Positions 1 through 64,000 of a DNA stretch of 64,000 nt are shown here, one piece after another (within the stretch, counting starts at the first letter, position 1; each line of letters begins with the position of its first letter). The notes beneath the pieces are model-generated. The model was not told the origin of the DNA. It saw nothing but the letters and a program-made list of their open reading frames with translations, and ran no database searches. The position numbers and the translations under genes are program-made. The stretch is from the NCBI GenBank assembly GCA_958295645.1, contig OY282361.1, positions 1,516,501 to 1,580,500 of the forward strand. Reading direction: 5' to 3'. The DNA comes from Longimicrobiales bacterium (GTDB lineage Bacteria; Gemmatimonadota; Gemmatimonadetes; Longimicrobiales; Gaopeijiaceae).

Positions 1-458
1 TCCGTTCCGGGTTGCGGAGCGGGACGGGTCCCGGGCAGGTCATGGGGTACGTCAAGACGCACCACCGCCGGACGCTCGCCGTGGAGCAGTGGCGGCAGGT
101 GCCGAAGCTGGAGACCGGCCAGCGAACCAGCTTGTTCGCGATGCCGGTGGGCCTGTACGCCTGCTACCTTCGCATGGGCGAGTCCGGGCCTTGGGCGGGT
201 GGATGGGCAGGCGTCGCCCGGCTCGAAGTCCCACAGGACGCCGGGCTGGAAGCGGCGGCGGCCGCCGTGGGCCGAGCCGCTGCTTGGCTGCCGGCCTTCG
301 CCGCGGCCCTGCACCGGAACCCGCGCGCGCCCGTCAACTTGACGCCGGTGGCCGGACTGGAGCGTCGGTTGCGGCACTTGCTGGGCAACCCGCGTCTGGC
401 GGTCCGGGCGGTCCGCGAGGCGGTCATGGACCTCAACCGCAAAGAACAAGCAGGATGA
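1..458 (+). CDS. nurA: NurA-like nuclease, C-terminal part (gene cut by window edge)
   Basis: The reading frame is open to the left edge, so only about 150 C-terminal residues are present. Near the visible start is GYVKTHHRR, a segment typical of bacterial NurA-domain proteins, and toward the end is NPRAPVNLTPVAGLERRL followed by a predicted helical tail, also typical of that family. NurA is a nuclease that works with the HerA translocase on DNA ends. The stop codon overlaps the ATG of the next gene (ATGA), as expected for a translationally coupled nurA-herA pair. The catalytic N-terminal half lies outside the window, so catalytic competence cannot be judged. Confidence 0.75.
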   Translation, partial: RSGLRSGTGPGQVMGYVKTHHRRTLAVEQWRQVPKLETGQRTSLFAMPVGLYACYLRMGESGPWAGGWAGVARLEVPQDAGLEAAAAAVGRAAAWLPAFAAALHRNPRAPVNLTPVAGLERRLRHLLGNPRLAVRAVREAVMDLNRKEQAG

Positions 459-2275
459 GCGAAGGCCAAGCACGCATCGGGCTCGTCGACGGTTCCACCG
501 ACAGCGACTCGCGGCGTTTCTTCCTGGTGCTGGAGGCCGACGCGCTGGTCCAGCTCGACGAGCTCGTCACGGTGACGACGCCATTGCCCGGAGGGGAGCA
601 AGTCACCCACTACGGCATCGTCACCGAGATCACGTCGCGCCTCGAGGGGGCCGACTTCCCCTCCGACACGACCCGCTTCGCAGACCGGACGTTGCCCGCA
701 GAGCACGTGCGCCGGGCCGAAGTTCGCGTGTTGCGGGTCGTGCCGGAACTGTTCGTGTCGCCGCACGCGGGCACTCCTGCCCATCGCGCCCACGGCGACC
801 ATCGCAAGCGCGCGCTCTTCGAAGACGAGATGACGCGCGGAATGCTGCCCGTGGGGCTGGATACGGGAGGTGCGCCGGTTCATGCCGACATGCGGTTCGT
901 GGACGGTCGCGCGGGCGGCCACGTGTCCATCTCCGGCATCTCCGGCGTTGCGACGAAGACCTCCTACGCCCTCTTCCTTCTCTACCAGCTGCTGGAGACT
1001 AAGCGGGGCATGGAGTTGCTGGGCGGGCGGGCCGGCCGTGAGAGCGTGCGCGCGCTCGTGTTCAACACGAAGGGCGAGGACCTGCTTCACGTGGACCGGC
1101 CGAACTCCGAGTTCGACGCCAAGCCGGACGCCCGCCGTCAGTGGAGTGAGCTGGGCGTCGAGGAGCCGGGGCCGTTCAAGTCCGTGCGCTTGTACGCCCC
1201 CCGCCAGACCGAATCGGTTGGGACGGCCGTGCCCGCGGTCAAGTCGCGCGACACCGGCGACGTCAACGCCTACGGCTGGACGCCCGAGCAGTTCGTGCGC
1301 GAGCAGCTTCTGCAGTTCTGCTTCACGTCGGCCGACGAGCGCTCCACGCAAGTGGGCTTCGTGGAACAGCAGTTTCGCATCCAGCTGCTACGCCAGTTGC
1401 GGCGGCTGCAGGGCGACGAAACCGGCGCGATCGTGATCGCCGAAGCCATCGCGCCCGACATCGGCTTCAACCCGGACCGGCTGGCCATGCGCGAACCGCC
1501 GGAGGCCGCCGCGGGCGAGGGCCACGTGATCCGCGACTTCGGCGACTTCGTGGACTTCGCGGAATCGCTGGCGTCACGAGACGACGAAGAGGCCGCTCGC
1601 TGGTTCGGCCGCACCCAGGCCGGCACGCGCCAAGCCTTCCTCCGCCGCGTCCTGCGGCTGCGCCGCCACGTCGGCCCGCTCGTGGCCTGCGGCCTAGCGC
1701 CCGTCTCCGACGAAAACGCCAAGTTGCACGTCGTGGACATCTCCACCCTCCACGACGACGCCCAGCGCTTCGTGGTGGGGGCGCTCCTGGACCGCGTGTG
1801 GCGCGAGAAACAAGGCACCGGACGCCTGCCGCTCCGATTCGTCGTGCTGGACGAACTCAACAAGTACGCGCCCGCCGCCGGCTACTCGCCCCTCAAAGAC
1901 CTTCTCGTGGACATCGCCGAGCGCGGCCGCTCGCTGGGCGTGCTGCTGATCGGCGCCCAGCAGGCGGCCTCCGCCGTCGCCCAGGCCCTGCCCCGCAACG
2001 CGTCGCTGAAGGTCGCCGGCCGCCTGGACGCGGGCGAATCCGACGCCTACCGCTTCCTCACGCCGTCCATGCGCGAGCGCGCCTCTCGTTTCATGCCCGG
2101 CACGATGGTGGTCTCCCAGCCGATCGTGCCCGAGCCGGTTCCCGTGCGGTTCCCGTTCCCGCCGTTCGCGACGAACCCCGACGAGGCGCAAGCGGACAAG
2201 GAGGCGGAGGAGCGACGGGTCGGGGGGATCATGAACAACCTGAAGGCAACGGGGGGACAGGACCCGGGGTTGTGA
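455..2275 (+). CDS. herA: HerA-like DNA translocase ATPase
   Basis: A 606-residue protein of the HerA/FtsK-like ATPase superfamily, which pumps DNA through a hexameric ring to a partner nuclease. A HAS-barrel-like N-terminal region (about residues 1-110) is followed by a P-loop in GISGVATKTS around residues 161-170; Lys-Thr are kept, although the loop is not the textbook GxxxxGK[ST]. Walker B is VVLDELNKYAP at about 463-473, and a downstream GVLLIGAQQA segment resembles sensor motifs of this family. The ATG at 455 is favoured because it overlaps the nurA stop by ATGA; a longer upstream reading of the same frame has no family similarity. It is coupled to nurA and points toward sbcDC. Confidence 0.85.
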   Translation: MSEGQARIGLVDGSTDSDSRRFFLVLEADALVQLDELVTVTTPLPGGEQVTHYGIVTEITSRLEGADFPSDTTRFADRTLPAEHVRRAEVRVLRVVPELFVSPHAGTPAHRAHGDHRKRALFEDEMTRGMLPVGLDTGGAPVHADMRFVDGRAGGHVSISGISGVATKTSYALFLLYQLLETKRGMELLGGRAGRESVRALVFNTKGEDLLHVDRPNSEFDAKPDARRQWSELGVEEPGPFKSVRLYAPRQTESVGTAVPAVKSRDTGDVNAYGWTPEQFVREQLLQFCFTSADERSTQVGFVEQQFRIQLLRQLRRLQGDETGAIVIAEAIAPDIGFNPDRLAMREPPEAAAGEGHVIRDFGDFVDFAESLASRDDEEAARWFGRTQAGTRQAFLRRVLRLRRHVGPLVACGLAPVSDENAKLHVVDISTLHDDAQRFVVGALLDRVWREKQGTGRLPLRFVVLDELNKYAPAAGYSPLKDLLVDIAERGRSLGVLLIGAQQAASAVAQALPRNASLKVAGRLDAGESDAYRFLTPSMRERASRFMPGTMVVSQPIVPEPVPVRFPFPPFATNPDEAQADKEAEERRVGGIMNNLKATGGQDPGL

Positions 2276-2420
2276 GGGGGCGGAGGGTTGGTTGCGACGC
2301 CGCGTCCTCGCGACCACGGGCATCGTCGCCGAACAGAGGCGGGCTTGGTTCGTCGGCCAATCACAAGGACCGCCGCAACCCGGCCCGGCTCCCGGGGTCC
2401 GGCGTTGCTTGCCCTTACCA

Positions 2421-2495
2421 GTCAAGAAATCAAGTCCTTGTCTGGAAACGACTTACGAGAATTCGAAGCCCAATTGCGAACTTCGAGTCAAGAAA
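2421..2495 (+). repeat. 66-bp direct repeat, left copy
   Basis: Starts with GTCAAGAAA at 2421 and is followed by a second GTCAAGAAA at 2487, exactly 66 bp later. The interior aligns without gaps to a second copy at 3767-3841; by hand, 46 of 66 columns agree, with the strongest block around GACTTACG(A/G)GAATTCGA. The same 66-bp spacing is kept in both copies. The pair brackets the decayed ATPase gene between herA and sbcD, as expected for element ends or a duplicated target, though no transposase is visible. Confidence 0.65.
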
Positions 2496-2564
2496 CCACT
2501 TGGTCGCCACCATCGCCCGCCCAACCCAGCCCATGACAGCATGGTAGCGGTGGGCGGGCACATC

Positions 2565-3525
2565 CTACGGCGAAGGCTCCCTCGACACCGCCCAGAAGGG
2601 CATGTAATGGCGCGCCCGCACGCCGTTTTCCGGGTTCGCGACGACAATCAGCCCAGCATCGACCGCCTCTCGGAGGACGCGAGAGATCATGGACGCGTTC
2701 TTGCCGAGGACGCCCAGCCGGTCCCGCAACGAGCTGTTGGTCATCCGGCGACCCGTCACGAACTGGAGGCAGGCGTGAAGGTAGCACGCCCGAAGCCGTT
2801 CCTGTCTGTCCATCTGCGCCAAGGTCTTGCGGTCGAAGAGAAAGACCCGCGTGAAGCCGGGCGGCACGTCGAAGCGAGGCGGGGGGAGCTGATGACGCTC
2901 GATTTCTTCGACCACCTTGTCGATGCCGCTACCGCGTTCCTGATTTCCAGACGATCTTCAAATACCTCCACCATCGGCGCAGCCCCGGTCGCCGCGAAGT
3001 CCTGGTGAATCAGGGCATTGGCCAGCAACTCCCGCACCGCACCTTCGGGAAACGACGGCATCGACTTGCGCAACGCTCCAACTATTTCTTCGTATGCGGG
3101 AAGGCGTGCGGTCACGTAGTCGAGGAATCCGGTGAAGCCCGACGCGTATCCCTCGACGAACTCGCGTTCCGTCAGAGCGTGGAGGCGATCCGTGCCTCGA
3201 TAGAAGATCACCCTCAGAGCCTTTCGCCGAAGTCTCGGAAAGTCTCCTAGATCCTTCGCAAACAGTATTGCACCCAAGTTCGTTATGTCGAATCCCCCGG
3301 AGAGGCTTCGTGCAACCAAGTGATCTCGGGTCAATGTCGATGATGGCATCGGCGCCATCGGCCGGCGGCACGCGCAGCAAGTCAAAGTACTTGGGATAGT
3401 CGAGCAGCTTCAGAACATCAGCAGCAAGGACTCGCTCCAAGGCGACCTCCTGCTCGAACGATACGCGGTCGAACAGCCGCCACAGCGCCCGCTCCTTCTC
3501 GGGATACTCCTTCAGCTTCCCGGAC
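2565..3525 (-). pseudogene. Decayed AlbA_2-type ATP-binding protein
   Basis: Three pieces of one protein are spread over two reading frames. The first (about 3525-3330) carries KLKEYPEKERALWRLFDR and LLDYPKYFDLL; the second (about 3330-2945) carries ITNLGAILFAKDL, ALRKSMPSFPEGAVRELLANALIHQDF and an EVFEDRLEI segment; the third (about 2950-2565) begins ERGSGIDKVVEEIE and ends in a winged-helix-like region. This order is that of AlbA_2/HATPase_c_4 ATP-binding proteins, often annotated as putative transcriptional regulators. The roughly 110-residue AlbA_2 domain at the N-terminus is missing. About 30 residues normally lying between the LEITNPG-like strand and ERGSGID are also missing, because LEIRN runs directly into the ERGSGID coding sequence. 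It cannot make a full product. Confidence 0.8.
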
Positions 3526-3897
3526 GACCTCGTGGAAGGCAAGTCTATGCGCTGTATCGGTTTGTCACGCCGGCATCCTCTCTACGCCGCAGTGGCGCTC
3601 TCCATCCGATTGCGGACGGGCGCCGAGTCGGGGGTCGGGCTCGCGATCAGAATACGTCGGCGTTCCTTGGGCTCGCAAGACGATCCCCGCCATCACGACC
3701 CCATGCCAGGAGTCGGTGCGCGCCGTGGGCTGGCAAGCAACTTTCGGGGCTCCCGATCAAGAACCCGTCAAGAAACCAACTTGCTGCCAGACAAAGACTT
3801 ACGGGAATTCGAGGCCGATTCGTCGGCTTCCAGTCAAGAAAACTGGGGCCGTGGCGGTCGTTGGTGTCCGTCGTGCCGTCTCTCTAGATTCCCGCCC
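3526..3897. other. Gap between pseudogene and sbcD
   Basis: About 370 bp with no convincing gene. Its right part holds the second copy of the 66-bp direct repeat. The left part has no recognisable protein in any frame; it could be remnant sequence of whatever carried the ATPase gene in. No clear sigma-70 promoter or ribosome binding site for sbcD was seen. Confidence 0.5.
3767..3841 (+). repeat. 66-bp direct repeat, right copy
   Basis: GTCAAGAAA at 3767 and again at 3833, 66 bp apart as in the left copy at 2421-2495. The interior shares AAAGACTTACGGGAATTCGA and the trailing CTTC(C/G)A with the left copy. Both copies have the same orientation and lie about 1.35 kb apart. The copy ends 56 bp before the sbcD start. 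Confidence 0.65.
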
Positions 3898-5175
3898 ATG
3901 ATCCTCCTCCACACGGCCGACTGGCACCTGGGCGCTCGGCTGGGCCGCCACGACCGCATGGCCGACCAGCGCGAAGCCCTGCACGGCCTGCTGGAGGTCG
4001 CGCAGGACGTGCGGCCCGACCTGATCGTCCACGCGGGCGACCTCTTCGACGCCTTCCGGCCGCCGTACGATGCCATGCGGCTGGGCGTGCGGGCGCTGAA
4101 CCGCCTGACGGAGATCGCGCCGACGCTGGTCGTTCGCGGCAACCACGACTCGCGCGAGCTCTTCCAGGTGATCAACGAGCTGGCCGGAGCGGGGGCCGGC
4201 GACTCCAGCCGGTTGCGGCTGATCGTGGACCCGCAGGTCGTGCCGTACCGGGAGATCGCGAGCCACGCCGTAGCCGTGGCCTGTGTGCCGTTCATCCCAC
4301 CCGGGACGATCGCGGACTACGCTGCCGACGAGCACGGGCGCTTCGAGGGCAACTACGCCGACGGCATCCGAAGCGTGAACCACCGGCTGCTCGACGAGGC
4401 GGAGAGGCGGACCGGACCCGAGGGCATCGTCCTCTACGCCGCCCATCTGCATCTTCACGGCGCCAAGCCGGGCAACTCGGAGCGGCGGCTCACCGTCGGC
4501 GAGGACTACGCCGCTCACCCCGAGGGGCTGCAACGGGCTCTCTACTGCGCCTTCGGACACATCCACGACCCGCAGCTCCTTCCCGGCGGGGCCGCCAGGG
4601 GACGCTATGCGGGCTCGCTCGTGCCGCTGGACTTCGGCGAGGCCACGCAGGCCAAGGAAGCCGTGGTGGTCCGAATCGACGACGACGGCGTCCAGGTCCA
4701 GGCCCGGCCTCTTCCCGCCACCGGCAGGCCCTTGCGCCAGTTCTCGGGCGCTCTGGACGAGCTGGAGGCCGAGGCCCGGGACGGCGGACTGGACGGCGTG
4801 ATCCTCAAGGCCCGCGTCGTGTCGGACGATCCGATCCCGCACTTGGCCGACCAGCTGGCGGAGTGGTCGCCCGGGTGCACGCTCTTCAACGTGGTCAACG
4901 AGGTCGCGAATCGTCGCGCGAAGCCGATTTCGGACGACGAGGGCGACGTCGGACCGGAGCCGGAGATGGAGGACTTGTTCATGGAGTGGCGGGCCTCGGC
5001 GGCGACGGCGGGCCAGCGCACCGCGGCGGACGAGGCCGTGCGCGCCCTCTTTGCGCAGGCGATCGGAACCGTCGGCCAGGACACGCAGTCCGACTTGGGC
5101 GCCGCGACCCTGGCGACGCGCGCGGCAGAATCTCTGAAGTCGCTGGCGGCCAAGCGGCGCACCGCGCGGGACTGA
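3898..5175 (+). CDS. sbcD: Exonuclease subunit SbcD (Mre11 family)
   Basis: A 425-residue calcineurin-like phosphoesterase, the nuclease subunit of the SbcCD (bacterial Mre11-Rad50) complex that trims DNA ends and hairpins. The metal-binding motifs are in order: HTADWHLG (Asp8, His10), GDLFD, RGNHDS, AAHLHLHG and GHIHDP. The ATG at 3898 puts ILLHTADWHLG at the N-terminus as usual for the family; a longer open frame upstream runs through the repeat and has no similarity. The C-terminal region (beyond about residue 290) is the expected capping and SbcC-binding part. sbcC starts 6 bp after the stop. Confidence 0.93.
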   Translation: MILLHTADWHLGARLGRHDRMADQREALHGLLEVAQDVRPDLIVHAGDLFDAFRPPYDAMRLGVRALNRLTEIAPTLVVRGNHDSRELFQVINELAGAGAGDSSRLRLIVDPQVVPYREIASHAVAVACVPFIPPGTIADYAADEHGRFEGNYADGIRSVNHRLLDEAERRTGPEGIVLYAAHLHLHGAKPGNSERRLTVGEDYAAHPEGLQRALYCAFGHIHDPQLLPGGAARGRYAGSLVPLDFGEATQAKEAVVVRIDDDGVQVQARPLPATGRPLRQFSGALDELEAEARDGGLDGVILKARVVSDDPIPHLADQLAEWSPGCTLFNVVNEVANRRAKPISDDEGDVGPEPEMEDLFMEWRASAATAGQRTAADEAVRALFAQAIGTVGQDTQSDLGAATLATRAAESLKSLAAKRRTARD

Positions 5176-5181
5176 GCGTCG

Positions 5182-8100
5182 ATGCGTCCACTGTCGCTTC
5201 GCATCGAAGGGTTCCGGTCGTTTCGGGCGCAGGCCGAGATCGACTTTGGCGACCGGGACCACGTCGCCGTCGTGGGCGACACCGGGGCCGGCAAGTCCTC
5301 GATCCTGGAGGCGATGACCTACGCCCTCTACGGCAAGACCAGCTTCGCGGGGAAGGCCGTCCAGGAGCTGATGAACGACACGTCCGACAAGACGCGGGTC
5401 GTGCTTCGGTTTCGCGTCTCGGGGCAGGAATGGGAGGTCGCTAGAGCGCTGCGACGCGACGGCAAGGGGGTGGTCAAGCTCGCCGGAGCTCAGCTGCGGC
5501 GCTTGGGCGAAGACGGCGTGGCGGTGGAGCACGTGGAGCAGGTTCGACAGATCGACGAGCGGGTCGAGAAGCTGATCGGACTCGACAGCGAAGCCTTCCT
5601 CCGCGCGGTCGTCCTGCCGCAGGGCCGCTTCGCCAGACTGCTGGTCGAGGACAAGCCCGCCACCCGAGGCATCGTGCTGCGCCAAATCTGGCCGACCGAG
5701 GACTTGGAGGCGGTGGGCGCACTGGCTTCGCGTGCGTTGCGGGACGTCGAGCAGGTTCGGGCACAGCTCGAGCAGGAGAAGAACGCGCACCCGGAGGACC
5801 CGGTGGCGCACTTGGCCGAGCTGACGGCAAAGGCGGAGTCGGCCGACCGGCGAGCGGAGGAGGCTTCGGCGCTGGCGCAGGAGGCTGCGGAGGCGCTGGT
5901 CGCGATGCGGGAGGCGGCAACGCAAGAACAAGCGGCAACGGAGGCGGGCGCTCGGCTGGCGCCGGGACTGTCGCGGATCGACGAGGCGGAAACGGAGGTC
6001 GCGCCCATTGCGGAGGCCGTGCGCGGCATCGACGAGGCCGACGGCACGCTCAAGCGGAAGCAGGCGGACGTCCGCGGACAGTTGGCGGACCTTCCGTCGG
6101 GCGACGGCCCGGGACTCAAGGAAGTCGCGGCGGCGCTGGCCGCGTTGCAGGGCTTCGGCGACTTGGCGGCCGTCGCCGTCGAGGCTGCCGGCGAGCTGCG
6201 CGACAAGACGGCCGGGGCCGCGAGACGGCGCAAGGGGGCTACGGAGGCCAAGGACGCTCATCGGAAGGCGGCTGAAGGGGTGGGGCGTCATGCCCGACTT
6301 CTACCGCCGCTTGCCAAGGCGGCCGCCGACGCCCGCGACCGCCGGGCGGAGGCCGGGCATGCACACAACCGGTGCACCGAGCTGCATCAGGCAGTCACGG
6401 AGGCGCAGGCGAAGGTCGCGTCGCTGGGCGACCGGCGGGCCGAACGGGCGGCCCAGGTCGAGTCCGCCGCCAAGGAGCGAGCGCAGGCAGCGGAAGCGGC
6501 CGCAACGGCCGAGCACCAGCTGGCCGACGCTCGACGAGCCAACTCCGCAGCAGCGGCCGCCCACGGTCTGCACCCCGGAGACGACTGCCCCGTCTGCCGA
6601 CGCGATCTCCCGGAGGGCTGGTCGCCGCCTCCGGACGCAGGAATCGCCGACACGCAAGCGGTTGCCGAGAAGGCCGGAAGCGCGGCCCAAGCGTCGGCCC
6701 AGCGGGCGACCCGAGTTCGCGCCGAGCTGCAGGCCGCCGAAGCGCATCTCGACGAGGCGCAGGCCGCTGCGAAGCGTGCCCTCGACCAGCGCCAAGCGGC
6801 CCTGGCGACGATGATCAAGCAGTTCGGCGACGGCTCCACCGAACTCCTTGCCCATGGGGCGCCCGCCGACGCCGGCCGACCACCGCCGCCGCTTCCCTCG
6901 CTGGATGCCCTGCGCCGCCCCTTGGACGCATCCTTCCAGAAGGCGTCGGACGCGCTGACCCGCCACGACGAAGAGCACAAGGCCCTGGGCGACGACCTTG
7001 AGCGCCTGTCCAACGCCGCCGCGAAGGCCGAAGCCGAAGCGACCACAGGCGCTGAACGGACGGCCGACGCCCGCCGGACGGCCCACTCCGCCCTCGCCCG
7101 CCTGAACCAGAACATGAGCGAGACACCGTCGCCCTACCGGCCCCAAGTGGAACTCCCAGCGGAGCCGGCCGAGCTGCACGAGATCGACGCGTCGGCGGCC
7201 GACGGCCCCATCGCGGCTGCCCGGGACCGAGAGCGCATCTTGGACAGCCGGGAGCGGCGCCGGCAACAGTTGAATCGGGAACTTGAAGAGGCCAACAAGG
7301 AGCGCGAAGGCCTTGCGCAACGCCGGATCGAAGTCGAACGACCCCTGGCCGCAATCAAAGCGACGCTTGGCCACCACCGCGACGCCGTGCTCCGCGCCTT
7401 CGACGCCCTGACCCTCGGCGACGCCCTCCGATCCGGCGCCGACATCCCGGGCGCGCCTTCCACCAAGGACCCATCCGCGCTCCAGCAGTGGATGCGGCGG
7501 TTGCGCACGAAGACGTCGACCGCCGTCGAAGCCGCAAGCGCCCAGGCGAAGCGGGCAACCGCCGAGGCGCGAGTCGCCAAGGACGCTTTGGGCAAAGTGG
7601 GCCGCCGTCTAGTCGCCCAGCTTTCCACCGACGACGACGACGCGATCGACGCCAAGGCCCCCGCGGCCCCGAGCGCTCCCGAAGCCGTCGTGGACACAGC
7701 CGGCAAGGCCCGGGACGAGGCCAAGTATCTCGCCCGCACCGCCGGCGGCGCACGCGACGCCTTCGCGGCGATCAAGGACGACGTGCTGACCCTCCACGCC
7801 CTCCTCGACGAAGCGGACGAGCTGGAGCGCGCCTTGACCGACCTGGAGAGGGCTCTGAAGCCGGGCGCCTTCCTCAAGTGGCTGACGTTGCGACGCTCCC
7901 GGAGCCTGCTGGTCCACGCCTCTCGGGTGCTCAGCGAGATCAGCGACGGCAAGTACGCGTTCGCGGACCCCGGCGACGAAGAAGCGCGGTGGATGGTTGT
8001 GGACGAGGAGTCCGGCCAGCCCCGGTCGCCCGCGAGCCTGTCGGGAGGCGAGCAGTTCATCGCTTCGCTGGCGCTGGCCCTGGGGATGGTCGAGATGATG

Positions 8101-8397
8101 GCCCGCTCCGGCGGACGCCTGGAGTCGCTCTTCCTGGACGAGGGGTTCGGCTCGCTGGACCGCAGCAACCTGGACGCCGCCGTCGAGGCGCTGGGGACGG
8201 TGGCCGCGAAGGGACGCATGGTGGGCGTCATCTCCCACGTACGGGCCGTGGCCGAACAGATCGACGACGTGCTGGCGGTCGAGCGCGGGGTCACCGGCAG
8301 TCGGGTTCGCTGGCTGTCGCGGGAAGAGCGCGGCGAGATGGCGCGTCTCGACGCCGGCGGAGATGCCTCGGCCGCGATGGGAGGACTGCTGGAGTAG
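5182..8397 (+). CDS. sbcC: Exonuclease subunit SbcC (Rad50 family SMC ATPase)
   Basis: A 1071-residue SMC-type ATPase. Walker A is GDTGAGKSS at residues 32-40. Two very long Ala/Glu/Arg-rich coiled-coil arms flank a zinc hook, CPVC at residues 469-472, through which two SbcC molecules join. The C-terminal lobe carries the signature SLSGGEQFIASLALALG and Walker B LESLFLDEGFGSLD. With SbcD it forms the ATP-gated nuclease acting on DNA ends and hairpins. It sits 6 bp after sbcD, so the two are certainly cotranscribed. Nothing is missing; the length matches SbcC proteins of high-GC bacteria. Confidence 0.94.
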   Translation: MRPLSLRIEGFRSFRAQAEIDFGDRDHVAVVGDTGAGKSSILEAMTYALYGKTSFAGKAVQELMNDTSDKTRVVLRFRVSGQEWEVARALRRDGKGVVKLAGAQLRRLGEDGVAVEHVEQVRQIDERVEKLIGLDSEAFLRAVVLPQGRFARLLVEDKPATRGIVLRQIWPTEDLEAVGALASRALRDVEQVRAQLEQEKNAHPEDPVAHLAELTAKAESADRRAEEASALAQEAAEALVAMREAATQEQAATEAGARLAPGLSRIDEAETEVAPIAEAVRGIDEADGTLKRKQADVRGQLADLPSGDGPGLKEVAAALAALQGFGDLAAVAVEAAGELRDKTAGAARRRKGATEAKDAHRKAAEGVGRHARLLPPLAKAAADARDRRAEAGHAHNRCTELHQAVTEAQAKVASLGDRRAERAAQVESAAKERAQAAEAAATAEHQLADARRANSAAAAAHGLHPGDDCPVCRRDLPEGWSPPPDAGIADTQAVAEKAGSAAQASAQRATRVRAELQAAEAHLDEAQAAAKRALDQRQAALATMIKQFGDGSTELLAHGAPADAGRPPPPLPSLDALRRPLDASFQKASDALTRHDEEHKALGDDLERLSNAAAKAEAEATTGAERTADARRTAHSALARLNQNMSETPSPYRPQVELPAEPAELHEIDASAADGPIAAARDRERILDSRERRRQQLNRELEEANKEREGLAQRRIEVERPLAAIKATLGHHRDAVLRAFDALTLGDALRSGADIPGAPSTKDPSALQQWMRRLRTKTSTAVEAASAQAKRATAEARVAKDALGKVGRRLVAQLSTDDDDAIDAKAPAAPSAPEAVVDTAGKARDEAKYLARTAGGARDAFAAIKDDVLTLHALLDEADELERALTDLERALKPGAFLKWLTLRRSRSLLVHASRVLSEISDGKYAFADPGDEEARWMVVDEESGQPRSPASLSGGEQFIASLALALGMVEMMARSGGRLESLFLDEGFGSLDRSNLDAAVEALGTVAAKGRMVGVISHVRAVAEQIDDVLAVERGVTGSRVRWLSREERGEMARLDAGGDASAAMGGLLE

Positions 8398-8513
8398 GGC
8401 TGGCCGCCATCCGATGTTTGGCCTGCACGGCCCGGCGGGCGCATATTTCCACGGATGCGACCGCCCCGGCTCGCATCGGCCAAAGAAGAAACCAGAGCGG
8501 CGAGGAGCCCGAA

Positions 8514-9104
8514 ATGAAGCTGACCTTCACGGACAGGGCGCAGGAAATGGTCATGTCCTTCATGGACCAGGAGGAGGACGGACCCCAGGCGCTTCGGATC
8601 GCGGTGGACGGCAGTCCGTTCGCGCCCAACTACGAGTTGACGCTCGTGGAGGCGGACAGCCGCAAGGCGTCGGACGTGGCGGTGGAGGCGGGCCGTTTTT
8701 CCGTGCTCGTCGACCAGGCCAGCGTCGGGCGCCTCGACGGGGCGTCCGTGGACTTCGTGGAGACCCTGCAGGAGAGCGGATTCCAGATCACGCCCGATCC
8801 GGAGGCCGTCAAGACGGCCGTGGACGCCGCCGCCCCCGCCGGGGAACTGGCGGACCGAGTGCGCCAAGTGTTGGACACGGAGGTCAACCCTGCCGTGGCC
8901 GCCCACGGAGGCGCCATCAATCTCGTGGACGTCCAAGGGACCGAGGTCTTCATCGAGATGGCCGGGGGATGCCAAGGGTGCGCCATGTCGCGCATGACCT
9001 TGCGCCAGGGCGTGGAGCGCATGGTGTCCCAGGCCGTCCCGGAGGTCACCGAGATCCACGATGTCACCGACCACATGAGCGGCGAGAATCCTTATTTCAC
9101 GTGA
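8514..9104 (+). CDS. nfuA: Fe-S cluster carrier NfuA-like
   Basis: A 196-residue scaffold/carrier that delivers iron-sulfur clusters to apoproteins. Residues about 1-95 resemble a degenerate A-type carrier domain (starting KLTFTDRAQEMV and lacking its usual cysteines). Residues about 110-185 are the Nfu domain with GGCQGCAMS, whose CxxC is Cys153 and Cys156. This is the domain order of E. coli NfuA. The ATG at 8514 follows a purine-rich GAGGAGCCCGAA stretch. It stands alone, 116 bp after sbcC and 47 bp before pyrC. Confidence 0.88.
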   Translation: MKLTFTDRAQEMVMSFMDQEEDGPQALRIAVDGSPFAPNYELTLVEADSRKASDVAVEAGRFSVLVDQASVGRLDGASVDFVETLQESGFQITPDPEAVKTAVDAAAPAGELADRVRQVLDTEVNPAVAAHGGAINLVDVQGTEVFIEMAGGCQGCAMSRMTLRQGVERMVSQAVPEVTEIHDVTDHMSGENPYFT

Positions 9105-9151
9105 CGAGCGGGCGGGCTCGTCGCCTGCCGGCTGATCCGTTGCTTGCGTAG

Positions 9152-10570
9152 ATGGCCCATCGCACGCTGATCCGCAACGCGACCGTGGTCTTGCCCGGCG
9201 AGACGGCGCGGACGAGCGTGCTCTTGGAGGACGAACGCATCGCCGCCGTCGACGCCCCCGCGACGGTTCGGGCGGACGAGACGGTGGACGCCGCCGGACT
9301 TCACCTGCTGCCCGGCGTGATCGACGCCCACGTGCACTTCCGCGACCCCGGCCTCACCCACAAGGAAGACTTGGCCAGCGGCAGCCGGGCCTGCGCCGCG
9401 GGCGGGGTCACGTCCTTTCTGGACATGCCCAACACCGTGCCCCAGACCGCGACCGTGGACGCCTGGGCGGCCAAGCGGGCGATTGCGGCGCGCAAGTGCG
9501 TGGTCGACTACGGGTTCTACATCGGCGCCACGCGAGACAACTTGGCGGAGTTGCGCAAGGCCTGCCGCAGACCGGACATCGCCTCCCGCACGCCGGGAAT
9601 CAAGGTCTTTCTGGGCTCCAGCACGGGCAACATGCTACTGGACGATCCGGAGCGGTTGGAGGCGGTCTTCGCCGAGGCGACCCTGCCCATCGCCGTGCAC
9701 TGCGAGGACGAAGCCACCGTGCGGGCCAACCGGGCGCGCTTGGAAGGGCGAACCGAGACGCTGGCGCGCCCACAGGGGACGGGGGCGGCTCCCCAGGCAC
9801 GCCGTGGGCTCTCCGTCAGCGACCACTCGCGGATCCGGGACCGAACGGCGGCCGTGCGCGCGACCGAACACGCCATGGACTTGGCCAGGCGGCACGGACG
9901 CCGCCTCCACGTCCTCCACCTCTCGACGGAGGAGGAGGCCGCGCTCATGGCGGAGGAGGCCGCGCCCCCGGAAGACGCCTGTCCCCTGATCACGTCGGAA
10001 GCCTGTCCCCATCACCTCTTCTTGGACACGTCGGACTACGACCGCCTGGGCACGCTCGCCCAGATGAACCCGTCGCTGAAGACGGCCGAGGACCGGGCAG
10101 CCCTCTGGCAGGCGCTGAAGGACGGGACGATCCCGATGGTGGCCACCGACCACGCCCCACACACGCTGAACGAGAAGCGGGTCCCCTACCCCGAGTCGCC
10201 CTCCGGCGTGCCGGCGGTCGAAGTCGCTCTGCCGCTGATGCTGAACCAGGTCGACCGGGGGCGCTGCACGCTGCAGGAGGTGGTCCGCTGGATGTGCGAC
10301 GGCCCGGCCCGGGTCTGGGGAATGGCCGGCAAGGGCCGCATCGCGGAAGGCCACAACGCCGACCTGGCGCTCGTGGACATGTCGCTGGAGCGCGAAGTGC
10401 GAAACGAGAATCAGTTCGCGAAATGCGGCTGGAGTCCGTGGCACGGGGAGCGTCTGACCGGCTGGCCCGTGCGAACCTGGGTGGGGGGACGCACCGTGTT
10501 CGCCGAGGGCAAGGTGGACCCGGAGCCGCGCGCCCGGGAGATCGCGTTCAACCGCGCGGAAGCGATGTGA
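9152..10570 (+). CDS. pyrC: Dihydroorotase, class I type
   Basis: A 472-residue amidohydrolase that cyclises carbamoyl-aspartate to dihydroorotate in pyrimidine synthesis. The metal ligands are visible: DAHVHFRDPG (His60, His62), the lysine region GIKVFLGSS that is carboxylated in this family, HVLHLST, SEACPHHLF and VATDHAPHT. The N-terminal beta sandwich (IRNATVVLP, LLPGVIDAHVH) is complete. Length and the HFRDPG motif fit class I dihydroorotases; the related allantoinase and hydantoinase families are less likely but cannot be fully excluded by eye. Confidence 0.88.
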   Translation: MAHRTLIRNATVVLPGETARTSVLLEDERIAAVDAPATVRADETVDAAGLHLLPGVIDAHVHFRDPGLTHKEDLASGSRACAAGGVTSFLDMPNTVPQTATVDAWAAKRAIAARKCVVDYGFYIGATRDNLAELRKACRRPDIASRTPGIKVFLGSSTGNMLLDDPERLEAVFAEATLPIAVHCEDEATVRANRARLEGRTETLARPQGTGAAPQARRGLSVSDHSRIRDRTAAVRATEHAMDLARRHGRRLHVLHLSTEEEAALMAEEAAPPEDACPLITSEACPHHLFLDTSDYDRLGTLAQMNPSLKTAEDRAALWQALKDGTIPMVATDHAPHTLNEKRVPYPESPSGVPAVEVALPLMLNQVDRGRCTLQEVVRWMCDGPARVWGMAGKGRIAEGHNADLALVDMSLEREVRNENQFAKCGWSPWHGERLTGWPVRTWVGGRTVFAEGKVDPEPRAREIAFNRAEAM

Positions 10571-10645
10571 GTTCAGTCCGTCTCGGCCAAGGCGCCCGGA
10601 GGGGGACCGGCGGCGGCGGCTGGCGGCCCGGGCAAGAGACGGCGG

Positions 10646-11728
10646 TCATCCAGGTGCCAGCTTCGCCACCAGCGGGTAGTGATCCGAACCGAAGGCGTCG
10701 TCCAGGCGGCGGCAGCCGGCTTGCCAGCCGGGGAGCGTCGCGCAGAGCAAGTGGTCCGAATGGCGGAGCAGGCCGCCGACTTCGAAGTGGTGTGTGGGAC
10801 GAGCGTCCGGCGCGGAAGGCAGGGGGAAGCGCTGCCGGGCCAGCTTGTAGGCGGGCTCGCGACAGCCGCGAACCCAAGTGTTGAAGTCGCCGGCCAAGAC
10901 CAGGGCGTCGGCGAGGGCGGCTTCGGGCGAGCCGGCGATCCTGAACGGATGGAAAGAGGAAAGCGTCTGGAGAAGCGCCGCCATCTGCCTGGCGCGCGCG
11001 CGGCCCAGGCTCCGCCACGCTCGGCGCCATGGCGCCCGGTTGTCCAAGTGGACCGAGCATAGCCCGACGACCACTGGCCCCAGCGTCGCTCGAGCCGCCA
11101 CTGCGACCCGGCGCTGGCGCTCGAAGGGCAGCTCCATGGCCGTGGGGGACGACAGCGGCACGTTGGCCACGATGGCGTTCCCTCGATCTTCGGAGACGGC
11201 AACGGCCGGGCCTGCGTCCACTCGGCCTCCCAAATCGCCCCGACCGTTCCGCATGGAGGGCACGTACACCAGCGACAGTCCTTCTTCTCTCGCGAAGGAC
11301 ACGATGTCGGTTCGAGGCTCGACGGCCGGACGGTCGGCGATGCGTTCCGCCCAGGCCCAGCGTTGCGCCTCCTGTTCGGCAACGGCCCCGGCGGGCACGT
11401 GAAGACCCGCGGAGAACACTTCTTGGAGCAGCGCCGCCACTGGCCGGCCGGGTCCGCCCGCCTCGTCCTCCAGACGTCGCCAGAACGCCCGGAGCGCGCC
11501 TCCTCCCGTTCGGGCGTTCCATGCGGCCACGGTAAGCGGCAGCCGCACTCCGAGGTTGCGCGCGGAGATGGCCTCGCCCCCCGCTCCCGCCCACGCCGGC
11601 CCCACGGCTCGGCGCCACGGACGAAGCCGGGGAAGGTCGGCATCGGGAGCAGCCGAGGCCCACGCGACCGCCGGGCTCTCGCGCGGAAGGCCGTCGAGGT
11701 CGAGCGTGCGGGTCCAAGGCTCGCTCAT
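10646..11728 (-). CDS. Endonuclease/exonuclease/phosphatase family protein
   Basis: A 360-residue protein; the ATG at 11728 was chosen because similarity and composition break down upstream. The EEP-fold landmarks are TVAAWNARTG (strand with catalytic Asn), ALLQEVF (metal-binding Glu), VVGLCSVHLDN, LVLAGDFNTW (Asp and Asn of the active site) and FGSDHYPLVAKL (catalytic Asp-His). Members cleave phosphodiester or phosphate-ester bonds in nucleic acids, lipids or inositides; the substrate cannot be told here. An N-terminal extension of about 80 residues precedes the fold, with no obvious signal peptide. It is divergent from gpmI across a 145-bp gap. Confidence 0.8.
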   Translation of the reverse strand: MSEPWTRTLDLDGLPRESPAVAWASAAPDADLPRLRPWRRAVGPAWAGAGGEAISARNLGVRLPLTVAAWNARTGGGALRAFWRRLEDEAGGPGRPVAALLQEVFSAGLHVPAGAVAEQEAQRWAWAERIADRPAVEPRTDIVSFAREEGLSLVYVPSMRNGRGDLGGRVDAGPAVAVSEDRGNAIVANVPLSSPTAMELPFERQRRVAVAARATLGPVVVGLCSVHLDNRAPWRRAWRSLGRARARQMAALLQTLSSFHPFRIAGSPEAALADALVLAGDFNTWVRGCREPAYKLARQRFPLPSAPDARPTHHFEVGGLLRHSDHLLCATLPGWQAGCRRLDDAFGSDHYPLVAKLAPG

Positions 11729-11873
11729 GGGGTGCGGCTCCAGCCGGTGCGGATAGATTGACTGCGGTCGGCCGCCGCCGCCGGACGCCGGAACGATCCC
11801 GGCCGGCAACGCGAGGCCCCGCCTCACGGAAAGGAAAGATGCCCATCGAAGTCGCCGGCGCCAGCGGCAGGTC

Positions 11874-13526
11874 ATGAGCGCCCGCCTCTCGGCAAGGACC
11901 AGCGGCCCCGCGCCGGCCCGCAGGAGCAAGACCCCCATGGCGCTGATCGTCTGCGACGGCTGGGGCGTGGGCGCGACGGAACCCGCCGAAGCGCAGCGGC
12001 AGGGCAACGCCGTCGCAGTGGCCCGCACGCCCGTGCGCGACCGAATGCTGGCGCAATGCCCCTGGAGCCTTCTACGGACTTCGGGCGAGGCCGTGGGGCT
12101 TCCCGCCGGCCAGATGGGAAACTCGGAAGTGGGCCACCTCAACCTGGGCGCCGGGCGCATCGTCCCGCAGGACGTCGCGCGCATCGACGCGGCCGTCGCG
12201 GACGGAAGCTTCCAGAAGCTCCCCGCGTTGCAGGCGCTGGCGGCGACCTTGCGGCGCACGGGGGGGCATGTGCATTTGGTCGGTCTGTGTTCGGAGGGCG
12301 GAGTCCATGGCCGGTTGGGCCACTTGGCGGCGTTGCTGGAGTGGGCGGAGGGCTCAGGGCTGGCGGCGCGCGTCCACTGCATCACCGACGGGCGCGACAC
12401 GTCTCCCCGTTCGGCGCTCGATTCCATCCGCCGAGTGTTGCGCTGGACCGAGGACATGCGGGACGCCCGCATCGCCAGCCTGTCCGGTCGCTACTACGCC
12501 ATGGACCGCGACCGGCGGTGGCCCCGAACCAAGCAGGCGTACCAGGCCTTCCACGCCGGCCGCGCCCCCCGGGTCGAATCGGCTTCGTCCTTCGTCCGCA
12601 GCTCCTACGACCTCGGCAGGACGGACGAGTTCCTTCCGCCGGTCGTCGTCGCCGGGTCCGGAGGAGACCCCGGGGGCGTCCGGCCCGAGGACGGGATCGT
12701 CTTCTTCAATTTTCGGGCGGATCGCATGCGACAGATCGCGGCCGCCCTCGCCGACCCAGCCTTCGAGGGGTTCCGCCGCGCGCGCCGGCCCTGCCCGAAC
12801 GTGGTCGCCATGACGCGCTACGAAGACGACTTCCCCCACCCCGTGCTCTTTCCGCCGCACAAGCTGGAGAACGTGCTGGGCGCTACGCTGTCGCAGGCGG
12901 GGCGAACCCAGCTCCGAATGGCCGAGACGGAGAAGTACGCCCACGTGACCTACTTCTTCAACGGTGGCGAAGAGGTGCCCTTCCCCGGCGAGGATCGCGC
13001 GATGACGCCGTCTCCCAAGGTCGAGACGTACGACTTGCAACCCGAGATGAGCGCGCCCGAACTCACGGAGGCCCTGCTGGAGCGCTTGGACGAGCGAAGC
13101 CACGACTTCGTGCTGGTCAACTACGCGAACGCCGACATGGTCGGCCACACCGGCGACATCGGGGCCGCCGCCAAGGCCGTGGAGGCCGTGGACGGTTGCG
13201 TGGGCAGGGTCCTGGAGCGCGTCGCCCGCCTTGGGGGCACGGCCCTCGTCACGGCCGACCACGGCAACGCGGAGCGGATGCTGGACGAGCAAGGCGCGCC
13301 CTTCACGGCTCACACGACCGGCCCCGTTCGCATCTTCCTGGCGGTGCGCGACGGCCGGACGCCGGACGTCCGGCGCCAGCAGGACCCCGGGGGCAAGCCG
13401 GGCGGCGCAATGGGGCTTCGGGACGGCATCCTTGCCGACGTGGCGCCCACGGCGCTGGATCTCATGGGCATCCCCCCGCCGCCGGAGATGACCGGCAGAA
13501 CCTTGCTGGTTCGGGGCCAAGCGTGA
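11874..13526 (+). CDS. gpmI: 2,3-bisphosphoglycerate-independent phosphoglycerate mutase
   Basis: A 550-residue manganese enzyme interconverting 3- and 2-phosphoglycerate in glycolysis and gluconeogenesis. It has the alkaline-phosphatase-type metal motif ALIVCDGWG, the phosphoserine site MGNSEVGHLNLGAGR (Ser84), ITDGRDTSP, FFNFRADRMRQ, NYANADMVGHTGD and TADHGNAE near the C-terminus. The family is usually 510-550 residues, so it is complete, with an Arg-rich N-terminal extension of about 20 residues before the core. That could mean a slightly downstream start, for example the ATG giving MALIVCDGWG. Confidence 0.94.
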   Translation: MSARLSARTSGPAPARRSKTPMALIVCDGWGVGATEPAEAQRQGNAVAVARTPVRDRMLAQCPWSLLRTSGEAVGLPAGQMGNSEVGHLNLGAGRIVPQDVARIDAAVADGSFQKLPALQALAATLRRTGGHVHLVGLCSEGGVHGRLGHLAALLEWAEGSGLAARVHCITDGRDTSPRSALDSIRRVLRWTEDMRDARIASLSGRYYAMDRDRRWPRTKQAYQAFHAGRAPRVESASSFVRSSYDLGRTDEFLPPVVVAGSGGDPGGVRPEDGIVFFNFRADRMRQIAAALADPAFEGFRRARRPCPNVVAMTRYEDDFPHPVLFPPHKLENVLGATLSQAGRTQLRMAETEKYAHVTYFFNGGEEVPFPGEDRAMTPSPKVETYDLQPEMSAPELTEALLERLDERSHDFVLVNYANADMVGHTGDIGAAAKAVEAVDGCVGRVLERVARLGGTALVTADHGNAERMLDEQGAPFTAHTTGPVRIFLAVRDGRTPDVRRQQDPGGKPGGAMGLRDGILADVAPTALDLMGIPPPPEMTGRTLLVRGQA

Positions 13527-13584
13527 TAATCTGGAGCCTTCCGCAGGCCAAGAAGACGAGGACACGCAACCTAGGACGCGCCGC

Positions 13585-14286
13585 TTGAGAGAGTCTCGCC
13601 GCCGGCAGGCGCGCGCCCTCGGCGACGCATTCGTCCGCGCAACCGATCGCTTGGCCACGGCTCTGGGGCGGATCGTCTCGTCATTCGTTCGCGCAACCGA
13701 TCGCCTGACCGCGACCCTGGGCCGCATCGTCTCGTGGCTCGTTCTGGCGATGGTGCTCATCGGGGCCTACAACGCCCTGGTTCGCTACCTAGGGCGGTTC
13801 ACGGGCGTCGGCCTGAGCTCCAACCTGTACTTGGAGCTTCAGTGGTATCTCTTCTCGCTGATCTTCCTGCTGGGGGCCGGGTACGCGCTCAAGGAGGACG
13901 CCCACGTGCGCGTGGACGTGCTCTACGGCCGACTCGGGAAGAGGGGGCGGGCTTGGATCGACGCCGCGGGCGCCTCGCTCATGCTGCTGCCGTTTTGCCT
14001 CTTCGTGCTCTGGGTCTCCTGGCCGTCGGTGAAGAACTCCTGGGGGATCCGGGAGGGATCGCCCGACCCCAGCGGACTGCCCCGCTATCCTCTGAAGACG
14101 GTCATCCTCGCCTGCTTCGTCTTGTTGGCGGTCCAGGGGTTGGCGCAGCTGGCCAAGGACGTCCGAACGTTGCGGGCCGAGCCTGCGGACGGCGGGAACG
14201 GCAACGGCGCTGACGGCAGCGACGAACCGGACGAAGCCGCTCCGCACGGGCGCGCGTCCGCCACCGGCGACGGAACGGTCCCCTGA
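13585..14286 (+). CDS. dctQ: TRAP transporter small permease (DctQ family)
   Basis: A 233-residue membrane protein with four hydrophobic segments, the typical DctQ topology (LVLAMVLIGAYNALVRY; YLFSLIFLLGAGYALKEDAHVRVDV; a third around LMLLPFCLFVLWVSW; a fourth around TVILACFVLLAVQG). The KEDAHVRVDVLYG loop is a family hallmark. It forms the small half of the secondary, ion-driven carboxylate importer with the next gene, with which it overlaps by TGATGG. The start is uncertain: TTG 13585 is the furthest upstream option. A perfect-length 54-bp tandem duplication (13630-13737) adds a repeated 18-residue segment just before the first membrane span. Confidence 0.88.
   Translation: MRESRRRQARALGDAFVRATDRLATALGRIVSSFVRATDRLTATLGRIVSWLVLAMVLIGAYNALVRYLGRFTGVGLSSNLYLELQWYLFSLIFLLGAGYALKEDAHVRVDVLYGRLGKRGRAWIDAAGASLMLLPFCLFVLWVSWPSVKNSWGIREGSPDPSGLPRYPLKTVILACFVLLAVQGLAQLAKDVRTLRAEPADGGNGNGADGSDEPDEAAPHGRASATGDGTVP
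13630..13737 (+). repeat. 54-bp tandem duplication inside dctQ
   Basis: Two adjacent 54-bp units encode FVRATDRLATALGRIVSS and FVRATDRLTATLGRIVSW. They are in frame and differ mainly at third positions and three residues. The duplication lengthens the cytoplasmic amphipathic N-terminus of the small TRAP permease. Confidence 0.85.
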
Positions 14287-15611
14287 TGGACGGCAACTTC
14301 TTGGCGCCGCTCATGTTCGTAGCGGTGTTCCTGATCATCTTCAGCGGATACCCGGTGGCGTTCGCGCTGGGCGGCGCGTCGTTGATCTTCGCGTTCATAG
14401 GCGTCGAGCTGGGCTACTTCGACTGGCAGCTGCTCTACGCCATGCCGGAGCGAATCTTCGGCGTCATGTCGAACTCCGTTCTGCTCGCGGTCCCGTTCTT
14501 CATCTTCATGGGACTGGTGCTGGAGAAGGCGAAGCTGGCCGAGGACCTGCTGACCACGATCGGCACGCTCTTCGGGCGCCATGCCGGCGGCTTGGCCCTG
14601 GCCGTGGTGATGGTGGGCGCCATGCTGGCCGCGGCCACGGGCGTGGTGGGTGCCTCGGTGGTGGCCATGGGAAGCATCTCGCTGCCGGTGATGCTGCGCT
14701 ACAACTATTCCAAGCAGCTGTCGTCGGGGGTGATCCTGGCATCGGGAACGCTGGGGCAGATCATTCCGCCGAGCATCGTGCTGGTGGTGCTGGCGGACCA
14801 GATGGGCATATCGGTGGGCGACCTCTTCGTCGGCGGATTGGTCCCGGGCCTGATGCTGGCCGGCATGTACGCGCTCTACGTGGTGGGCGTGGCCACCGTG
14901 AAGCCCTCCGCCGCGCCCGCCCTGCCGCCCGAAATGACCGACGTGGCCCTCCGCGTGCTGCTGCGGCGCGTCGCCGTGGTGCTCATGCCGCCCTTGCTGC
15001 TGATCCTCATCGTGCTGGGTTCGATCTTCGCCGGCGTCGCCACTCCGACGGAAGCCGGGGCCATCGGCTCCGTGGGCGCGATCCTGCTGGCCGCCGCACG
15101 AGGCCGCGTGAACTGGGGCGTGTTGCGCGACGCCTGCCGCGACACGACCAAGCTCACCACCATGGTGATGTTCCTGCTCATCGGCTCGACGGCCTTCGCG
15201 CTGGTCTTTCGGGGCCTCTACGGCGACGTCTGGATCGAGAACCTGCTCACCAACCTTCCGGGCGGGACGGTCGGCCTGCTGGTGGTGGCCAACTTGACCA
15301 TCTTCGTCCTGGGCTTCTTTCTGGACTTCTTCGAGATCGCCTTCATCATCATCCCGCTCCTGGCGCCGGCGGCTTCCCTTCTGGGCATAGACCTCGTATG
15401 GTTCGGCGTCATGATCGGCATGAACTTGCAGACGTCGTTCCTCACGCCGCCCTTCGGGTTCGCCTTGTTCTACCTGCGCGGCGTCGCCCCCGCGTCGGTC
15501 AAGACCACCGATCTGTACCGGGCCGTCGTCCCCTTCATCGCGATCCAGGCACTGGGCCTGCTGGCCATCATCCTGTGGCCGCAGCTGGTGACGGGACTGC
15601 TGGGACGGTAG
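14286..15611 (+). CDS. dctM: TRAP transporter large permease (DctM family)
   Basis: A 441-residue protein with about a dozen hydrophobic spans. Family features include the N-terminal PLMFVAVFLIIFSGYPVAFALGG, the duplicated GQIIPPSIVLVVLAD loop that gates the substrate, PTEAGAIG in the middle and a C-terminal TPPFGFALFYLRG. It is the ion-coupled transport channel of the TRAP system. Its ATG overlaps the dctQ stop by one base. The binding protein is encoded convergently 3 bp after its stop. Confidence 0.92.
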   Translation: MDGNFLAPLMFVAVFLIIFSGYPVAFALGGASLIFAFIGVELGYFDWQLLYAMPERIFGVMSNSVLLAVPFFIFMGLVLEKAKLAEDLLTTIGTLFGRHAGGLALAVVMVGAMLAAATGVVGASVVAMGSISLPVMLRYNYSKQLSSGVILASGTLGQIIPPSIVLVVLADQMGISVGDLFVGGLVPGLMLAGMYALYVVGVATVKPSAAPALPPEMTDVALRVLLRRVAVVLMPPLLLILIVLGSIFAGVATPTEAGAIGSVGAILLAAARGRVNWGVLRDACRDTTKLTTMVMFLLIGSTAFALVFRGLYGDVWIENLLTNLPGGTVGLLVVANLTIFVLGFFLDFFEIAFIIIPLLAPAASLLGIDLVWFGVMIGMNLQTSFLTPPFGFALFYLRGVAPASVKTTDLYRAVVPFIAIQALGLLAIILWPQLVTGLLGR

Positions 15612-15614
15612 GGA

Positions 15615-16856
15615 TCAGGCGGCGCCCTCTCCGAAGGCGAAGCTGGCGTAGCGAAGCTCGGCGGTGCCGAACCAGCGGTAGGAGGCGTCCCGGAAGTTTC
15701 GCCAGTGGTCGTAGACCGACCGGTACTGAGGATCGGCGCCGGCGTACTCTTCCAGTATCTCTTCGGTCGTGGTGCGGGCCAGAGCCATGATGTCGTCGGA
15801 GAAGGGGCGAAGCTGGACGCCCGCGTCCAGAAGACGGCGAAGAGCCGGCGGGTTCTTGGCGTCGTACGTGCAGAGCATTCGCCGGGCCGACGCCTGGGCC
15901 GCGACCTCGAAGACGGCCTGATACTCCGACGGCAGCGCCTCCCATGCCGCTCGGTTGACTTGGTAGGACATGGAGGCGCAGGGCTCCCACCAGCCGGGGT
16001 AGTAGTAGTAGTTGGCCGCCTGGTGGAGACCCAGCTTCTCGTCGTCGTAGGGCCCCACCCACTCGGTGGCGTCGATGGCGCCGCGCTCGAGAGCCGGGTA
16101 GATGTCGCCTCCGGCCAGGACTTGGACGGTGACCCCCATCCGGTTCATCACGTCGCCGCCCAAGCCGGGAATGCGCATCTTGAGCCCGCGCAGATCCTCG
16201 GCCGAATTCACTTCGCGCCGGAACCACCCGCCCATCTGGCCGCCCGTGTTCCCCGCCGGGAACGTGATGATGCCGAAGTCCGCGAAGACGCCGCGAATCA
16301 CCTCGCCGCCGCCCCCTTCGTAGAGCCAGGCGTCCTGCTGGCGCGCCGTCATGCCGAAGGGCACGCCGGCGTCGAAGGCCAGCGCTTGGTTCTTGCCGGT
16401 GAAGTAGTAGCTGGTGCTCTGTCCGACTTGGGCAGAGCCCTGCTGGACCGCGTCCATCACCTGCAGGCCGCCGACCAGTTCGCCGGCGGGATACGGGCGG
16501 ATCTGGAAGCGGCCGCCGGTCAACTGAGAGGTCACATCGCCCAGCATCTCCGCCGAGCCGAAGATCGTGTCGAGCCCCCTCGGAAAGCTCGAGGCCAACC
16601 GCCACTGCACGCGGGGGCGGGTCTGGACGGCCGGGGCGTCGTCCGCACCGCCGGAACCCTGGTTCCCGCAAGCTCCGACCAAGCCCGCTCCGGCCAAGCC
16701 GGTGGCCGCCTTGCCGAGGAACCGGCGGCGTCCTACGGGGGCGGCGGCTCCGGCGACGGCCTGCGCCCGGGGAGTCTCTTCGTTCGGTCCAGGGGAACGA
16801 TCCGATCCGGCGGAGGGGCGTCCGCGGGCGGGTTTGCGAGCGTGCTGCTCGTCCAT
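15615..16856 (-). CDS. dctP: TRAP substrate-binding lipoprotein, TakP-like
   Basis: A 413-residue periplasmic binding protein. The N-terminus is a Tat signal (RRRFLGKAATGLAGAGL) ending in a lipobox LVGAC, so it is probably a Tat-exported, membrane-anchored lipoprotein. The segments EWVGPYDDEKLGLHQ and ANYYYYPGWWEP closely resemble TakP, the 2-oxo acid (pyruvate, oxobutyrate) receptor, and IPGLGGDVMNRMG carries the usual carboxylate-binding Arg region. It lies tail to tail with dctQM instead of in the same operon, with only 3 bp between stops, so the system must be driven by two promoters. Substrate assignment to 2-oxo acids is inference from these motifs. Confidence 0.88.
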   Translation of the reverse strand: MDEQHARKPARGRPSAGSDRSPGPNEETPRAQAVAGAAAPVGRRRFLGKAATGLAGAGLVGACGNQGSGGADDAPAVQTRPRVQWRLASSFPRGLDTIFGSAEMLGDVTSQLTGGRFQIRPYPAGELVGGLQVMDAVQQGSAQVGQSTSYYFTGKNQALAFDAGVPFGMTARQQDAWLYEGGGGEVIRGVFADFGIITFPAGNTGGQMGGWFRREVNSAEDLRGLKMRIPGLGGDVMNRMGVTVQVLAGGDIYPALERGAIDATEWVGPYDDEKLGLHQAANYYYYPGWWEPCASMSYQVNRAAWEALPSEYQAVFEVAAQASARRMLCTYDAKNPPALRRLLDAGVQLRPFSDDIMALARTTTEEILEEYAGADPQYRSVYDHWRNFRDASYRWFGTAELRYASFAFGEGAA

Positions 16857-16968
16857 TTCAGGGCTTCTTCCTTGCAGAATCGCGGCGCTGCCGGGCGGCG
16901 GCGCTTGGACTTCAAGACTAGCGCCGCGCAGGGAGTCCCGCGAGCCGAACGAGGCTGGGGGCGCGCCC

Positions 16969-17100
16969 CTTACCCGGCGGCAGTGCATCCCCAGCGGCAC
17001 GCCCCAACCCAGCGGCAACACCCCCCTTACCCGGCGGCAACGCATCCCCAGCGGCACGCCCCCAACCCAGCGGCAACCCGTCCCTAGCCCGGCGGCAACG
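16969..17100. repeat. 57-bp tandem repeat, about 2.3 units
   Basis: Units starting at about 16971, 17028 and 17085 share TTACCCGGCGGCAACGCATC and AGCGGCACGCCCCCAACCCA, with the third unit incomplete. The array fills the gap upstream of dctP and runs into the last codons of the MscS gene, whose stop lies in the third unit (its C-terminal LPPG is repeat-encoded). Confidence 0.75.
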
Positions 17101-18199
17101 CGGCGGTCTCTTCTCTCCGGATGTAGAGTTCCCGCTTGGGATAGGGGATTTCGAGCCCGGCGGCCGCGAAGGCCAAGAGCACGCGCTCGGTGATTTCGTC
17201 GGCCACCCGCCGTCGCGCCCGCGCGTCGTGAATCCACACGCGAAGTTGCAGGTTCACTTCGGAGGGACCGAAGCTCCGAAGGATGACGATGGGAGCGGGC
17301 TCGGGCTTCACGCCCTTCACCTCCAGCGCCGTTCGAATCAGCGCTTCCTTCGCGCGGTCGACGTCGCTCTCGTAGGCCACCGAGAACGGAATGCGAAGGC
17401 GGATGTGCTCGCCCGACATGGTGTAGTTCACGATGTCGCGCTGCATGATCTCGTTGTTGGGCACGACCACGACGAGGTTGTCCGGATTGCGGATCTTGGT
17501 GGCCCGCAGGCCGATGTCGGTCACGTCGCCCCAGGTGCCGGTCTCCGTGGGCGCGGTCCACAGCTCGATCCTGTCCCCCACCTGGAACGGTCGGTCGAGG
17601 ATCAGCAGCACGCCCGCGATCAGGTTCGACAACGTGTCCTTGGCCGCGAACGAAAGCGCCAGCCCGATGACGCCGGCGCCGGCCACGAAGGGCTGGATCT
17701 GCACGCCCAGCCGGTCCAGCGCCAGCACCACGCCGAGGATCATCACCACGATGCGGACGGCTCGGTTGATGAGCGGCAACGTCGTCTCGTCGAGGGTCGC
17801 GCCCGACGGCGCCATCAGCTGCGACTCGGCCGCGGCCAGCAAGTCGCCCACCAGCCGGCTCAGCGGGAAGAAGAGGAAGGCGATCCAGAAGGCCACGACC
17901 CAGGACGCCGGCGTCGGCAACGCCCAGATGATCAACAGCCTCCAGGCGGCCCAGACGAGGATCGACGGCGGAACCGCGGTCCGCAAGAAGCGCATGACGT
18001 GGTCGTCGACGACGGTGGCCGTGCGCTTTGCCACGCGCTTCTCGATTCGGGCGAGCGTTCGCGAGCCGATTCCGTGGCTGACGACGGCCAGCAGGACGAC
18101 GGCCGCGCTCGGCATCAGGCGCGGCCTCGCGGTCTCGACCGCCGCCAGCCACCATGTCCGCACGTCCAGGAAGTCCAGATCGAATCCGAGGAACTCCAT
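17084..18199 (-). CDS. MscS-family mechanosensitive channel
   Basis: A 371-residue small-conductance mechanosensitive channel that opens under membrane tension to release solutes in osmotic downshock. About four hydrophobic spans are followed by the pore-lining helix VAGAGVIGLALSFAAKDTLSNLIAG (around residues 177-200; quoted in two parts VAGAGVIGLALSF and AAKDTLSNLIAG), then the beta domain LDRPFQVGDRIEL and the conserved IRNPDNLVVVVPNNEIM. A soluble alpha/beta vestibule domain ends the protein. The C-terminus is slightly shaped by the tandem repeat downstream. It is divergent from the HTTM gene. Confidence 0.92.
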   Translation of the reverse strand: MEFLGFDLDFLDVRTWWLAAVETARPRLMPSAAVVLLAVVSHGIGSRTLARIEKRVAKRTATVVDDHVMRFLRTAVPPSILVWAAWRLLIIWALPTPASWVVAFWIAFLFFPLSRLVGDLLAAAESQLMAPSGATLDETTLPLINRAVRIVVMILGVVLALDRLGVQIQPFVAGAGVIGLALSFAAKDTLSNLIAGVLLILDRPFQVGDRIELWTAPTETGTWGDVTDIGLRATKIRNPDNLVVVVPNNEIMQRDIVNYTMSGEHIRLRIPFSVAYESDVDRAKEALIRTALEVKGVKPEPAPIVILRSFGPSEVNLQLRVWIHDARARRRVADEITERVLLAFAAAGLEIPYPKRELYIRREETAALPPG

Positions 18200-18281
18200 C
18201 GTGCTCGTCCGTGGCCAAGGGTGACGGGTTGCCCGAATATATGGCCTCCCGCCGATCGGCGCCGTACATCACAGGGTCACC

Positions 18282-19781
18282 ATGGACACTCTCGCCGCGC
18301 CGGTCTACGCACTTCCTCTCGACCTCCTCCGAATCGCCGGGGGCGCCGTCCTGTTCTGCTACTTCCTGCAGGCTTGGCGGCAGTCGTCCGACTTCAGCGA
18401 CCCGGACGGGCTGATCGACCACCGCCTGTGCGCCAGGCTGTTCCCGCCCACGCGCTGGAGCCTGTTCCAACCCGGGATGCCCGGATGGGTCTTCCGCCTC
18501 GTCTACGCCTGCGCCTGCCTCGCTTCGGCGGCCGTGGCGGTGGGATGGCATCCCCGCGCGGCGGCGGCGCTTCTCTTCGCGATCGCCGTGTCGGCATACC
18601 GCTGGAACGTGCTGGCCGCCTACCTGGACGACGCCATCGTCCACATCCTGTGCCTTTGGCTGGCGCTCCTGCCGGTGGGCGAAACGCTGGCGCTCCCGAA
18701 TCTGCTGGCGGGCGGCGGAGCAAGCGGCGACTTGGTCGCGGCGACCGTGCCCGGCACCGCTCCGCGCGCCTTCCTCGCGAACATGGCGCTGGTCTACGTG
18801 GTGGCCGGGCTCTACAAGTTCACGAGCCCCATGTGGCGGAACGGAAGCGCCATGCACGCGGCTCTGAAGATGCCCGTGGCTCGCTTTCCCGGCTTCTGGA
18901 CGCTGCGGCACCGTCAAGCGCTGCGGGTCGTGAACTATGCGGCGCTGGTTCTGGAGCCGCTGTTTCCGCTGGTCTTCGTGCTGCCCTCGGGCTCTGCGCT
19001 CAAGTGGTTTCTGGCGGGTTGCGCGGTGGTGTTTCACGGCGGCATCGCGGTCACGCTGAAGATTCCCTACGCGAACGCGGCCATGCTCGCGGCGCTGCCT
19101 CTGGCCTTCGGGGCCGAGATCATGCAGGGCGGCCTAGGGTTGCCGGCGGCAGCGGCCACCTGGGGCTCGGACGGCCTGGTGGCGGGCGGCGAGGCGTTGG
19201 TCGGCGACGAAGCGCTTGCGGGCGGCGAAGCCATCGCGGGGGCGGCGGGACTCGCGCTGGTTGCGACGCTGGGCCTCATGTTCGCCTGGGAAGCGGTGCG
19301 CACCCGCCGGCGGTTGGGCAAGCCCTACGGCGACGGGCGGTGGGGCAACCCGGTGTGTTTCCTGCTGTGGTGGACCGGCGTCTTCCAGAGCTACCGGCTG
19401 TTCGACTGGGTGGACGCGCGCAACTATCACGTGCGCTACGAAGTTCGCCGGTTGCCCGCGGACGGCGCGGGAGAGCCGCAAGCCGTTGATCCGCGCCATC
19501 TGTTTCCCGGCGGAATGCGTCATCTTCTCCTCCAGTCCTACTTGATCGGCAACGTGTGGTTGCAGATGGACGCGGAGGCGCTCGGCACGGTGCGAAATTC
19601 GCTGCTGGAAAGGCATGCGCAGAGGTACGCAAGGCGGTTCCCGGATGCGGGCCTGGTCGAGGCCGTCGCCGTAGTGCAGCGCGTCACGCCCGACAACTTG
19701 GCGCTCGCACGGGGCCGTCCGCGCTTCCTGATGCGCTTCGAGTGCCGGGACGGCCGAGCCGTCGTGCGCAGCCTCGGATAG
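18282..19781 (+). CDS. HTTM-domain (VKGC-like) membrane protein
   Basis: A 499-residue protein with an N-terminal multi-pass region (about residues 1-340) and a soluble C-terminal tail. Segments such as DPDGLIDHRLCARLFPPTRW, AAYLDDAIVHILCLWLALLP and LYKFTSPMWRNGSAMHAALK match the HTTM (horizontally transferred transmembrane) family, relatives of vitamin K-dependent gamma-glutamyl carboxylase. Real substrate and reaction of bacterial HTTM proteins are mostly unknown. The asparagine synthase gene starts 13 bp after its stop, so the two are probably cotranscribed. It is divergent from the MscS gene across 82 bp that contain an AT-rich GAATATATGG. Confidence 0.82.
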   Translation: MDTLAAPVYALPLDLLRIAGGAVLFCYFLQAWRQSSDFSDPDGLIDHRLCARLFPPTRWSLFQPGMPGWVFRLVYACACLASAAVAVGWHPRAAAALLFAIAVSAYRWNVLAAYLDDAIVHILCLWLALLPVGETLALPNLLAGGGASGDLVAATVPGTAPRAFLANMALVYVVAGLYKFTSPMWRNGSAMHAALKMPVARFPGFWTLRHRQALRVVNYAALVLEPLFPLVFVLPSGSALKWFLAGCAVVFHGGIAVTLKIPYANAAMLAALPLAFGAEIMQGGLGLPAAAATWGSDGLVAGGEALVGDEALAGGEAIAGAAGLALVATLGLMFAWEAVRTRRRLGKPYGDGRWGNPVCFLLWWTGVFQSYRLFDWVDARNYHVRYEVRRLPADGAGEPQAVDPRHLFPGGMRHLLLQSYLIGNVWLQMDAEALGTVRNSLLERHAQRYARRFPDAGLVEAVAVVQRVTPDNLALARGRPRFLMRFECRDGRAVVRSLG

Positions 19782-19794
19782 GGGGACGGAACCG

Positions 19795-21696
19795 ATGTGC
19801 GGCATCGTGGCGGTCGTCTCGCGAAACGGCCCGGTTGCGCCGGACGCCCTTGCGCGCGCCGTCGCCGCCCTGCGACACAGGGGGCCGGACGGCGAGCGGA
19901 CGTGGATGTCCCCGTCGGGCCGAGCGGGACTGGGCCACGCCCGCCTGGCGATCAACGACCCGGAGGGCGCGCAGCCCATCGCCAGCGAGGACGAGCACCT
20001 GCGCATCGCCGTCAACGGCGAGTTCTACGGCTTCGAGGAGGCTCGGGCGTCGCTGGAGCGGCGCGGCCACCGCTTCCGCACCCGGTCGGACAGCGAGATC
20101 GCGCTCCACCTCTACGAGGACTTGGGCGCGGCGTGCCTGGATCGTCTGCGCGGCCAGTTCGCCTTCGTGCTGTGGAACGAGGCGACGGGCGAGCTGTTCG
20201 CCGCGCGGGACCGGTTCGGGCTCAAGCCGCTGTTCTACTGCCAGCACGGCGGGGCTCTGTACTTGGCTTCCGAGGCGAAGGCGCTGTTCGCGGCCGGCGT
20301 GCCTCCAGCCTGGGACCACCGCGCCGCGTACCACGCGCTTCATGCCTGTCCGGACGAGCGGCTCTCGTTGTTCGCGGGGATTCGGCAGGTGCCGCCGGGG
20401 CGCTTCCTGACGGCTTCGGACGGGGGCGTCCGCTTGACCCGTTACTGGGACTTGCCGCCCGCCCCGCGTGCCGTCCGCCGCGCCCAGCCCGACGCGGAGA
20501 TGGCCGCGGCCGAAGTCCGCTCGCTGGTCGAGGACGCGGTGCGGCAGCGTCTGGCAGCCGACGTTCCGGTGGGATGCCTGCTGAGCGGAGGACTGGACTC
20601 GTCGTCAGTTCTGGGCGTGGCCGCCGCATCCAGCGACGAGCCGATCGCCGCCTTCACCGTCGGGTTCGAGGACCGCGCCTACGACGAGAGCGCGCCCGCT
20701 CGCGAAATGGCAGCAGCGGCAGGGGCGGCCCACCATGTCGTCTCGCTTCGGGACGCCGACCTGGCGGACCACTTCGCGGAGGCCGTCTGGCACGCCGAGA
20801 CGCTCCAGTACAATGCTCACGGCGTGGCGCGCTTTCTGCTGGCCCGTCGCGTGCGCGAAGCCGGTTGGAAGTCGGTGCTCGCGGGCGAGGGCGCCGACGA
20901 GGCCTTCTTCGGCTACGAGTTCCTGCGGGCGGCCGCCCGCGCCCGCTCGGGTTCGCGAACCGGCATGTGGTTGCGGCTGCTGCCCCGGCTCCTGCGGGCT
21001 CTGAGCCGCCGTCGCCCCGGGCTGGCCCAAGTCTCGCCGTGGCTTTCCCGGATCGCGGCGGTCATGGGCGCGGGACCGGGCTTGTTCTCCCGGCTCGCGC
21101 ACGGGCTGGATCACCTGCGCTCTCTGTGCGCGCCCGGGTTCCTCGGGGAATTCGAGGGCTACGACCTCTACAGCGCGTTCTACCGTCGCTGCGACCGCGA
21201 GGCCGGCCTGTCCAAGCGCGAGCCCGCTCGCCGACTGCTCTATCTGTGGCTCCATTCCATCTTCCCCAACTACCACTTGGCCGCCGACCGGCTCGACATG
21301 GCGCACGGAGTGGAAGTGCGCCTCCCCTTCCTCGACCACGTCCTGTTCGAGCACGCCAACGCCCTCCCGCTGGCCTCCCTCGCCGGCGCAGAGACGGACA
21401 AGCAGCTGCTCCGAGAGGCCATGCGCCCCTACCTCCCCGCTACGGTCCTGTCTCGCCCCAAGCGCCCCTTCTGGGCGCCGCCCGCGGCGGGATCGGCGGG
21501 AACGCCGCTGCACAGCTTCGTCCAGGACACGCTGCGAAGTTCCGCGTTCGGCGCGGCCCCGTTCTTCCGTCCGAAGGCCGTCTACCGCTTGCTCGACCGC
21601 ATCCCCGCGCTGGCCCCGGAGCAACGCCCGGCCGCGGACTCGCTGCTGCTCATGCTGGCGTCGGTCGGCGTGTTGCAAGAGCGGTACCGGCCGTAG
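19795..21696 (+). CDS. asnB: Asparagine synthase (glutamine-hydrolysing)
   Basis: A 633-residue two-domain enzyme. The N-terminal glutaminase begins MCGIVAVVS, giving the essential Cys2 after Met removal, with RHRGPDGE and AVNGEFYG. The C-terminal synthetase carries the ATP pyrophosphatase loop LLSGGLDSSSVLG and the GEGADEAFFGY motif, followed by DRLDMAHGVEVRLPFLDH. It makes an amide on aspartate or, in some paralogues, on another carboxylate of a modified peptide or sugar. Complete and probably active. Its tight pairing with an HTTM gene leaves open a specialised role beyond housekeeping asparagine supply. Confidence 0.92.
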   Translation: MCGIVAVVSRNGPVAPDALARAVAALRHRGPDGERTWMSPSGRAGLGHARLAINDPEGAQPIASEDEHLRIAVNGEFYGFEEARASLERRGHRFRTRSDSEIALHLYEDLGAACLDRLRGQFAFVLWNEATGELFAARDRFGLKPLFYCQHGGALYLASEAKALFAAGVPPAWDHRAAYHALHACPDERLSLFAGIRQVPPGRFLTASDGGVRLTRYWDLPPAPRAVRRAQPDAEMAAAEVRSLVEDAVRQRLAADVPVGCLLSGGLDSSSVLGVAAASSDEPIAAFTVGFEDRAYDESAPAREMAAAAGAAHHVVSLRDADLADHFAEAVWHAETLQYNAHGVARFLLARRVREAGWKSVLAGEGADEAFFGYEFLRAAARARSGSRTGMWLRLLPRLLRALSRRRPGLAQVSPWLSRIAAVMGAGPGLFSRLAHGLDHLRSLCAPGFLGEFEGYDLYSAFYRRCDREAGLSKREPARRLLYLWLHSIFPNYHLAADRLDMAHGVEVRLPFLDHVLFEHANALPLASLAGAETDKQLLREAMRPYLPATVLSRPKRPFWAPPAAGSAGTPLHSFVQDTLRSSAFGAAPFFRPKAVYRLLDRIPALAPEQRPAADSLLLMLASVGVLQERYRP

Positions 21697-21738
21697 GGCA
21701 AATTGCCCCACCGGTGCGCTCCTGCGGAGTTGACTCCC

Positions 21739-22555
21739 ATGCGGTTCTTCAACACAACCGGCCCGGTCGTGGCGGCGGATCACTATCGCATTCCGCCTCT
21801 GGAGCGCTGGGACTTGGCCGAAGTCCGCAGGCTCGTCGGCGAGAAGCGGTACTTCGTCCTTCACGCGCCGCGCCAGACGGGCAAGACGTCCGTGCTGCTG
21901 GCGCTCCGGGATATGCTCAACGCGGAAGACGACCTTCGTTGCGTCTACGCCAACGTCGAGGCTGCGCAGGCGGCGCGCGAGGATGCGACCCAGGCCGTGC
22001 GAACCGTGCTGAGCGAACTAGCGCGGCGGGCGCGCATCGACTTGGGCGACGAGTACCTCGACGACGTTTGGCCGGGCATCTTGGCCAAGCATGGCGCCAA
22101 CGCCGCCATAAGCGAGACGTTGACGCGCTGGAGCTTGGTCGACCCGAAGCCGCTGGTGCTGCTGGGTGGAGCGGTTCCAGTACAAGGAGGCGGGACCGCA
22201 GTTGCTGTTGCAGGCGTTCCTGCAGCGGATCGTCAACAGCGGGGGCCGCATCGAGCGCGAGTACGGTTTGGGGCGTGGGCGGACGGACCTGCTGGTGGTG
22301 TGGCCGCAGGACGACGGCAACGGGCAGAGACCGGACGCATCGCAGAAGTTCGTGGTGGAATGCAAGGTGCTGCACAAGGGACTCGATCGCACGGTGGGAG
22401 TGGAGCAGACTGTGGCTTACATGGACCGCTGTGGCGCGGAAGCGGGGCACTTGGTGGTGTTCGACCGCCGAGAGGGGCGCAGTTGGGACGAGAAGCTGTT
22501 CCGGTTGCGCCGGAAATCCGCGAAGGGCGACGAGATCGAAGTCTGGGGGATGTAA
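21739..22555 (+). pseudogene. AAA ATPase/PD-(D/E)XK nuclease, internally deleted copy
   Basis: The first 142 codons (RFFNTTGPVVAADHY, Walker A APRQTGKTS) match the intact gene at 24986-26662 without indels. After KPLVLL the sequence jumps straight to the C-terminal ERFQYKEAGPQLLLQAFLQ region, losing the equivalent of 776 nt, including Walker B and the whole middle. Since 776 is not a multiple of three, the C-terminal nuclease part (GRTDLLVVWPQ, FVVECKVLHKG, DEIEVWGM) is out of frame. The junction shows about 2 nt of shared sequence. Some 45 bp upstream of the ATG also match the intact copy. Confidence 0.9.
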
Positions 22556-22582
22556 CGCGTCCCGCCGGACGCGGGGTCGTGC

Positions 22583-23797
22583 TTAGCGCCGGATTCCGAA
22601 CCGCGCCACGTAGGGCGCGAGGTCGTCGCCGATGCCGGCCAGGAGGAGATACCTGGTCGTGGCATAGCCGGGCATGGAACCCAGCAACTCCGTCTTCACG
22701 GGTTCCGGCAGCGTCGCCCGGCCCAGGTATTCGCCCTTCGGCCCGAAGGCATCGACGACCGACCCGCGCTGAACGGCCTCGGTCTCGGGCACGACATACA
22801 AGGTTCCCGCGCCGTCGGCGAAGAGAGCTTGAAGGATCGGCTTGCTTTCCGGAAGGCCGGACACGCGATCGTCGACGTCGCGACTGTTGGCCAACTGCTG
22901 GCGCACGGCGTCGACATCGGCCTCCGAGACCGGAGCTGGGGCTTCGTCCAGCGAGACCGCCATGAGCGTGTCGCCCTCCAGCGATCTCTTGTAAATGCGG
23001 TATTCGCGGGAGTGGCCGAACCAAATGCTTCGCCCGTCTTCCAAGGCAGACAACAAGACGCCGGCGTAGAAGTTCCGGTAAGTCGGCCTGCCTCCGATCT
23101 GCACCATCTCCGCCACGTAGTCGAGCGGAGGAAACGAGTCGCTGCGCTCGGACGACGGGCCGCCCTCCGACGACGAATCGCCGTCCTCGGCATCAGCGCG
23201 GACAAGGACTGGAAACAGCTGCGTCTCGGCGGGGAGGCCGCCACGTCTTCGATTGGGAAACCAGAGCCTCCAGTCCGTGTAGTGGCCAGCCGGGCCGACA
23301 GCACGGTCCCAAGCCCCCGTAAACGGGTACCCTTGCCCGCGCCGGGCCAACGCCGTCACGAACGAGCCGTCCGGTTCGAATACCGTGACGCGGGCCGTGG
23401 CCGGATCCGGCACCCAAACCCGGTTGTCGGGGCCGATGCTGACCCCGGAGGCTCTCCACAACTCCCCCGGCCCCTCTCCCTTTCGCCCGATGGCGTGAGA
23501 ATAGGCGCCGCTCGAATCGAAGACGAAGACTTGTTGCGCGAACCGATCCAGCACGTAGATGTTGTCGTTGGCGTCGGCGGCCACCGCTTCGACCACGCCG
23601 AATCCGTCCGGTGGACCGGCGATCCGCAATTCCTCCTCCAACTGCCAGCCGCCGGAACGAGTTCCTCTGGGATCCGCGCCGCAGGCCGCCAATCCGACCT
23701 GGGCGACCAGCCAAGCGGCCGCAGCAACGCTCCGAACTCTCCGACCACCGCCGTCACGACGATCTCGTCGCGCATGGACTGCTTGGCAGGGTCTCAT
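22583..23797 (-). CDS. Six-bladed beta-propeller lipoprotein
   Basis: A 404-residue exported protein. A hydrophobic N-terminal segment ends in a lipobox (GLAAC), so it is likely lipid-anchored. NHL-like blades are seen: AVAADANDNIYVLDRFAQQV, DSSGAYSHAIGRKGEGPGEL, VSIGPDNRVWVPDPATARV and a last blade near YVVPETEAVQRGSVVDAF. The phrase GRKGEGPGEL is typical of the 6-bladed propeller family abundant in Gemmatimonadota and Bacteroidota. Role unknown; such proteins usually bind ligands or partners at the cell surface. Its ATG overlaps the stop of the upstream RDD gene (ATGA). Confidence 0.82.
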   Translation of the reverse strand: MRPCQAVHARRDRRDGGGRRVRSVAAAAWLVAQVGLAACGADPRGTRSGGWQLEEELRIAGPPDGFGVVEAVAADANDNIYVLDRFAQQVFVFDSSGAYSHAIGRKGEGPGELWRASGVSIGPDNRVWVPDPATARVTVFEPDGSFVTALARRGQGYPFTGAWDRAVGPAGHYTDWRLWFPNRRRGGLPAETQLFPVLVRADAEDGDSSSEGGPSSERSDSFPPLDYVAEMVQIGGRPTYRNFYAGVLLSALEDGRSIWFGHSREYRIYKRSLEGDTLMAVSLDEAPAPVSEADVDAVRQQLANSRDVDDRVSGLPESKPILQALFADGAGTLYVVPETEAVQRGSVVDAFGPKGEYLGRATLPEPVKTELLGSMPGYATTRYLLLAGIGDDLAPYVARFGIRR

Positions 23798-24702
23798 TGG
23801 GGTTGCTCCGGTTTGGCGGACGGGCGAGTTCGATCATAAGCGGGTCGGTTCTCCTTGACAACGACGGTCTCGGCAATCTTGTCGTGGATGGCCTGCCGGT
23901 TGGGATCCCACCAAACCCGCGCGAATCCGACGAGGCCCGTGGCGAAGCCCGCCGCGTAGCCGCCGGCTCTTTCGAAGGCCAGAAGCAGTCCGAGGGGCTC
24001 GCCGTCGAGCCTGGCGACCCGCAAGCGCAGCAACCGCTTGCCGGGCGTCCGGCCGTTCCAGAAGGCGGTGAACAGCGTGAGGTAGACCGTGCCCCAACCG
24101 AATATCAGCCCAGCCTCGTCCGCGATGTCCCGAATCCACGCAAAGGCCGTCGAGGGCTGCTCGGGCTCCGTTTCGCCAAGGTTCGCCGTATCGGAGGCGG
24201 CCGCCTGCGCCAAGCTGTCGACAAACCTCGCCATCTCTCGGATTCCCACCTCTTGAGGCTCTCCGGCGGCCACGCCGTCCCGCATGGCGTCCGCCGCAAC
24301 GCTGTCGGGCGTGGAGGCTCTCTCCGGCCCCAGGACTCCGGCCCTCCAAAGCGCCGGGACAAAGGTCACGAACACCGTGGCAGCCACGAGCAACGCACCG
24401 CCGCATCCCACGGCCGTGCGCCGCAAGCGTCCCGCATCCGGACGGCGCGCCAACACGAGGAACAGCATCAGCACCGCTCCGCCCAGCAGCAGCCTCCAAC
24501 TGAGCGCCTCCAGGAGACCCACGAGCATCAAGTCCAAGAAGAGGGCGGTCAGCCTCCGCCACGGAGCGGCGAGAGGCGTCCCCAGCAAGACCGGGGAGAC
24601 GGAAAACGCGTCGGGAGTGACGATGGACTTGGGGTCGCGCGGCCTGGGGTTGCGAGCGCTGGCGTCGCGTGGCGCCCGGTCCGGCGGCGGGGAAGCGGAC
24701 AT
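23794..24702 (-). CDS. RDD-family membrane protein
   Basis: About 302 residues from the ATG at 24702; an in-frame ATG at 24765 would add 21 residues. The RDD features are APWRRLTALFLDLMLVG (Arg then Asp-rich first span) and the C-terminal pair WNGRTPGKRLLRLRVARLDG and WWDPNRQAIHDKIAETVVV. Unusually, about 110 residues containing a further hydrophobic pair and a soluble stretch separate the first spans from the last. RDD proteins are integral membrane proteins of uncertain function, some linked to ion transport. It is translationally coupled to the propeller lipoprotein, and both lie between the two AAA/nuclease copies. Confidence 0.8.
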   Translation of the reverse strand: MSASPPPDRAPRDASARNPRPRDPKSIVTPDAFSVSPVLLGTPLAAPWRRLTALFLDLMLVGLLEALSWRLLLGGAVLMLFLVLARRPDAGRLRRTAVGCGGALLVAATVFVTFVPALWRAGVLGPERASTPDSVAADAMRDGVAAGEPQEVGIREMARFVDSLAQAAASDTANLGETEPEQPSTAFAWIRDIADEAGLIFGWGTVYLTLFTAFWNGRTPGKRLLRLRVARLDGEPLGLLLAFERAGGYAAGFATGLVGFARVWWDPNRQAIHDKIAETVVVKENRPAYDRTRPSAKPEQPQ

Positions 24703-24985
24703 GTCGTGCGATTGTGAGTCGTGCGAGGCGAGGCTAGGAGAACTCTCGTCCCCGGACGGCGTCATCCACCAACCCTGGCACGGGCGCCTGAGAACGCCTG
24801 GGCGAAGGCGTAGCCCCGCAACGTGGCACCCCGGAAGACGCTGGGCGTCCGGATGCCGTTTTTCTGGAAGCGCTTGCGCATCCGCCATAGATTGGGCCGC
24901 CGCCGCCGGCTCTGCAACTCGCGGCCGCCGAACGCGCAAGCGCCTCGAAATTGCCGCGCCAGTTCCCTCGTGCGAAGTTGGCTCC

Positions 24986-26662
24986 ATGCGCTTCTTCAAC
25001 ACGACCGGCCCGGTGGTCGCTGCGGATCACTACCAAGTTGCGCCTCTCGAGCGCTGGGACTTGGCCGAAGTCCGCAGGCTGATCGGCGAGAAGCGCTACT
25101 TCGTCCTGCACGCGCCGCGCCAGACGGGCAAGACCTCCGCGCTGCTGGCCCTTCGCGATCTCTTGAACGCGGAGGGCGGCCACCATTGCGTCTACGTCAA
25201 CGTCGAGGGCGCGCAGGCGGCACGGGAGGACGTGGGCCGGGCGGTGCGCACCGTGCTGGCCGAAACAGCGTCCCGCGCAGGCGACGCTTGGGGTGACGAG
25301 CACCTGGAGGAGATCTGGCCGGACGTCTTGGCGCGGCGTGGCCCGGACAGCGCGTTGCGCGAGGGGCTGACCCGCTGGGCGCGGGCCGTCGCGAAGCCGC
25401 TGGTGCTTCTGATCGACGAGATCGACGCTCTGGTGGGCGACTCGTTGTTGTCGGTGCTGCGGCAGCTGCGGGCGGGCTACGACATGCGGCCTGCGGGCTT
25501 CCCGCAGAGCGTGGTCCTGTGCGGGGTGCGCGACGTGCGAGACTACCGCATCCATTCGGGCTCGGCGAACACGATGGTGGCGGGCGGCAGCGCGTTCAAC
25601 GTGAAGGCCGCGTCGCTGCGGCTGGGCGACTTCTCCGAGGAGGACGTGCGGGCGTTGCTGGGCCAGCACACGGCGGAGACGGGCCAGGCGTTCGCGGACG
25701 AGGCGCTGGAGATGGTGTGGAACCGCACGCGAGGCCAGCCGTGGCTGGTCAACGCGCTGGCGTACGAGACCTGCTTTCGGGGAGAGGGTGCGGCGGACCG
25801 GTCGCGCGTGGTCGGGGAGGACGACGTTCTGGCGGCCCAAGAGGCCTTGATCCTGCGGCGCGAGACGCATCTGGACCAGTTGGCGGACAAGTTGCGGGAG
25901 GAGAGGGTGCGGCGGGTCGTGGAGCCGCTTCTGGCGGGTGCGGACGACGCGGAGTTCTCGGAGCGCGACGTCGAGTATGCGCGCGACTTGGGGCTGGTGG
26001 CGTGGAACCGGCCAGTGCGGATCGCCAATCCGATCTACGCGGAGGTGGTGCCGAGGGAGCTCACGTGGCTGGCGCAGGAGCACATGGCCGACGATCCGGC
26101 GTGGTACGTGGACGTTGCCGGCGGCCTGGACCTGCCGAAGCTGCTGGCGGGGTTCCAGGAGTTCTTCCGGGCACACTCGGAGCATTGGGTGGAGCGGTTC
26201 CAGTACAAGGAGGCGGGACCGCAGCTGCTGTTGCAGGCGTTCCTGCAGCGGATCGTGAACAGCGGGGGGCGCATCGAGCGCGAGTACGGGCTGGGCCGGG
26301 GCCGCACGGACCTGCTGGTGGCCTGGCCGCAGGACGGTAGCGGAGGGCGGCAGAGGAGGCGGCCCGGCGGGCGGGCGCAGAACGGTGGCGGCGAGCTGCC
26401 GGGTGGGCGGCCCGGTGGGAGCGCCCAGGGCCACGGGGGCTCGCAGAAGTTCGTGGTGGAGTGCAAGGTGCTGCACAAGGGGTTGGAGCGCACGGTGGCC
26501 GAAGGCGTGGAGCAGACGGCGGCGTACATGGATCGTTGCGGCGCGGAGGCGGGGCACTTGGTGGTGTTCGACCGCCGGGAGGGCCGGAGTTGGGACGAGA
26601 AGGTGTTTCGGTTCGGCCGCACTGCCGAGAGCGGCGCCGAGATCGAAGTCTGGGGCATGTAG
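24986..26662 (+). CDS. AAA ATPase fused to PD-(D/E)XK nuclease domain
   Basis: A 558-residue intact protein. Walker A is APRQTGKT at residues 43-50, Walker B LVLLIDEID with Asp144-Glu145, and a winged-helix-like region follows GLVAWNRPVRIANPIY. The C-terminal third has a PD-(D/E)XK nuclease core: GRTDLLV with Asp442, then FVVECKVLHKG with Glu492 and Lys494. Between Asp442 and Glu492 is a Gly/Arg-rich insert of about 30 residues, much longer than in the sister copy. The family (AAA_35/AAA-like ATPases with a C-terminal nuclease) is common in multiple copies in some bacteria; its biological role is not established and a defence or mobile role is plausible. The start at 24986 matches the sister gene. 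Confidence 0.88.
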   Translation: MRFFNTTGPVVAADHYQVAPLERWDLAEVRRLIGEKRYFVLHAPRQTGKTSALLALRDLLNAEGGHHCVYVNVEGAQAAREDVGRAVRTVLAETASRAGDAWGDEHLEEIWPDVLARRGPDSALREGLTRWARAVAKPLVLLIDEIDALVGDSLLSVLRQLRAGYDMRPAGFPQSVVLCGVRDVRDYRIHSGSANTMVAGGSAFNVKAASLRLGDFSEEDVRALLGQHTAETGQAFADEALEMVWNRTRGQPWLVNALAYETCFRGEGAADRSRVVGEDDVLAAQEALILRRETHLDQLADKLREERVRRVVEPLLAGADDAEFSERDVEYARDLGLVAWNRPVRIANPIYAEVVPRELTWLAQEHMADDPAWYVDVAGGLDLPKLLAGFQEFFRAHSEHWVERFQYKEAGPQLLLQAFLQRIVNSGGRIEREYGLGRGRTDLLVAWPQDGSGGRQRRRPGGRAQNGGGELPGGRPGGSAQGHGGSQKFVVECKVLHKGLERTVAEGVEQTAAYMDRCGAEAGHLVVFDRREGRSWDEKVFRFGRTAESGAEIEVWGM

Positions 26663-26710
26663 CGCGAGGCGGAACCGCTTGCGACCCGCCCCAGAACGAG
26701 GGACGCTAAG

Positions 26711-29700
26711 TTGACGAGAGACGGCGACTGGGCGGCGGCGCGGGCGCGCGACTTGTTCGGCGGGGCCCCCCGGCGGTTGCCGGGCGAGTTGGACTTCAAC
26801 TTCCGCGTGGAAGGGCCGTGCGGCCCGGCGGTCTTGAAGCTTGCACCGGCCGGGCGACGGCCCGCGTTCGCACTCTTGGCGGCGTGCCTGGAACACCTGC
26901 GCGGCGCGGCGCTGCGGGCGCGAGTGCCGGCTCTCGTTTCCATCGACGCTCTCGCAGGGGGCCCGCGGGACGCTTCGGGCCCCGAAGTCGGCACCTTGAG
27001 CAACCCCGGCGGCGCTCCTCCCCGCATATCCGGCGACGCCCCGTGGGTTGCGCTGGCTGCCACGTTCGTGGAAGGCGAGACGCTGGCCGTCGCGCGCCCG
27101 CGTCCCATGAGCGTCCTCGAAGAGCTGGGCGCTCTCCTTGCTCAGCTCCAAGCCGCGCTGGACGACTTCGAGCACCCCAGTCTGGACCGCGACTTCCCCT
27201 GGCGCCTGGAATCGGCGCCCGCCCTCGTCCGGGAACGTCTGCGCGAACTCGATCCCCCTCTCGCCAAGGTCGTCGCCGAAACCGCGGACCGGGCCGCCCG
27301 CCGCCTCGATGCGGTTGCGGATCAGCTTCCCGCCGGCATCGTCCACAACGACGCCAACGACCACAACGTGATCGTCGCCGCCTCGCCGGAAGGGCTCCGC
27401 CTCGCCGGCCTGATCGACTTCGGCGACCTGGCGCGCGGCTGGAGGGTCGCCGACCCCGCGATAGCCGCCGCCTACGCCATGATGGACTTGGCCGACCCCC
27501 TCGAAGCGGCCTGCGCCGTCGCGGGCGGCTACGCGTCGGTCGCTTCCCTCTCCGACGCGGAGTGCCGGGCGTTCCTGCCCCTGGCCGCGCTCCGGCTGTG
27601 CCTGTCGGTCTGCATTCAGGCCCGCCAGATGCGCGAGCAACCCGGCAACGAGTACTTGGCGGTCAGCCAGCGGCCCGCCCGCAAGCTGCTTCGGCGGCTC
27701 GCGGAGTCCGACTGGCGCCTGGCCGAATTCAGAGTCCGCGACGCCTGCGGCCTCGTCCCCAATCCCAGCGCGAACGCCGTCGTTTCCTGGATGAGGGAAG
27801 CCGCACCCCGATCCCCCGTCCTGCCCCGCGACCGCCTCGCCACGCCGACCGTCCTCGACCTGTCCGTCGCGAGCCTGGACCTGCCGCATCCCGAGGATCT
27901 CGCCCGGGAAGGCGCCTTGGAGGCATGGATCGCAGAAGAAATGGCCGCCTGCGGCGCCACCGCCGGAGTGGGTCGCTACGGCGAGCCCCGGCTGCTCTAC
28001 GACGCCCCTTCGTTCGCGACCGAAGGCAACGACGGCCCCGGCGCGCGCACCGTGCACATGGGGCTCGACTTGTTCGCCCCTCCGGGCACGCCTGTCCGTT
28101 CGCCGCTGCCCGGCACGGTGGTCTCGGTGGCCGACAACGCCGGGCGGCTCGACTACGGCCCCACCGTGGTGGTGCGCCACGCGACCGGTTGCGGAACCCT
28201 CTTCCACACGCTGTACGGGCACTTGAGCGCGGCCTCCCTGGCGAAGCGCTCCCCCGGCGAGAAGGTACGCGCGGGCGGCGTGCTGGGCTGGCTGGGAACG
28301 CCGAAGACGAACGGCGGCTGGCCTCCGCACCTGCACTTCCAGGTGATCGCGCTGGACTCGCTCGAGGACGAGCGGCGCGGCGCCGACGAGCGGGCGGGCG
28401 ACACGTGCGCCGCCGACAGGCCGACGGACGACGAGCGGGCGGGCGACACGCGCGCCGACGACAGCCGTCTGGACGACGAGCGAGCAGGCGACGGCGACTT
28501 CCCCGGAGTCGTGGAGGCCCGGCTCCGGCGCGTTTGGGAGTCGGTGCTGCCCGATCCCGCGCCGCTCGCCGGGCTGCCTTCGCCTTTCGCGGAATCGTTG
28601 CGGCCCGTGCCCGCTCCCGGCGAGGCGGCCGCCCGGATCAAGGCAGGCCGCGACCGTCGTTTGGCTCCATCCCTCGGTCTCTCGTACGACCGCCCCTTGC
28701 ACGTCGTCCGCGGCCTCGCGCAACACCTGTTCGACGCTTCCGGGCGGCGTTATCTGGACGTCGTGAACAACGTGGCGCACGTCGGGCACGCCAACCGGCG
28801 GGTCGCCCGCGCCATCGCACGCCAGTCCCGCGTGCTCAACACCAACACCCGCTACCTGCACGAGGAGATCGTGGCGCTCTCGGAGGAACTCGCGGCCCGC
28901 TTCCCGCCCGGACTGGACGTGGTCTTCCTGGTCTGTTCCGGGAGCGAGGCCAACGAGCTGGCGCTGCGCTTGGCCCGCCACTACACGCGACGCGAGGGCG
29001 TGGTCGTGCTGGAGGGAGCCTACCACGGCAACACTGGAGGGCTCGTCGAGATCAGCCCCTACAAGTTCGACGGCCCCGGCGGCGGCGGACGAAGCGCGCG
29101 CGTGGCGGTGGCGCCGATGCCCGATCCGTACCGGGGACTGCACCGGCGCACCGAGGGCCTAGGCGACGCGGAGCTGGCCCGGTCGTACGCGGCAGGGGTC
29201 CGAGAAGCCGCCGAGCGCTTGAGCGGCGCAGGCGGGACCGCCCGGGGCCGGAGCCGCGCGGGCGTGGACGTGGGCGGCACAAGCCGCGGCAGTGCGGGCG
29301 CGGCTCGCGAGGACGCGGACAACGCAGAGGTAGGCGTGGCCGCGTTCGTCGCCGAAGCCATGCTGGGATGCGGCGGCCAAGTCGAGCCCCCGGCGGGATA
29401 TCTCCGGGCCGCCTTCGAACATGTGCGCCGGGTCGGCGGACTCTGCATCGCAGACGAAGTGCAGACCGGCTTCGGGCGCGTCGGAGACGCCTTCTGGGCC
29501 TTCGAGCTCCAAGAGGCGACGCCGGACATCGTCACGCTGGGCAAGCCCATGGGGAACGGCCATCCCGTCGGCGCCGTCGTGACGACCCGCGAGATCGCCG
29601 ACGCCTTCGCCAACGGCATGGAGTACTTCAACACGTTCGGCGGCAACCCCGTGGCCTGCGTGGCGGCGCGGGCGGCGCTGGCCGAAGTCCGCGACCGGGG

Positions 29701-30058
29701 GCTGCAGGAGCACGCCAAGCAGGTCGGCGATTTCTTCCTGGCGCAGCTCCGGGAACTGGAGAGCCCGGCCGTGGGCGACGTGCGGGGCCGGGGACTGTTC
29801 CTGGGCGTCGAGCTGGTGCGGAGCCGCGAGGGACGCGAGCCCTTCCCCAAGGCCTGCCGCTACGTGGTGAACCGGATGCGCGACCGCGGCATCCTCATGA
29901 GCACCGACGGCCCCGACGCCAACGTGCTCAAGATCAAGCCGCCCATGGTGTTCGAGCGCTCCGACGCCGCCCGCGTCGTCGAGGAGCTGGACGCGATCCT
30001 GCAAGAGACGCCGGTCTTGGCCAAACCGAGCCGACCGATTCGGGCATCTGCAGGCTGA
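26711..30058 (+). CDS. Three-domain fusion: APH kinase, M23 peptidase, class III aminotransferase
   Basis: An 1115-residue protein from a TTG start at 26711. Residues about 1-340 are an aminoglycoside-phosphotransferase-like kinase with HNDANDHN (His212, Asp214) and LIDFGD (Asp236). Residues about 430-560 are a LytM/M23 fold with all zinc ligands, His449-x3-Asp453 and His540-x-His542. Residues about 640-1115 are a class III PLP aminotransferase with [25 protein letters not shown] and Lys945 in LGKPMGNG. The same order occurs in a known family related to ethanolamine-phosphate phospho-lyase (AGXT2L1), so phosphorylation followed by PLP chemistry on an amino-alcohol is plausible. Acidic DERAGD repeats (about residues 555-595) and a Gly/Arg insert (about 840-870) are low-complexity additions. 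Confidence 0.88.
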
Positions 30059-30375
30059 GGCGCCACAACCTCGTCACGACCCAGAGGTAGCCGGCCGAGT
30101 CTTGCCCGAAGCCAATTATGGTTGGCGCCGGAGGCCTTCGCGGGTCGTCTGGAAACGGCGCCTCGTCGTCATGATCCGGAAACCACTCCGCCTGGCGGGA
30201 GTACGAAGGTCATTGCCGCCACGGCGGCGGTTCGGAAGCATGAATGCGTCATGACGACTTCCTTGTTTCCGGGGAACTAGTCGCCCGCTCCTATATGCCG
30301 AGCTTATGCACATTCGACAGCAAGACACGACAATCGGTGGCCGCGCCGAGATGCGTGCGACAAGGCTGGGCAGTC
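30059..30375. other. Intergenic region between convergent genes
   Basis: A 317-bp gap between the convergent fusion gene and pdxH. No gene was recognised. It is less GC-rich than its flanks near 30240-30320. A compact inverted repeat GCCGCC-AC-GGCGGC at 30215-30228 and a weaker GCCAA/TTGGC pair at 30111-30126 could act in transcription termination; neither is followed by a clear T-run. Confidence 0.4.
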
Positions 30376-30981
30376 TTACGGAAAGAGCCGCCTGCGCGTC
30401 CACAACCCCTCGGCGGAGCGAGCGTACACGAACCGGTCGTGCAACCGAGAGTCGCTCTCTTGCCAGAACTCGATCACCTCCGGCGCGATGCGGTAGCCGT
30501 TCCAATGCGGCGGCCTTGGCACCGGACCGCCGGAGAAACGGGCTTCGATCTCCCGGACGCGCGCTTCCAGTTCGGCGCGGGAAGCGAGTTCGCTGCTCTG
30601 CTTCGACGCCCACGCTCCGATCCGGCTGCCGCGAGGCCGCGAGGCGAAGTAGGCGTTGGCCTGGTTCGCGGGCACGGGCTCGACTGGGCCGCGAATCCGC
30701 ACTTGCCGGCGCAGGGGCTCCCAGTAGAACGTCATCGCCGCACGCGGATGCGCCGCCAGCGACCGGCCTTTGCGCGAGCCAGCGTTCGTGTAGAAGACGA
30801 ATCCGGCCGGGGAGAATCCCTTCATCAGCACCATCCGGCCGTCCAGACCCCCGTCCGGCGCCAAGGTGGACAGGCAGGCGGCCTCGGCGAACGCCATCCG
30901 CGGATCCGCCTCCGCCTCGGCGAACCACTTCGCAAACAGGGCGATCGGATCGGACGGCAGGTCCGCGGCGCGCAGGGTCAC
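30376..30981 (-). CDS. pdxH: Pyridoxamine 5'-phosphate oxidase
   Basis: A 201-residue FMN enzyme that oxidises pyridoxamine or pyridoxine phosphate to PLP. Diagnostic segments are DGRMVLMKGFSPAGFVFYTN, SRKGRSLAAHPRAAMTFYW, RQVRIRGPVE, FASRPRGSRIGAWAS and the C-terminal WQESDSRLHDRFVY. The length is normal. It starts 1 bp after the stop of the TIGR01777 epimerase gene and ends the rpiA-rpe-epimerase-pdxH operon. Confidence 0.94.
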   Translation of the reverse strand: MTLRAADLPSDPIALFAKWFAEAEADPRMAFAEAACLSTLAPDGGLDGRMVLMKGFSPAGFVFYTNAGSRKGRSLAAHPRAAMTFYWEPLRRQVRIRGPVEPVPANQANAYFASRPRGSRIGAWASKQSSELASRAELEARVREIEARFSGGPVPRPPHWNGYRIAPEVIEFWQESDSRLHDRFVYARSAEGLWTRRRLFP

Positions 30982-30982
30982 G

Positions 30983-32356
30983 TCACGCGCCTCGTCCCAG
31001 CTGGAAGGCCAGCGACTCCTCGACGCCTTCGAAGGCGAAGCGAAAGCCGGTCTGTTGGGCGGCCTCGGGCAGCACGCGGGCGCCCTCGAGCAGGAGCGTC
31101 GTCCCCATCTCGCCGAACATGGCCTTGACGGCCAACGAGGGCACCGGCACCAGCGAGGGCCGATGGAGCGCCCGGCCCAAGGCGGTCGCGAAGGTGGCGT
31201 TGGAGACGGGATGCGGCGCCGTGGCGTTCACCGGGCCGCGAACCGAAGGCGTGGCGACGGCGTGCAGCACGAGACCCAGCAGGTCGTCGTGGTCGATCCA
31301 GCTGACGAACTGGCGCCCCGTCCCCAGGCGGCCGCCCATGCCCAGCTTGAACGGCAGCAGCATGGAGCCCAGCGCGCCTCCCGCGGGACTCAGCACCAGA
31401 CCCGTGCGCAACAACACGACGCGGATGCCGGATCGCTTGGCTTTGGCGGCCTCCGCTTCCCAAGCGCGGCAAAGGTCGGGCAGGAATCCCCGGCCGGGTT
31501 CGCTGGACTCGGTGATGCGCTCCGCGCCGCGGTTGCCGTACCAGCCGATCGCGGAGGCCGAGACGAGCACGCGCGGCGGGCGCCTCAGCTGGTTCAGCGC
31601 CTCCACGAGCACGCGGGTGCCGACGATGCGGCTGCGTTGGATGGCCGTCTTCTTGCCGGGCGTCCATCGGCTGCCGGCCAAGTTCTCGCCCGCCAAGTGC
31701 ACCACGGCGTCCACGCCTTCCAGGCCGGCGCGGTCGATTCGGCCTTCCATGGGGTCCCAGGCGATCTCGTTTCGGGCGGGGTCGGGCTTGCGGCGAACCA
31801 CGGAGACGACGGCGTGCCCTCCGGTGGTCAGGAAGTGGCGGAGCGCTTCGCCCACGAGTCCGCTCGACCCCGTCACGGCCACGGTCAGCGGTTGGCCGGA
31901 AAGCGCCGCGTGCCGGCCCAGATCGTGGGCGAGGCGCTGCTGCCGAAACGCCGCCATCCGCTTCATCTCGCGCTCCACCGCGGGCGCCGCGAAGACGGTC
32001 GAGGCAGGAGCGGCCGGGGGCTCCCAGGCGATCCGGTCGCGCAGGCGCGTTCCCTGGCCCGCCGGCTCGAACTCGTGCGTGTGCTTCCACGACCGGAACG
32101 GCCCGCTCTCCTGCTCGTCGCGAAAGAGGCGCCCCGGCTCGAAGGCGGTGTGGCGGAGCTTCCAGTCGAACTTGACCGGGCCGCGCTCGACGCGGACGTG
32201 GACGCGCCCGCCGTCGGAGACCTCGCCTTGCCGCGACACCACGCGCGCGTGCGCCCACGGAGGAATCAGCCGTTCGAGCGCCCCCGGCCGCATGTGCCAG
32301 TCGAACACGTCCCCGGCGGGGAAAGGAACCTCGCTCTCGCAGACGAACTCGGGCAC
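30983..32356 (-). CDS. TIGR01777-family epimerase with N-terminal SRPBCC domain
   Basis: A 457-residue protein. Residues about 1-150 form an SRPBCC ligand-binding domain (FVCESEVPFPAGDVFDWH, HTHEFEPAGQGTRLRDRI). Residues about 155-457 form an NAD(P)-binding SDR-type domain, with TVAVTGSSGLVGEALRHFL, DAVVHLAGENLAGSRWTPGKK and SASAIGWYGNRG, which are hallmarks of the TIGR01777 (YfcH) group. The reaction is unknown. It lies 12 bp after rpe and 1 bp before pdxH. Confidence 0.9.
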   Translation of the reverse strand: MPEFVCESEVPFPAGDVFDWHMRPGALERLIPPWAHARVVSRQGEVSDGGRVHVRVERGPVKFDWKLRHTAFEPGRLFRDEQESGPFRSWKHTHEFEPAGQGTRLRDRIAWEPPAAPASTVFAAPAVEREMKRMAAFRQQRLAHDLGRHAALSGQPLTVAVTGSSGLVGEALRHFLTTGGHAVVSVVRRKPDPARNEIAWDPMEGRIDRAGLEGVDAVVHLAGENLAGSRWTPGKKTAIQRSRIVGTRVLVEALNQLRRPPRVLVSASAIGWYGNRGAERITESSEPGRGFLPDLCRAWEAEAAKAKRSGIRVVLLRTGLVLSPAGGALGSMLLPFKLGMGGRLGTGRQFVSWIDHDDLLGLVLHAVATPSVRGPVNATAPHPVSNATFATALGRALHRPSLVPVPSLAVKAMFGEMGTTLLLEGARVLPEAAQQTGFRFAFEGVEESLAFQLGRGA

Positions 32357-32368
32357 CGGTCTCCTCTC

Positions 32369-33034
32369 CTAGGGCGCGATCGATCGACGAATCGCCGCCA
32401 GGCCGGCCGCCGCGCCGTCCGTGTGTCCGAACACGGCCGAGCCCGCCACCAAGACGGTAGCGCCCGCCTGCACCAGACCGGGCGCCGTCTCCGGGCTCAC
32501 GCCGCCGTCCACTTCGATCTCGACCCAGCCCCGGCGGCTCTCGCCCACGAGCGCACGGGCCCGCGCAACCTTGCTCACGGAGGCGGGGATGAAGGCCTGG
32601 CCGCCGAATCCGGGGTTGACCGACATCACCAGGAGAAGATCGGCCAAGTCCAGCGCGTCCTCGACGGCGCTCAGCGGCGTGGCCGGGTTGAGCGCCACGC
32701 CCGCCCGCTTCCCCAGCTCGCGGATGCGGGACAGCGTGCGGTGCAGGTGCTGGCAGGTCTCGGCGTGCACGGTGATCACGTCCGCGCCGGCCCCGGCGAA
32801 CGCGTCCAGGTAGCGGTCGGGGTGCGCGATCATGAGATGCACGTCCAGGACGCGCTCGGTGACTTCCCGCACGGCCCGAACCACCAACGGTCCGATCGTG
32901 ATGTTGGGGACGAAGCGGCCGTCCATCACGTCGATGTGGATCCACTCGGCCCCGGCCGCGTCGACACGCCGCACTTCGTCCCCCAGCTCCGCGAACCGGC
33001 AGCTCAGGATCGAAGGCGCGAGCTTCGCGGTCAC
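32369..33034 (-). CDS. rpe: Ribulose-phosphate 3-epimerase
   Basis: A 221-residue TIM barrel interconverting ribulose 5-phosphate and xylulose 5-phosphate in the pentose phosphate pathway. Motifs in order are KLAPSILSCRFAELGDEV, WIHIDVMDGRFVPNITIGP, DVHLMIAHPDRY, MSVNPGFGGQAFIP and EVDGGVSPETAP, including the metal-binding His and Asp residues. Complete. It lies 73 bp after rpiA and 12 bp before the epimerase gene. Confidence 0.95.
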   Translation of the reverse strand: MTAKLAPSILSCRFAELGDEVRRVDAAGAEWIHIDVMDGRFVPNITIGPLVVRAVREVTERVLDVHLMIAHPDRYLDAFAGAGADVITVHAETCQHLHRTLSRIRELGKRAGVALNPATPLSAVEDALDLADLLLVMSVNPGFGGQAFIPASVSKVARARALVGESRRGWVEIEVDGGVSPETAPGLVQAGATVLVAGSAVFGHTDGAAAGLAAIRRSIAP

Positions 33035-33107
33035 GGCAGCCCTCCCGCCGAAGCAACCAGCCCTCCGATCGCGGCAACCCTCCCTGCCGTGGCCTCGATC
33101 TTCGCGG

Positions 33108-33863
33108 TCACGAAGAAGCCTCCCGCCGCAGAAGCCGCACGCCGTCCCCGCCCGCGACCAGCGCTTCGCCGGCCAGGCCCAGGAACAGTCCCGACTCGAC
33201 CAGCCCGGCCCGGCCCGCGATCCGCCGATCCAGGCCGGCCGCGTCTTCGATGCCGTCCTCGAACCAGCAATCGACGACGACGTGTCCGTTGTCCGTGAGC
33301 AGGGGCCGTCCGTCCGCGTCCTTGCGCAACACGGGTCGCGCGCCCAAGTCCTCCAGCCATCGCACCTGGTCCGCCGCCCCGAACGGCACCGCCTCGACCG
33401 GCAAAGGCGCCCGCTCGCCCAGCCGCCTCACGAGCTTGGCCTCGTCCACGATCACCAGCATGCGGTCCGCGGCCTGGGCCACGACCTTCTCGCGCAGCAA
33501 CGCGCCCCCCAAGCCCTTGACGAGCCCCAGGTCCGGCGCCACTTCGTCCGCCCCGTCCACGACCAAGTCCGGACGGCCGACTTCGCCCCCCGGGGCCAGC
33601 GGAATGCCCAGCTCCGCCGCCTGCTCTTCGGTCCGCACCGACGTCGGCACTCCGAGCACGCCAGGAAGCTCCTCCCGCCCGATCCGCTCCGCCAAGCACC
33701 GCAGGAAGCAGGCCACCGTGGAGCCCGTCCCGAGGCCGAGGCGCATCCCCGGCTCCACGCGCCGGGCCGCCTCCATGCCCGCCATTTCCTTGAGTTCGTC
33801 GACGGAGTATCGGGGCAAGTTCCCGGGGCCGGGCTGCGAGTCGTGTCGAACCGCCTTCGGCAC
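33108..33863 (-). CDS. rpiA: Ribose-5-phosphate isomerase A
   Basis: A 251-residue RpiA that interconverts ribose 5-phosphate and ribulose 5-phosphate. It shows the phosphate loop GLGTGSTVACFL, the catalytic region DGADEVAPDLGLVKGLGGALLREK (in two parts DGADEVAPDLGLVKG and GGALLREK) and IVDEAKLV. The roughly 20 extra N-terminal residues over typical RpiA suggest that a downstream start is possible. First gene of the operon with rpe; divergent from aroF. Confidence 0.93.
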   Translation of the reverse strand: MPKAVRHDSQPGPGNLPRYSVDELKEMAGMEAARRVEPGMRLGLGTGSTVACFLRCLAERIGREELPGVLGVPTSVRTEEQAAELGIPLAPGGEVGRPDLVVDGADEVAPDLGLVKGLGGALLREKVVAQAADRMLVIVDEAKLVRRLGERAPLPVEAVPFGAADQVRWLEDLGARPVLRKDADGRPLLTDNGHVVVDCWFEDGIEDAAGLDRRIAGRAGLVESGLFLGLAGEALVAGGDGVRLLRREASS

Positions 33864-34202
33864 GGCAATCTATCCCTAGCGCCGGGCCGATCCAAGGGGC
33901 GAGGGAGCTGGGCCGGGAAGACGGCGCCGGTCCGAGGAAGCCGCGGGCGCCGCCCGAACGACAAGAGGGACGGCCGCCGTCGGACCGATGAAGCGTCGTC
34001 CAAAGCGACGGGGCGTCCTCCGGGGGAATTCCCCGCGGGCGGCCCAGAGGCGAGCTTTCTTGCTCCGGCGCTCGCGTTTCTCGCCGGCATTCACGTCTTG
34101 CGCGGACATTCGCGGCCAACCCCGGCGTCCCAGCGGCATGTTCCGCGGCGTCCGTCCGGGGCGCCGCGCCGGTACCGACCCCGCCCCAAGAGGACCGAAA
34201 CC
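33864..34202. other. Divergent intergenic region upstream of rpiA and aroF
   Basis: A 339-bp region that must hold the promoters of both rpiA and aroF. No clear sigma-70 boxes were found. An AAGAGGACC purine tract 8-16 bp before the aroF ATG is a plausible ribosome binding site. A 72-codon Arg-rich frame that ends overlapping the aroF start has no similarity or aromatic-codon run and was not called. Confidence 0.4.
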
Positions 34203-35219
34203 ATGATCATCGTCACCCGCAAGGGCATCTCGCCCGAAGAAATCGACCGCATTCGCGAGCGCGTCGAGGCGCTCGGGCTTCGCACGCACGTCTCCGTCGG
34301 CGAGACGCGCACCGTCATCGGCTGCATCGGCGACGAAGCGCGCTTGGCCCACGTTCCGCTGTTGTCGGTGCCGGGGGTGCAGTCGGTGCATCCCGTCATG
34401 CGGCCCTACAAGCTGGCCGCACGGGACTTCAACGCCGACAAAACCACCAAGGTGCGGGTCGGCGACCGCGTCTTCGGCGGCAGGGCCTGCCTCGTGGCCG
34501 CCGGTCCTTGCTCGGTGGAAGGCGAGGCCATGATGAAGGAGACGGGCTCGGCCGTGGCCGCGGCGGGGGCCGCCCTGCTGCGCGGAGGCGCGTTCAAGCC
34601 GCGCACCTCGCCCTATTCGTTCAGCGGGCTCAAGGAGGAAGGACTTCGCATCCTGGCCGAGGTTCGCGAGGAGACGGGCCTGCCCGTGGTCACGGAAGTG
34701 CTCGACCCCCGCCATGCGGAGCTGGTGGCGGGCTACGTGGACATGTTGCAGATCGGCGCCCGCAACATGCAGAACTTCGCTCTGCTGACCGAAGTCGGAC
34801 AGCTGCGGCGCCCGGTGCTGCTCAAGCGCGGCATGTCGGCCACGCTCAAGGATCTGCTGCTGGCCGCCGAGTACGTCATGGCGCGGGGCAACCTGCAAGT
34901 CGTGCTGTGCGAGCGGGGCATCCGGACCTTCGGCAAGGAAACGCGCAACACCTTCGACTTGGCGGCGATTCCCTGGCTCAAGCGGGAGACGCACCTTCCC
35001 GTGATCGCCGATCCGTCCCACGCGGGCGGACGCCGCGACCTGGTCGCGCCCCTGGGCTTCGCGGCCGTGGCGGCCGGCGCGGACGGTCTGATCGTGGAGG
35101 TTCATCCAGAGCCCGAGTCCGCCCTTTCGGACGGCGACCAGTCCCTTCTCTTCGGCGAGTTCGAGCGTCTGATGAGGGACCTCGCAGCCTTCGCGGGGGC
35201 GGCGGGACGCTCGCTGTAG
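34203..35219 (+). CDS. aroF: 3-deoxy-7-phosphoheptulonate (DAHP) synthase
   Basis: A 338-residue first enzyme of the shikimate pathway, condensing PEP and erythrose 4-phosphate. The first 70 or so residues are a ferredoxin-like regulatory domain (MIIVTRKGISPEEIDRIRE), as in the Thermotoga-type I-beta enzymes, which in relatives mediates feedback inhibition by Tyr or Phe. The catalytic barrel has LVAAGPCSVEGE, GGAFKPRTSPYSF, QIGARNMQNF, LLKRGM and VIADPSHAGGRRD. The ATG at 34203 gives the natural domain start. Convergent with argH. Confidence 0.93.
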   Translation: MIIVTRKGISPEEIDRIRERVEALGLRTHVSVGETRTVIGCIGDEARLAHVPLLSVPGVQSVHPVMRPYKLAARDFNADKTTKVRVGDRVFGGRACLVAAGPCSVEGEAMMKETGSAVAAAGAALLRGGAFKPRTSPYSFSGLKEEGLRILAEVREETGLPVVTEVLDPRHAELVAGYVDMLQIGARNMQNFALLTEVGQLRRPVLLKRGMSATLKDLLLAAEYVMARGNLQVVLCERGIRTFGKETRNTFDLAAIPWLKRETHLPVIADPSHAGGRRDLVAPLGFAAVAAGADGLIVEVHPEPESALSDGDQSLLFGEFERLMRDLAAFAGAAGRSL

Positions 35220-35299
35220 GAAGGGGCCGCCGCCCGCAAGGCGTGCGCTGCCGACCGGGAGGCGAGCGCCGCTAGCCAAAGGGAGGCCCCGCCGCCCTC

Positions 35300-36730
35300 C
35301 TAGCTCGGGGCGAGCGAAGCCAGCGCGGCGTCCAAGGAATCCAGCTGCGCCGCCATCGCCGTCTGCGCGGTGCCGCCGCGGACCGCGCGGGACTCGACCG
35401 AAGCGGCCGCGTCGAGGACCGGCGGCGCCCCGTCTCCGAAGGCGGGGTGCGCTTGGCACAGATCGGCGGGCCCGAGTTCGTCTAGGCGCTTGTCCTTGGC
35501 CTGGGCGGCCTGCACCAAGGCGGCCACGGCGTGGTGGCTCTCGCGGAACGGGACGCCCTTGCGCACCAGGTGGTCGGCCAAGTCGGTGGCCAGCAGCTCG
35601 GCGTCCAGGGCGCTCTCGATCGTACCGGCCGAGAACGAGAGGCTCTCCACGGCGCCCGCCATGACGCGCAACGAGAGGGCAAGCGTGTCCACCGAGTCGA
35701 AGAGGGCCTCCTTGTCCTCTTGCAGATCGCGGTTGTAGCCCGTCGGAAGGCCCTTGAGGACGAGGAGCAGGGCGTTCAGGTTGCCCACCAGCCGGCCCGT
35801 CCGCCCGCGCACCAGTTCGGCCGCGTCCGGATTGCGCTTCTGCGGCATCAGCGAAGAGCCAGTGGTGAACCCGCCGCCCAATCGCGCGAACCCGAATTCG
35901 GCAGTCGAGAAGAGGACGATGTCCTCCGCCAGCTGGGACAGGTGGACCCCGGTCATCGCCGCGGCGAAGAGCAGCCGCGCCGCCCAGTCGCGATCCGACA
36001 CCGCGTCGATCGAGTTCTCGGAGATCGCCGCGAACCCCAAGTCGGCGGCGAGGGCCTCGCGGTCCACCGGGAACGGGCAACCGGCGACCGCCCCCGAGCC
36101 GAGCGGCATCACGTCGCATTCGCGCTCCACCGCCGCCAGCGCCTCCAAGTCGCGCACCAGCGGCCAAGCTCGCGCCAGCAACCAGTGCGCCGCCGGAACC
36201 GGCTGAGCCCGCTGGAGGTGGGTGTACCCCGGCATCGCGAGGCCGGCGGCGTCCCTTGCCCGGTCGCGCAACGACTCGATCATGCGCACGTGCAGGCCCC
36301 GCAGGTCCCGGATCGCCTCCTTCCCCCAGAGGCGAAAGGCGGTCGCCACTTGATCGTTGCGCGAGCGCCCGGTGTGCAACTTGCCCCCCACCGGCCCCAC
36401 GGCCTCGGTGAGCAACCGCTCGATCACGGAGTGGACGTCCTCGTCGGGCAAGTCCTCCGGGCCGGGGAGCGCCTGGAGCTGGTTCGCGACTTGATCAAGA
36501 CCCTCGCACAGGCGCCGGGCCTCCGCCGCCGACAGGACGCCCGCGCCCTTGAGGCCGCCCACCCACGCCCGGCTTCCGCGCACGTCGTGAGGCCACAGAC
36601 GCCAGTCCACGTCCAAGGACCGGTTCAGCGCCTCCATGGCGGGGGCCAGTCCTCCCTCGAGAGGGCCACCCCAAATCGCGCGGGCGGTCTTGGGCGCCTC
36701 GGACGGCTTGGGCGCCTCGGACGACCTCAC
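35300..36730 (-). CDS. argH: Argininosuccinate lyase
   Basis: A 476-residue fumarase-superfamily enzyme releasing arginine and fumarate from argininosuccinate. It has the N-terminal AIWGG...APAMEALN region, HTGRSRNDQVATAFRLW, TPGYTHLQ-type PGYTHLQRAQPVP and the signature GSSLMPQKRNPD. A GTG start at 36730 is preferred: it lies upstream of the conserved IWGG segment and overlaps the argG stop as GTGA. A short repeated SEAPKP segment (a 15-bp DNA repeat) occupies the first 12 residues. Last gene of the receptor-argG-argH run. Confidence 0.93.
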   Translation of the reverse strand: MRSSEAPKPSEAPKTARAIWGGPLEGGLAPAMEALNRSLDVDWRLWPHDVRGSRAWVGGLKGAGVLSAAEARRLCEGLDQVANQLQALPGPEDLPDEDVHSVIERLLTEAVGPVGGKLHTGRSRNDQVATAFRLWGKEAIRDLRGLHVRMIESLRDRARDAAGLAMPGYTHLQRAQPVPAAHWLLARAWPLVRDLEALAAVERECDVMPLGSGAVAGCPFPVDREALAADLGFAAISENSIDAVSDRDWAARLLFAAAMTGVHLSQLAEDIVLFSTAEFGFARLGGGFTTGSSLMPQKRNPDAAELVRGRTGRLVGNLNALLLVLKGLPTGYNRDLQEDKEALFDSVDTLALSLRVMAGAVESLSFSAGTIESALDAELLATDLADHLVRKGVPFRESHHAVAALVQAAQAKDKRLDELGPADLCQAHPAFGDGAPPVLDAAASVESRAVRGGTAQTAMAAQLDSLDAALASLAPS

Positions 36731-37968
36731 CGAACGGCGGAAACGGCGGCCTTCGGCGGCGCGGGCGTGCCCGCCAAGCGGCGGTCCTGCTGCTCGGCCA
36801 CGGCCCGCAACGGCAACCCGAACAGCTTCACAAAGCCCGAGGAGTCGGCGTGCGCGTACGTTTCCGAAGCCCCGAACGACGCCAAATCCAGATCGTACAG
36901 GGACATGGGACTGGAGCGCGCGAGCACCGCCGCCTGTCCCTTGAACAGGCGCAGCCGCACCTCGCCGGTGACCGGCACCATCAAGGAATCCACCATCGCG
37001 TCCATGGCCTCGCGCTCGGGCGTCCACCACCGGCCCTCGTACACCACGTCGGCGTAGCGCGGCGCCAAGTCGTCCTTGAGTGCCAAGGCTCGCCGAGAGA
37101 GCACGAGTTGCTCGATTTCCTGGAGCGCCTCGAGGAGGATCGTCCCGCCCGGCGTCTCGTACACGCCCCGGGACTTGATCCCCACAACGCGGTCTTCGAT
37201 CACGTCGGCCCGCCCGACTCCGTGTTGCGCGCCCAGGCGGTTCAGTTCCTGCAACAAGGGCAGAGGCCGCATTTCCCGGCCGTCCAACGCCACCGGAACC
37301 CCGCTCTCGAAGGCCAGCGTCAAGTCGCGGGGCGCGTCCGGCGCCTCCGCGGGATCGCACGTCCACAGGAACACGCCCGGTTCGGGAGCGTTGGCAGGGT
37401 CCTCCAGCGGCCCGCCCTCGTGGCTCAGGTGCCAAAGATTCTCGTCGCGCGAATACAGCTTCTCCTCGTCCACGTCCAGCTGGATCGCCCGGGCGCGGGC
37501 ATAGGCCAGCGCGTCCTCCCTGGACTCGATGTCCCACTCACGCCACGGAGCGACCACTTTCAGTTCGGGCGCGAGCGCCGCGAACGAGAGTTCGAAGCGC
37601 AGCTGGTCGTTCCCCTTCCCGGTGCATCCGTGCGCTACCGCGCCCGCCCCCGTCTCGGCGGCCACCTCCACCATCCGGCGCGAAATCAGCGGCCGGGCCA
37701 TGGCCGTGCCCAGCAAGTACTTGCGGCTGTACACGGCGCCCGCCCGCACCACCGGCAGGATGTAGTCCGCCACGAATTCCTCGCGCAGGTCTTCGCCGAA
37801 GAAGGCCGAGGCGCCCGTCGCGAACGCCTTGCCCGCCAGATGGTCGACGCCTTCGCGCTGTCCCACGTCCGCGGCCATGCAGACCACGTCCGCGCCGTAT
37901 CGCTCCCGCAGCCACGGAACGATGACGGACGTGTCCAGGCCGCCCGAGTACCCCAGTACGATCTTCAT
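36727..37968 (-). CDS. argG: Argininosuccinate synthase
   Basis: A 413-residue ATP-dependent ligase joining citrulline and aspartate. The N-terminal pyrophosphatase loop KIVLGYSGGLDTSVIV is followed by CTGKGNDQLRFELSF, where GKGNDQxRFE is the diagnostic ArgG motif, and GVGRADVIEDRVVGIKSRG. Complete. It overlaps argH by GTGA and starts 22 bp after the stop of the TonB-dependent receptor on the same strand, so it may share that transcript. Confidence 0.95.
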   Translation of the reverse strand: MKIVLGYSGGLDTSVIVPWLRERYGADVVCMAADVGQREGVDHLAGKAFATGASAFFGEDLREEFVADYILPVVRAGAVYSRKYLLGTAMARPLISRRMVEVAAETGAGAVAHGCTGKGNDQLRFELSFAALAPELKVVAPWREWDIESREDALAYARARAIQLDVDEEKLYSRDENLWHLSHEGGPLEDPANAPEPGVFLWTCDPAEAPDAPRDLTLAFESGVPVALDGREMRPLPLLQELNRLGAQHGVGRADVIEDRVVGIKSRGVYETPGGTILLEALQEIEQLVLSRRALALKDDLAPRYADVVYEGRWWTPEREAMDAMVDSLMVPVTGEVRLRLFKGQAAVLARSSPMSLYDLDLASFGASETYAHADSSGFVKLFGLPLRAVAEQQDRRLAGTPAPPKAAVSAVR

Positions 37969-37990
37969 GCCAATTCTGTCGGGCCGGGCC

Positions 37991-40711
37991 TCAGAAGTCG
38001 TACTTCACGCGGGCGAGCAGCAAGCGTCCCAGCTCGGGAGCGCCCACGAACTCTTGGTGAAGATTGTTCAGCAGGTTGTTCGCGGTGAGCGACACGGTCG
38101 CGTTGCGCTGGAAGGGCAACCGGTAGCTGACGGCTGCGTCCACGACTTGGTACCCGTCCACGTCGCCGACGTACACGCCCGAGTTCATGGGGAAGGCGGC
38201 GCTCATGCGCACCCGTCCGCTGGCGGACAAGCCCTTGACCTGGTCGTCGAAGACCAGGCCCACGGATCCCTTGTGGTTGGGCGCGTTCAGCGCGATGTCC
38301 GCCGAACTCGAGCAGTTGCCGTCCTCGTTGAAGTCGAAGCACTCGTCGCTCTGGAAGGAATAGTTGGTGTTGAGGCGGAACCTGTTGGTCATGCGCACCT
38401 GCGCCGAGAGATCCGCGCCCCAGTAGTTGATGCGTCCGAAGTTGCGGTAGGTGACGATGATGTCGTGCGTGTCGAGCTGGTCGGGAGCCACGGTGCCCAA
38501 GGGCACGCCCGCGACGGTCTGGACGATGGTTTCCACCACTGCGGCGGGCACCCGCCCCGCCTGGACGAGCGGGCCCAGCCTCCCGGCGACGAACGCTTGC
38601 AGGCTGGCCGGATCGAAGAACACGTTCGGCGTCTCGACGCGAAGCGGCCCTACGAAGTTCTCGACATCGGCGAAGTAGGCGTCCACCGCGAGCAGGACGC
38701 GGTCTCGAACCAGTCCCTTGTACCCCACTTCGAAGGTGTTGTAGATCGTCGCCTCGAGGCCGGCGATGTCCGCTTGGGCGCTGTTGTCCAGCGGGAACGC
38801 CTCCGCTGGGGTCGCGGCGGTCTGGTTCAGCCGGCGCAGGACGGTGCCCAGCGCGGGATCGCCGGGCAGGGCTCCCGGGTTGGCCAGCGCAGGCGTCACC
38901 GCCGCGAGGCTCGGATTCAACGCGTTCAACGCCTGAAGGACGGCAGGCCAGAGCTGCGCGGCGTCGGCGGGCACCTGGCCCGGCGCGAACGGCGAGCGCA
39001 TGCAAAGCGACATGAAGCCGCCGGTGCAGCGGTCGGAGAACGTGAAGCCGGTCGACGGCACGCCCCTGGCGCGAATGTCGTATCCGATGCCGCCGGGCAG
39101 GGGCAGCGGAATCCGGCCCCCCAGGATGTCGAGGAAGAGGTTGTTCGTGGTCGGCGTGGCGAAGGCCCTGTTGAACGTGGCCCTGAAGTTGTGATCCTCG
39201 GTGGGCTTGAAGACGAGCGCCGCTCTGGGGGAGATGTTCGGATCCGTCAGCCGGCTGTGGTCGTCCACCCGCACCGCCGCCACCAAGTCGAAGTACTTGC
39301 CCAGAGCCGTCTCGGTCTGCACGTAGGCGCCGATCTCGGTGATGTTGTCGTCGTCCTCGTTGCTGCCGTTGATCGTGCCGCCCGTGCGCGGCTGGATGCC
39401 GTTCCAGTCCACGCCGTACGTCATGTCCAGCCAGTCGCCCAAGTCGAACCCGTACTGAAACTGAAGCGCGATGGACCGCGACTGATCCACCACGCCCTCT
39501 CCGGTGCGCAGCAGGAAGGTGCCCTCGCCCGAGTCCGTCTTGTTGATGAACGCCTGGGCGAAGAGCCTGCCCTTCGAGAACCGGGCCTGCGCGTACTGGT
39601 ACCCCCAGCCGTCCACCTGGGCGGCGCCGACTCCGGTCATCTCGACCTGGCTTGCGGACACGCTCGTCCCCGCCGACAACACGAGCGAGGCGTCGCCGCC
39701 GAAGCGGTAGTCGATCCGGGCGTCGCCCGAGTACCGCTCCTGCCGGTTGTCCCGGTCCGCCCCGGCCTCCCCGGTACGCGGCGCACGGGAGCTGTCGCGC
39801 TGGAACGCTTGGCGGGCGAGGACTTCGGCCGGGTCGACGAACTCGAAGTCGTTGCCGCGGAAGTACTGGCCCGAAACCTTGAAGCCGAAGTTGTCCGACA
39901 GGGCGTGCGAATGCCGGAACTGGCCGTGGAGGACCGAGCGCTCGCCGCCCGCGAGGGAGACGGTGCTGCCCGGCCGGTCGATAGGAGAGGCCGTGATGAT
40001 GTGCATCACGCCGGAGGTCGTGTTGGGGCCGTAGAGCGCCGCCCCCGGCCCCAGCGACACCTCGATCCTGTCGATGTCCAGATCCGTGGTGGCCAGCATC
40101 GTGTACGAATTGAGCCGAAGCGACGGCACCCGCGCGTAGCGGTGGTCGACCAGGGTCAGGAGCGTGCCCGAGAAGACGTTGTTGAAGCCGCGCGCCACGA
40201 CGTTCAACTGGCCGATCCCCGTCTGCGAGACGTCCAAGCCGGGGACCGCCTTGAGGTGTTCGCCGGTCGTCGGCGCCGCGACGCGGGCGATGTCCTCGCT
40301 CGAGACGGTGGAGATCGAAGCGGGTGCGTTCAGCGCCCTTTCCTCGCGGCGCGAAGCAGTCACCACCACGGGGTTCAGCATCAGCGCCTCGGGGCGCATG
40401 GCCACTTCGACTGCGGCGGCCTCGGTCCCGGCACGGACGCCGTCGACCCGGTAGTCCTCGTAGCCGACCATGCTGAACACCAAGGAATGCCCCCCGGGTC
40501 CTGCCGAAATCGTGAAGCGGCCGGCGGCGTCCGTCGCCGTTCCCGTTTCCGAGTCCGCCAGCATCACGGAGACGCCCTGCAACGGAGCGTCCGTCACGGC
40601 GTCCGTCACGCGTCCGGAGATGGAGTTTGTTTGCGCGGCTGCCGGCGGCGCGAAGGCGGCCAAAACGGCCGCAACCGTCAGGATGCCACCGAATCGTGAT
40701 GCGACGTTCAT
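37991..40711 (-). CDS. TonB-dependent outer-membrane receptor with CarboxypepD_reg domain
   Basis: A 906-residue outer-membrane receptor. The ATG at 40711 begins a signal peptide (ILTVAAVLAAFAPPAAAQ). Then come a carboxypeptidase-regulatory-like domain (SISGRVTDAVTDAPLQGVSV), a TonB-box/plug region (VVVTASRREERALNAPASIS; RGFNNVFSGTLLTLVDH; VSLGPGAALYGPNTTSGVMH) and a 22-strand type barrel ending in Phe (LLLARVKYDF). The substrate is unknown. The TonB receptor is 22 bp upstream of argG, which is unusual. The same frame extends 35 codons further upstream but without signal-like character. Confidence 0.92.
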   Translation of the reverse strand: MNVASRFGGILTVAAVLAAFAPPAAAQTNSISGRVTDAVTDAPLQGVSVMLADSETGTATDAAGRFTISAGPGGHSLVFSMVGYEDYRVDGVRAGTEAAAVEVAMRPEALMLNPVVVTASRREERALNAPASISTVSSEDIARVAAPTTGEHLKAVPGLDVSQTGIGQLNVVARGFNNVFSGTLLTLVDHRYARVPSLRLNSYTMLATTDLDIDRIEVSLGPGAALYGPNTTSGVMHIITASPIDRPGSTVSLAGGERSVLHGQFRHSHALSDNFGFKVSGQYFRGNDFEFVDPAEVLARQAFQRDSSRAPRTGEAGADRDNRQERYSGDARIDYRFGGDASLVLSAGTSVSASQVEMTGVGAAQVDGWGYQYAQARFSKGRLFAQAFINKTDSGEGTFLLRTGEGVVDQSRSIALQFQYGFDLGDWLDMTYGVDWNGIQPRTGGTINGSNEDDDNITEIGAYVQTETALGKYFDLVAAVRVDDHSRLTDPNISPRAALVFKPTEDHNFRATFNRAFATPTTNNLFLDILGGRIPLPLPGGIGYDIRARGVPSTGFTFSDRCTGGFMSLCMRSPFAPGQVPADAAQLWPAVLQALNALNPSLAAVTPALANPGALPGDPALGTVLRRLNQTAATPAEAFPLDNSAQADIAGLEATIYNTFEVGYKGLVRDRVLLAVDAYFADVENFVGPLRVETPNVFFDPASLQAFVAGRLGPLVQAGRVPAAVVETIVQTVAGVPLGTVAPDQLDTHDIIVTYRNFGRINYWGADLSAQVRMTNRFRLNTNYSFQSDECFDFNEDGNCSSSADIALNAPNHKGSVGLVFDDQVKGLSASGRVRMSAAFPMNSGVYVGDVDGYQVVDAAVSYRLPFQRNATVSLTANNLLNNLHQEFVGAPELGRLLLARVKYDF

Positions 40712-40805
40712 GAATTGTCCTCTTGGGCTCGGGATCGGAATCGTTCCAGTTCGGCGCAGGCGCTCCGCGGCGGAGCTGTGGATACGCGCATAGTTCGCTT
40801 GGCAT

Positions 40806-40837
40806 AGAATATTCATGAACCCTTCCCGCTAGGTCAA
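40806..40837 (-). promoter_or_regulatory. Possible promoter for the TonB-dependent receptor
   Basis: On the minus strand TTGACC (40837-40832) is followed after 17 bp by GAATAT (40814-40809) in the only AT-rich stretch of the gap between the divergent receptor and dehydratase genes. The -35 matches five of six consensus bases, the -10 is weak. It lies about 100 bp upstream of the receptor ATG. Confidence 0.35.
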
Positions 40838-40852
40838 TGCTCCGCCGGGGCG

Positions 40853-41998
40853 TTGGCGAAGCCCACTGAACCGCAACGACCATTGAACCGAGACGACCCG
40901 GCCTGGCTGGCGCAGGAGGACTTCGAGGCCGCGCGAAGCCGAACCGAGCCCTGGCTGCACCGCACGCAGCTCCTGTCCTTCCGCACGCTGGGCGCGCGAA
41001 CCGGAGGGCCGGTCTTCCTGAAGTGCGAGAACCTGCAGAGGACAGGCTCGTTCAAGGTGCGGGGCGCGCTGAACGCCATGGCGGTCCTGGACGAGGACGA
41101 GCGGGGCCGCGGCGTGATCACCGTTTCGGCTGGAAATCACGCTCAGGCCGTGGCCTGGGCCGCGCGTCGCGAGGGCGTCCGGGCCGTGGTCGTCATGCCG
41201 GCGGGCGCGGCGCGGTCCAAGGCCGCGGCGGCGGGCGCATACGGGGCCGAAGTCGTCGTGCACGGGTCGGCCGCGGCGGCGTTCGGGGAAGCCCGGCGGC
41301 GGGCGGAGCACGAAGGGCTCGTGTTCCTCCATCCGTTCGACTCGGCAAGGGTCGTGGAGGGGCACGGCGCCGTCGGGCTGGAGATCGACGAGGACTTGGA
41401 CGAACCGGCGGCGGTGGTGGTCCCCGTGGGGGGCGGAGGACAAATCGCCGGAGTCGCCGGGGCGCTGGCGGCCGCCGGACGCTTGCGCGCGAACGGCCGG
41501 CCGGGCCACCGTGTCTTCGGCGTGGAGCCGGAGGGGGCGCCCGCGATGCGCAGGAGCCTGGACGCGGGCCGCCCCATGCACCTGGAGAGCACGAACACGG
41601 TGGCGGACGGCTTGGCCGCGCCGATGGCCGGCCGGCTCAATTACCGGTATGTTGCCGAGTTCGTCGACGATGTCGTGCTGGTCTCGGACAAGGAGATGTT
41701 CTCTGCGCTACGGCTCTTGCTGACGCGGGCCAAGATGGTGGCCGAGCCTTCGGGGGCTGCGGCGGTCGCCGCCTTGATGTTCGGGCGGATCCCGCTCGCG
41801 CCGGGAGAGACGGCGGTGGCGGTCCTGTCGGGCGGAAACGCCGATCCGGACGTTCTGGTGCGCGCCTTGCGCGAAGGCGCTCCGTGGTCTGATCCAGCGC
41901 CGGCGGCCGATGGCACGGCGGCCGACGGCCCTTCGGCAGCCGCGGGCCGAGAAGCGGCCGCTGGCCGTCCGGCGCCCAGGGGCCGCGAGGCGCCCTGA
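40853..41998 (+). CDS. Serine/threonine dehydratase-like PLP enzyme
   Basis: A 381-residue fold-type II PLP enzyme. The PLP lysine is in GSFKVRGALNA, the substrate loop is TVSAGNHAQAVAWAA and the phosphate loop is PVGGGGQIAGVAG (GGGGL is more usual). Threonine dehydratase, serine racemase and the EutB dehydratase of hydroxyectoine use all share this pattern, and there is no C-terminal ACT domain, so it is the non-allosteric, catabolic-like form. It starts the run with the betaine-type ABC transporter genes; the ABC ATPase gene begins directly at its stop. The last 35 residues are Ala/Gly/Pro-rich and outside the fold. The start (TTG 40853) is uncertain. Confidence 0.85.
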   Translation: MAKPTEPQRPLNRDDPAWLAQEDFEAARSRTEPWLHRTQLLSFRTLGARTGGPVFLKCENLQRTGSFKVRGALNAMAVLDEDERGRGVITVSAGNHAQAVAWAARREGVRAVVVMPAGAARSKAAAAGAYGAEVVVHGSAAAAFGEARRRAEHEGLVFLHPFDSARVVEGHGAVGLEIDEDLDEPAAVVVPVGGGGQIAGVAGALAAAGRLRANGRPGHRVFGVEPEGAPAMRRSLDAGRPMHLESTNTVADGLAAPMAGRLNYRYVAEFVDDVVLVSDKEMFSALRLLLTRAKMVAEPSGAAAVAALMFGRIPLAPGETAVAVLSGGNADPDVLVRALREGAPWSDPAPAADGTAADGPSAAAGREAAAGRPAPRGREAP

Positions 41999-42727
41999 GT
42001 GGCGCTCATCGAAATCAAGAGCGCAGCCAAGCGGTACGGCGGCACGGTCGCGCTCGACGGCGTGAGCGCCTCGGTCGAGGCCGGCTCCTGTCTAGCCCTG
42101 GTGGGCGAGAGCGGGTCGGGCAAGACCACCTTGCTGCGGTCGATCAACCGGCTCACCCATCTGGACTCCGGCGGCGTGCGCGTGCGGGGCGAGCCGGTGT
42201 CCGCGCTCGATCCCGTGGCGCTTCGCCGGTCCATCGGCTACGTGCAGCAGGACAGCGGCCTCATCCCCCATTGGACCTGTCTGACCAACGCCAGCCTCGT
42301 CCCTGGACTGCTGGGCCGAGCCGACGCGGAAGAGCGGGGCCGCGAGGCCCTCGGCACGCTGGGCCTGCCCCCGCCTCTCTTCGCCGACCGCTACCCCCGC
42401 GAACTGTCGGGCGGCCAGCGCCAGCGCGTGGCAATGGCCCGGGCCATCGCCGCCGGCCCCGACATCCTCCTCATGGACGAGGCGTTCTCGGCGCTGGACG
42501 CCATCACCCGCTTCGAAGTGCAGAAGACGCTGGCCGAACTGCGCGGGACCGCCAACGTGACCTGCGTTCTCGTCACGCACGACATCGCCGAGGCGCTCCG
42601 CCTCGCAACGCACGTCTTGGTGATGCGGCACGGCAAGGCCGTGGCCTCGGCCCCGGCGGAGGAGCTGTGCGCGCGGGCCGACGGATACGCCGCCGAGCTC
42701 ATCGCGCGATCGGGCGTTCCGACGTGA
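41999..42727 (+). CDS. ABC transporter ATP-binding protein, betaine/osmoprotectant type
   Basis: A 242-residue ATPase. Walker A is GESGSGKTT, the signature LSGGQRQRVAMARAIA, Walker B ILLMDEAFSALD, and the switch His lies in LVTHDIAEALRLA. The Q-loop context IGYVQQDSGLIPHWT resembles OpuA/OpuC/ProV-type importers, although there is no C-terminal CBS pair. The GTG start follows the dehydratase stop immediately. Its stop overlaps the next GTG (GTGA). Confidence 0.9.
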   Translation: MALIEIKSAAKRYGGTVALDGVSASVEAGSCLALVGESGSGKTTLLRSINRLTHLDSGGVRVRGEPVSALDPVALRRSIGYVQQDSGLIPHWTCLTNASLVPGLLGRADAEERGREALGTLGLPPPLFADRYPRELSGGQRQRVAMARAIAAGPDILLMDEAFSALDAITRFEVQKTLAELRGTANVTCVLVTHDIAEALRLATHVLVMRHGKAVASAPAEELCARADGYAAELIARSGVPT

Positions 42728-44430
42728 TCCAGATGCCGGCGGGCAGGCCGCCCGAGGACGCGGCGCCTGGGGCGGGTTCGGCGGCGCGCGGGCGGCGGCT
42801 AGGGGCGGGCCCGACCACGGCGCGGGCGGGCAAGCCGCTGGCCCGGGCGCTCTTCGTGCTGGCGGCCGGGTCGGCGTACGGGCTCGCCCTTGGGCCCTCC
42901 CCAGCCTCCGGCGTCCTCGTTGCGCAGGACCGCCCGATCGTCGTCGCCTCCAAGTCCTTCGCGGAGTCCTACGTCCTGGCCGAACTCTTCGCGCTCGTGC
43001 TCGAGGACGCGGGCTACTCGGTGGACCGGCGCCTGGGGATGGGCGAGACGGAGCTGGTGTTCCGCGCGCTCGTCGCGGGCGAGATCGACGTCTATCCGGA
43101 GTACACGGGCACCGGGCTGCTGGCGATGCTTGGCGAGGAGCCGTCGGGAGGCCGCGACGCGGTGCTTCGGCGGGTCAGCGCCGAATTCGAGGCCCGTTGG
43201 GGGTTGCGGTGGCTGCCGCCGCTGGGGTTTCAGAACGGCTACGCCATGGCGTTGCGCCCCGCGACGGCGGATTCCTTGGGCTTGCGGACGCTCTCCGACT
43301 TGGAGCAGGCGGCGCCGGGCCTCGTCGGCGGCTTCTCGCCGGGCTTCATCGGGCGCCCGGACGGCCTGCCGGGGCTCGAGGCGCGGGGCATCCGCTTCGG
43401 CGCGGCGCGGGCGCTGCTGCAGGCGGTCAAGTACGCGGCCTTGACCCAGGGCGAGGTGGACATCATCGACGGCTACTCGACGGACGGCGCCGTCGCGCGC
43501 TACGGACTCGTCGTGCTCCACGACGACTTGGCGTTCTTCCCTCCCTACGACGCGGCGCCGCTGGCCGGCCCGGGCCTCTACTCGGACAATCCCGGCGCCG
43601 TCCTTGCGCTGTCGCGGCTCGCCGGTTGGATCGGCGAGGACGTCATGACGCAAGCCAACGAACGCGTCGAACTCGGCGGCCTCGCCGTGGAGGAGGCCGC
43701 CCGGCTGCTTCTCGTGGAGACCGGGTTCCTGGACGACGCCGGCGCGGATGCCTCTTCGGCTGCCGAGACCGTGGCGGCCGAGGGCGGGCGGCTCTCGTTC
43801 CGCCAGCGCATGTGGCACGACAGGTCGGCGCTCGCCAGCCAAGCCGTCCGCCATATGCTCCTGGTCCTCGGCTCGCTCGGGGCGGCGATCCTGGTCGCTC
43901 TGCCTGCGGGGCTGGCCCTCGAACGCCGGCGACAGTGGGCGGAGGGCGCCCTGCGGTTCGCCAGCCTGCTCCAGACCATCCCCAGCATCGCGCTGCTCGC
44001 CTTCATGATCCCCGTCTTCGGCATTGGAGCGGCCCCGGCCGTCGCCGCTCTCTTCCTGTACTCGCTGCTGCCGATCCTCCGCAACACCTACACCGGTTTG
44101 GTCGAGGCCGCGCCGGACGCCGTGAGCGCCGGGCGCGCCCTGGGCATGACCGAATGGCAGATCCTGAGGAACATCCGGCTCCCGCTGGCCGCGCCAGTCG
44201 TGATGGCGGGCATCCGCACGGCCGCCGTCATCAACGTCGGAACCGCCACGCTCGCCGCCTTCGTGGGGGCGGGGGGGCTCGGCGACCCGATCGTGGCCGG
44301 ACTCGCCCTCAGCGACCCCGCCATGACCGTGTCGGGCGCCGCGCCGGCCGCCGCAATGGCGCTGGTGGTGGACTACGGGCTTGCGCGCGCCCAGGCGGTC
44401 GTCGCGCCGAAAGGGGTTCGGCAGGCATGA
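42724..44430 (+). CDS. Fused substrate-binding protein and permease of betaine-type ABC importer
   Basis: A 568-residue fusion. After a hydrophobic signal/anchor (about residues 40-62) comes an OpuAC-type binding domain (IVVASKSFAESYVLAELFA, ALVAGEIDVYPEYTGTGLL, LTQGEVDIIDGYSTDGAV). From about residue 375 a five-span permease follows with ILVALPAGLALERR, LLQTIPSIALLAFMIPVFG and the EAA loop EAAPDAVSAGRALGMTEWQ. Fused permease/binding proteins such as OpuBC-like and EgtU place the permease first; here the binding domain is first. The ligand is probably a quaternary amine or zwitterion, by family only. The next ATG overlaps its stop. Confidence 0.9.
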   Translation: MIQMPAGRPPEDAAPGAGSAARGRRLGAGPTTARAGKPLARALFVLAAGSAYGLALGPSPASGVLVAQDRPIVVASKSFAESYVLAELFALVLEDAGYSVDRRLGMGETELVFRALVAGEIDVYPEYTGTGLLAMLGEEPSGGRDAVLRRVSAEFEARWGLRWLPPLGFQNGYAMALRPATADSLGLRTLSDLEQAAPGLVGGFSPGFIGRPDGLPGLEARGIRFGAARALLQAVKYAALTQGEVDIIDGYSTDGAVARYGLVVLHDDLAFFPPYDAAPLAGPGLYSDNPGAVLALSRLAGWIGEDVMTQANERVELGGLAVEEAARLLLVETGFLDDAGADASSAAETVAAEGGRLSFRQRMWHDRSALASQAVRHMLLVLGSLGAAILVALPAGLALERRRQWAEGALRFASLLQTIPSIALLAFMIPVFGIGAAPAVAALFLYSLLPILRNTYTGLVEAAPDAVSAGRALGMTEWQILRNIRLPLAAPVVMAGIRTAAVINVGTATLAAFVGAGGLGDPIVAGLALSDPAMTVSGAAPAAAMALVVDYGLARAQAVVAPKGVRQA

Positions 44431-45575
44431 GCGCTCTGCGCCGATGCCTGTTGCCGGGCTTCGTGTTTCAGTCGGTCGTGATCGCGGGAGCGTACGGGAC
44501 GGGACAGGAGCTCGTCGAGTTCTTCCTCGCCCGCGGACCTACGGGCGCGTTGCTCGCCATGGCGCTGTCCACCGCCGTGTGGAGCGCCGTCTGCGTGGCC
44601 AGCTACGAGTTCGCGAGGGTGTTCCGCGCGTACGAGTACCGCAGCTTCTTCAAGAGGTTGCTGGGTCCCTTCTGGGTCGCCTTCGAGGCGCTCTACGTGG
44701 TGCTGCTGCTCCTTGTGCTCGCGGTCGTGGCGGCCGCCGCCGGCACGATGCTGGAGCAGACGTTCGGGCTCCCGTACTTGGCGGGCGTGGCGGCGATCAT
44801 GGCCGCGGTCGGGTTCCTGGTCTTGGGAGGAAGCGAAGTCATCGAGAAGGCCTTCTCGGGCTGGTCGGGCGTCCTCTACGTCGTCTACGCGGTGTTCTTC
44901 GTCTGGTGCGCGGTTCGGTTCGGGCCGGCCATTGGCGCCGCGTTCGCGTCGGGGACGGTGGAGGGCAACTGGGTCCAAAGCGGCATCGCCTACGCGGGAT
45001 ACAACCTGGGCGTCGTGCCCGCGGTGCTGGCCACCGTGCGGCATCTGCGGAGCCGGAGGGACAGCGTCGTGGCGGGCCTGCTGACGGGGCCGATCGCGAT
45101 CCTGCCGGCCGTGCTCTTCGTGGTGGCGGTCGCGGGGGAGTACCCCGGCGTCGTCGCCAAGGAAGCGCCGGTGAACCACATGCTCGAGCTGCTGGGCTCC
45201 CGCACCTTTCAGGTCGCTTTTCAGGTGATGCTGTTCGGCACGCTCGCCGAGACCGGCGCGGGCTTGGTGCACGCCGTCAACGAGCGCCTCGCCCGGTCCG
45301 CTTCGGAGCGGCGCACGGCGATGCCCTCCTGGGCGCGAGCGCTGACGGCCGGGCTATTGCTCGCGGCCGCCGCCGTGATCGCACAGGCAGGTCTGATCCC
45401 CCTGATCGCCAAGGGATACGGGACCATCACGTGGGGATTCGTGGCGGTCTTCGTGGTCCCGGTGCTCACGCGGGGCCTCTACTTGGCTTGGCGCGGCACG
45501 CCTTCCGAGGCGCCGTCCAGCGGCTCCGGCCAGGAATCCAGCAAGCGAAGGCCCCCGGGGTCCAAGAGCAAGTAG
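44427..45575 (+). CDS. YkvI-like membrane protein, putative carrier
   Basis: A 382-residue protein with about ten to eleven hydrophobic spans. PGFVFQSVVIAGAYGTGQELVEFF at the N-terminus (shown as VVIAGAYGTGQELVEFF), with a GxGQE helix break, and IAYAGYNLGVVPAVLATV are like the YkvI branch of the LeuT/APC-fold superfamily. Function is not established. It is the fourth gene of the dehydratase-ABC run (ATGA overlap), so it may move the same substrate or its breakdown product. Its last 97 bp overlap the convergent regulator gene. Confidence 0.82.
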   Translation: MSALRRCLLPGFVFQSVVIAGAYGTGQELVEFFLARGPTGALLAMALSTAVWSAVCVASYEFARVFRAYEYRSFFKRLLGPFWVAFEALYVVLLLLVLAVVAAAAGTMLEQTFGLPYLAGVAAIMAAVGFLVLGGSEVIEKAFSGWSGVLYVVYAVFFVWCAVRFGPAIGAAFASGTVEGNWVQSGIAYAGYNLGVVPAVLATVRHLRSRRDSVVAGLLTGPIAILPAVLFVVAVAGEYPGVVAKEAPVNHMLELLGSRTFQVAFQVMLFGTLAETGAGLVHAVNERLARSASERRTAMPSWARALTAGLLLAAAAVIAQAGLIPLIAKGYGTITWGFVAVFVVPVLTRGLYLAWRGTPSEAPSSGSGQESSKRRPPGSKSK

Positions 45576-46813
45576 ACCTCCTCGCCGGGACGCCGCCCCG
45601 ACGCCTTGAGCGCCTCGCGAATGCACCCCATTTCGGGGCCGTTGGGGTCGTAGGACCGCCAAATGACGGAGGCCGGGTCCACCCCCGAAGGCCGCGCGAA
45701 GGGAATCTTGGCGGAACAGTCGAGGCCCACCCCGAGATGCTGCGCCACCGCCATCGAGATCTTCTGGCTGTTCCCCCGCAGGTGATGCGCACCGGCCACG
45801 AACCGCAGCACGGGCTCGCCTTCGGCCGTCCACACCACGTCGCGCGCCTCGGCAAGATCCTGGGCGGGCGCGACCGGGCGGTGCGCGATCTCCACGAAGC
45901 CTTCGCTCATCACGAACTTCCTGGTGGCCAAGTAGTTGCGCACGGTCGCCTGCAGCACGCCGAAGCGCTCCGGGATGTCGTCGAGCAGCGTCTGGACCTC
46001 CATCTTGCCGCCCTCGCGCTCGATCCGCTTGAGTATCTCCGACACCACGCCCTCGTAGGGCTCGTCCGTCCATGTGTGCAGTCCCCACCGGTCCTTCGTG
46101 AGGCGGACGAAGCTCGCGTCCGAAGACAGGAGGCTCGACAACGTGGTGTTGTTCGGCAGGTCGGCCAAGCGGGCGATTTCTTCGCGGACCAGCGGCACGC
46201 CGGCCTCCTCCAGAGCGAGCGCGACCCGGGCGCGCCGGGTGTCGCGCAACACCAGATTGACGCGTATGCGGATCAGGCCCGCGTTGCGAATCGCGGGCTC
46301 CCACCGCGCCCCCGCACCCACTTCCACCGCCTCGCGCAACGCGTCTTCGTCGACGACGCCGACCCTGTTGGCGAAGCGGGGCGCCCTCTGGCGTATCTCC
46401 TCGACGAAGTCCCGAAAGACGCGGTTGCCCACCACCCCCTCCATCACGACGTAGCCGGCCGCGTCCGTGACGGCCACCTCGACGGCCTTCCTCCAGCGGG
46501 GCGGCGCATCTCCCACCAGCTCCTCGAGGGCCTCGCGGAAGTCGCCGACGTCCGCGACCTGCCCCAAGACCGCCCGAAGCCACCGGACTCCCTGGCCCAC
46601 CAGGTCGCGAGTGCTGGACTCCACCTTCCAACGCAGGTTCGCCTCCAGCTGGCGGGTCCGCTCTCGGCTGATGCCGAATTCGTCGCCGAGCGCGGCGAGC
46701 TTCTCGGGCTTGCGGGCGTAGGTTCGCCGCAGGGCGATGATTCGGCGCCGCTCGTCCAGGGAGGCCAGCGCCCTTCCGAACTCGTGTCCTATCTGGATTG
46801 GGCTTTGCACCAC
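45479..46813 (-). CDS. Sigma-70 region 4-like HTH and HARE-HTH-like regulator
   Basis: About 444 residues from the GTG at 46813. Residues about 15-60 resemble sigma region 4.2 (RRTYARKPEKLAALGDEF, GISRERTRQLE), with no sigma region 2. In the middle lie paired winged-helix-like modules: VREEIARLADLPNNTTLSSL leading to KDRWGLHTW, a HARE-HTH-type ending. The C-terminal about 130 residues (VLRFVAGAHHLRG; EVYLLLDPGGLRLLDSW) are not recognised. A furthest-upstream TTG coincides with the -35 box of a good promoter, so a downstream start is favoured. Not a standard sigma factor; a transcription or nucleoid-associated regulator is likely. Divergent from the aminotransferase gene. Confidence 0.7.
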   Translation of the reverse strand: MVQSPIQIGHEFGRALASLDERRRIIALRRTYARKPEKLAALGDEFGISRERTRQLEANLRWKVESSTRDLVGQGVRWLRAVLGQVADVGDFREALEELVGDAPPRWRKAVEVAVTDAAGYVVMEGVVGNRVFRDFVEEIRQRAPRFANRVGVVDEDALREAVEVGAGARWEPAIRNAGLIRIRVNLVLRDTRRARVALALEEAGVPLVREEIARLADLPNNTTLSSLLSSDASFVRLTKDRWGLHTWTDEPYEGVVSEILKRIEREGGKMEVQTLLDDIPERFGVLQATVRNYLATRKFVMSEGFVEIAHRPVAPAQDLAEARDVVWTAEGEPVLRFVAGAHHLRGNSQKISMAVAQHLGVGLDCSAKIPFARPSGVDPASVIWRSYDPNGPEMGCIREALKASGRRPGEEVYLLLDPGGLRLLDSWPEPLDGASEGVPRQAK

Positions 46814-46856
46814 GAGCCGCCGCCTTGGGGGAAAAGCGAGTGCCTTGCAGGATGGA

Positions 46857-46885
46857 AACATAAAGAAATCGGCTATTCGCGTCAA
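46857..46885 (-). promoter_or_regulatory. Sigma-70-type promoter of the HTH regulator
   Basis: On the minus strand TTGACG (46885-46880) and TATGTT (46862-46857) are separated by 17 bp. The predicted transcription start near 46850 lies about 37 bp before the GTG at 46813 and downstream of the TTG and ATG at 46885 and 46861, so it decides the start choice. Confidence 0.6.
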
Positions 46886-46976
46886 TTCCCCGTTACGTTA
46901 TTCGCCTTGGTGCGACATCAGGGGCGCCTCCTCGTCCCGTTCCGACATCCTTCCGCCCACCGAACGCCACTGCCCG

Positions 46977-48137
46977 ATGAGCCAGCGCACCGCGGTCCGC
47001 ACGCATTCCTTCACCGAGTCCGTGATCCGCGAAATGACGCGGGTGGCGCGCGAGCACGAGGCGATCAACCTCGCTCAGGGCTTTCCCGACTTCCCGGCAC
47101 CGCAGCTCCTGAAGGACGCCGCCTGCCGGGCGATCCAGGACGACGTCAACCAGTACGCGACGACGTGGGGCACGGACTCGCTGCGAGGCGCGGTCGCGGA
47201 TCAGTATGCGCGCTGGTACGGCATGGAAGTGGACCCGGAGCGCGAGATCACGGTCACCTGCGGGGCTACGGAGGCGATGGCGGCCGTCATGCTCGCCACC
47301 GTGAATCCCGGCGACGAGGTCGTCGTCTTGGAGCCGTTCTACGAGAACTACGGTCCCGACGCGGCGCTGTCCGGAGCGAGGCCGGTGTTCCTGCCACTCT
47401 CGGCGCCCGGCTTCCGTCTCGACCCGGACCGCTTGAAGGCGGCGGTCACGGAGAAGACCAGAGCCGTCGTGATCAACACGCCCAACAACCCGTCGGGCCG
47501 GGTGCTGGACCGCGAAGAGACCCAGGCCGTCGCCGATCTCTGCGTGGAGCGGGACGTTCTGGCCGTCACCGACGAGATCTACGAGCACATCGTCTACGAC
47601 GGCGAGCATCTGCCGCTGGCCCGGATGCCGGGGATGCGCGACCGAACCATCGTCGTCTCCGGCCTGTCGAAGACCTTCAGCGTCACCGGATGGCGCATCG
47701 GAACCATCGTCGCGCCGCCCGACCTCACCTCGGCGATCCGCAAGGTGCACGACTTCCTCACGGTGGGGGCGCCGGCGCCGTTGCAGAAGGCCTGCGCGGA
47801 GGGGTTGTGCAAGCTGGGGGACGACTACTACCGGGAGATGGCCGCCGACTACCGAAGCCGGCGCGACATTCTCCACGCCGGTCTCCGGGAGGCCGGGTTC
47901 GACTGCGGCAAGCCCGAGGGCGCCTACTACATCATGGCGGACTTCTCGCGCTTGAGCTCGCTCGACGACACCGCCTTCAGCAAGTTCTTGGCGCGGGAGT
48001 GCGGCGTGGCCCCGGTGCCCGGCTCCTCGTTCTTCAGCCGCCCGCAAGACGGCGCCCGCCTCGTTCGGTTCGCGTTTTGCAAGCAACGTTCCACGCTCGA
48101 CCAAGCCGCCGGCAAGCTGTCCCGCTTCTTCGGCTGA
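46977..48137 (+). CDS. Fold-type I aminotransferase (methionine/aspartate/kynurenine type)
   Basis: A 386-residue class I/II aminotransferase. Motifs are INLAQGFPDFPAPQLL, VTCGATEAMAAVM, INTPNNPSGRVLD, VTDEIYEHIVYDG, the PLP lysine in SGLSKTFSVTGWRIG and the C-terminal VRFAFCK with the carboxylate-binding Arg. The AQGFPDF and NPSGR segments are typical of YbdL/KAT II-like methionine or kynurenine aminotransferases. The specific substrate cannot be told. It is monocistronic, divergent from the HTH regulator. Confidence 0.9.
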   Translation: MSQRTAVRTHSFTESVIREMTRVAREHEAINLAQGFPDFPAPQLLKDAACRAIQDDVNQYATTWGTDSLRGAVADQYARWYGMEVDPEREITVTCGATEAMAAVMLATVNPGDEVVVLEPFYENYGPDAALSGARPVFLPLSAPGFRLDPDRLKAAVTEKTRAVVINTPNNPSGRVLDREETQAVADLCVERDVLAVTDEIYEHIVYDGEHLPLARMPGMRDRTIVVSGLSKTFSVTGWRIGTIVAPPDLTSAIRKVHDFLTVGAPAPLQKACAEGLCKLGDDYYREMAADYRSRRDILHAGLREAGFDCGKPEGAYYIMADFSRLSSLDDTAFSKFLARECGVAPVPGSSFFSRPQDGARLVRFAFCKQRSTLDQAAGKLSRFFG

Positions 48138-48182
48138 CCCGCGCTTCGGGCTCCGCGCCCGCTCCGGCCCGGTTCGCCCTCG

Positions 48183-50720
48183 TCAGTCGCCCGCCTCGCG
48201 CAGGACGGCGAGCGGCGCGTGGCGGCTCCTTCCCCGGCCGCTCGCGACCCCCACCAGAACGGCGAGAGCGACCACCGCCAGCCACAGCAGAAGCGCGGCG
48301 CCCAGGTCGGGCACGTAGCGCATCTCGAAGAGGTGCATCGACAGCAGCCAGCTGGCCGCAACCGACAACGCGCCTCCGGCCAGCGCCGCCAGCGAACCCA
48401 GGGCCGCGTACTCGCTGAGCAAGATCAAGCGGATCTGGCGACCCCGTCCCCCCAGCACCCGCAAGAGCGCGCCCTCGCGAGTGCGTTGCGCCCGCGTGGA
48501 GGCGATCGACCCCGCCATGACGACCAGCCCCGCCCCGCTGCACAGGGCCGCCAGCAGCCCGACGACGCCGAGCGCCTTGCCCAAGACGGACTCGATCGTC
48601 TCGCGGATCGACAGCAGATCCAGCACCGAAACGTTGGGATGGTTGCGCACGAGCGCCTGCTGGAACTCGGCGCGGGCCGAGTCCCCCGGCACCTTGGCCG
48701 TCGCGATGCTCGTGCGCGGCGCGTCGTCCAGCGTGCCCGGCTCGAAGACGGCGAAGAAGTTCATGTCGAAGCCGTCCCAGTCCACGTCGCGCAGGCTGGA
48801 CACGGCACTGAGGACTTCGCCGCCCCCGATCCGCCAGGCGATCTCGTCGCCCACCCCGACGCGGAGGTCCTCCGCCACCCCCACCGCCAAGGAGACGCGG
48901 GCCACCACCGAATCGGCCGGAGCGGCCTCGTCCCACCACTCTCCCGCAACGACCACTTCGGTCGCCTTCAGGTCCCGGCGGAACGTGTTGCGGTACTCGT
49001 TGCGGAGCGCCCAGCGGGACGGACGATCCCTCGCCGCCGTGTCGGCCAAGATGTCCGCGACGGCGCGCCCGTTGATGCCGCTGATGCGCGCCGCCACCAT
49101 CGGCACCAGCTCCGCCTCGGCCTCCGAGTACTCCGCGAGCAATCGGCCGACGTCCGCCTCCTGGTTCGGCTGAACGTCGAAGACGATCATGTCCGCCGCG
49201 TTCAGCTCCACGGACAGCTCCCGCATCATGTTGCGCTGAAGTTGCGATATCGCACCCACCACGAAGACGCCGGAACCGAGCGCCAGCACGACGGCCACGG
49301 TCTGGTTGCCCGGACGAAACAGGTTGGCGACCCCCTGGCGCAGGGCGTAGCCCGCTCGTTTGGGAAAGAACCGGCGCGTGGCGCGAACCAGAACGGCGGC
49401 CACGCACCACAGGACGCCCGTCCCGCCGGCCAGCGCCACGGCGAAGGCCACGCCCGCGGCCGCGTTGGGCGCTTCGTAGATGGTCAGCGCCAGAACGGTG
49501 ACGGCCAGCGCGACCAGCGCGGCGGCCCTTGCCCAGTCCCGGCGGGGAGGCGCCTCGGCGGTATGGCGCAAGGCCTGGAGCGGGGCGACCCTGCGAAGGC
49601 CCAGCAACGGCAACAGGGCGAAGACGAAGGCCACCCAAGCGCCCAGAAACAGCCCGAAGCCCACTGCCGCCGCCGAGACCTCGGGCGTCACGTCCACCGG
49701 CAGCACGTCCACCACGAAGAGCGGCAGGAACCGCTGCATCGCCACGCCCCCCGCAACTCCCGCCACTGCGCCCAGGCAGCCCATCCCCGTGGCCTGCAGC
49801 AGGTAGGTGGCGAAGACCTGCCGGCGGGTGGCGCCCAGGCAGAGGAGAACCGCAGCCGGAGTCAGCTTGCCGCGGACGTACACGTTGACCGCGCTGCCGA
49901 CGCCCCCGCCGCCCAGCAGCAGCGCCGCCAGCCCCACGAGGCCCAGAAAGTCCGCCAGGAAATCGGCCGAACGCGTGAGCGACCGAGCCTGCTCCCGGGG
50001 CGTCCGAAACGAGACGTCGGCGGCGCGCAGAACGTCCTCGTGCGCCTCCTCGACCTCGTCCGGGTCCAAGCCGACGGGAAGACGCAGGTAGGCGCTGTGG
50101 CGCGCCAAGCTCCCAAAGGCCAGCAACCCCGTCTCGGCGAACAGGTCCATGCCGGCGAACACGCGGGGGCCCGCGGCCGCCTGCAGCCCGATGTCCGTCG
50201 GGAGCCCTTCGACCGTGCCCAGGATCGGCGCCCGGGCCGCGCCCAGCAGCAAGGTGTCTCCCAGTTCGGCGTCCAGCTGCACGAGCAACGGCGGGTCCAC
50301 GAGCACGCCGTCCAGTTCGTCCAGCCGCTCCCAGAGTCCGCCGGGCCGGGTCTCGACGCTGCCGTGGTAGGGGAATCCCGGCTCCACGCCCCGCAGGCGC
50401 ACCAGCCGCGTGCGGCCGCTCTCCTCCGCCAGCGCCATCGAGGCCAGGCTGGCGACGCGCGAGACTTCCGCGCCCAGCGCGGTCAGCGAGTCGAGGACGG
50501 CGGTCACCGAGTCCGGAAACGGGCGGTTGGCCGACAGGCGGGCGTCGGCGCCCAGCAGGCTCTTGTTGTCCTCCTCGATCGAACGGACGACATCGTTGCG
50601 GAACGAGTGGAGCGCCACCAACGCCGCGACGCCGATGCTGATCGACGTCATGTGGACGCCCAGCCGCCGCAGCGCGAACCGCCATTCCCGCCGGGCCATT
50701 CGGAAGGCGAACGGGACCAC
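48183..50720 (-). CDS. FtsX-type ABC permease, YbbP-like
   Basis: An 845-residue MacB/LolCE-like permease with two FtsX domains. An N-terminal span (HMTSISIGVAALVALHSF) is followed by a periplasmic domain of roughly 200 residues, spans around residues 250-450 (FLADFLGLVGLAALLLGGGG; VFATYLLQATGMGCLGAVAG), a second FtsX half from about residue 490 and final spans near ALGVVGLLAALCSGAGLVVM. The size and ten-span layout match E. coli YbbP. The ATP-binding gene ends 3 bp before its start. In relatives the complex pulls hydrophobic molecules from the membrane for a periplasmic hydrolase. Confidence 0.88.
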   Translation of the reverse strand: MVPFAFRMARREWRFALRRLGVHMTSISIGVAALVALHSFRNDVVRSIEEDNKSLLGADARLSANRPFPDSVTAVLDSLTALGAEVSRVASLASMALAEESGRTRLVRLRGVEPGFPYHGSVETRPGGLWERLDELDGVLVDPPLLVQLDAELGDTLLLGAARAPILGTVEGLPTDIGLQAAAGPRVFAGMDLFAETGLLAFGSLARHSAYLRLPVGLDPDEVEEAHEDVLRAADVSFRTPREQARSLTRSADFLADFLGLVGLAALLLGGGGVGSAVNVYVRGKLTPAAVLLCLGATRRQVFATYLLQATGMGCLGAVAGVAGGVAMQRFLPLFVVDVLPVDVTPEVSAAAVGFGLFLGAWVAFVFALLPLLGLRRVAPLQALRHTAEAPPRRDWARAAALVALAVTVLALTIYEAPNAAAGVAFAVALAGGTGVLWCVAAVLVRATRRFFPKRAGYALRQGVANLFRPGNQTVAVVLALGSGVFVVGAISQLQRNMMRELSVELNAADMIVFDVQPNQEADVGRLLAEYSEAEAELVPMVAARISGINGRAVADILADTAARDRPSRWALRNEYRNTFRRDLKATEVVVAGEWWDEAAPADSVVARVSLAVGVAEDLRVGVGDEIAWRIGGGEVLSAVSSLRDVDWDGFDMNFFAVFEPGTLDDAPRTSIATAKVPGDSARAEFQQALVRNHPNVSVLDLLSIRETIESVLGKALGVVGLLAALCSGAGLVVMAGSIASTRAQRTREGALLRVLGGRGRQIRLILLSEYAALGSLAALAGGALSVAASWLLSMHLFEMRYVPDLGAALLLWLAVVALAVLVGVASGRGRSRHAPLAVLREAGD

Positions 50721-50723
50721 CCC

Positions 50724-51452
50724 TTAGCGCTCCTCCGCGCCTGCCGCCGGCGCCGCCCCGTCCTGCACGACGCGCCCGCCGGCGAGCCGCACGATGCGGT
50801 CGGCCCGGGCCGCCAGATCGGTGTCGTGCGTCACCAGCACGAGCGTGGTGCCCGCGCTCCGGTTCAGCTCCTCCATGATCGCGACCACGCGGGCGCCCGT
50901 CTCCGCGTCCAAGTTCCCCGTGGGCTCGTCGGCGAACAGCACCCGGGGCTGGTTCGCGAAGGCGCGCGCCAACGCGACCCGCTGTCGCTCTCCGCCCGAG
51001 AGCTGCACGGGATAGTGGTGAGCCCTGTCCGCCAGTCCCACCCGGTCGAGCAGGTCCCGAGCGGTCTCCCGGACGCGCCGGGCCGCCCCCCGCCCCTTCC
51101 CCGCAAGCTCCGCCGGCACCAGGACGTTCTCCAACGCGGTCAAGGTCGGCAGCAGATGGAAGGTCTGGAAGACGAACCCGATGTGGTTGACCCTGAAGCG
51201 CGCGCGTTCATCTTCTGTCATGGTTGCCAGGTCGCAGCCGTCGAGCACCACGCTGCCGGCCGTCGGCCGGTCGAGCCCCGCCAGGAGACCCAACAGTGTC
51301 GTCTTCCCGCTACCCGACGGCCCCACGACGGCGACGAACGCGCGCGCGCCGATGTCGAGGTCGACGCCGCTCAGCACCTCGAGCGGCCGGCCGCCGCTCA
51401 TGAAGGTTCGGCAGAGGTCGCGGGCCTTGATCACCGCTTGGTCGTCGCTCAC
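50724..51452 (-). CDS. ABC ATPase, YbbA/LolD-like
   Basis: A 242-residue ATPase with Walker A VGPSGSGKTTLLGLLAG, Q-loop IGFVFQTFHLLPTLTALENV, signature LSGGERQRVALARAFA, Walker B VLFADEPTGNLD and switch VLVTHDTDLA. The Q-loop and NLD features are those of the MacB/LolD/YbbA group. The GTG at 51452 gives a natural N-terminus (SDDQAVIKARDLCRTF). It is coupled to the FtsX-type permease and its 5' end is only 37 bp from the 5' end of the esterase gene on the other strand. Confidence 0.9.
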   Translation of the reverse strand: MSDDQAVIKARDLCRTFMSGGRPLEVLSGVDLDIGARAFVAVVGPSGSGKTTLLGLLAGLDRPTAGSVVLDGCDLATMTEDERARFRVNHIGFVFQTFHLLPTLTALENVLVPAELAGKGRGAARRVRETARDLLDRVGLADRAHHYPVQLSGGERQRVALARAFANQPRVLFADEPTGNLDAETGARVVAIMEELNRSAGTTLVLVTHDTDLAARADRIVRLAGGRVVQDGAAPAAGAEER

Positions 51453-51489
51453 CGGCGCGTCGCTCGCGAGGACTGCACGCACAGCGGCC

Positions 51490-52332
51490 GTGCGCCTGCG
51501 GCTGCGACTTCCGGCTGGAGCCGCGTGGCCGTGCGGGGCCGCGTGCTGGGCCTTGGCCGCGTGCCTGGCCCTGGCCGGATGCCTAGCCCTGGCCGCGTGC
51601 GGCGAACGGCAGAACGACGCTGGCGGGCGCCCGCCGGAGGCCGAAGCGCCCGGCATGGAATCGCCGTCCGCGAACTCAGTGGCCACCCCCGCAAACCGTG
51701 TCGCCGCCGAGGAGCGCGAAGCCGACACGGAGCACAACGACGCTCCGCACGTCGTCTTCCTGGGGACGAGCCTGACGGCCGGCTACGGCCTGGAGTCGCC
51801 CGACTCGGCGTATCCGGCGCGGGTCGGCCGCCGGCTGGAGGCGGCGGGCTACCGCTACCGAGTGGCCAACGCGGGAACGAGCGGCGACACGTCGGCCGGC
51901 GGGCGGGCGCGGCTGGACGGGCTGTTGGAGCGCTACGGCGCGTCATTGTCGGTCCTGGTGGTCGAACTGGGGGCAAACGACGGCCTGCGGGGCCGCGACA
52001 CCGAAGCCCTATACGAGAACTTGCGCTGGATTTCCGCGGAGACGCTGAGACGGGCGCCGGATGCCGACGTGGTGATCGCGAGCATGGAGGCGCCGCCCAA
52101 CATGGGACCGGCCTACGCGGCGCGGTTCCGCGAAGTCTTCGGGCGCGCGGCCCGGGACGCAGGCGCGACGCTGGCCCCGTTCCTTCTCGAGGGGGTGGCC
52201 GCCGTCCCGGAGCTCAACCAAGGCGACCGCATCCACCCGAACGCCGAAGGACACGAAGTCCTGGCCCGCAACATCTGGTCCGTGCTGGCGGAGCGCCTGG
52301 CGAGCCGCTGCCGCGCGGACGGGGCCTGCTGA
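51490..52332 (+). CDS. TesA-like SGNH arylesterase lipoprotein
   Basis: About 280 residues from a GTG at 51490. A repetitive hydrophobic signal (ALAACLALAGCLALAAC) gives a lipobox LAAC. SGNH blocks are present: the nucleophile in LGTSLTAGYG (GDSL appears as GTSL), Gly in NAGTSGDTSAGG, Asn in LVVELGANDGL, and Asp-His in DRIHPNAEGH. TesA-type esterases hydrolyse acyl esters or thioesters in the periplasm. Divergent pairing with YbbA/YbbP-like genes repeats the E. coli tesA-ybbAP arrangement. An internal ATG at 51655 is a less likely start since it would drop the signal. Confidence 0.85.
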   Translation: MRLRLRLPAGAAWPCGAACWALAACLALAGCLALAACGERQNDAGGRPPEAEAPGMESPSANSVATPANRVAAEEREADTEHNDAPHVVFLGTSLTAGYGLESPDSAYPARVGRRLEAAGYRYRVANAGTSGDTSAGGRARLDGLLERYGASLSVLVVELGANDGLRGRDTEALYENLRWISAETLRRAPDADVVIASMEAPPNMGPAYAARFREVFGRAARDAGATLAPFLLEGVAAVPELNQGDRIHPNAEGHEVLARNIWSVLAERLASRCRADGAC

Positions 52333-52365
52333 CCGTGGCGACATGCGCGCCGGCCCCGGCCTGAC

Positions 52366-53058
52366 ATGCGCGGGCCGATCAAGTGGGCCGCCCGCTTCCT
52401 CGCTTTGGGCGCGCTGGGGGCCGCGGCGTTCCTGGTCGTGGGCCTGCTGCTGCCGGGCCGGGCCGAGGTCGTGCGGTCCGTCGAGATCGACGCCGCTCCC
52501 GAAGACGTCTTCCCGCTGGTGGCCGATCTCGACGCCTGGCTGGCATGGACTCCCTGGGGGGAGGTCGAGTCCCGCGTAGAAGGCCGTTCGTCCGGGGTCG
52601 GCGCTCGGCGCGTCTGGGACGACGAGGCAATGGGTTCGGGGAGCCTGACTCTCGTGAACGTGGTTCCGCCCGCCCGAGTGGAGTACGTGGCGGAAGTGGC
52701 GGACGGCCGCATGCGCTTCGAAGGAACGATCTCCGTCGAGGCGAGCAGCTCCGCGCCGGCCGGGAACGGCGGATCGACGGTCGTCTGGACGGAGCGGGCC
52801 GATCTGGGCTGGAATCCCCTGCTCGGCTGGACCGCTCTCACGCTGGAGGACTCCCAGGGCAGACAACTGAGCACCAGCCTCGGACGGCTCAAGGCGCTCG
52901 TGGAGCAAGACCGCGCGACACCGCCTACAACCGGGACATCGCCAGAGCGACGAGTTCCTGGTTCGTCTCGTTCTGCCGCATCACGCGCAACAGCTTTTCC
53001 ATCGCGTCGGCGGGCGGCAAGTCCGACAGCTGTCGCCTCATCGCGTGCGACACCTTGA
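52366..53058 (+). CDS. SRPBCC-family membrane-anchored protein
   Basis: A 230-residue protein. One N-terminal span (RFLALGALGAAAFLVVGLLL) anchors an SRPBCC fold (VVRSVEIDAAPEDVFPLVAD; RVEYVAEVADGRMRFEGT; ending LSTSLGRLKALVEQD), a hydrophobic-ligand pocket often tied to lipid or polyketide chemistry. The fold ends near residue 185; the final 45 residues are low-complexity and encoded antisense to the end of rho, so the frame overlaps rho by 134 bp. It starts 33 bp after tesA and is probably cotranscribed. Confidence 0.78.
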   Translation: MRGPIKWAARFLALGALGAAAFLVVGLLLPGRAEVVRSVEIDAAPEDVFPLVADLDAWLAWTPWGEVESRVEGRSSGVGARRVWDDEAMGSGSLTLVNVVPPARVEYVAEVADGRMRFEGTISVEASSSAPAGNGGSTVVWTERADLGWNPLLGWTALTLEDSQGRQLSTSLGRLKALVEQDRATPPTTGTSPERRVPGSSRSAASRATAFPSRRRAASPTAVASSRATP

Positions 53059-54361
53059 GCGCGTCCCTGGGCAACAGCAACTCTTCCTTGCGGGTAGCCG
53101 AAGTCTTGAGGTCGATCGCGGGAAAGACGCGCCGGTCGGCCAGCTCGCGGCTCAGCACGAGTTCGCTGTTCCCGGTGCCCTTGAACTCCTCGAAGATCAC
53201 TTGGTCCATGCGCGATCCCGTGTCCACGAGAGCGGTGCCGATGATCGTCAGCGACCCCCCGCCCTGCTCCGGCTTGATCAGCCGCGCGCTCCCCAGGAAC
53301 CGCTTCGGCTTCTCCAGCGAGTTGGCGTCCAGGCCTCCCGAAAGCGTCCGCCCGCTGCCGCCGGCCACCGTGTTGTGCGCCCGCGCGAGCCGCGTGATCG
53401 AGTCCAGGATGATCACGACGTCCGCGCCCGCCTCGACCCGGCGCCGCGCCCTCTCCAGCGTCATCTCGGCAACTTGGCAGTGCCGCTCCGGCGTCAAGTC
53501 GAAGGTCGACGCCACCACGTCGCCGAAGCCGCAGGCCTCCATTTCCGTGACTTCCTCCGGGCGCTCGTCCACCAGCAGAATCACCAGCTCGCACTCGGGA
53601 TGGTTGGCCACGACGCCTTCCGCCACCGACTGAAGCACGGTCGTCTTGCCGGCCTTGGCGGGCGCCACGATGAGCGCGCGCTGGCCCTTGCCGAACGGAC
53701 AGAACAAGTCGATCACGCGGTTCGTCATGTCGGGCTCGCCCGCAAACGTCCGCCCGCACTCCAGCCGTAGCTGCTCGCGGGGATGCACCGCGGCCAGCCG
53801 GTTGAAGTCCGGCCGCTTGATGGCCTCGTCGGGGGACGCGCCGTTCACCAGCTCCAGGTAACGCAACGGCGGACTCTTGCCGTTGCGGGGACGGCGCCCG
53901 ACGATGCCCGACAGCTCGTCGCCCGTCCTCAAGCCGAACCGCTGGATCAGGCGCGGCCCGACGTAGATGTCCTCCTTGCCCGGCACGTATCCTCCGTCGG
54001 CGCGGCGGATGAACCCCGATCCGGTGGGAAGGACCTCCAGCACGCCCAGCAGCGCGCCGGGCTCGCGGGGCTCGTCGTCGCGGCCAAAGTCGTAGTCGCC
54101 GTCCTGCCGGCGCGGCTTGCGGCGGCGGCCCCGGCCCCGGCGGTGGTGCGGACGCTCGCCGTCGCTTCGGGATTGGGAGCGGCGCCCGGACTGGGGCGCG
54201 GGATCGGTCGCCGTCGCCGATGTGCTCCGGTCGGGTTCCACGGCGGGAGCGGTCGTCCCCGCTGGCGCACTCCCATCGGTTGCTGCGGTGGCGGCGGACT
54301 GGGCCGGTTGTTCTCCGGCTCCCTGCCGTCCTCGAGGTTCGGTCGAGTCTTGGTCGCTCAC
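52925..54361 (-). CDS. rho: Transcription termination factor Rho
   Basis: About 478 residues from the GTG at 54361 (an upstream ATG at 54529 would add 56 unrelated residues). A charged, Arg/Gly-rich leader of about 90 residues precedes the cold-shock-like RNA-binding domain (EVLPTGSGFIRRADGGYVPG, KEDIYVGPRLIQRFGLRTGD). The ATPase has Walker A APAKAGKTT, VILLVDERPEEVTEM, Walker B DVVIILDSITRLARA and the Q/R-loop regions LIKPEQGGGSLTIIGTALVD and GSRMDQVIFEEFKGTGN. Rho translocates along RNA to end transcription. Convergent and overlapping with the SRPBCC gene. Confidence 0.93.
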   Translation of the reverse strand: MSDQDSTEPRGRQGAGEQPAQSAATAATDGSAPAGTTAPAVEPDRSTSATATDPAPQSGRRSQSRSDGERPHHRRGRGRRRKPRRQDGDYDFGRDDEPREPGALLGVLEVLPTGSGFIRRADGGYVPGKEDIYVGPRLIQRFGLRTGDELSGIVGRRPRNGKSPPLRYLELVNGASPDEAIKRPDFNRLAAVHPREQLRLECGRTFAGEPDMTNRVIDLFCPFGKGQRALIVAPAKAGKTTVLQSVAEGVVANHPECELVILLVDERPEEVTEMEACGFGDVVASTFDLTPERHCQVAEMTLERARRRVEAGADVVIILDSITRLARAHNTVAGGSGRTLSGGLDANSLEKPKRFLGSARLIKPEQGGGSLTIIGTALVDTGSRMDQVIFEEFKGTGNSELVLSRELADRRVFPAIDLKTSATRKEELLLPRDALKVSHAMRRQLSDLPPADAMEKLLRVMRQNETNQELVALAMSRL

Positions 54362-54846
54362 GATGTCTGGGCTTTCCGGAAGCCACGGCTTCCTGAATGA
54401 AGGGACGGAGGCGTGGGCCGCCGTTTCCGTCCCGGCAATCCGTGGGTCTGGCAATGGAACGCACGGTTGTGATTCCACGCGCGTGTTCCGGCGACTGCGT
54501 ACCGCCCCGGCGCATTCCGGCACCGGCAAGAGACCCGTGCGATCCAGCGTCCGCCGCGAACGACGTTCTTCAGTCGCGACGGAGGATTCCCGCGGACAGC
54601 CCGCACCGTGGAGCGAGCTTCGGTCGGGAGCTGGGCCTAGCGGCCAGTCGGCGCGTCGCCGGGAGATCCGTCCAGCGCCCCGTCCGGCAACGTCTATCTG
54701 AAAAATCGCACTTCCGCGCCATTTGGCAAGTCGCAGTCCGGGGCGGAGCTGTCAAGGCTCGACAGAAATGTCCCGGGGGCGACGCAGCAGGTTGGACGAA
54801 GAGCGACCCCTTGCGCCGAAGGTCTGCGGACTGCCGACTGGCCGGG
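54362..54846. other. Intergenic region upstream of rho
   Basis: A 485-bp region between the rho start and the Rpn-nuclease stop. No gene with recognisable similarity was found. A perfect TTGACA lies on the minus strand at 54755-54750, but the hexamer 17 bp downstream (GACTTG) is a poor -10, so the promoter call is not made. A long untranslated leader would fit rho autoregulation, but no specific structure was established. Confidence 0.4.
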
Positions 54847-55923
54847 CTAAGACGCCCGCGACGCGCCGTTGGCCTCGGCCGCGGCCAGCAACGCGTCGCC
54901 CGTGTCGCAGTCCACGACGGCGTCGCCCAGCAACGCCAACTGGTCGGCGCCCATCGTGCGCACCCGCCCCTTCAGTCGCTCCGCCGTCTCGGCTCCGAAC
55001 TTCCGAGAGACTTGGCGAAGCACCACCGCCCGGCCCTCCTGGCGGCCCTGCTCGACGCCCCTCTGCGTGTGCTCTTCCACCCACTCCTGATACGTCTGCC
55101 CCATTTCGGCTTCCTCCTTCGGTTGAATGATCCGCGCCGCCACCTCGTCCCGAAGCTTTCTCGGAACGCCCGCCGCCCGCATCCGCTCCGCCGTCCAGTC
55201 CGCCAACGCCCTGCGCTCCGGCAGCCGATCCGGCCCGCGCCAGTGCTCGGCCATGCGCCGGTGCACGCCCGGGAAGCCCGCCCACGCCTCGCGCTCCAGC
55301 GCCGCCAGCCAGCCCACGAGAGGATCCTCGGCCAAGTCTTGCGCCAGGAACGCTTGCAAGTCAAGCCGCCGGTGCCAGTGCGCCGTGCCCCAACCGGCGG
55401 TCGCCTGCGCCGCTGCAGGCGGCAGATCCGGTGCACCCGCCAAGTCCGCCAAGCTCGTCCCGGCCGTCCACGGCTTAGCACCGGTGTAGATGACGCATGG
55501 CAGGACGAACGGCATCGCCCCGGCGGCGTCCAACAGCTCCTTGTTGCCGTGCAGCGCCGAGAAGACGGCTTCGGAATACCGAAGCGTGCGCAGGGCCATG
55601 CCGGCGTCCGGTGAGGACTGGAACTCGAAGAGGAAGACGACGGAGCCTCCGCCGTCCTTGAACAGGACGCGCCAGACGCAGTCGGAGAGCCGGCGCGCCA
55701 AGTCGGGGCCGACGCTCTCGGTGGGAAGGGGCCGGAGGGAGGAAAGGTCGAGTTCGTGGACCCAGGCTTTGGCGGCGAAGTGGCGGACGAGGGACCGGAC
55801 GGCGGCGACGTGGGAGAACAGGCGCTTGCAGGTCTGGTCGTGCCTGCGGCGGGGACGCTCGTCTGGAGCGCGGTGGGAGAGTTCGGCTTGTCGGCCGGGC
55901 GCATTGCGGGGATGGTGGTCCAC
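54847..55923 (-). CDS. Rpn-family recombination-promoting nuclease/transposase-like protein
   Basis: About 358 residues from a GTG at 55923, just ahead of the conserved CKRLFSHVAAVRSLVRHF. The PD-(D/E)XK-like core has LDLSSLRPLPTESVGPDLAR, CVWRVLFKDGGGSVVFLFEF, QSSPDAGMALRTLRY and the YTGAKPW strand. The acidic/Gln-rich tail (MGQTYQEWVEEHTQRGVEQG) is common in this family, which includes Rpn (RpnA-E) and PD-(D/E)XK transposase-like proteins. It probably cleaves DNA in recombination; its job here is unknown. It is on the minus strand; the gap of 485 bp before rho has no other gene. Confidence 0.8.
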   Translation of the reverse strand: MDHHPRNAPGRQAELSHRAPDERPRRRHDQTCKRLFSHVAAVRSLVRHFAAKAWVHELDLSSLRPLPTESVGPDLARRLSDCVWRVLFKDGGGSVVFLFEFQSSPDAGMALRTLRYSEAVFSALHGNKELLDAAGAMPFVLPCVIYTGAKPWTAGTSLADLAGAPDLPPAAAQATAGWGTAHWHRRLDLQAFLAQDLAEDPLVGWLAALEREAWAGFPGVHRRMAEHWRGPDRLPERRALADWTAERMRAAGVPRKLRDEVAARIIQPKEEAEMGQTYQEWVEEHTQRGVEQGRQEGRAVVLRQVSRKFGAETAERLKGRVRTMGADQLALLGDAVVDCDTGDALLAAAEANGASRAS

Positions 55924-56280
55924 GGCTGAATGGGACCAGTTTCCCGCGGCCAAGAACGGCAGGGTGTCCGCCCGGCCGGGACGCCATCTTCCAGCAGCAC
56001 GCGCGCCGCGCATAGATGCCGCGACGGTGTTCGCGCCCGGGACGCCACCGCTACCCGCGTCAGCCTCGGGCCGGATGTCGCGGCGGTGTCCGCGCGCGGG
56101 ACGCCATCTGTCCTCCCCGCGGGACGCCTCCCGGCCACGCACCGAGCCGCCAGGGGCTCACCTTGTTGGCGCGCAACGACTTAGCTTGACGGGGTCCGCT
56201 GGCACGATTAATGCTTGGGTTCTAGGCAGGCTCGGAGGGATTCTCGTTCGAAGCAGGTCCAAAGAAGTGGAGGAAGCGCC
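55924..56280. other. Region with imperfect 59-bp repeats and promoter
   Basis: A 357-bp gap between divergent genes. Imperfect direct repeats with a GGTGTCCGCGCGCGGGACGC core start at about 55963, 56026 and 56085, spacing 63 and 59 bp. They lie upstream of the promoter of the secreted-protein gene. No gene was found. Confidence 0.55.
56186..56214 (+). promoter_or_regulatory. Likely promoter of the secreted Gly/Trp/His-rich protein
   Basis: TTGACG at 56186-56191 is followed by an AT-rich ATTAATGC at 56207-56214; either ATTAAT (15-bp spacing) or TAATGC (17-bp spacing) would be the -10. It lies about 70 bp upstream of the ATG at 56281, which is preceded by GGAGGAAGCG, a strong ribosome binding site. 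Confidence 0.5.
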
Positions 56281-57639
56281 ATGAAGCGATCCATGAAGCT
56301 CGGTCTGACGTTGGCAGCAGCATTCGCCCTGCCGACTGCGGTCTCGGCCCAGGCGGCCAACCACGTCTCCTGGGGGCTGCAGAGCCACGGCAACCCTCGA
56401 TGGAACCCGTTCGTCGCAGGGCCGGGCGGCCCCGCCGCGTTCTTCGCGGAGGGCGGCTCCTGGTCTCTAGGCGTTTCCTTGGGCGCCGGCTACGGGGGGC
56501 ACGTCTACGATCCCTGGGGACGCGATTGCGGCTATTGGGGTCACGGCCACGACCACTGGGGACACGGCTGCGCTCGTTCCGGGTACGGCTACGGACATTG
56601 CGACGGCTTCTTCGGGTGCCCCTATGCGCATCCCTACTCCGTCTTGGCAGGCGCTCCGTTCGGCTGGTCCGGGTGGGGCTGGACGCCGTTCGTCTCGCTC
56701 GGGTGGCCGTCTTGGCGTAGCCGCGTCTTCGCCCGATTCGTCTACGGCCCCGTCTGGGGCTGGGGCGGATGGGACCCCGATCCCTTCTGGCACGACCCAT
56801 GGTATCGCGTGGGGTTCGGCTACTCGGATCCCTACTATTCGCGCGGCGGCCATGTCGTTGCGGAGCGGGGATACCGTGGCGCCGGGCGTCGTGACGGGTA
56901 CGACCGGCCCGTGCGACGCTCGCCTTTGTTCGGGCCTCGCTACAAGGAGAACCCGCGCGTCTACGTCACCGACAACGGACCGGAGCGGCCCACGTCGCGC
57001 GCGGTGCCCCGGGATCGGGACGTGGCCGAGGCCCAGACCGCCGACGGCGGAAGGCGCGGCCGCCCGTCCGAATCCGTCCGCAAGGCCAAGCCAAGAGGGT
57101 CGGCGACCCCGAACGCCCGTGCGCCCAGACGCAGTACGAGGACCGGAACCGGCCCGGCGACTCGCGCCAAACCGCGCACCCGAATTGGAACGGACCCGGC
57201 GGAGACGGGCAAGGCGCGACCCCGGCCGGGAACCCGAAGGCCCCCTCGTACGTCGCGAACCGATCCTGCCAAGCCTCCCTCGACGGGGCCGGCGCCCCGA
57301 TCCGCCCGGCCAAGACAACCGCGGCCGGAGGCGGCGCGACAACCCGATCGGCGGCCCGGGTGGTTTCGCGTTCCCCAGAGGCCACGTCAGCCCTCCGTGA
57401 ATCCTCGCCCACCCGCCAGGGTTCGCCCCGATCCGCAACGGGGAGGCCGCCGCCCGTCGGCGTGGCCCGCGCCCAGAGGTGGACCCCCGAAGGTGCGGCC
57501 TGCACCGCGCAACGGACCTCCGAAGGCACGGCCCGCGCCGCGCAGAACGCCCCCAAGGGCCAAGCCCGCGCCTACGCGACGGCCCGCCCCCAAACGAACC
57601 CCGCCTGCGCGACGGCCGGCCAAGAGGCGCGGAAAGTGA
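56281..57639 (+). CDS. Secreted Gly/Trp/His/Tyr-rich protein with Arg/Pro tail
   Basis: A 452-residue protein with no recognised family. A signal peptide (MKRSMKLGLTLAAAFALP to AVSAQA) is followed by about 200 residues rich in Gly, Trp, His, Tyr and Asp (DCGYWGHGHDHWGHG; YGPVWGWGGWDPDPFWHDPW). The last 200 or so residues are Pro/Arg/Lys-rich (RPAPRNGPPKARPAPRRTPP). The aromatic and His-rich part could bind metal or assemble; the basic tail could bind polyanions. All three forward frames stay open over much of the tail, so a frameshift within it cannot be excluded. A hairpin follows the stop. Confidence 0.65.
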   Translation: MKRSMKLGLTLAAAFALPTAVSAQAANHVSWGLQSHGNPRWNPFVAGPGGPAAFFAEGGSWSLGVSLGAGYGGHVYDPWGRDCGYWGHGHDHWGHGCARSGYGYGHCDGFFGCPYAHPYSVLAGAPFGWSGWGWTPFVSLGWPSWRSRVFARFVYGPVWGWGGWDPDPFWHDPWYRVGFGYSDPYYSRGGHVVAERGYRGAGRRDGYDRPVRRSPLFGPRYKENPRVYVTDNGPERPTSRAVPRDRDVAEAQTADGGRRGRPSESVRKAKPRGSATPNARAPRRSTRTGTGPATRAKPRTRIGTDPAETGKARPRPGTRRPPRTSRTDPAKPPSTGPAPRSARPRQPRPEAARQPDRRPGWFRVPQRPRQPSVNPRPPARVRPDPQRGGRRPSAWPAPRGGPPKVRPAPRNGPPKARPAPRRTPPRAKPAPTRRPAPKRTPPARRPAKRRGK

Positions 57640-57668
57640 CGGCCTAGGCTGGGGAAGAAGCTAGGCCG
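57640..57668. terminator. Hairpin between convergent transcripts
   Basis: CGGCCTAG at 57640-57647 pairs exactly with CTAGGCCG at 57661-57668 across a 13-nt loop. It sits directly after the secreted-protein stop and 9 bp from the 3' end of the tRNA-Cys gene on the other strand, so it could end both transcripts. There is no T-run on the plus side. Confidence 0.5.
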
Positions 57669-57677
57669 CAGAAAAGA

Positions 57678-57748
<71 letters not shown>

Positions 57749-57795
57749 GGTACCATCGCGCGGTGGTCCGCGACCGGCGGAGCCGCCCATCGAGA

Positions 57796-57867
<72 letters not shown>

Positions 57868-57948
57868 ATTTCTTGCTTGGCGCATGACCGCCCGGAACGG
57901 CTGCGGCCCACGGCCTTCCCTCACCGGCGATCCCCCCGAGGGCCTGAA

Positions 57949-57978
57949 AGGGTAAGCTACGGAGTTGGTCGGCGTCAA
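57949..57978 (-). promoter_or_regulatory. Possible promoter of the tRNA-Gly/tRNA-Cys unit
   Basis: On the minus strand TTGACG (57978-57973) and TACCCT (57954-57949) are 18 bp apart, about 80 bp before the tRNA-Gly 5' end. The -10 match is weak. Confidence 0.4.
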
Positions 57979-58030
57979 GGGAGCGCCGACGACGTGTCCG
58001 AGAGATCGACCCGCGCGCCGCGCCCGGCGA

Positions 58031-58059
58031 TTGACCCTGTGGGCGCACTGGGGTAGCTT
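58031..58059 (+). promoter_or_regulatory. Likely promoter of the following lipoprotein gene
   Basis: TTGACC at 58031-58036 and TAGCTT at 58054-58059 are separated by exactly 17 bp, about 78 bp before the ATG at 58137. Confidence 0.5.
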
Positions 58060-58136
58060 GGGCGTTTCCGTCGCTCGCCGGTGTTCGTTCGGCGACGCCG
58101 CTCCGCATCGAGATTTTCGTGCCGAAAGGGCTCGCC

Positions 58137-59015
58137 ATGCACCGCAAGACCTCTCCAGTCGCCGTCCACTCCGTCGCGCTCCTCTCCGCGGCGCTCTTGT
58201 CCGTCGGCTGCGCCTCCGGCGGCCCGGCGCCGACCCCGACCCCGGTGCTGGGCTTCGGCCTGCCCAGCGTGCAATCGGCCGTCTACCACGTGACCGACAC
58301 CACGACGCTGTCGGTCAACACTCCGCTGGGCGACATCGAGGTAGAGGAGTCCTCGCTGACGACGCTGGACATGGCCTTCGCCAACGATCCAGGCGGCGTC
58401 AGGGTCACCGCGAGCGTAACCGCCTTCGACGCGACGACGAAGAGCGACATGTTTCCGGCGCAGGAGGGGGACCTCGGCGACGTGGACGGAGGCTTCGAGT
58501 TCGTGTTGAACGGACGAGGCGCCGTCGAAGTGATCTCCGTGCCGGAGGCGTCGGGAGCGGCCGTCGAACGGGCCAGGTTCCAGGCCATGGTCTACACCCT
58601 GTTTCCCCGGCTTCCCAACCGGGCTGCCGAACCCGGACTTGTCTGGGTGGACACCGTCACTTGGTCGGTGGAGGACGGATCGGACGAGGTCGCGAGCACC
58701 ACGGTCTACCGCTACGCGCTGGAGGGCGACACGATCGTCGACGGCCGGTCTCTGGCCGTCATCGCCGTGTCCGGCGAAGGCGAGCTCGAGATTGCAGGAA
58801 GCCAAGCGGGGATGCCGACGGAAATGACGCTGTCCGGCACCGAGACCGGCTTCGTGCTGTGGGATCTGGAACGCGGGCAGCTGCATGCGTCGGAGATGCA
58901 CCACGACCTCGCCGGCACCATGCAGGTCGATGCCGGAGGAGTCCAGGAGATGGCCGTCTCGGCATCGGGGCGCTCTCGGGTTCGGCTGGACGCGGGGACG
59001 GGCGGCTCGCAGTGA
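58137..59015 (+). CDS. Hypothetical lipoprotein
   Basis: A 292-residue exported protein of unrecognised family. The signal ends in a lipobox (LSVGC), giving a lipid-anchored protein. The rest is mostly beta-strand-like with alternating hydrophobic residues (YHVTDTTTLSVNTPLGDIEV; VYRYALEGDTIVDGRSLAVI) and no cysteines apart from the lipobox one. The pattern resembles DUF-type beta-sandwich lipoproteins with two symmetric halves. It starts at the ATG 58137; an in-frame GTG/TTG-like codon 18 bp upstream is less likely. The outer-membrane protein gene follows after 23 bp, so the two are probably cotranscribed and may interact. Confidence 0.7.
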   Translation: MHRKTSPVAVHSVALLSAALLSVGCASGGPAPTPTPVLGFGLPSVQSAVYHVTDTTTLSVNTPLGDIEVEESSLTTLDMAFANDPGGVRVTASVTAFDATTKSDMFPAQEGDLGDVDGGFEFVLNGRGAVEVISVPEASGAAVERARFQAMVYTLFPRLPNRAAEPGLVWVDTVTWSVEDGSDEVASTTVYRYALEGDTIVDGRSLAVIAVSGEGELEIAGSQAGMPTEMTLSGTETGFVLWDLERGQLHASEMHHDLAGTMQVDAGGVQEMAVSASGRSRVRLDAGTGGSQ

Positions 59016-59038
59016 TCCGCCGACCGCACGTCGCGTAG

Positions 59039-60778
59039 ATGGCGAAGCGGCTCGCCGGTCGTCGTCCGGCAGCCGTTGCCTGGCCCTTCGAACAAGCCGT
59101 GCCCCGCATCGCCCACGTCTCTCGCGCCAGCCGCACTGTCCGCGCCGCTCGCGCTGGCCGCACCGCCCGCGCCGCTCTCCCAGTGATCTGCGCGGCCGCG
59201 GCCGGCATGTTCTGGCAAACCACCGCGCAGGCGCAGGAGGGGTACCGCCCATTGGTTCCGATCGGGTCGCTCCGAATCGGACTCGCAACAACCTATTCGT
59301 CCTACTCGGCTCGCTACCGGCCCGAACCCGGAGGCATGCCCGGAGACCGGCAACCGGTGTCGCTGGGCGCAGAGTTCTCCGGTCCCGTGGGCACCTCGCT
59401 GTTTCCTTCGCTGGCCGACTACGAGGCGGCGGTCGCGCAAGCAACGGGCAGCGAGCACCGCCTGCGTCTGGGGACGGTGGCGGCGACGGCGGAGAAGAAC
59501 GCCGTGCGCCTCCTGTTGTCGGCCGACGTTGGCGTTCTCGACTGGCTGAGCGTGGGGGTGATGGTCCCGCTGGTTCGCAACGAGACCGAATTCTCGATGC
59601 ATTTCGCCGCCGACTCCGCGCTGGCCAACGCGGGATTCGGCGCCGGCGCCCCGTCCGCCGTCTCCGGCTTTCTTTCGAGCTTCGGCGGCGCGATCGGCGC
59701 CTACCGCACTTTCCGCACGTCGGCTTGCGCCGCCGACCCGAGCGGGGCCGCCTGCCGGGACGCCACGATGCATCTGTCCGGCGCCGAGGCGTTTCACGAC
59801 GCCCTGTCGGCGATGTACGAGAGCCCGGTCGCTCCGTTGGAAAACTCGCCTGCCGGCCTCGCCATGCAGGCTCGCTTGGCGGTGCTGGCCGAGGCGTTTC
59901 AGGCGGCCGGGGTCGGGGGCGTGCCGGGCGCTGTGCCGCTCGCCGACTCGCCCATGGACCTTGAAGCTCTGCAACGCCTGGTGACGGATCCGAATCTCGG
60001 CGTTGCCGGCACGCACCCGCTGGCGCCATGGATGTCGCTGTGGGCGCTGGGCGACATCGAGATCCGCGCCGACGCGAGACTCTGGCAGACTGGGGACGCG
60101 AACGCGGGCGGGGGCGGCTACGCGGAAGCCGGAGCCGGAGTGATCGCGCGGTTGCCGACAGGCGTTCAGGACGACCCCGCCAACTTCCTCGACGCCGGAT
60201 CGGGCGACGGCCAAACGGACATCGAAGTCCGCGGATGGGCGAACGGGCAGTGGGGCGCCCGCCTGGGGGCGTGGGCCGAAGTCCGCTACGGCGCGCAGCT
60301 CCCGGGCGCCGCCGAACGCCGCGTCTTCGATCCGTACTACTGGATCGCCCCGGCCGCCGTCCAAAGGCAGCTCAGCTGGAATCCCGGCGACTACCAAGCA
60401 GTGGCGGTGAGCCCGTGGTTTCGGCTGGCCGACGACCTGACCGTGCTGGCCGGCTACCGCTACTTCCGCAAGGGTCGCGACTCCTTCTCCTTGGCCAGCG
60501 CCGACGACTCCGAAGGGAACGAGCCGCCCGCAGGAGGCGCGGCCGTGGACCTCTCTGCGCTCGTCCTGGGAAGCGAGGCGACATCGAGCCGAATCCATCT
60601 GGGCGGCGTCTTCCGCCGGGCCCCGGCGTCGTCGGGGTCTCCGCTTTGGCCGGCCGAGGTGCGCGTCGTCTACAGCCGCGTCGTGGGCGGCACCGGAATC
60701 ATGCCCAAGACCGGCACGTTCGAGGTGCGCCTGCGATTCTTGACCCGTCTCTGGCGAAACGAGCCGCCCGCCGCGTAG
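59039..60778 (+). CDS. Putative outer-membrane beta-barrel protein
   Basis: A 579-residue protein. The N-terminal 65 residues are Arg/Ala-rich with a hydrophobic stretch ending ICAAAAGMFWQTTAQAQ, a probable signal peptide with an unusually long leader. Amphipathic strands recur in the mature part (SLRIGLATTYSSYSARY; GWANGQWGARLGAWAEVRYG; LTVLAGYRYFRKGRDSF; FEVRLRFLTRLW). Around residues 195-320 a helical, Ala-rich segment interrupts the strands. The FEVRLRF ending near the C-terminus resembles an outer-membrane beta signal though the true C-terminus is NEPPAA. Function unknown. It is partnered with the preceding lipoprotein gene. Confidence 0.65.
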   Translation: MAKRLAGRRPAAVAWPFEQAVPRIAHVSRASRTVRAARAGRTARAALPVICAAAAGMFWQTTAQAQEGYRPLVPIGSLRIGLATTYSSYSARYRPEPGGMPGDRQPVSLGAEFSGPVGTSLFPSLADYEAAVAQATGSEHRLRLGTVAATAEKNAVRLLLSADVGVLDWLSVGVMVPLVRNETEFSMHFAADSALANAGFGAGAPSAVSGFLSSFGGAIGAYRTFRTSACAADPSGAACRDATMHLSGAEAFHDALSAMYESPVAPLENSPAGLAMQARLAVLAEAFQAAGVGGVPGAVPLADSPMDLEALQRLVTDPNLGVAGTHPLAPWMSLWALGDIEIRADARLWQTGDANAGGGGYAEAGAGVIARLPTGVQDDPANFLDAGSGDGQTDIEVRGWANGQWGARLGAWAEVRYGAQLPGAAERRVFDPYYWIAPAAVQRQLSWNPGDYQAVAVSPWFRLADDLTVLAGYRYFRKGRDSFSLASADDSEGNEPPAGGAAVDLSALVLGSEATSSRIHLGGVFRRAPASSGSPLWPAEVRVVYSRVVGGTGIMPKTGTFEVRLRFLTRLWRNEPPAA

Positions 60779-60787
60779 GACGCGCCG

Positions 60788-62110
60788 TCACTTCCACCTG
60801 ACGAGCTTCCAGGCCATCGACGGCTCGTCTTCCGATGTCGCTTTCTCGGCGACCGAGAGGTGGAGGGCGCCTTCGCCCCGAACCATGAAGTAGTAGTTGC
60901 CACCCCGGCAAACTTGCCCCGATACGCCGTCGCCGACCCCAAGCGGAAGGTGGCGAGCGGGGCGAAGTACTGGGACGCCTGGCGGACGAACGGAATGCGA
61001 TAGCCGGGCAGGCTGCCTCGGTCGTCCAGCGCGAAGGACACCATCCAGTCCAGCCGGGCTTCCACCGGGGTCCCAGTCCGGCACGACTCGCCTCATGCGG
61101 TCCACCAAGCCATCCCCTTGGCCAACGACGTTCCAGTTGGTGAAGTGGCGTCCGTGCCACCCTTCGGCGGTGCCCCAAACGACCCGGCGGGCGGCCGACG
61201 CATAGGACTGGCCGTGGTCGAGCACCAAGCGCGACACCAGGAACCGGAGGAAGGATGGCTCTCGCGGTAGCCGGCCACGAAGTCCCCCGTCTCGGGCATC
61301 CGCAGGGGCCAGCCCTGGATCGGCGAGCGAGCGCGGTAATTGGCGTCCAGGCCGAGTCCCGCCGCCAGCCGAAGGCGCTCTTCGGACAACCAGTTGGCGA
61401 TCCCCTCGCCGCTCCACACGGCGCTGATGCCCCCGATCGCCTTGAAGTGCCAGGCGTGAGCCAGTTCATGGGCAACCAAGCTGTAGTACCAGGCGTTGTC
61501 GTCCCAGTTCGACATGCGGCGGAAGTGCACCGTGGACTCGCGGAAGTTGGGCGCGGTGTAGGTCACGCCCGTGCTGGCGCCGTTGCTGCCGTCGTGGAAC
61601 ATGACGAGCATTTGGCCGGTCGCCTCGCTGGTCTGCCGGCCCGTCGCCGAAGGTGGTGCGATAGAGCTCTTGGACCTCGGGCGAACCCAAGCGCCGAAAC
61701 AGCGAGTCCATGGCAACGGCCCGGCGGTCGTTCCACAGAGAGGGCAGGTCCTCCTTGAACACGGCAAGAACCACGTTGGGCGGATACAACGCCAGTCCTC
61801 GGCGTTGATGCCCCAGCACCGCCCTCGTCCGTTGGCCAGCGCCGCGCAGGTCATGCCCGCGCGTCCGCCGGTCGCCACGTGGACGGCCTTGCCTCCCAGG
61901 GGCACGTCGCCCATCGCCGCCGGAGTTTCGTCGTCGCCCACGCGCGGCTCGTCCGAGTGGGGGATCCCGTAACCCGTCTGTCCGGTCAAGTTGCTTCCGA
62001 CGCAACGCAGGCCGCCGGACGCGAGCACCACGCAGAAGTGGTCCGCCGGACCGCCGCCCACGTAGACGAAGTCGGACAAGCCCGCCGGGACGGACAGTTG
62101 GCGTCTTGCA
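60788..62110 (-). pseudogene. Frameshifted RCC1-repeat/zinc metallopeptidase-like gene
   Basis: One protein can be followed through six pieces that alternate between two frames. First is an RCC1-like part (HFCVVLASGGLRCVGSNLTG; GMTCAALANGRGRCWG), then NVVLAVFKEDLPSLWNDRRA. Next, a zincin core with HELAH, followed by WSGEGIANWLSEE (about 61560-61380), then FLRFLVSRLVLDHGQSY, then SFALDDRGSLPGYRIPF, then YYFMVRGEGALHLSVAEK to a stop at 60788. At least five shifts are needed to join them, and its N-terminus runs into the end of recN. As it stands it cannot give an intact product. Extracellular peptidase origin is inference. Confidence 0.75.
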
Positions 62111-62167
62111 TCGCGTCGCCTGGACGGTCGGCGCACCCCGCCGCGGACCCTTGTTGCCGCGAAGCCC

Positions 62168-63841
62168 TTAGGAGCGCCCCTCCCCCAAGAGCGCCCGCGC
62201 ATGGTCGCGCGAGGGCGCGGATTCAGGATCGCCGCCCAACATGCGGGCGATCTCGCGCACGCGGTCGCCGCCGCGGACACGGCGGACGGAGGTGGCGGCA
62301 GTGCGCCGACAGGCGTCCTTCTCCACCACCAGATGGCAGGAAGCGCGGGCGGCGATGCGCGCGAGGTGGGTGACGACGACGGTTTGCCGTCCCTCGGCCA
62401 CGGCCCGCAGCTGGCCGGCCACGCGATTGGCCACGGCTCCGCCGACCCCCGCGTCGATCTCGTCGAAGACCAGGGTCGGCAGGTCGTCGGCGCCGGCGAG
62501 CACCGACTTGAGAGCCAGCATCACCCTGGACAGCTCGCCGCCCGAGGCGATGTGGGCCAGCGGACCCAGCGGAAAGCCCGGGTTCATGGTAGCCATGAAG
62601 CGGATGCGCTCCCGGCCGTGGGCCGAGGGCGGGTCCAACGCCTCCAACTGCACCGAGAAACGGCCGCCTTCCAGCCCCAATCCGGGGAACAAGGCTTCGG
62701 TGCCTGCGGAAATCCGTTTCGCGGCATCGCGGCGGCGCAACGTCAGTCGATCGGCCGCATCGAGCCATGAAGCCTCCGCCTCGGCCAAGCGGCGGCGCAT
62801 CTCGCGCAGATCCATCCCGGAGGCGTCCAATTCGTTCAGTTCGCGCTCCAGCGCCCGCCCTCTGGCGACGACCTCCTCGACGGAGCCGCCGTACTTCCGC
62901 TTGAGCGCCTGGAGCGCGGCTTGGCGTTCGCGCAGGCGGTCCAGCCGTGCCGGATCGTGATCGACGGCGGCCGCGTAGCTCGCGAGTTCGGAGGCCACGT
63001 CCGCCACGCGGTGGTAGGCTTCCTGGATGGCTCCGGCCAACTCCGACAGGTCCGGATCGGCCTCCGCAAGTCGGTCCAGCCGTTTCTTGGCCGTCGCCAG
63101 CTGGTCGGTCGCGGCGTCGTCTCCGCCGTGCAGGGCTTCGTGGAGGGCTTCGGTCTCGGCGGCCAGGACTTCGGCATTGGCGAGGCGCGCCTCCGCGGCC
63201 TTGAGTTGGGCTTCCTCGCCGACTCGAAGCTCGGCCGCCCGGATCTCGTCCAGGTCTCGTCGAGCCGCCGCGGCGCGGGCCTCCAGCTTGCGGTTGCGCA
63301 CCTCCTTCTCCGCCAGCGCGGCCTTGAGCGCCCCGACCTCGCGAAACAACGCTTCGACCTCCTGCGCCAAGCCGGCCGAATCCCCGTAGGCGTCCAGCAC
63401 CTCTCGCTGGAACCCGGTCGAGAGCAGGCGCTGGTGGTCGTGCTGGCCGTGCAGGTCGACGAGAACCTGGCCGATGCTCCGCAGGTTGCCCGCGGTGGCG
63501 AGGGACCCGTTGATCCAGGCCCGGCTCCGGCCCTCGCTGCGCACCTCGCGGCGGAGAACGACCTGTCCGTCGTCGGTCTCGAAGCCCATGTCGTCCAGTC
63601 GCCGCACCGCCGCCGGAACTTTGCGAACGTCGGCCACGCCCTCGACGAGCGCCCGGTCCTTTCCGCTACGCACCGTCCCGGCGGAGGCTCTCCCGCCCAC
63701 GAGCAGGGCCAGAGCGCGCACGATCACCGACTTGCCCGCTCCCGTTTCGCCGGTAATGGCGTTGAGCCCCGGCGAGAGCGGGATCGTCAGCTCTTCGAGG
63801 ACGGCGAAGTGGCGGATTCGGAGGTCGACCAGCATGGCCAC
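62168..63841 (-). CDS. recN: DNA repair protein RecN
   Basis: A 557-residue SMC-like ATPase that helps hold and repair double-strand breaks. The N-terminal lobe has ITGETGAGKSVIVRALALLV (Walker A GETGAGKS), a family segment LVDLHGQHDHQRLL, and two coiled-coil stretches (about residues 165-345). The C-terminal lobe has ASGGELSRVMLALKSVLA, Walker B LVFDEIDAGVGG and VTHLARIAA. Length is that of full RecN. A second ATG two codons downstream may be the real start. The upstream neighbour is probably nadK, a common pairing. Confidence 0.94.
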   Translation of the reverse strand: MAMLVDLRIRHFAVLEELTIPLSPGLNAITGETGAGKSVIVRALALLVGGRASAGTVRSGKDRALVEGVADVRKVPAAVRRLDDMGFETDDGQVVLRREVRSEGRSRAWINGSLATAGNLRSIGQVLVDLHGQHDHQRLLSTGFQREVLDAYGDSAGLAQEVEALFREVGALKAALAEKEVRNRKLEARAAAARRDLDEIRAAELRVGEEAQLKAAEARLANAEVLAAETEALHEALHGGDDAATDQLATAKKRLDRLAEADPDLSELAGAIQEAYHRVADVASELASYAAAVDHDPARLDRLRERQAALQALKRKYGGSVEEVVARGRALERELNELDASGMDLREMRRRLAEAEASWLDAADRLTLRRRDAAKRISAGTEALFPGLGLEGGRFSVQLEALDPPSAHGRERIRFMATMNPGFPLGPLAHIASGGELSRVMLALKSVLAGADDLPTLVFDEIDAGVGGAVANRVAGQLRAVAEGRQTVVVTHLARIAARASCHLVVEKDACRRTAATSVRRVRGGDRVREIARMLGGDPESAPSRDHARALLGEGRS

Positions 63842-63962
63842 GAAAGATTACGGGGCGAGCGGGACGCGAACATGGCCGAACGGGCGCAACGCCCCGGCGC
63901 GGGCGCAAGCGCGGGAACTCGGCAAGCTGGGCGCTGGCGTCGAGCAGGCATTCGGCCCCGAC

Positions 63963-64000
63963 TCAGCTGCCCGTCGCCGGGCGCACCGCCCAGTTCAACT
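63963..64000 (-). CDS. C-terminal end of an upstream gene, perhaps NAD kinase
   Basis: An open frame enters from the right edge and ends LNWAVRPATGS before a stop at 63963. Only 11 residues are visible. A final Leu-x-Trp near the C-terminus and position directly before recN fit nadK, which commonly neighbours recN, but the evidence is slight. Confidence 0.25.
   Translation of the reverse strand, partial: LNWAVRPATGS

Follow-up and report, generated by a model that had tools for sequence, protein, structure and literature searches.

A nurA-herA-sbcD-sbcC operon in Gemmatimonadota and other bacteria is a probable DNA-end-resection module

The window analysed here, a stretch of 64 000 nucleotides, comes from a 2.89-Mb, single-contig Gemmatimonadota genome. 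On its plus strand it carries nurA, herA, sbcD and sbcC in that order, all with intact catalytic motifs, with a 1.6-kb decayed insert lying between herA and sbcD (table 1). The start of the window splits nurA, leaving the 3′ half; because the frame stays open back to L001:9385, the real start codon may be further upstream. The ATG of herA overlaps the TGA of nurA (ATGA). A first-pass annotation had placed the four genes on one strand, in this order and with this overlap, and had listed recN in the same window; all of this can be seen in the sequence.

Table 1. Features of the locus, in window coordinates unless stated otherwise.
Feature	Position	Strand	Remarks
nurA, 3′ part	1..458 (coding 3-458)	+	whole gene L001:9559-10458 = G000:C1:1516059-1516958
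herA	455..2275	+	606 aa; predicted hexameric FtsK/HerA-family DNA translocase
secondary insert	2276..3897		parts herA from sbcD; missing in most relatives
left flanking direct repeat	2417..2495	+	79 nt, 73% identical to right copy
decayed gene	2565..3542	-	frame-broken over three frames; AlbA_2/Schlafen-like by eye
right flanking direct repeat	3763..3841	+	79 nt, partner of left copy
sbcD	3898..5175	+	425 aa, Mre11-type nuclease
sbcC	5182..8397	+	1071 aa, Rad50-type SMC ATPase; starts 6 bp past sbcD
recN	62168..63841	-	476 bits

The identities of the four proteins were examined by profile and sequence searches. Window NurA and HerA both match the solved Deinococcus HerA-NurA complex, 7f6d (phmmer E = 1.1e-16 with drNurA, 7f6d_H, and E = 2.9e-106 with D. 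radiodurans HerA, 7f6d_B). NurA is predicted to be an RNase H-fold 5′-3′ nuclease, with its acidic residues D73, E167 and D184 conserved in 45, 46 and 47 of 47 aligned homologues, respectively. It reaches 22.1 bits with the Pfam NurA model (cut-off 21). The same model returned zero matches at E ≤ 0.001 when its own genome was searched, because nurA is divergent; the protein on its own still passes the family cut-off. In HerA, the Walker A sequence GISGVATKT and the Walker B DE are invariant or nearly so across 49 homologues (K161 and D459/E460 in 49/49 and T162 in 48/49 of the trimmed alignment). With these ATPase residues, the NurA acids and the adjoining genes, the pair is predicted to form a NurA-HerA complex of the bacterial type. 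SbcD scores 121.7 bits with TIGR00619, above its cut-off, and its D, H, GNHD and GHxH residues are fully or almost fully conserved across 50 homologues that include E. coli SbcD. SbcC matches TIGR00618 with E = 3.2e-61 (207 bits, under the 478-bit cut-off of that model) and exceeds the cut-offs for Pfam AAA_23 and SbcC_Walker_B, with a P-loop, a CPVC zinc hook and a Walker B motif. The metallophosphoesterase motifs of SbcD, the split ATPase and CxxC hook of SbcC and the adjacency of their genes are consistent with an SbcC-SbcD complex. The unit is easily overlooked, since DUF87, the Pfam HerA domain model, fails to detect window HerA and in public records the proteins go by ‘ATP-binding protein’, ‘hypothetical protein’ and ‘SMC family ATPase’.

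The only separator between herA and sbcD is, as the first-pass annotation had it, a decayed gene with flanking repeats. The decayed gene shares 28% identity over approximately 198 aa (tblastn, 57.8 bits) with an intact 397-aa protein and gives a weak HATPase_c_4/RecG-C hint. That intact protein is encoded in the insert of the nearest relative, G160, a different insert of 17.4 kb at the same herA-sbcD junction with collinear flanks. The repeat core has no third copy anywhere in the genome, with up to two mismatches allowed, and a dispersed element is thus unsupported. The gap between herA and sbcD profile matches is approximately 84-100 bp in most relatives, and the four genes abut in about 20 related loci; together with the different insert in G160, this marks the separation here as secondary. 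Inserts break up the unit in several genomes. Co-transcription across the 1.6-kb insert is doubtful in the window genome, while the overlaps and short gaps in relatives suggest it there.

We then surveyed 98 distinct loci, each with at least 4 kb downstream, that were fetched by HerA alone, so that linkage was not selected for. In 90 of these sbcD lies downstream of herA on the same strand (within 450 bp in 65 and within 2.1 kb in 83), and nurA is present in 87; the eight loci with no sbcD nearby count against a single module. The loci span Gemmatimonadota, Acidobacteriota, Actinomycetota, Pseudomonadota and a spirochaete MAG, along with plasmids of Cyanobacteriota, Chloroflexota and actinomycetes, and all six plasmid-borne HerA matches in PLSDB sit in a four-gene unit. 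Culturable carriers of the unit include Oceanithermus profundus, Streptomyces sp. BB1-1-1 (on a plasmid) and Sphaerospermopsis. Phage sequences yielded only two partial, distant matches to window-type HerA. A strong SbcD was found in 20/20 same-family genomes with HerA but in 2/22 without it. Most bacterial units have nurA first, overlapping or abutting herA, while those of type B, one of three operon types (A, B and C), run herA-sbcD-sbcC-nurA. A further point against a single module is that nurA can change its position and, in the hybrid L041, its type. The four genes are adjacent on one strand and the arrangement is conserved in relatives, as expected of an operon. The gene-order comparison proposed in the first-pass annotation could have found nurA-herA and sbcDC mostly far apart; instead, the linkage counts reject chance adjacency.

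The proposed comparison of HerA and SbcD phylogenies also gave agreement. Patristic distances correlate with r = 0.97 and 25 of 46 splits are in common; within types A, B and C the Mantel r is 0.945, 0.90 and 0.93, respectively (each p = 0.0002). Gene order and tree congruence favour the suggestion that the genes were ancestrally one operon, in the lineage of the window. In genus g2, each of 18 genomes holds exactly one of two operon types, between which HerA is 42% identical. Exchange of operon types at orthologous sites was seen in three comparisons, and the exchanged segment is exactly the four genes in the cases where the two edges were both mappable. At one of the sites, the flanks of L004 (type A) and L035 (type B) show 88.6% and 89.2% nucleotide identity, which ends at the operon edges, and the L004 flanks are nearer to those of L035 than to other type-A genomes. 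At another, L005 and L036 have flanks in common with the operon inverted. No tRNA integration site was present in the 13 loci inspected. These sequence comparisons indicate that the unit is inherited and horizontally exchanged as one operon across many phyla of bacteria. That whole operons are swapped at fixed sites argues strongly, on comparative grounds, for joint function of the four products.

The locus had been called ‘archaeal-style’, which is apt for the gene set but not for recent descent. In Sulfolobus, Pyrococcus and relatives the same four functions form one cluster, herA-mre11-rad50-nurA (PMC4351679, PMC2288612), and bacterial type B has the same gene order as the published listing of the Sulfolobus operon (PMC4351679). 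In Sulfolobus each of the four is essential and 5′-3′ resection by HerA-NurA is required (PMC4351679), and archaeal Mre11 binds HerA (PMC2288612). The bacterial units, however, use SbcD/SbcC-type proteins and Deinococcus-type HerA and NurA, mostly begin with nurA, coexist with AddAB in the A and B types, and are also plasmid-borne and exchanged as cassettes. Recent archaeal transfer is unsupported: models of bacterial SbcD score window SbcD far higher than models of archaeal Mre11 do, and Deinococcus HerA is the only solved structure that window HerA strongly matches by sequence. E. coli SbcD forms a long branch of uncertain place among the operon-linked SbcDs in a tree built without archaeal sequences.

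The closest bacterial systems are the NurA-HerA (HepA) pairs of Deinococcus radiodurans and Thermus (PMC9960219, PMC5448004). Window HerA is homologous over its full length and has an identical Walker A, and NurA is homologous as well. Of the bacterial-type pairs, the one shown to resect DNA ends in the 5′-3′ direction is that of D. radiodurans (PMC9960219). These pairs stand without sbcDC, whereas the window unit includes it; herA-nurA is placed away from sbcDC in both genera (PMC5448004, PMC4663267, PMC13140390). That separation and the weak or opposite phenotypes of the mutants (PMC4663267, PMC13140390) count against a single module, and cooperation of SbcCD with Deinococcus HerA-NurA has been stated as an open question (PMC4663267). 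The same four-gene arrangement, nurA-hepA followed by sbcD-sbcC, was published for Oceanithermus profundus in 2017, reported as SbcCD recruitment in a single organism, whereas the present unit is multi-phylum, co-inherited and mobile (PMC5448004). With the archaeal operon and O. profundus already known, what is new here is the breadth, the co-inheritance and the cassette-like exchange.

Family searches of the repair-gene content of the window genome found an AddA/AddB-like pair (G000:C1, about 206.3-213.3 kb), which rejects replacement of AddAB by the unit in this organism. Genomes of types A and B, the window genome among them, always have an AddAB-like enzyme as well, so why they should need another resection enzyme is unexplained; this counts against the module. 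Most type-C genomes have the unit but lack an AddAB-type nuclease. Across the phylum, HerA and the PDDEXK_1 domain are inversely associated (Fisher p = 3e-10, kinship ignored), a pattern that comes from type C alone.

We consider it probable, at roughly three in four, that the four genes nurA-herA-sbcD-sbcC make up a module for DNA-end resection in bacteria, passed on by inheritance and by transfer as a single unit. Judged from the genes and their histories, the four proteins probably act as a single machine in bacteria as well, presumably in physical cooperation. SbcC-SbcD (Rad50-Mre11) would bind, tether and trim the DNA end, including hairpinned or protein-blocked ends, to leave it open. 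A HerA hexamer would then load at the opened end and pump duplex DNA into the NurA dimer, which would digest the 5′ strand to give a 3′ tail for RecA. The HerA-NurA mechanism is drawn from published work (PMC9960219), as is the link between the four proteins in archaea (PMC4351679, PMC2288612); for bacteria, we infer co-transcription, SbcD-HerA contact and the order of action. The module may act alongside the AddAB-like enzyme in the window genome and the other genomes of types A and B; in most type-C Gemmatimonadota it would probably be the principal resection enzyme.

Repair is more likely than defence as the role of the unit, although defence is possible. The unit could be an anti-phage or anti-plasmid cassette in which SbcCD and HerA-NurA, instead of preparing host breaks for recombination, break down foreign DNA that is linear or unusual, as its cassette-like exchange at fixed sites, once inverted, and its carriage on plasmids, one typed conjugative, might suggest. 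On a Streptomyces plasmid it neighbours TIGR02680, TIGR02678 and DUF2397 genes, which we take to be Wadjet-like, and on a Chlorohelix plasmid TIR and Swt1-HEPN genes; Druantia type III genes, a methyltransferase and other PADLOC-listed families are inserted inside the operon in relatives. This proximity stands as a plain observation, without a background rate, and the single copy in every g2 genome is more in keeping with a needed function than with patchy defence, just as the type-C genomes with the unit but no AddAB-type nuclease fit housekeeping resection. Nor do the PADLOC models give a strong match to the window proteins: none for NurA or SbcD, 50 bits for HerA with mad8, and generic SMC matches for SbcC (best mad3, 99.6 bits). 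Known anti-phage systems likewise pair a HerA-family ATPase with a nuclease (PMC11291478; PADLOC HerA models), but window HerA reaches just 18.8 bits with the PADLOC HerA model and its partners are NurA, SbcD and SbcC. We regard defence as unlikely to be the primary role. A tentative intermediate is a mobile end-processing cassette, of which one copy would be obligatory and a change of type profitable. Selection would favour its exchange, like that of alleles, at fixed positions in the chromosome, probably because of an additional action against phage or plasmid DNA or because phage inhibitors target it.

A role in DNA transfer, with HerA pumping DNA during natural competence or an export process resembling conjugation, would accord with the transformation and transjugation defects of Thermus hepA mutants (PMC5448004). 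Thermus HepA is, however, unlinked to sbcDC, an unsystematic reading of the loci recognised no genes for competence or conjugation next to the operon, and the NurA and SbcCD nucleases better suit degradation and resection, making this role very improbable. It is hardly credible that the adjacency reflects chance or positional hitchhiking, with HerA-NurA and SbcCD acting separately as assumed for Thermus. The separate pairs in Thermus and Deinococcus, and the inserts that split the unit in several genomes, would be explained, but linkage in 90/98 loci, which belong to several phyla and to divergent types of HerA, strongly disfavours it, as do the agreement of the trees and the four-gene exchange.

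Bacterial HerA-NurA has been studied almost solely in Deinococcus and Thermus, and if the four-gene unit is the usual arrangement in many other bacteria, those models would become the exceptions. Cooperation between SbcCD and HerA-NurA would then be directly testable in culturable carriers.

The window (G000:C1:1516501-1580500) lies in a 2.89 Mb genome assembled as one contig. The closest relatives of this genome are MAGs of Gemmatimonadota, and the names of many suggest an association with sponges. As the first-pass annotation had claimed, nurA and herA share an ATGA overlap and are followed on the same strand by sbcD and sbcC (table). Comparison with solved Deinococcus radiodurans structures gave E = 2.9e-106 for HerA and E = 1.1e-16 for NurA (against the drNurA chain of the HerA-NurA complex). 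With family models, NurA came barely over the Pfam NurA cut-off, SbcC matched TIGR00618 at E = 3e-61, under the model cut-off, and the Pfam HerA domain model did not detect the window HerA. Active-site residues of NurA, HerA and SbcD are conserved in alignments of 47–50 homologues, and SbcC carries a CxxC hook. The nurA frame is open at L001:9385-9558 and profile alignment covers approximately 40–58 residues before the first listed ATG; the gene may thus begin further upstream than annotated. Elsewhere in the window, positions 26711-30058 (+) encode a 1115-aa protein that ends in an aminotransferase part and matches the multidomain PRK06148 family (E = 2.5e-294, under the family cut-off).

Coordinates of the four-gene unit, its insert and a type-C junction gene
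Feature	Region	Position	Strand	Remark
nurA	L001 (spans window start)	9559-10458	+	last 456 bases inside window
herA	window	455-2275	+	
insert	window	2276-3897		herA-sbcD gap; secondary
sbcD	window	3898-5175	+	passes TIGR00619
sbcC	window	5182-8397	+	6 bp after sbcD
~275-aa gene	L058 (type C)	9854-10678		herA-sbcD junction
~275-aa gene	L064 (type C)	7782-8609		herA-sbcD junction
~275-aa gene	L069 (type C)	9998-10852		herA-sbcD junction

Gemmatimonadota HerA falls into three types: A (the window), B (approx. 42% identical to A) and C (approx. 30%). A HerA-only query of genome contigs yielded 31 loci, phylum and class searches added more, and the regions around HerA were scanned with profiles of all four proteins. 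In the 98 distinct loci whose sequence extends ≥4 kb 3′ of herA, sbcD lay 3′ of herA on the same strand in 90, at a distance of ≤450 bp in 65 and ≤2.1 kb in 83, and nurA was present in 87; the profiles were derived in part from the scanned loci themselves, type-C regions were picked on long contigs and many sampled genomes are MAGs. L053, L066, L072, L117, L119 and L123 are among the exceptions; a general scattering of the two gene pairs among relatives, which would have made their adjacency chance, was not found. The order nurA-herA-sbcD-sbcC is found in types A and C and in most Vicinamibacteria; type B, Nitriliruptoria and two actinomycete records have herA-sbcD-sbcC-nurA. All six PLSDB records with a match to this HerA (Nonomuraea, Streptomyces, Sphaerospermopsis, Chlorohelix, Nostoc and Aulosira) carry the unit, and in four the record's own annotation independently labels the gene that follows as sbcD or SbcCD subunit D. 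The unit adjoins TIGR02680/TIGR02678/DUF2397 genes on the Streptomyces sp. BB1-1-1 plasmid (L080), and TIR and Swt1-HEPN genes on the Chlorohelix plasmid (L082).

The archaeal four-gene operon has long been known. No earlier account of the wider bacterial pattern was found in the open-access papers searched. One bacterial precedent appears in a passage on Oceanithermus profundus, with sbcD-sbcC downstream of hepA (PMC5448004); a second paper states that, in Deinococcus, a link to SbcCD was still to be uncovered (PMC4663267). The component parts and the archaeal grouping are thus already known, while breadth, co-inheritance and whole-unit exchange are new in bacteria.

HerA and SbcD trees built from 49 loci bore out a shared phylogeny, with a patristic correlation of r = 0.97, 25 of 46 splits in common and Mantel r of 0.945, 0.90 and 0.93 within types A, B and C; E. 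coli SbcD sits on a long branch whose place is uncertain, and the unit may have come together once or several times. A strong SbcD match was present in all 20 sampled genomes of the window family with type A or B HerA vs 2 of 22 without HerA, where weak partial matches may be other phosphoesterases. L075 (G095:C7) and G150:C262, from the same family, keep SbcD with no HerA match; in G095, type-A SbcD-SbcC was probably left after nurA-herA loss.

The first-pass reading of the herA-sbcD gap, as a decayed gene with repeats in one ancestral operon, also held. The insert contains a decayed minus-strand gene flanked by 79-bp direct repeats (73% identity), the core of which has no further copies in the rest of the genome. 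The gene resembles an intact protein (28%, tblastn 57.8 bits) of the closest relative, G160, which is collinear with the window either side of the junction and whose herA and sbcD are separated by 17.4 kb encoding Druantia type III DruH-DruE (DruE, 2125 bits), a methyltransferase, an AlbA_2-like protein and a TonB-receptor-like gene (L074/L049). In other type-A relatives, 1–10 kb of sequence with Fic, DUF4143 ATPase or GmrSD-type genes fills the junction, or a DUF4268 gene separates sbcD from sbcC. The junction is a recurrent insertion point, and since most relatives lack any insert and the inserts differ, the window gap splits one operon rather than bordering two. In several type-C Gemmatimonadota, the junction holds an approximately 275-aa gene with a signal-peptide-like start (table), and the L058 protein had no match in an NCBIfam search.

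The unit is also exchanged whole. Within one genus, all 18 sampled genomes have exactly one HerA, type A in 11 and type B in seven. Between L004 (A) and L035 (B), 8 kb upstream and 650 bp downstream align at 88.6% and 89.2% nucleotide identity, while alignment inside is limited to 385 bp of herA (67%); the replaced block is therefore the four genes, within roughly 100 bp. The L004 flanks are 86.6–89.1% identical to type-B L035 vs 78.6–80.9% to type-A L013 and L030. At a second site, a like swap is seen between L005 (A) and L036 (B), in which the operon is inverted with respect to the flanking sequence. Downstream of the L032 (A) operon, the flank matches one genus's type-B genomes at 85–91% identity vs 75–78% for other type-A genomes. 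This indicates at least three type exchanges, with L032 defined by its downstream boundary alone. Assembly error is argued against by type-A L030 and type-B L037, both on single-contig chromosomes. Single genes can move too, as the L041 operon is a hybrid with a type-A-like NurA (L041:9845-10942, minus strand; 54.8% to window NurA) before type-B herA-sbcD-sbcC. In L007, a piece like the last ~75 HerA residues (L007:13511-13780 = G138:C73:17719-17940; 65% identical) follows an intact herA at a distance of approximately 1.7 kb and may be left over from an earlier operon exchange.

Published work describes end resection by drHerA-NurA through 5′-strand digestion coupled to translocation (PMC9960219), binding of HerA by archaeal Mre11 (PMC2288612) and, in Sulfolobus, essentiality of each of the four genes (PMC4351679). 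The same components occur in the bacterial unit, with motifs intact, and on that likeness resection of DNA ends by SbcCD plus HerA-NurA is the best-supported mechanism. Cassette exchange, carriage on plasmids and neighbouring defence genes would also be compatible with a defence role. As to resection, a strong match to the PDDEXK_1 domain of AddAB/RecB occurs in only 25 of 130 type-C genomes, whereas the domain is present in all 13 type-A and all 16 type-B genomes. The window genome itself has a divergent pair, AddB-like (PDDEXK_1) and AddA/RecB-like, at G000:C1 ~206.3–213.3 kb (L073:7342-14303), both far under NCBIfam equivalog cut-offs. Given this distribution, type C may use the unit as its main resection enzyme, and types A and B as a second one.

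Follow-up and report, generated by a model that had tools for sequence, protein, structure and literature searches.

The nearest known kind of protein to the nucleases described here is that of the DUF1703 proteins (PF09820 AAA-ATPase_like plus PF08011 PDDEXK_9), which are likewise expanded in particular lineages. The relevant passages of two papers describe an N-terminal AAA+ module and a C-terminal PD-(D/E)XK nuclease, as well as a Cardinium cCpun set of 25 paralogues, two plasmid copies in Simkania and recombination among the paralogous genes (PMC6387759, PMC1913061), with a Walker A motif of the type RPRRFGKS (PMC1913061); PF09820 also appears among defence systems in a table of a further paper (PMC10952713). 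The genes studied here resemble DUF1703 in their architecture, multi-copy expansion and probable recombination between paralogues, but differ in their Walker A motif (HAPRQTGKT, as opposed to RPRRFGKS) and in that few members match PF09820 or PF08011. Dispersal as a gene-sized unit is another difference, as it does not appear in those DUF1703 passages (PMC6387759, PMC1913061). In the literature searched, no description of gene-sized dispersal was found for such nucleases, and among the titles retrieved for PF14516 (AAA_35) none concerned the protein family.

Two kinds of mobile DNA were also considered for comparison. Composite transposons and insertion sequences share with this family a same-strand repeated gene around other genes and copies at unlinked sites, whereas neither a transposase nor terminal inverted or flanking direct repeats could be found here. 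In homing endonuclease genes, the nuclease gene is a small self-contained unit arriving at new sites; the genes described here differ in being spread over many sites that are unrelated to each other rather than tied to a single cognate site, in possessing an AAA+ module, and in that their cleavage activity is putative.

The nuclease pair and its neighbours

The window, i.e. the whole 64,000-nucleotide stretch that was analysed, contained two copies of the nuclease gene, a left copy (W_L) and a right copy (W_R), with the following features:

19795-21696, + strand: asparagine synthase gene (asnB), left neighbour
21694-21738, + strand: leader of W_L (-45 to -1), common with W_R, starting at the asnB stop codon
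21739-22555, + strand: W_L, 817 nt, pseudogene with an internal 776-nt deletion and a frameshift
21739-22164, + strand: W_L part 1, N-terminal section of the AAA module, Walker A included, corresponding to W_R residues 1-142
22163-22552, + strand: W_L part 2, section of the nuclease domain read in a different frame, corresponding to W_R residues 401-558
22583-23797, - strand: 6-bladed beta-propeller gene, apparent bystander (PF17170, E 2.1e-14)
23794-24759, - strand: RDD-family gene, apparent bystander (PF06271, E 9.5e-18), with a 4-nt overlap with the propeller gene
24941-24985, + strand: leader of W_R (-45 to -1)
24986-26662, + strand: W_R, 558 codons, intact, AAA+ ATPase fused to a PD-(D/E)XK nuclease
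26138-26659, + strand: C-terminal PD-(D/E)XK domain of W_R, residues 385-558 (E433, D442, E492, K494, Q510)
26325-26420, + strand: linker of W_R, two 48-nt repeats that are 75% alike, in a stretch missing from L100 and L101
26711-30058, + strand: APH-M23-aminotransferase fusion gene, right neighbour, opening a block conserved in relatives

The coordinates and same-strand layout of the two copies given in an earlier note on this DNA were correct, as were the identities of the two enclosed genes. BLASTN aligned W_L and W_R in blocks of 78% (465 nt), 93% (151 nt) and 84% (226 nt) identity, with bit scores of 380, 224 and 247, compared to 34.6 at best for codon-shuffled W_R controls (n = 200). The similarity extended, as previously reported, from near position -45 (61% identity at -45 to -1 vs 31% at -60 to -45) to the stop codon (37% over the next 30 nt), and the 776-nt deletion in W_L was real, the missing part being W_R nt 433-1208. 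W_L was frameshifted at the deletion junction, with Walker A retained, Walker B lost and the nuclease tail in another frame. Two further differences were absent from the earlier note: W_L lacked 6 nt near its end, as well as a linker inside W_R nt 1360-1440 that was also missing in two other copies (L100, L101) and in a G037 copy, and is thus largely a gain of W_R. A scan of the W_L leader found no promoter consensus.

The block from 26.7 to ~40.8 kb was conserved wholly or partly in three relatives (G018, G022, G033), while G037 kept its first genes and G034 had the APH-M23-aminotransferase gene. Left of this block, the window had nothing in common with these genomes, which places W_R at a synteny edge, whatever the cause.

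The protein and its distribution

In the W_R product, the AAA+ module comes first and the PD-(D/E)XK domain second, the order also found in DUF1703 proteins. Residues A43-Q46, G48 and T50 of the Walker A motif were invariant in the 53 members compared. The acidic residue, D, (D/E)xK and Q motifs of PD-(D/E)XK nucleases were all present, with E433, E492, K494 and Q510 invariant and D442 conserved in at least 90% of the same 53 members. The order of helices and strands in the nuclease half fitted the PD-(D/E)XK core, and the top VIA rows were mostly such nucleases, but with Z scores of at most 7.5; Foldseek gave no match under E 0.001 for this half. A sequence search against solved structures returned no hit. 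The ATPase half was structurally closest to two archaeal AAA+ ATPases, 2qen (PABY2304; Z 13.9, 298 residues, 5.1 A) and 2fna (SSO1545; Z 12.8, 296 residues, 5.1 A), which we take to belong to PF01637 (ATPase_2), although this profile matched the sequences of just 12 of the 53 members. Most members (49/53) matched AAA_35 (PF14516) at E<=0.001, with W_R itself scoring 23.9, below the cut-off of 27. At the same E-value, PF09820 matched 8/53 members and PF08011 5/53; at the Pfam cut-off of 25.5 for PF08011, no match was listed for W_R, and the W_L tail scored 16.7.

The search for more copies suggested in the earlier note found five in the 2.89-Mb source genome, the intact ones having dN/dS values of 0.20-0.26 among them. 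Within the host's bacterial family, the gene was present in 20 of 121 genomes (E<=1e-10; source genome included) and in 4 of 40 genera. Fifteen genomes picked for having a match held 1-28 matches each, fragments counted. Relatives also occurred across bacterial phyla and in methanogenic archaea, with unrelated genes around them. Among plasmids, 14 of 72,556 records had a match, all below 60% identity, and some relatives on cyanobacterial plasmids were annotated as AAA-like. Carriage by phages or viruses was rejected, as none of 50,697 phage records had a match and the 16 candidates from viral contigs all went unconfirmed.

Boundaries of the proposed unit and candidate insertion sites

In two gammaproteobacterial genomes (G121, G124), 92 pairs of unlinked copies were at least 88% identical over the gene. 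In 88 of these pairs, the shared sequence reached no more than 150 bp beyond the gene on either side, with medians of 30 and 36 bp upstream and 0 and 3 bp downstream, respectively. G123 was an exception, with longer shared flanks in 7 of 8 such pairs, because whole arrays have those flanks in common.

Sites filled in one species were empty in congeners, the empty sites coming from species ~5-20% diverged, with junctions not resolved to a single base. At the L112 site, the flanks were joined in 11/11 fetched relative loci, lying -7 to 174 bp apart without any intervening gene; in G016, G019, G021 and G022, the site held 0.8-1.5 kb of other DNA and so was not always clean. At the L107 site, G019 had 103 bp instead of the gene, with the 3' junction within ~7 bp of the stop codon, and 7/8 fetched relatives had 399-1309 bp of other DNA. 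Copies that were 94% identical lay at different loci in G125 and G126, whose sites differed by other rearrangements too.

Terminal inverted repeats were not detected across 80 representatives (mean score = 6.91 vs 6.80 shuffled; p = 0.34), W_R alone scoring 10, the highest of the set. Flanking direct repeats were found neither for the 80 representatives taken together nor for the window copies. For L301, a tandem copy, a direct repeat follows from the arrangement itself. Five single copies (L306, L312, L316, L336, L338) had longer direct repeats beside them, with starts 21-268 bp upstream of the gene; these may represent either dispersed repeats or what is left of arrays. The synonymous sites at the two ends of the ORF were not unusually conserved, and ends defined at the DNA level within it were rejected. 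W_L and L107 hinted at insertion next to terminator hairpins, which the 80 representatives did not bear out.

Origin of the window pair and of the family

The earlier note had proposed either a duplication of the nuclease gene or the insertion of a composite element; the former was supported and the latter was not. The copies have the same orientation and two genes between them, as expected if they formed the ends of a composite mobile element with the RDD-propeller pair as cargo. This origin is nevertheless highly improbable, as the nuclease gene brings no transposase and no terminal repeats were found, and the pair travels separately from it: RDD homologues occurred in 58 and propeller homologues in 79 of the 121 genomes, compared to 20 for the nuclease (E<=1e-10). 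None of 14 relative loci, fetched around RDD (9) or propeller (5) matches, contained a nuclease copy, and in none did the RDD gene adjoin the propeller gene. Moreover, copies 2 and 3 of L298 in G121 enclosed three unrelated genes running the other way, an arrangement that looks like the window's. The idea of a moving RDD-propeller cargo was rejected on these grounds, and both genes look like bystanders, i.e. host genes that happen to lie between W_L and W_R. Excision by recombination between the copies, whose longest identical run is 39 bp, would be possible in principle.

Regarding the duplication, six segments offered at least 50 comparable sites, and in all but one of these W_L and W_R were closer to each other than either was to L099, L100 or L101. 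The exception was nt 300-432, where W_L and W_R shared 68% identity, W_R and L099 75%, and W_R and a G037 copy 78%; W_R, L099 and L100 formed one clade (support 99). Identity between W_L and W_R was 88% in the outer tracts vs 71% in nt 150-432 (p = 1e-8), and between W_R and L099 80% vs 74% (p = 0.05), these p values applying to segments picked after the data were seen. Such mosaic identity would reflect conversion between copies. Head-to-tail tandem pairs were frequent in the family (13 observed vs 0.86 expected in 8 closed replicons). Non-tandem clustering within 2.6-20 kb was not significant (8 vs 4.1 expected; p = 0.06), and W_L and W_R could therefore be two independent insertions of a leader-plus-ORF unit, 3.2 kb apart. 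Unlinked copies do each have their own leader and ORF, the asnB stop codon marks the start of the W_L leader, and a gap of 48 bp separates W_R from the conserved gene block that follows; the closeness of W_L to W_R in most segments and the frequency of tandem pairs count against this origin, which we consider rather unlikely.

Another possibility, to which we also give limited credence, is that a useful host gene, e.g. a nuclease serving defence or repair, underwent ordinary paralogue expansion and was spread through general recombination and horizontal transfer, without being mobile itself. Purifying selection (dN/dS 0.18-0.43), the invariant active-site residues and the combination of AAA+ and PD-(D/E)XK, similar in fold to restriction machines such as McrBC, are in its favour. 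However, general recombination does not predict that homology should stop near the gene ends, as it did in the 88 of 92 unlinked pairs, and none of three proteins matched the PADLOC anti-phage defence models.

The family thus probably consists of a gene-sized dispersing unit, composed of a short upstream leader and one ORF and ending at or a few bases from the stop codon. New copies would arise both locally, often as head-to-tail duplicates, and at unlinked positions between host genes; they would exchange sequence among themselves and be eroded by deletions. The window pair would go back to a single local duplication, with W_L, now dead, losing 776 nt and its frame afterwards. The encoded ATPase-nuclease may itself make the opening in the DNA at which its gene is copied in, so that copying would be driven by the protein's own DNA cutting. 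The data directly show the multiple copies, their unlinked positions, homology of gene size, sites filled in some genomes and empty in others, the arrays and the decay, whereas the single duplication in the window, conversion between copies and self-driven copying are inferences. That the family represents, across bacteria and archaea, a minimal selfish element, with a leader of tens of bases, no transposase or end repeats, and a product that opens the chromosome so that the gene is copied into the break, is a speculative proposal that we regard as improbable at present.

The RDD and propeller genes of the window would require no mobile-element explanation. More broadly, AAA+/PD-(D/E)XK genes are numerous and widespread in both bacteria and archaea. 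Should such genes be mobile as gene-sized units, no benefit to the host would be needed to explain their expansion, and whether the protein drives its own copying would become directly testable.

Nuclease copies in the window genome and the genes between them

The window genome is closed (2.89 Mb) and is the only representative of its genus in the comparison set. The two nuclease copies described in the earlier note, W_L and W_R, were confirmed by both coordinates and alignment, and a genome search raised the total to five with L099 (79% identity), L100 and L101. The features of the region are:

21739-22555 (+): W_L, left nuclease copy, a pseudogene with a 776-nt deletion and a frameshift
22583-23797 (-): six-bladed beta-propeller gene
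23794-24759 (-): RDD gene
24986-26662 (+): W_R, right nuclease copy, an intact 558-aa AAA+ ATPase fused to a PD-(D/E)XK nuclease
26711-30058: single ORF joining APH kinase, M23 peptidase and class-III aminotransferase domains

The last of these opens a block that extends to about 40.8 kb, all or part of which is conserved in three compared genomes (G018, G022 and G033).

The RDD and propeller genes had been proposed as the cargo of a composite element, a reading that did not hold: at L298 in the gammaproteobacterial genome G121, same-strand copies 2 and 3 have between them three genes of other kinds on the opposite strand, and the window arrangement therefore looks like the leftover of local copying around whatever genes are near. 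At E<=1e-10, RDD homologues occurred in 58 and propeller homologues in 79 of the 121 genomes. G017, G033 and G027 carry a weak propeller homologue (28-29%) about 5-6 kb from the RDD gene and no nuclease there. In G037, separate contigs carry the RDD gene and the best propeller genes. G037 also possesses three propeller genes in tandem (L120, contig C2, 8623-12186), with 52-53% identity to that of the window.

Distribution of the family and extent of the proposed moving unit

The nuclease was present in 20 of the 121 genomes and 4 of the 40 genera of the bacterial family, window genome included. A one-genome-per-species scan gave at least 577 pattern matches, 566 of them confirmed; the best 80 of these 566 (48-69% identity) belonged to Latescibacterota, Spirochaetia, Acidobacteria, Gammaproteobacteria, Desulfobacterales, Chloroflexi, Bacteroidia, Heliophilum and methanogenic archaea. 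Fifteen genomes reached through scan loci, and thus selected for having the nuclease, held 1-28 matches each, fragments counted. The tree of 145 distinct copies combined within-genome clusters with mixing (30 changes of genome label; shuffled mean 44, minimum possible 16). It grouped W_R, L099 and L100 in one clade (support 99) and placed L101 elsewhere, suggesting that the family may have entered the window genome on more than one occasion.

In a comparison of 20 neighbourhoods with the genes of the window, the copies were surrounded by different host genes. Homology outside the gene was measured for unlinked pairs with a gene identity of 88% or more, a limit passed by 100 of 431 whole-gene pairs (43 in G121, 49 in G124 and 8 in G123). 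In G121 and G124, this homology ended within 150 bp on both sides in 88 of 92 pairs, with median shared flanks of 30 and 36 bp upstream and 0 and 3 bp downstream, respectively; in G123 this held for one of eight pairs, because flanks there are common to whole arrays. W_L and W_R likewise share a leader of about 45 bp, and their homology stops at the stop codon. The leader may hold a promoter: one gammaproteobacterial subfamily has a CATAAT box ending six bases 5' of the ATG. A consensus promoter scan upstream of W_L and W_R found none, and apart from a CC preceding the ATG and a weak A-rich stretch (-12 to -9), nothing stood out over 80 representatives.

Filled and empty sites, arrays and decay

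Site L112 is filled in G018; the other 11 species in which the locus was compared all lack the nuclease there, their flanking genes being -7 to 174 bp apart. In four further genomes, other DNA of 0.8-1.5 kb occupies the place, with no match to the nuclease; in the remainder the locus was divided over contigs or only one flank was found. L107 is filled in G022 and G016 and replaced by 103 bp in G019, where the groEL-side sequence restarts about 7 bp or less from the stop codon of the nuclease; the other seven relatives compared had 399-1309 bp of other DNA at this site. Two sibling species, G125 and G126, carry 94%-identical copies at different loci, in regions that both also bear other rearrangements. 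A dispersed REP-like repeat of about 55 bp lies directly upstream of the L107 copy (G022, contig C133, 9043-9101) and recurs dozens of times elsewhere in genus g3 genomes; the L114 copy is flanked by a different repeat pair in inverted orientation.

On eight closed replicons, 13 head-to-tail neighbours less than 2.6 kb apart were observed against 0.86 expected; clustering at 2.6-20 kb was not significant (8 against 4.1 expected; p = 0.06). G126 has three tandem copies with four bases between each. The third exceeds the second by 24 codons and contains within its ORF a 45-bp repeat (L297, 5395-5441) also found at many places in G125, apparently a dispersed repeat that moved into the reading frame.

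W_L and W_R are 90% identical over nt 1-150, 74% and 68% within nt 150-432, and 85-91% past the deletion, against 73-82% for W_R and L099 in the same segments (contrast between segments, tested after the fact: p = 1e-8 and p = 0.05, respectively). Conversion between the copies is the simplest reading of this unevenness. At one site shared by G121 (L311) and G124 (L331), the nuclease genes have different 3' ends and about 185 bp of flank are alike on each side, as would be expected had conversion replaced one of the copies. Fragmented copies are also present in G037.

The encoded protein and the possible cause of dispersal

W_R possesses Walker A (HAPRQTGKT) and Walker B (VLLIDEID) motifs and a C-terminal PD-(D/E)XK set (E433, D442, E492, K494, Q510); across 53 members from many phyla, all but D442 (>=90% conserved) were invariant. 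Pfam assigned AAA_22 and AAA_16 to W_R, with AAA_35 below its cut-off, and over the 53 members AAA_22 (53), AAA_35 (49), ATPase_2 (12), AAA-ATPase_like (8) and PDDEXK_9 (5). The predicted model (mean pLDDT 79, pTM 0.51) was nearest to the archaeal AAA+ ATPases 2qen (Z 13.9) and 2fna (Z 12.8), followed by ORC/Cdc6 (Z about 12) and TnsC (Z 10.8). For the C-terminal part modelled alone (mean pLDDT 80, pTM 0.74), Foldseek gave no match below E 0.001; the best VIA rows were mostly PD-(D/E)XK-fold nucleases (McrC 7.3, BamHI 7.0, Can2 6.8), lending modest support to that predicted fold. A PDB sequence search gave no match, and PADLOC defence models matched none of three proteins.

The nuclease family multiplies, occupies unlinked sites with gene-sized homology, has empty sites in relatives, forms arrays, decays and is under purifying selection (dN/dS 0.18-0.43 in the 15 computed pairs, with synonymous divergence near saturation in own-genome pairs). 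A serious rival to self-driven dispersal is that the nuclease gene benefits the host and has spread in some other way. Given that the gene encodes a nuclease and that the ends of its copies show no other machinery, we infer that the encoded ATPase-nuclease may drive its own spread: it would open DNA, into which its gene would then be copied by repair.
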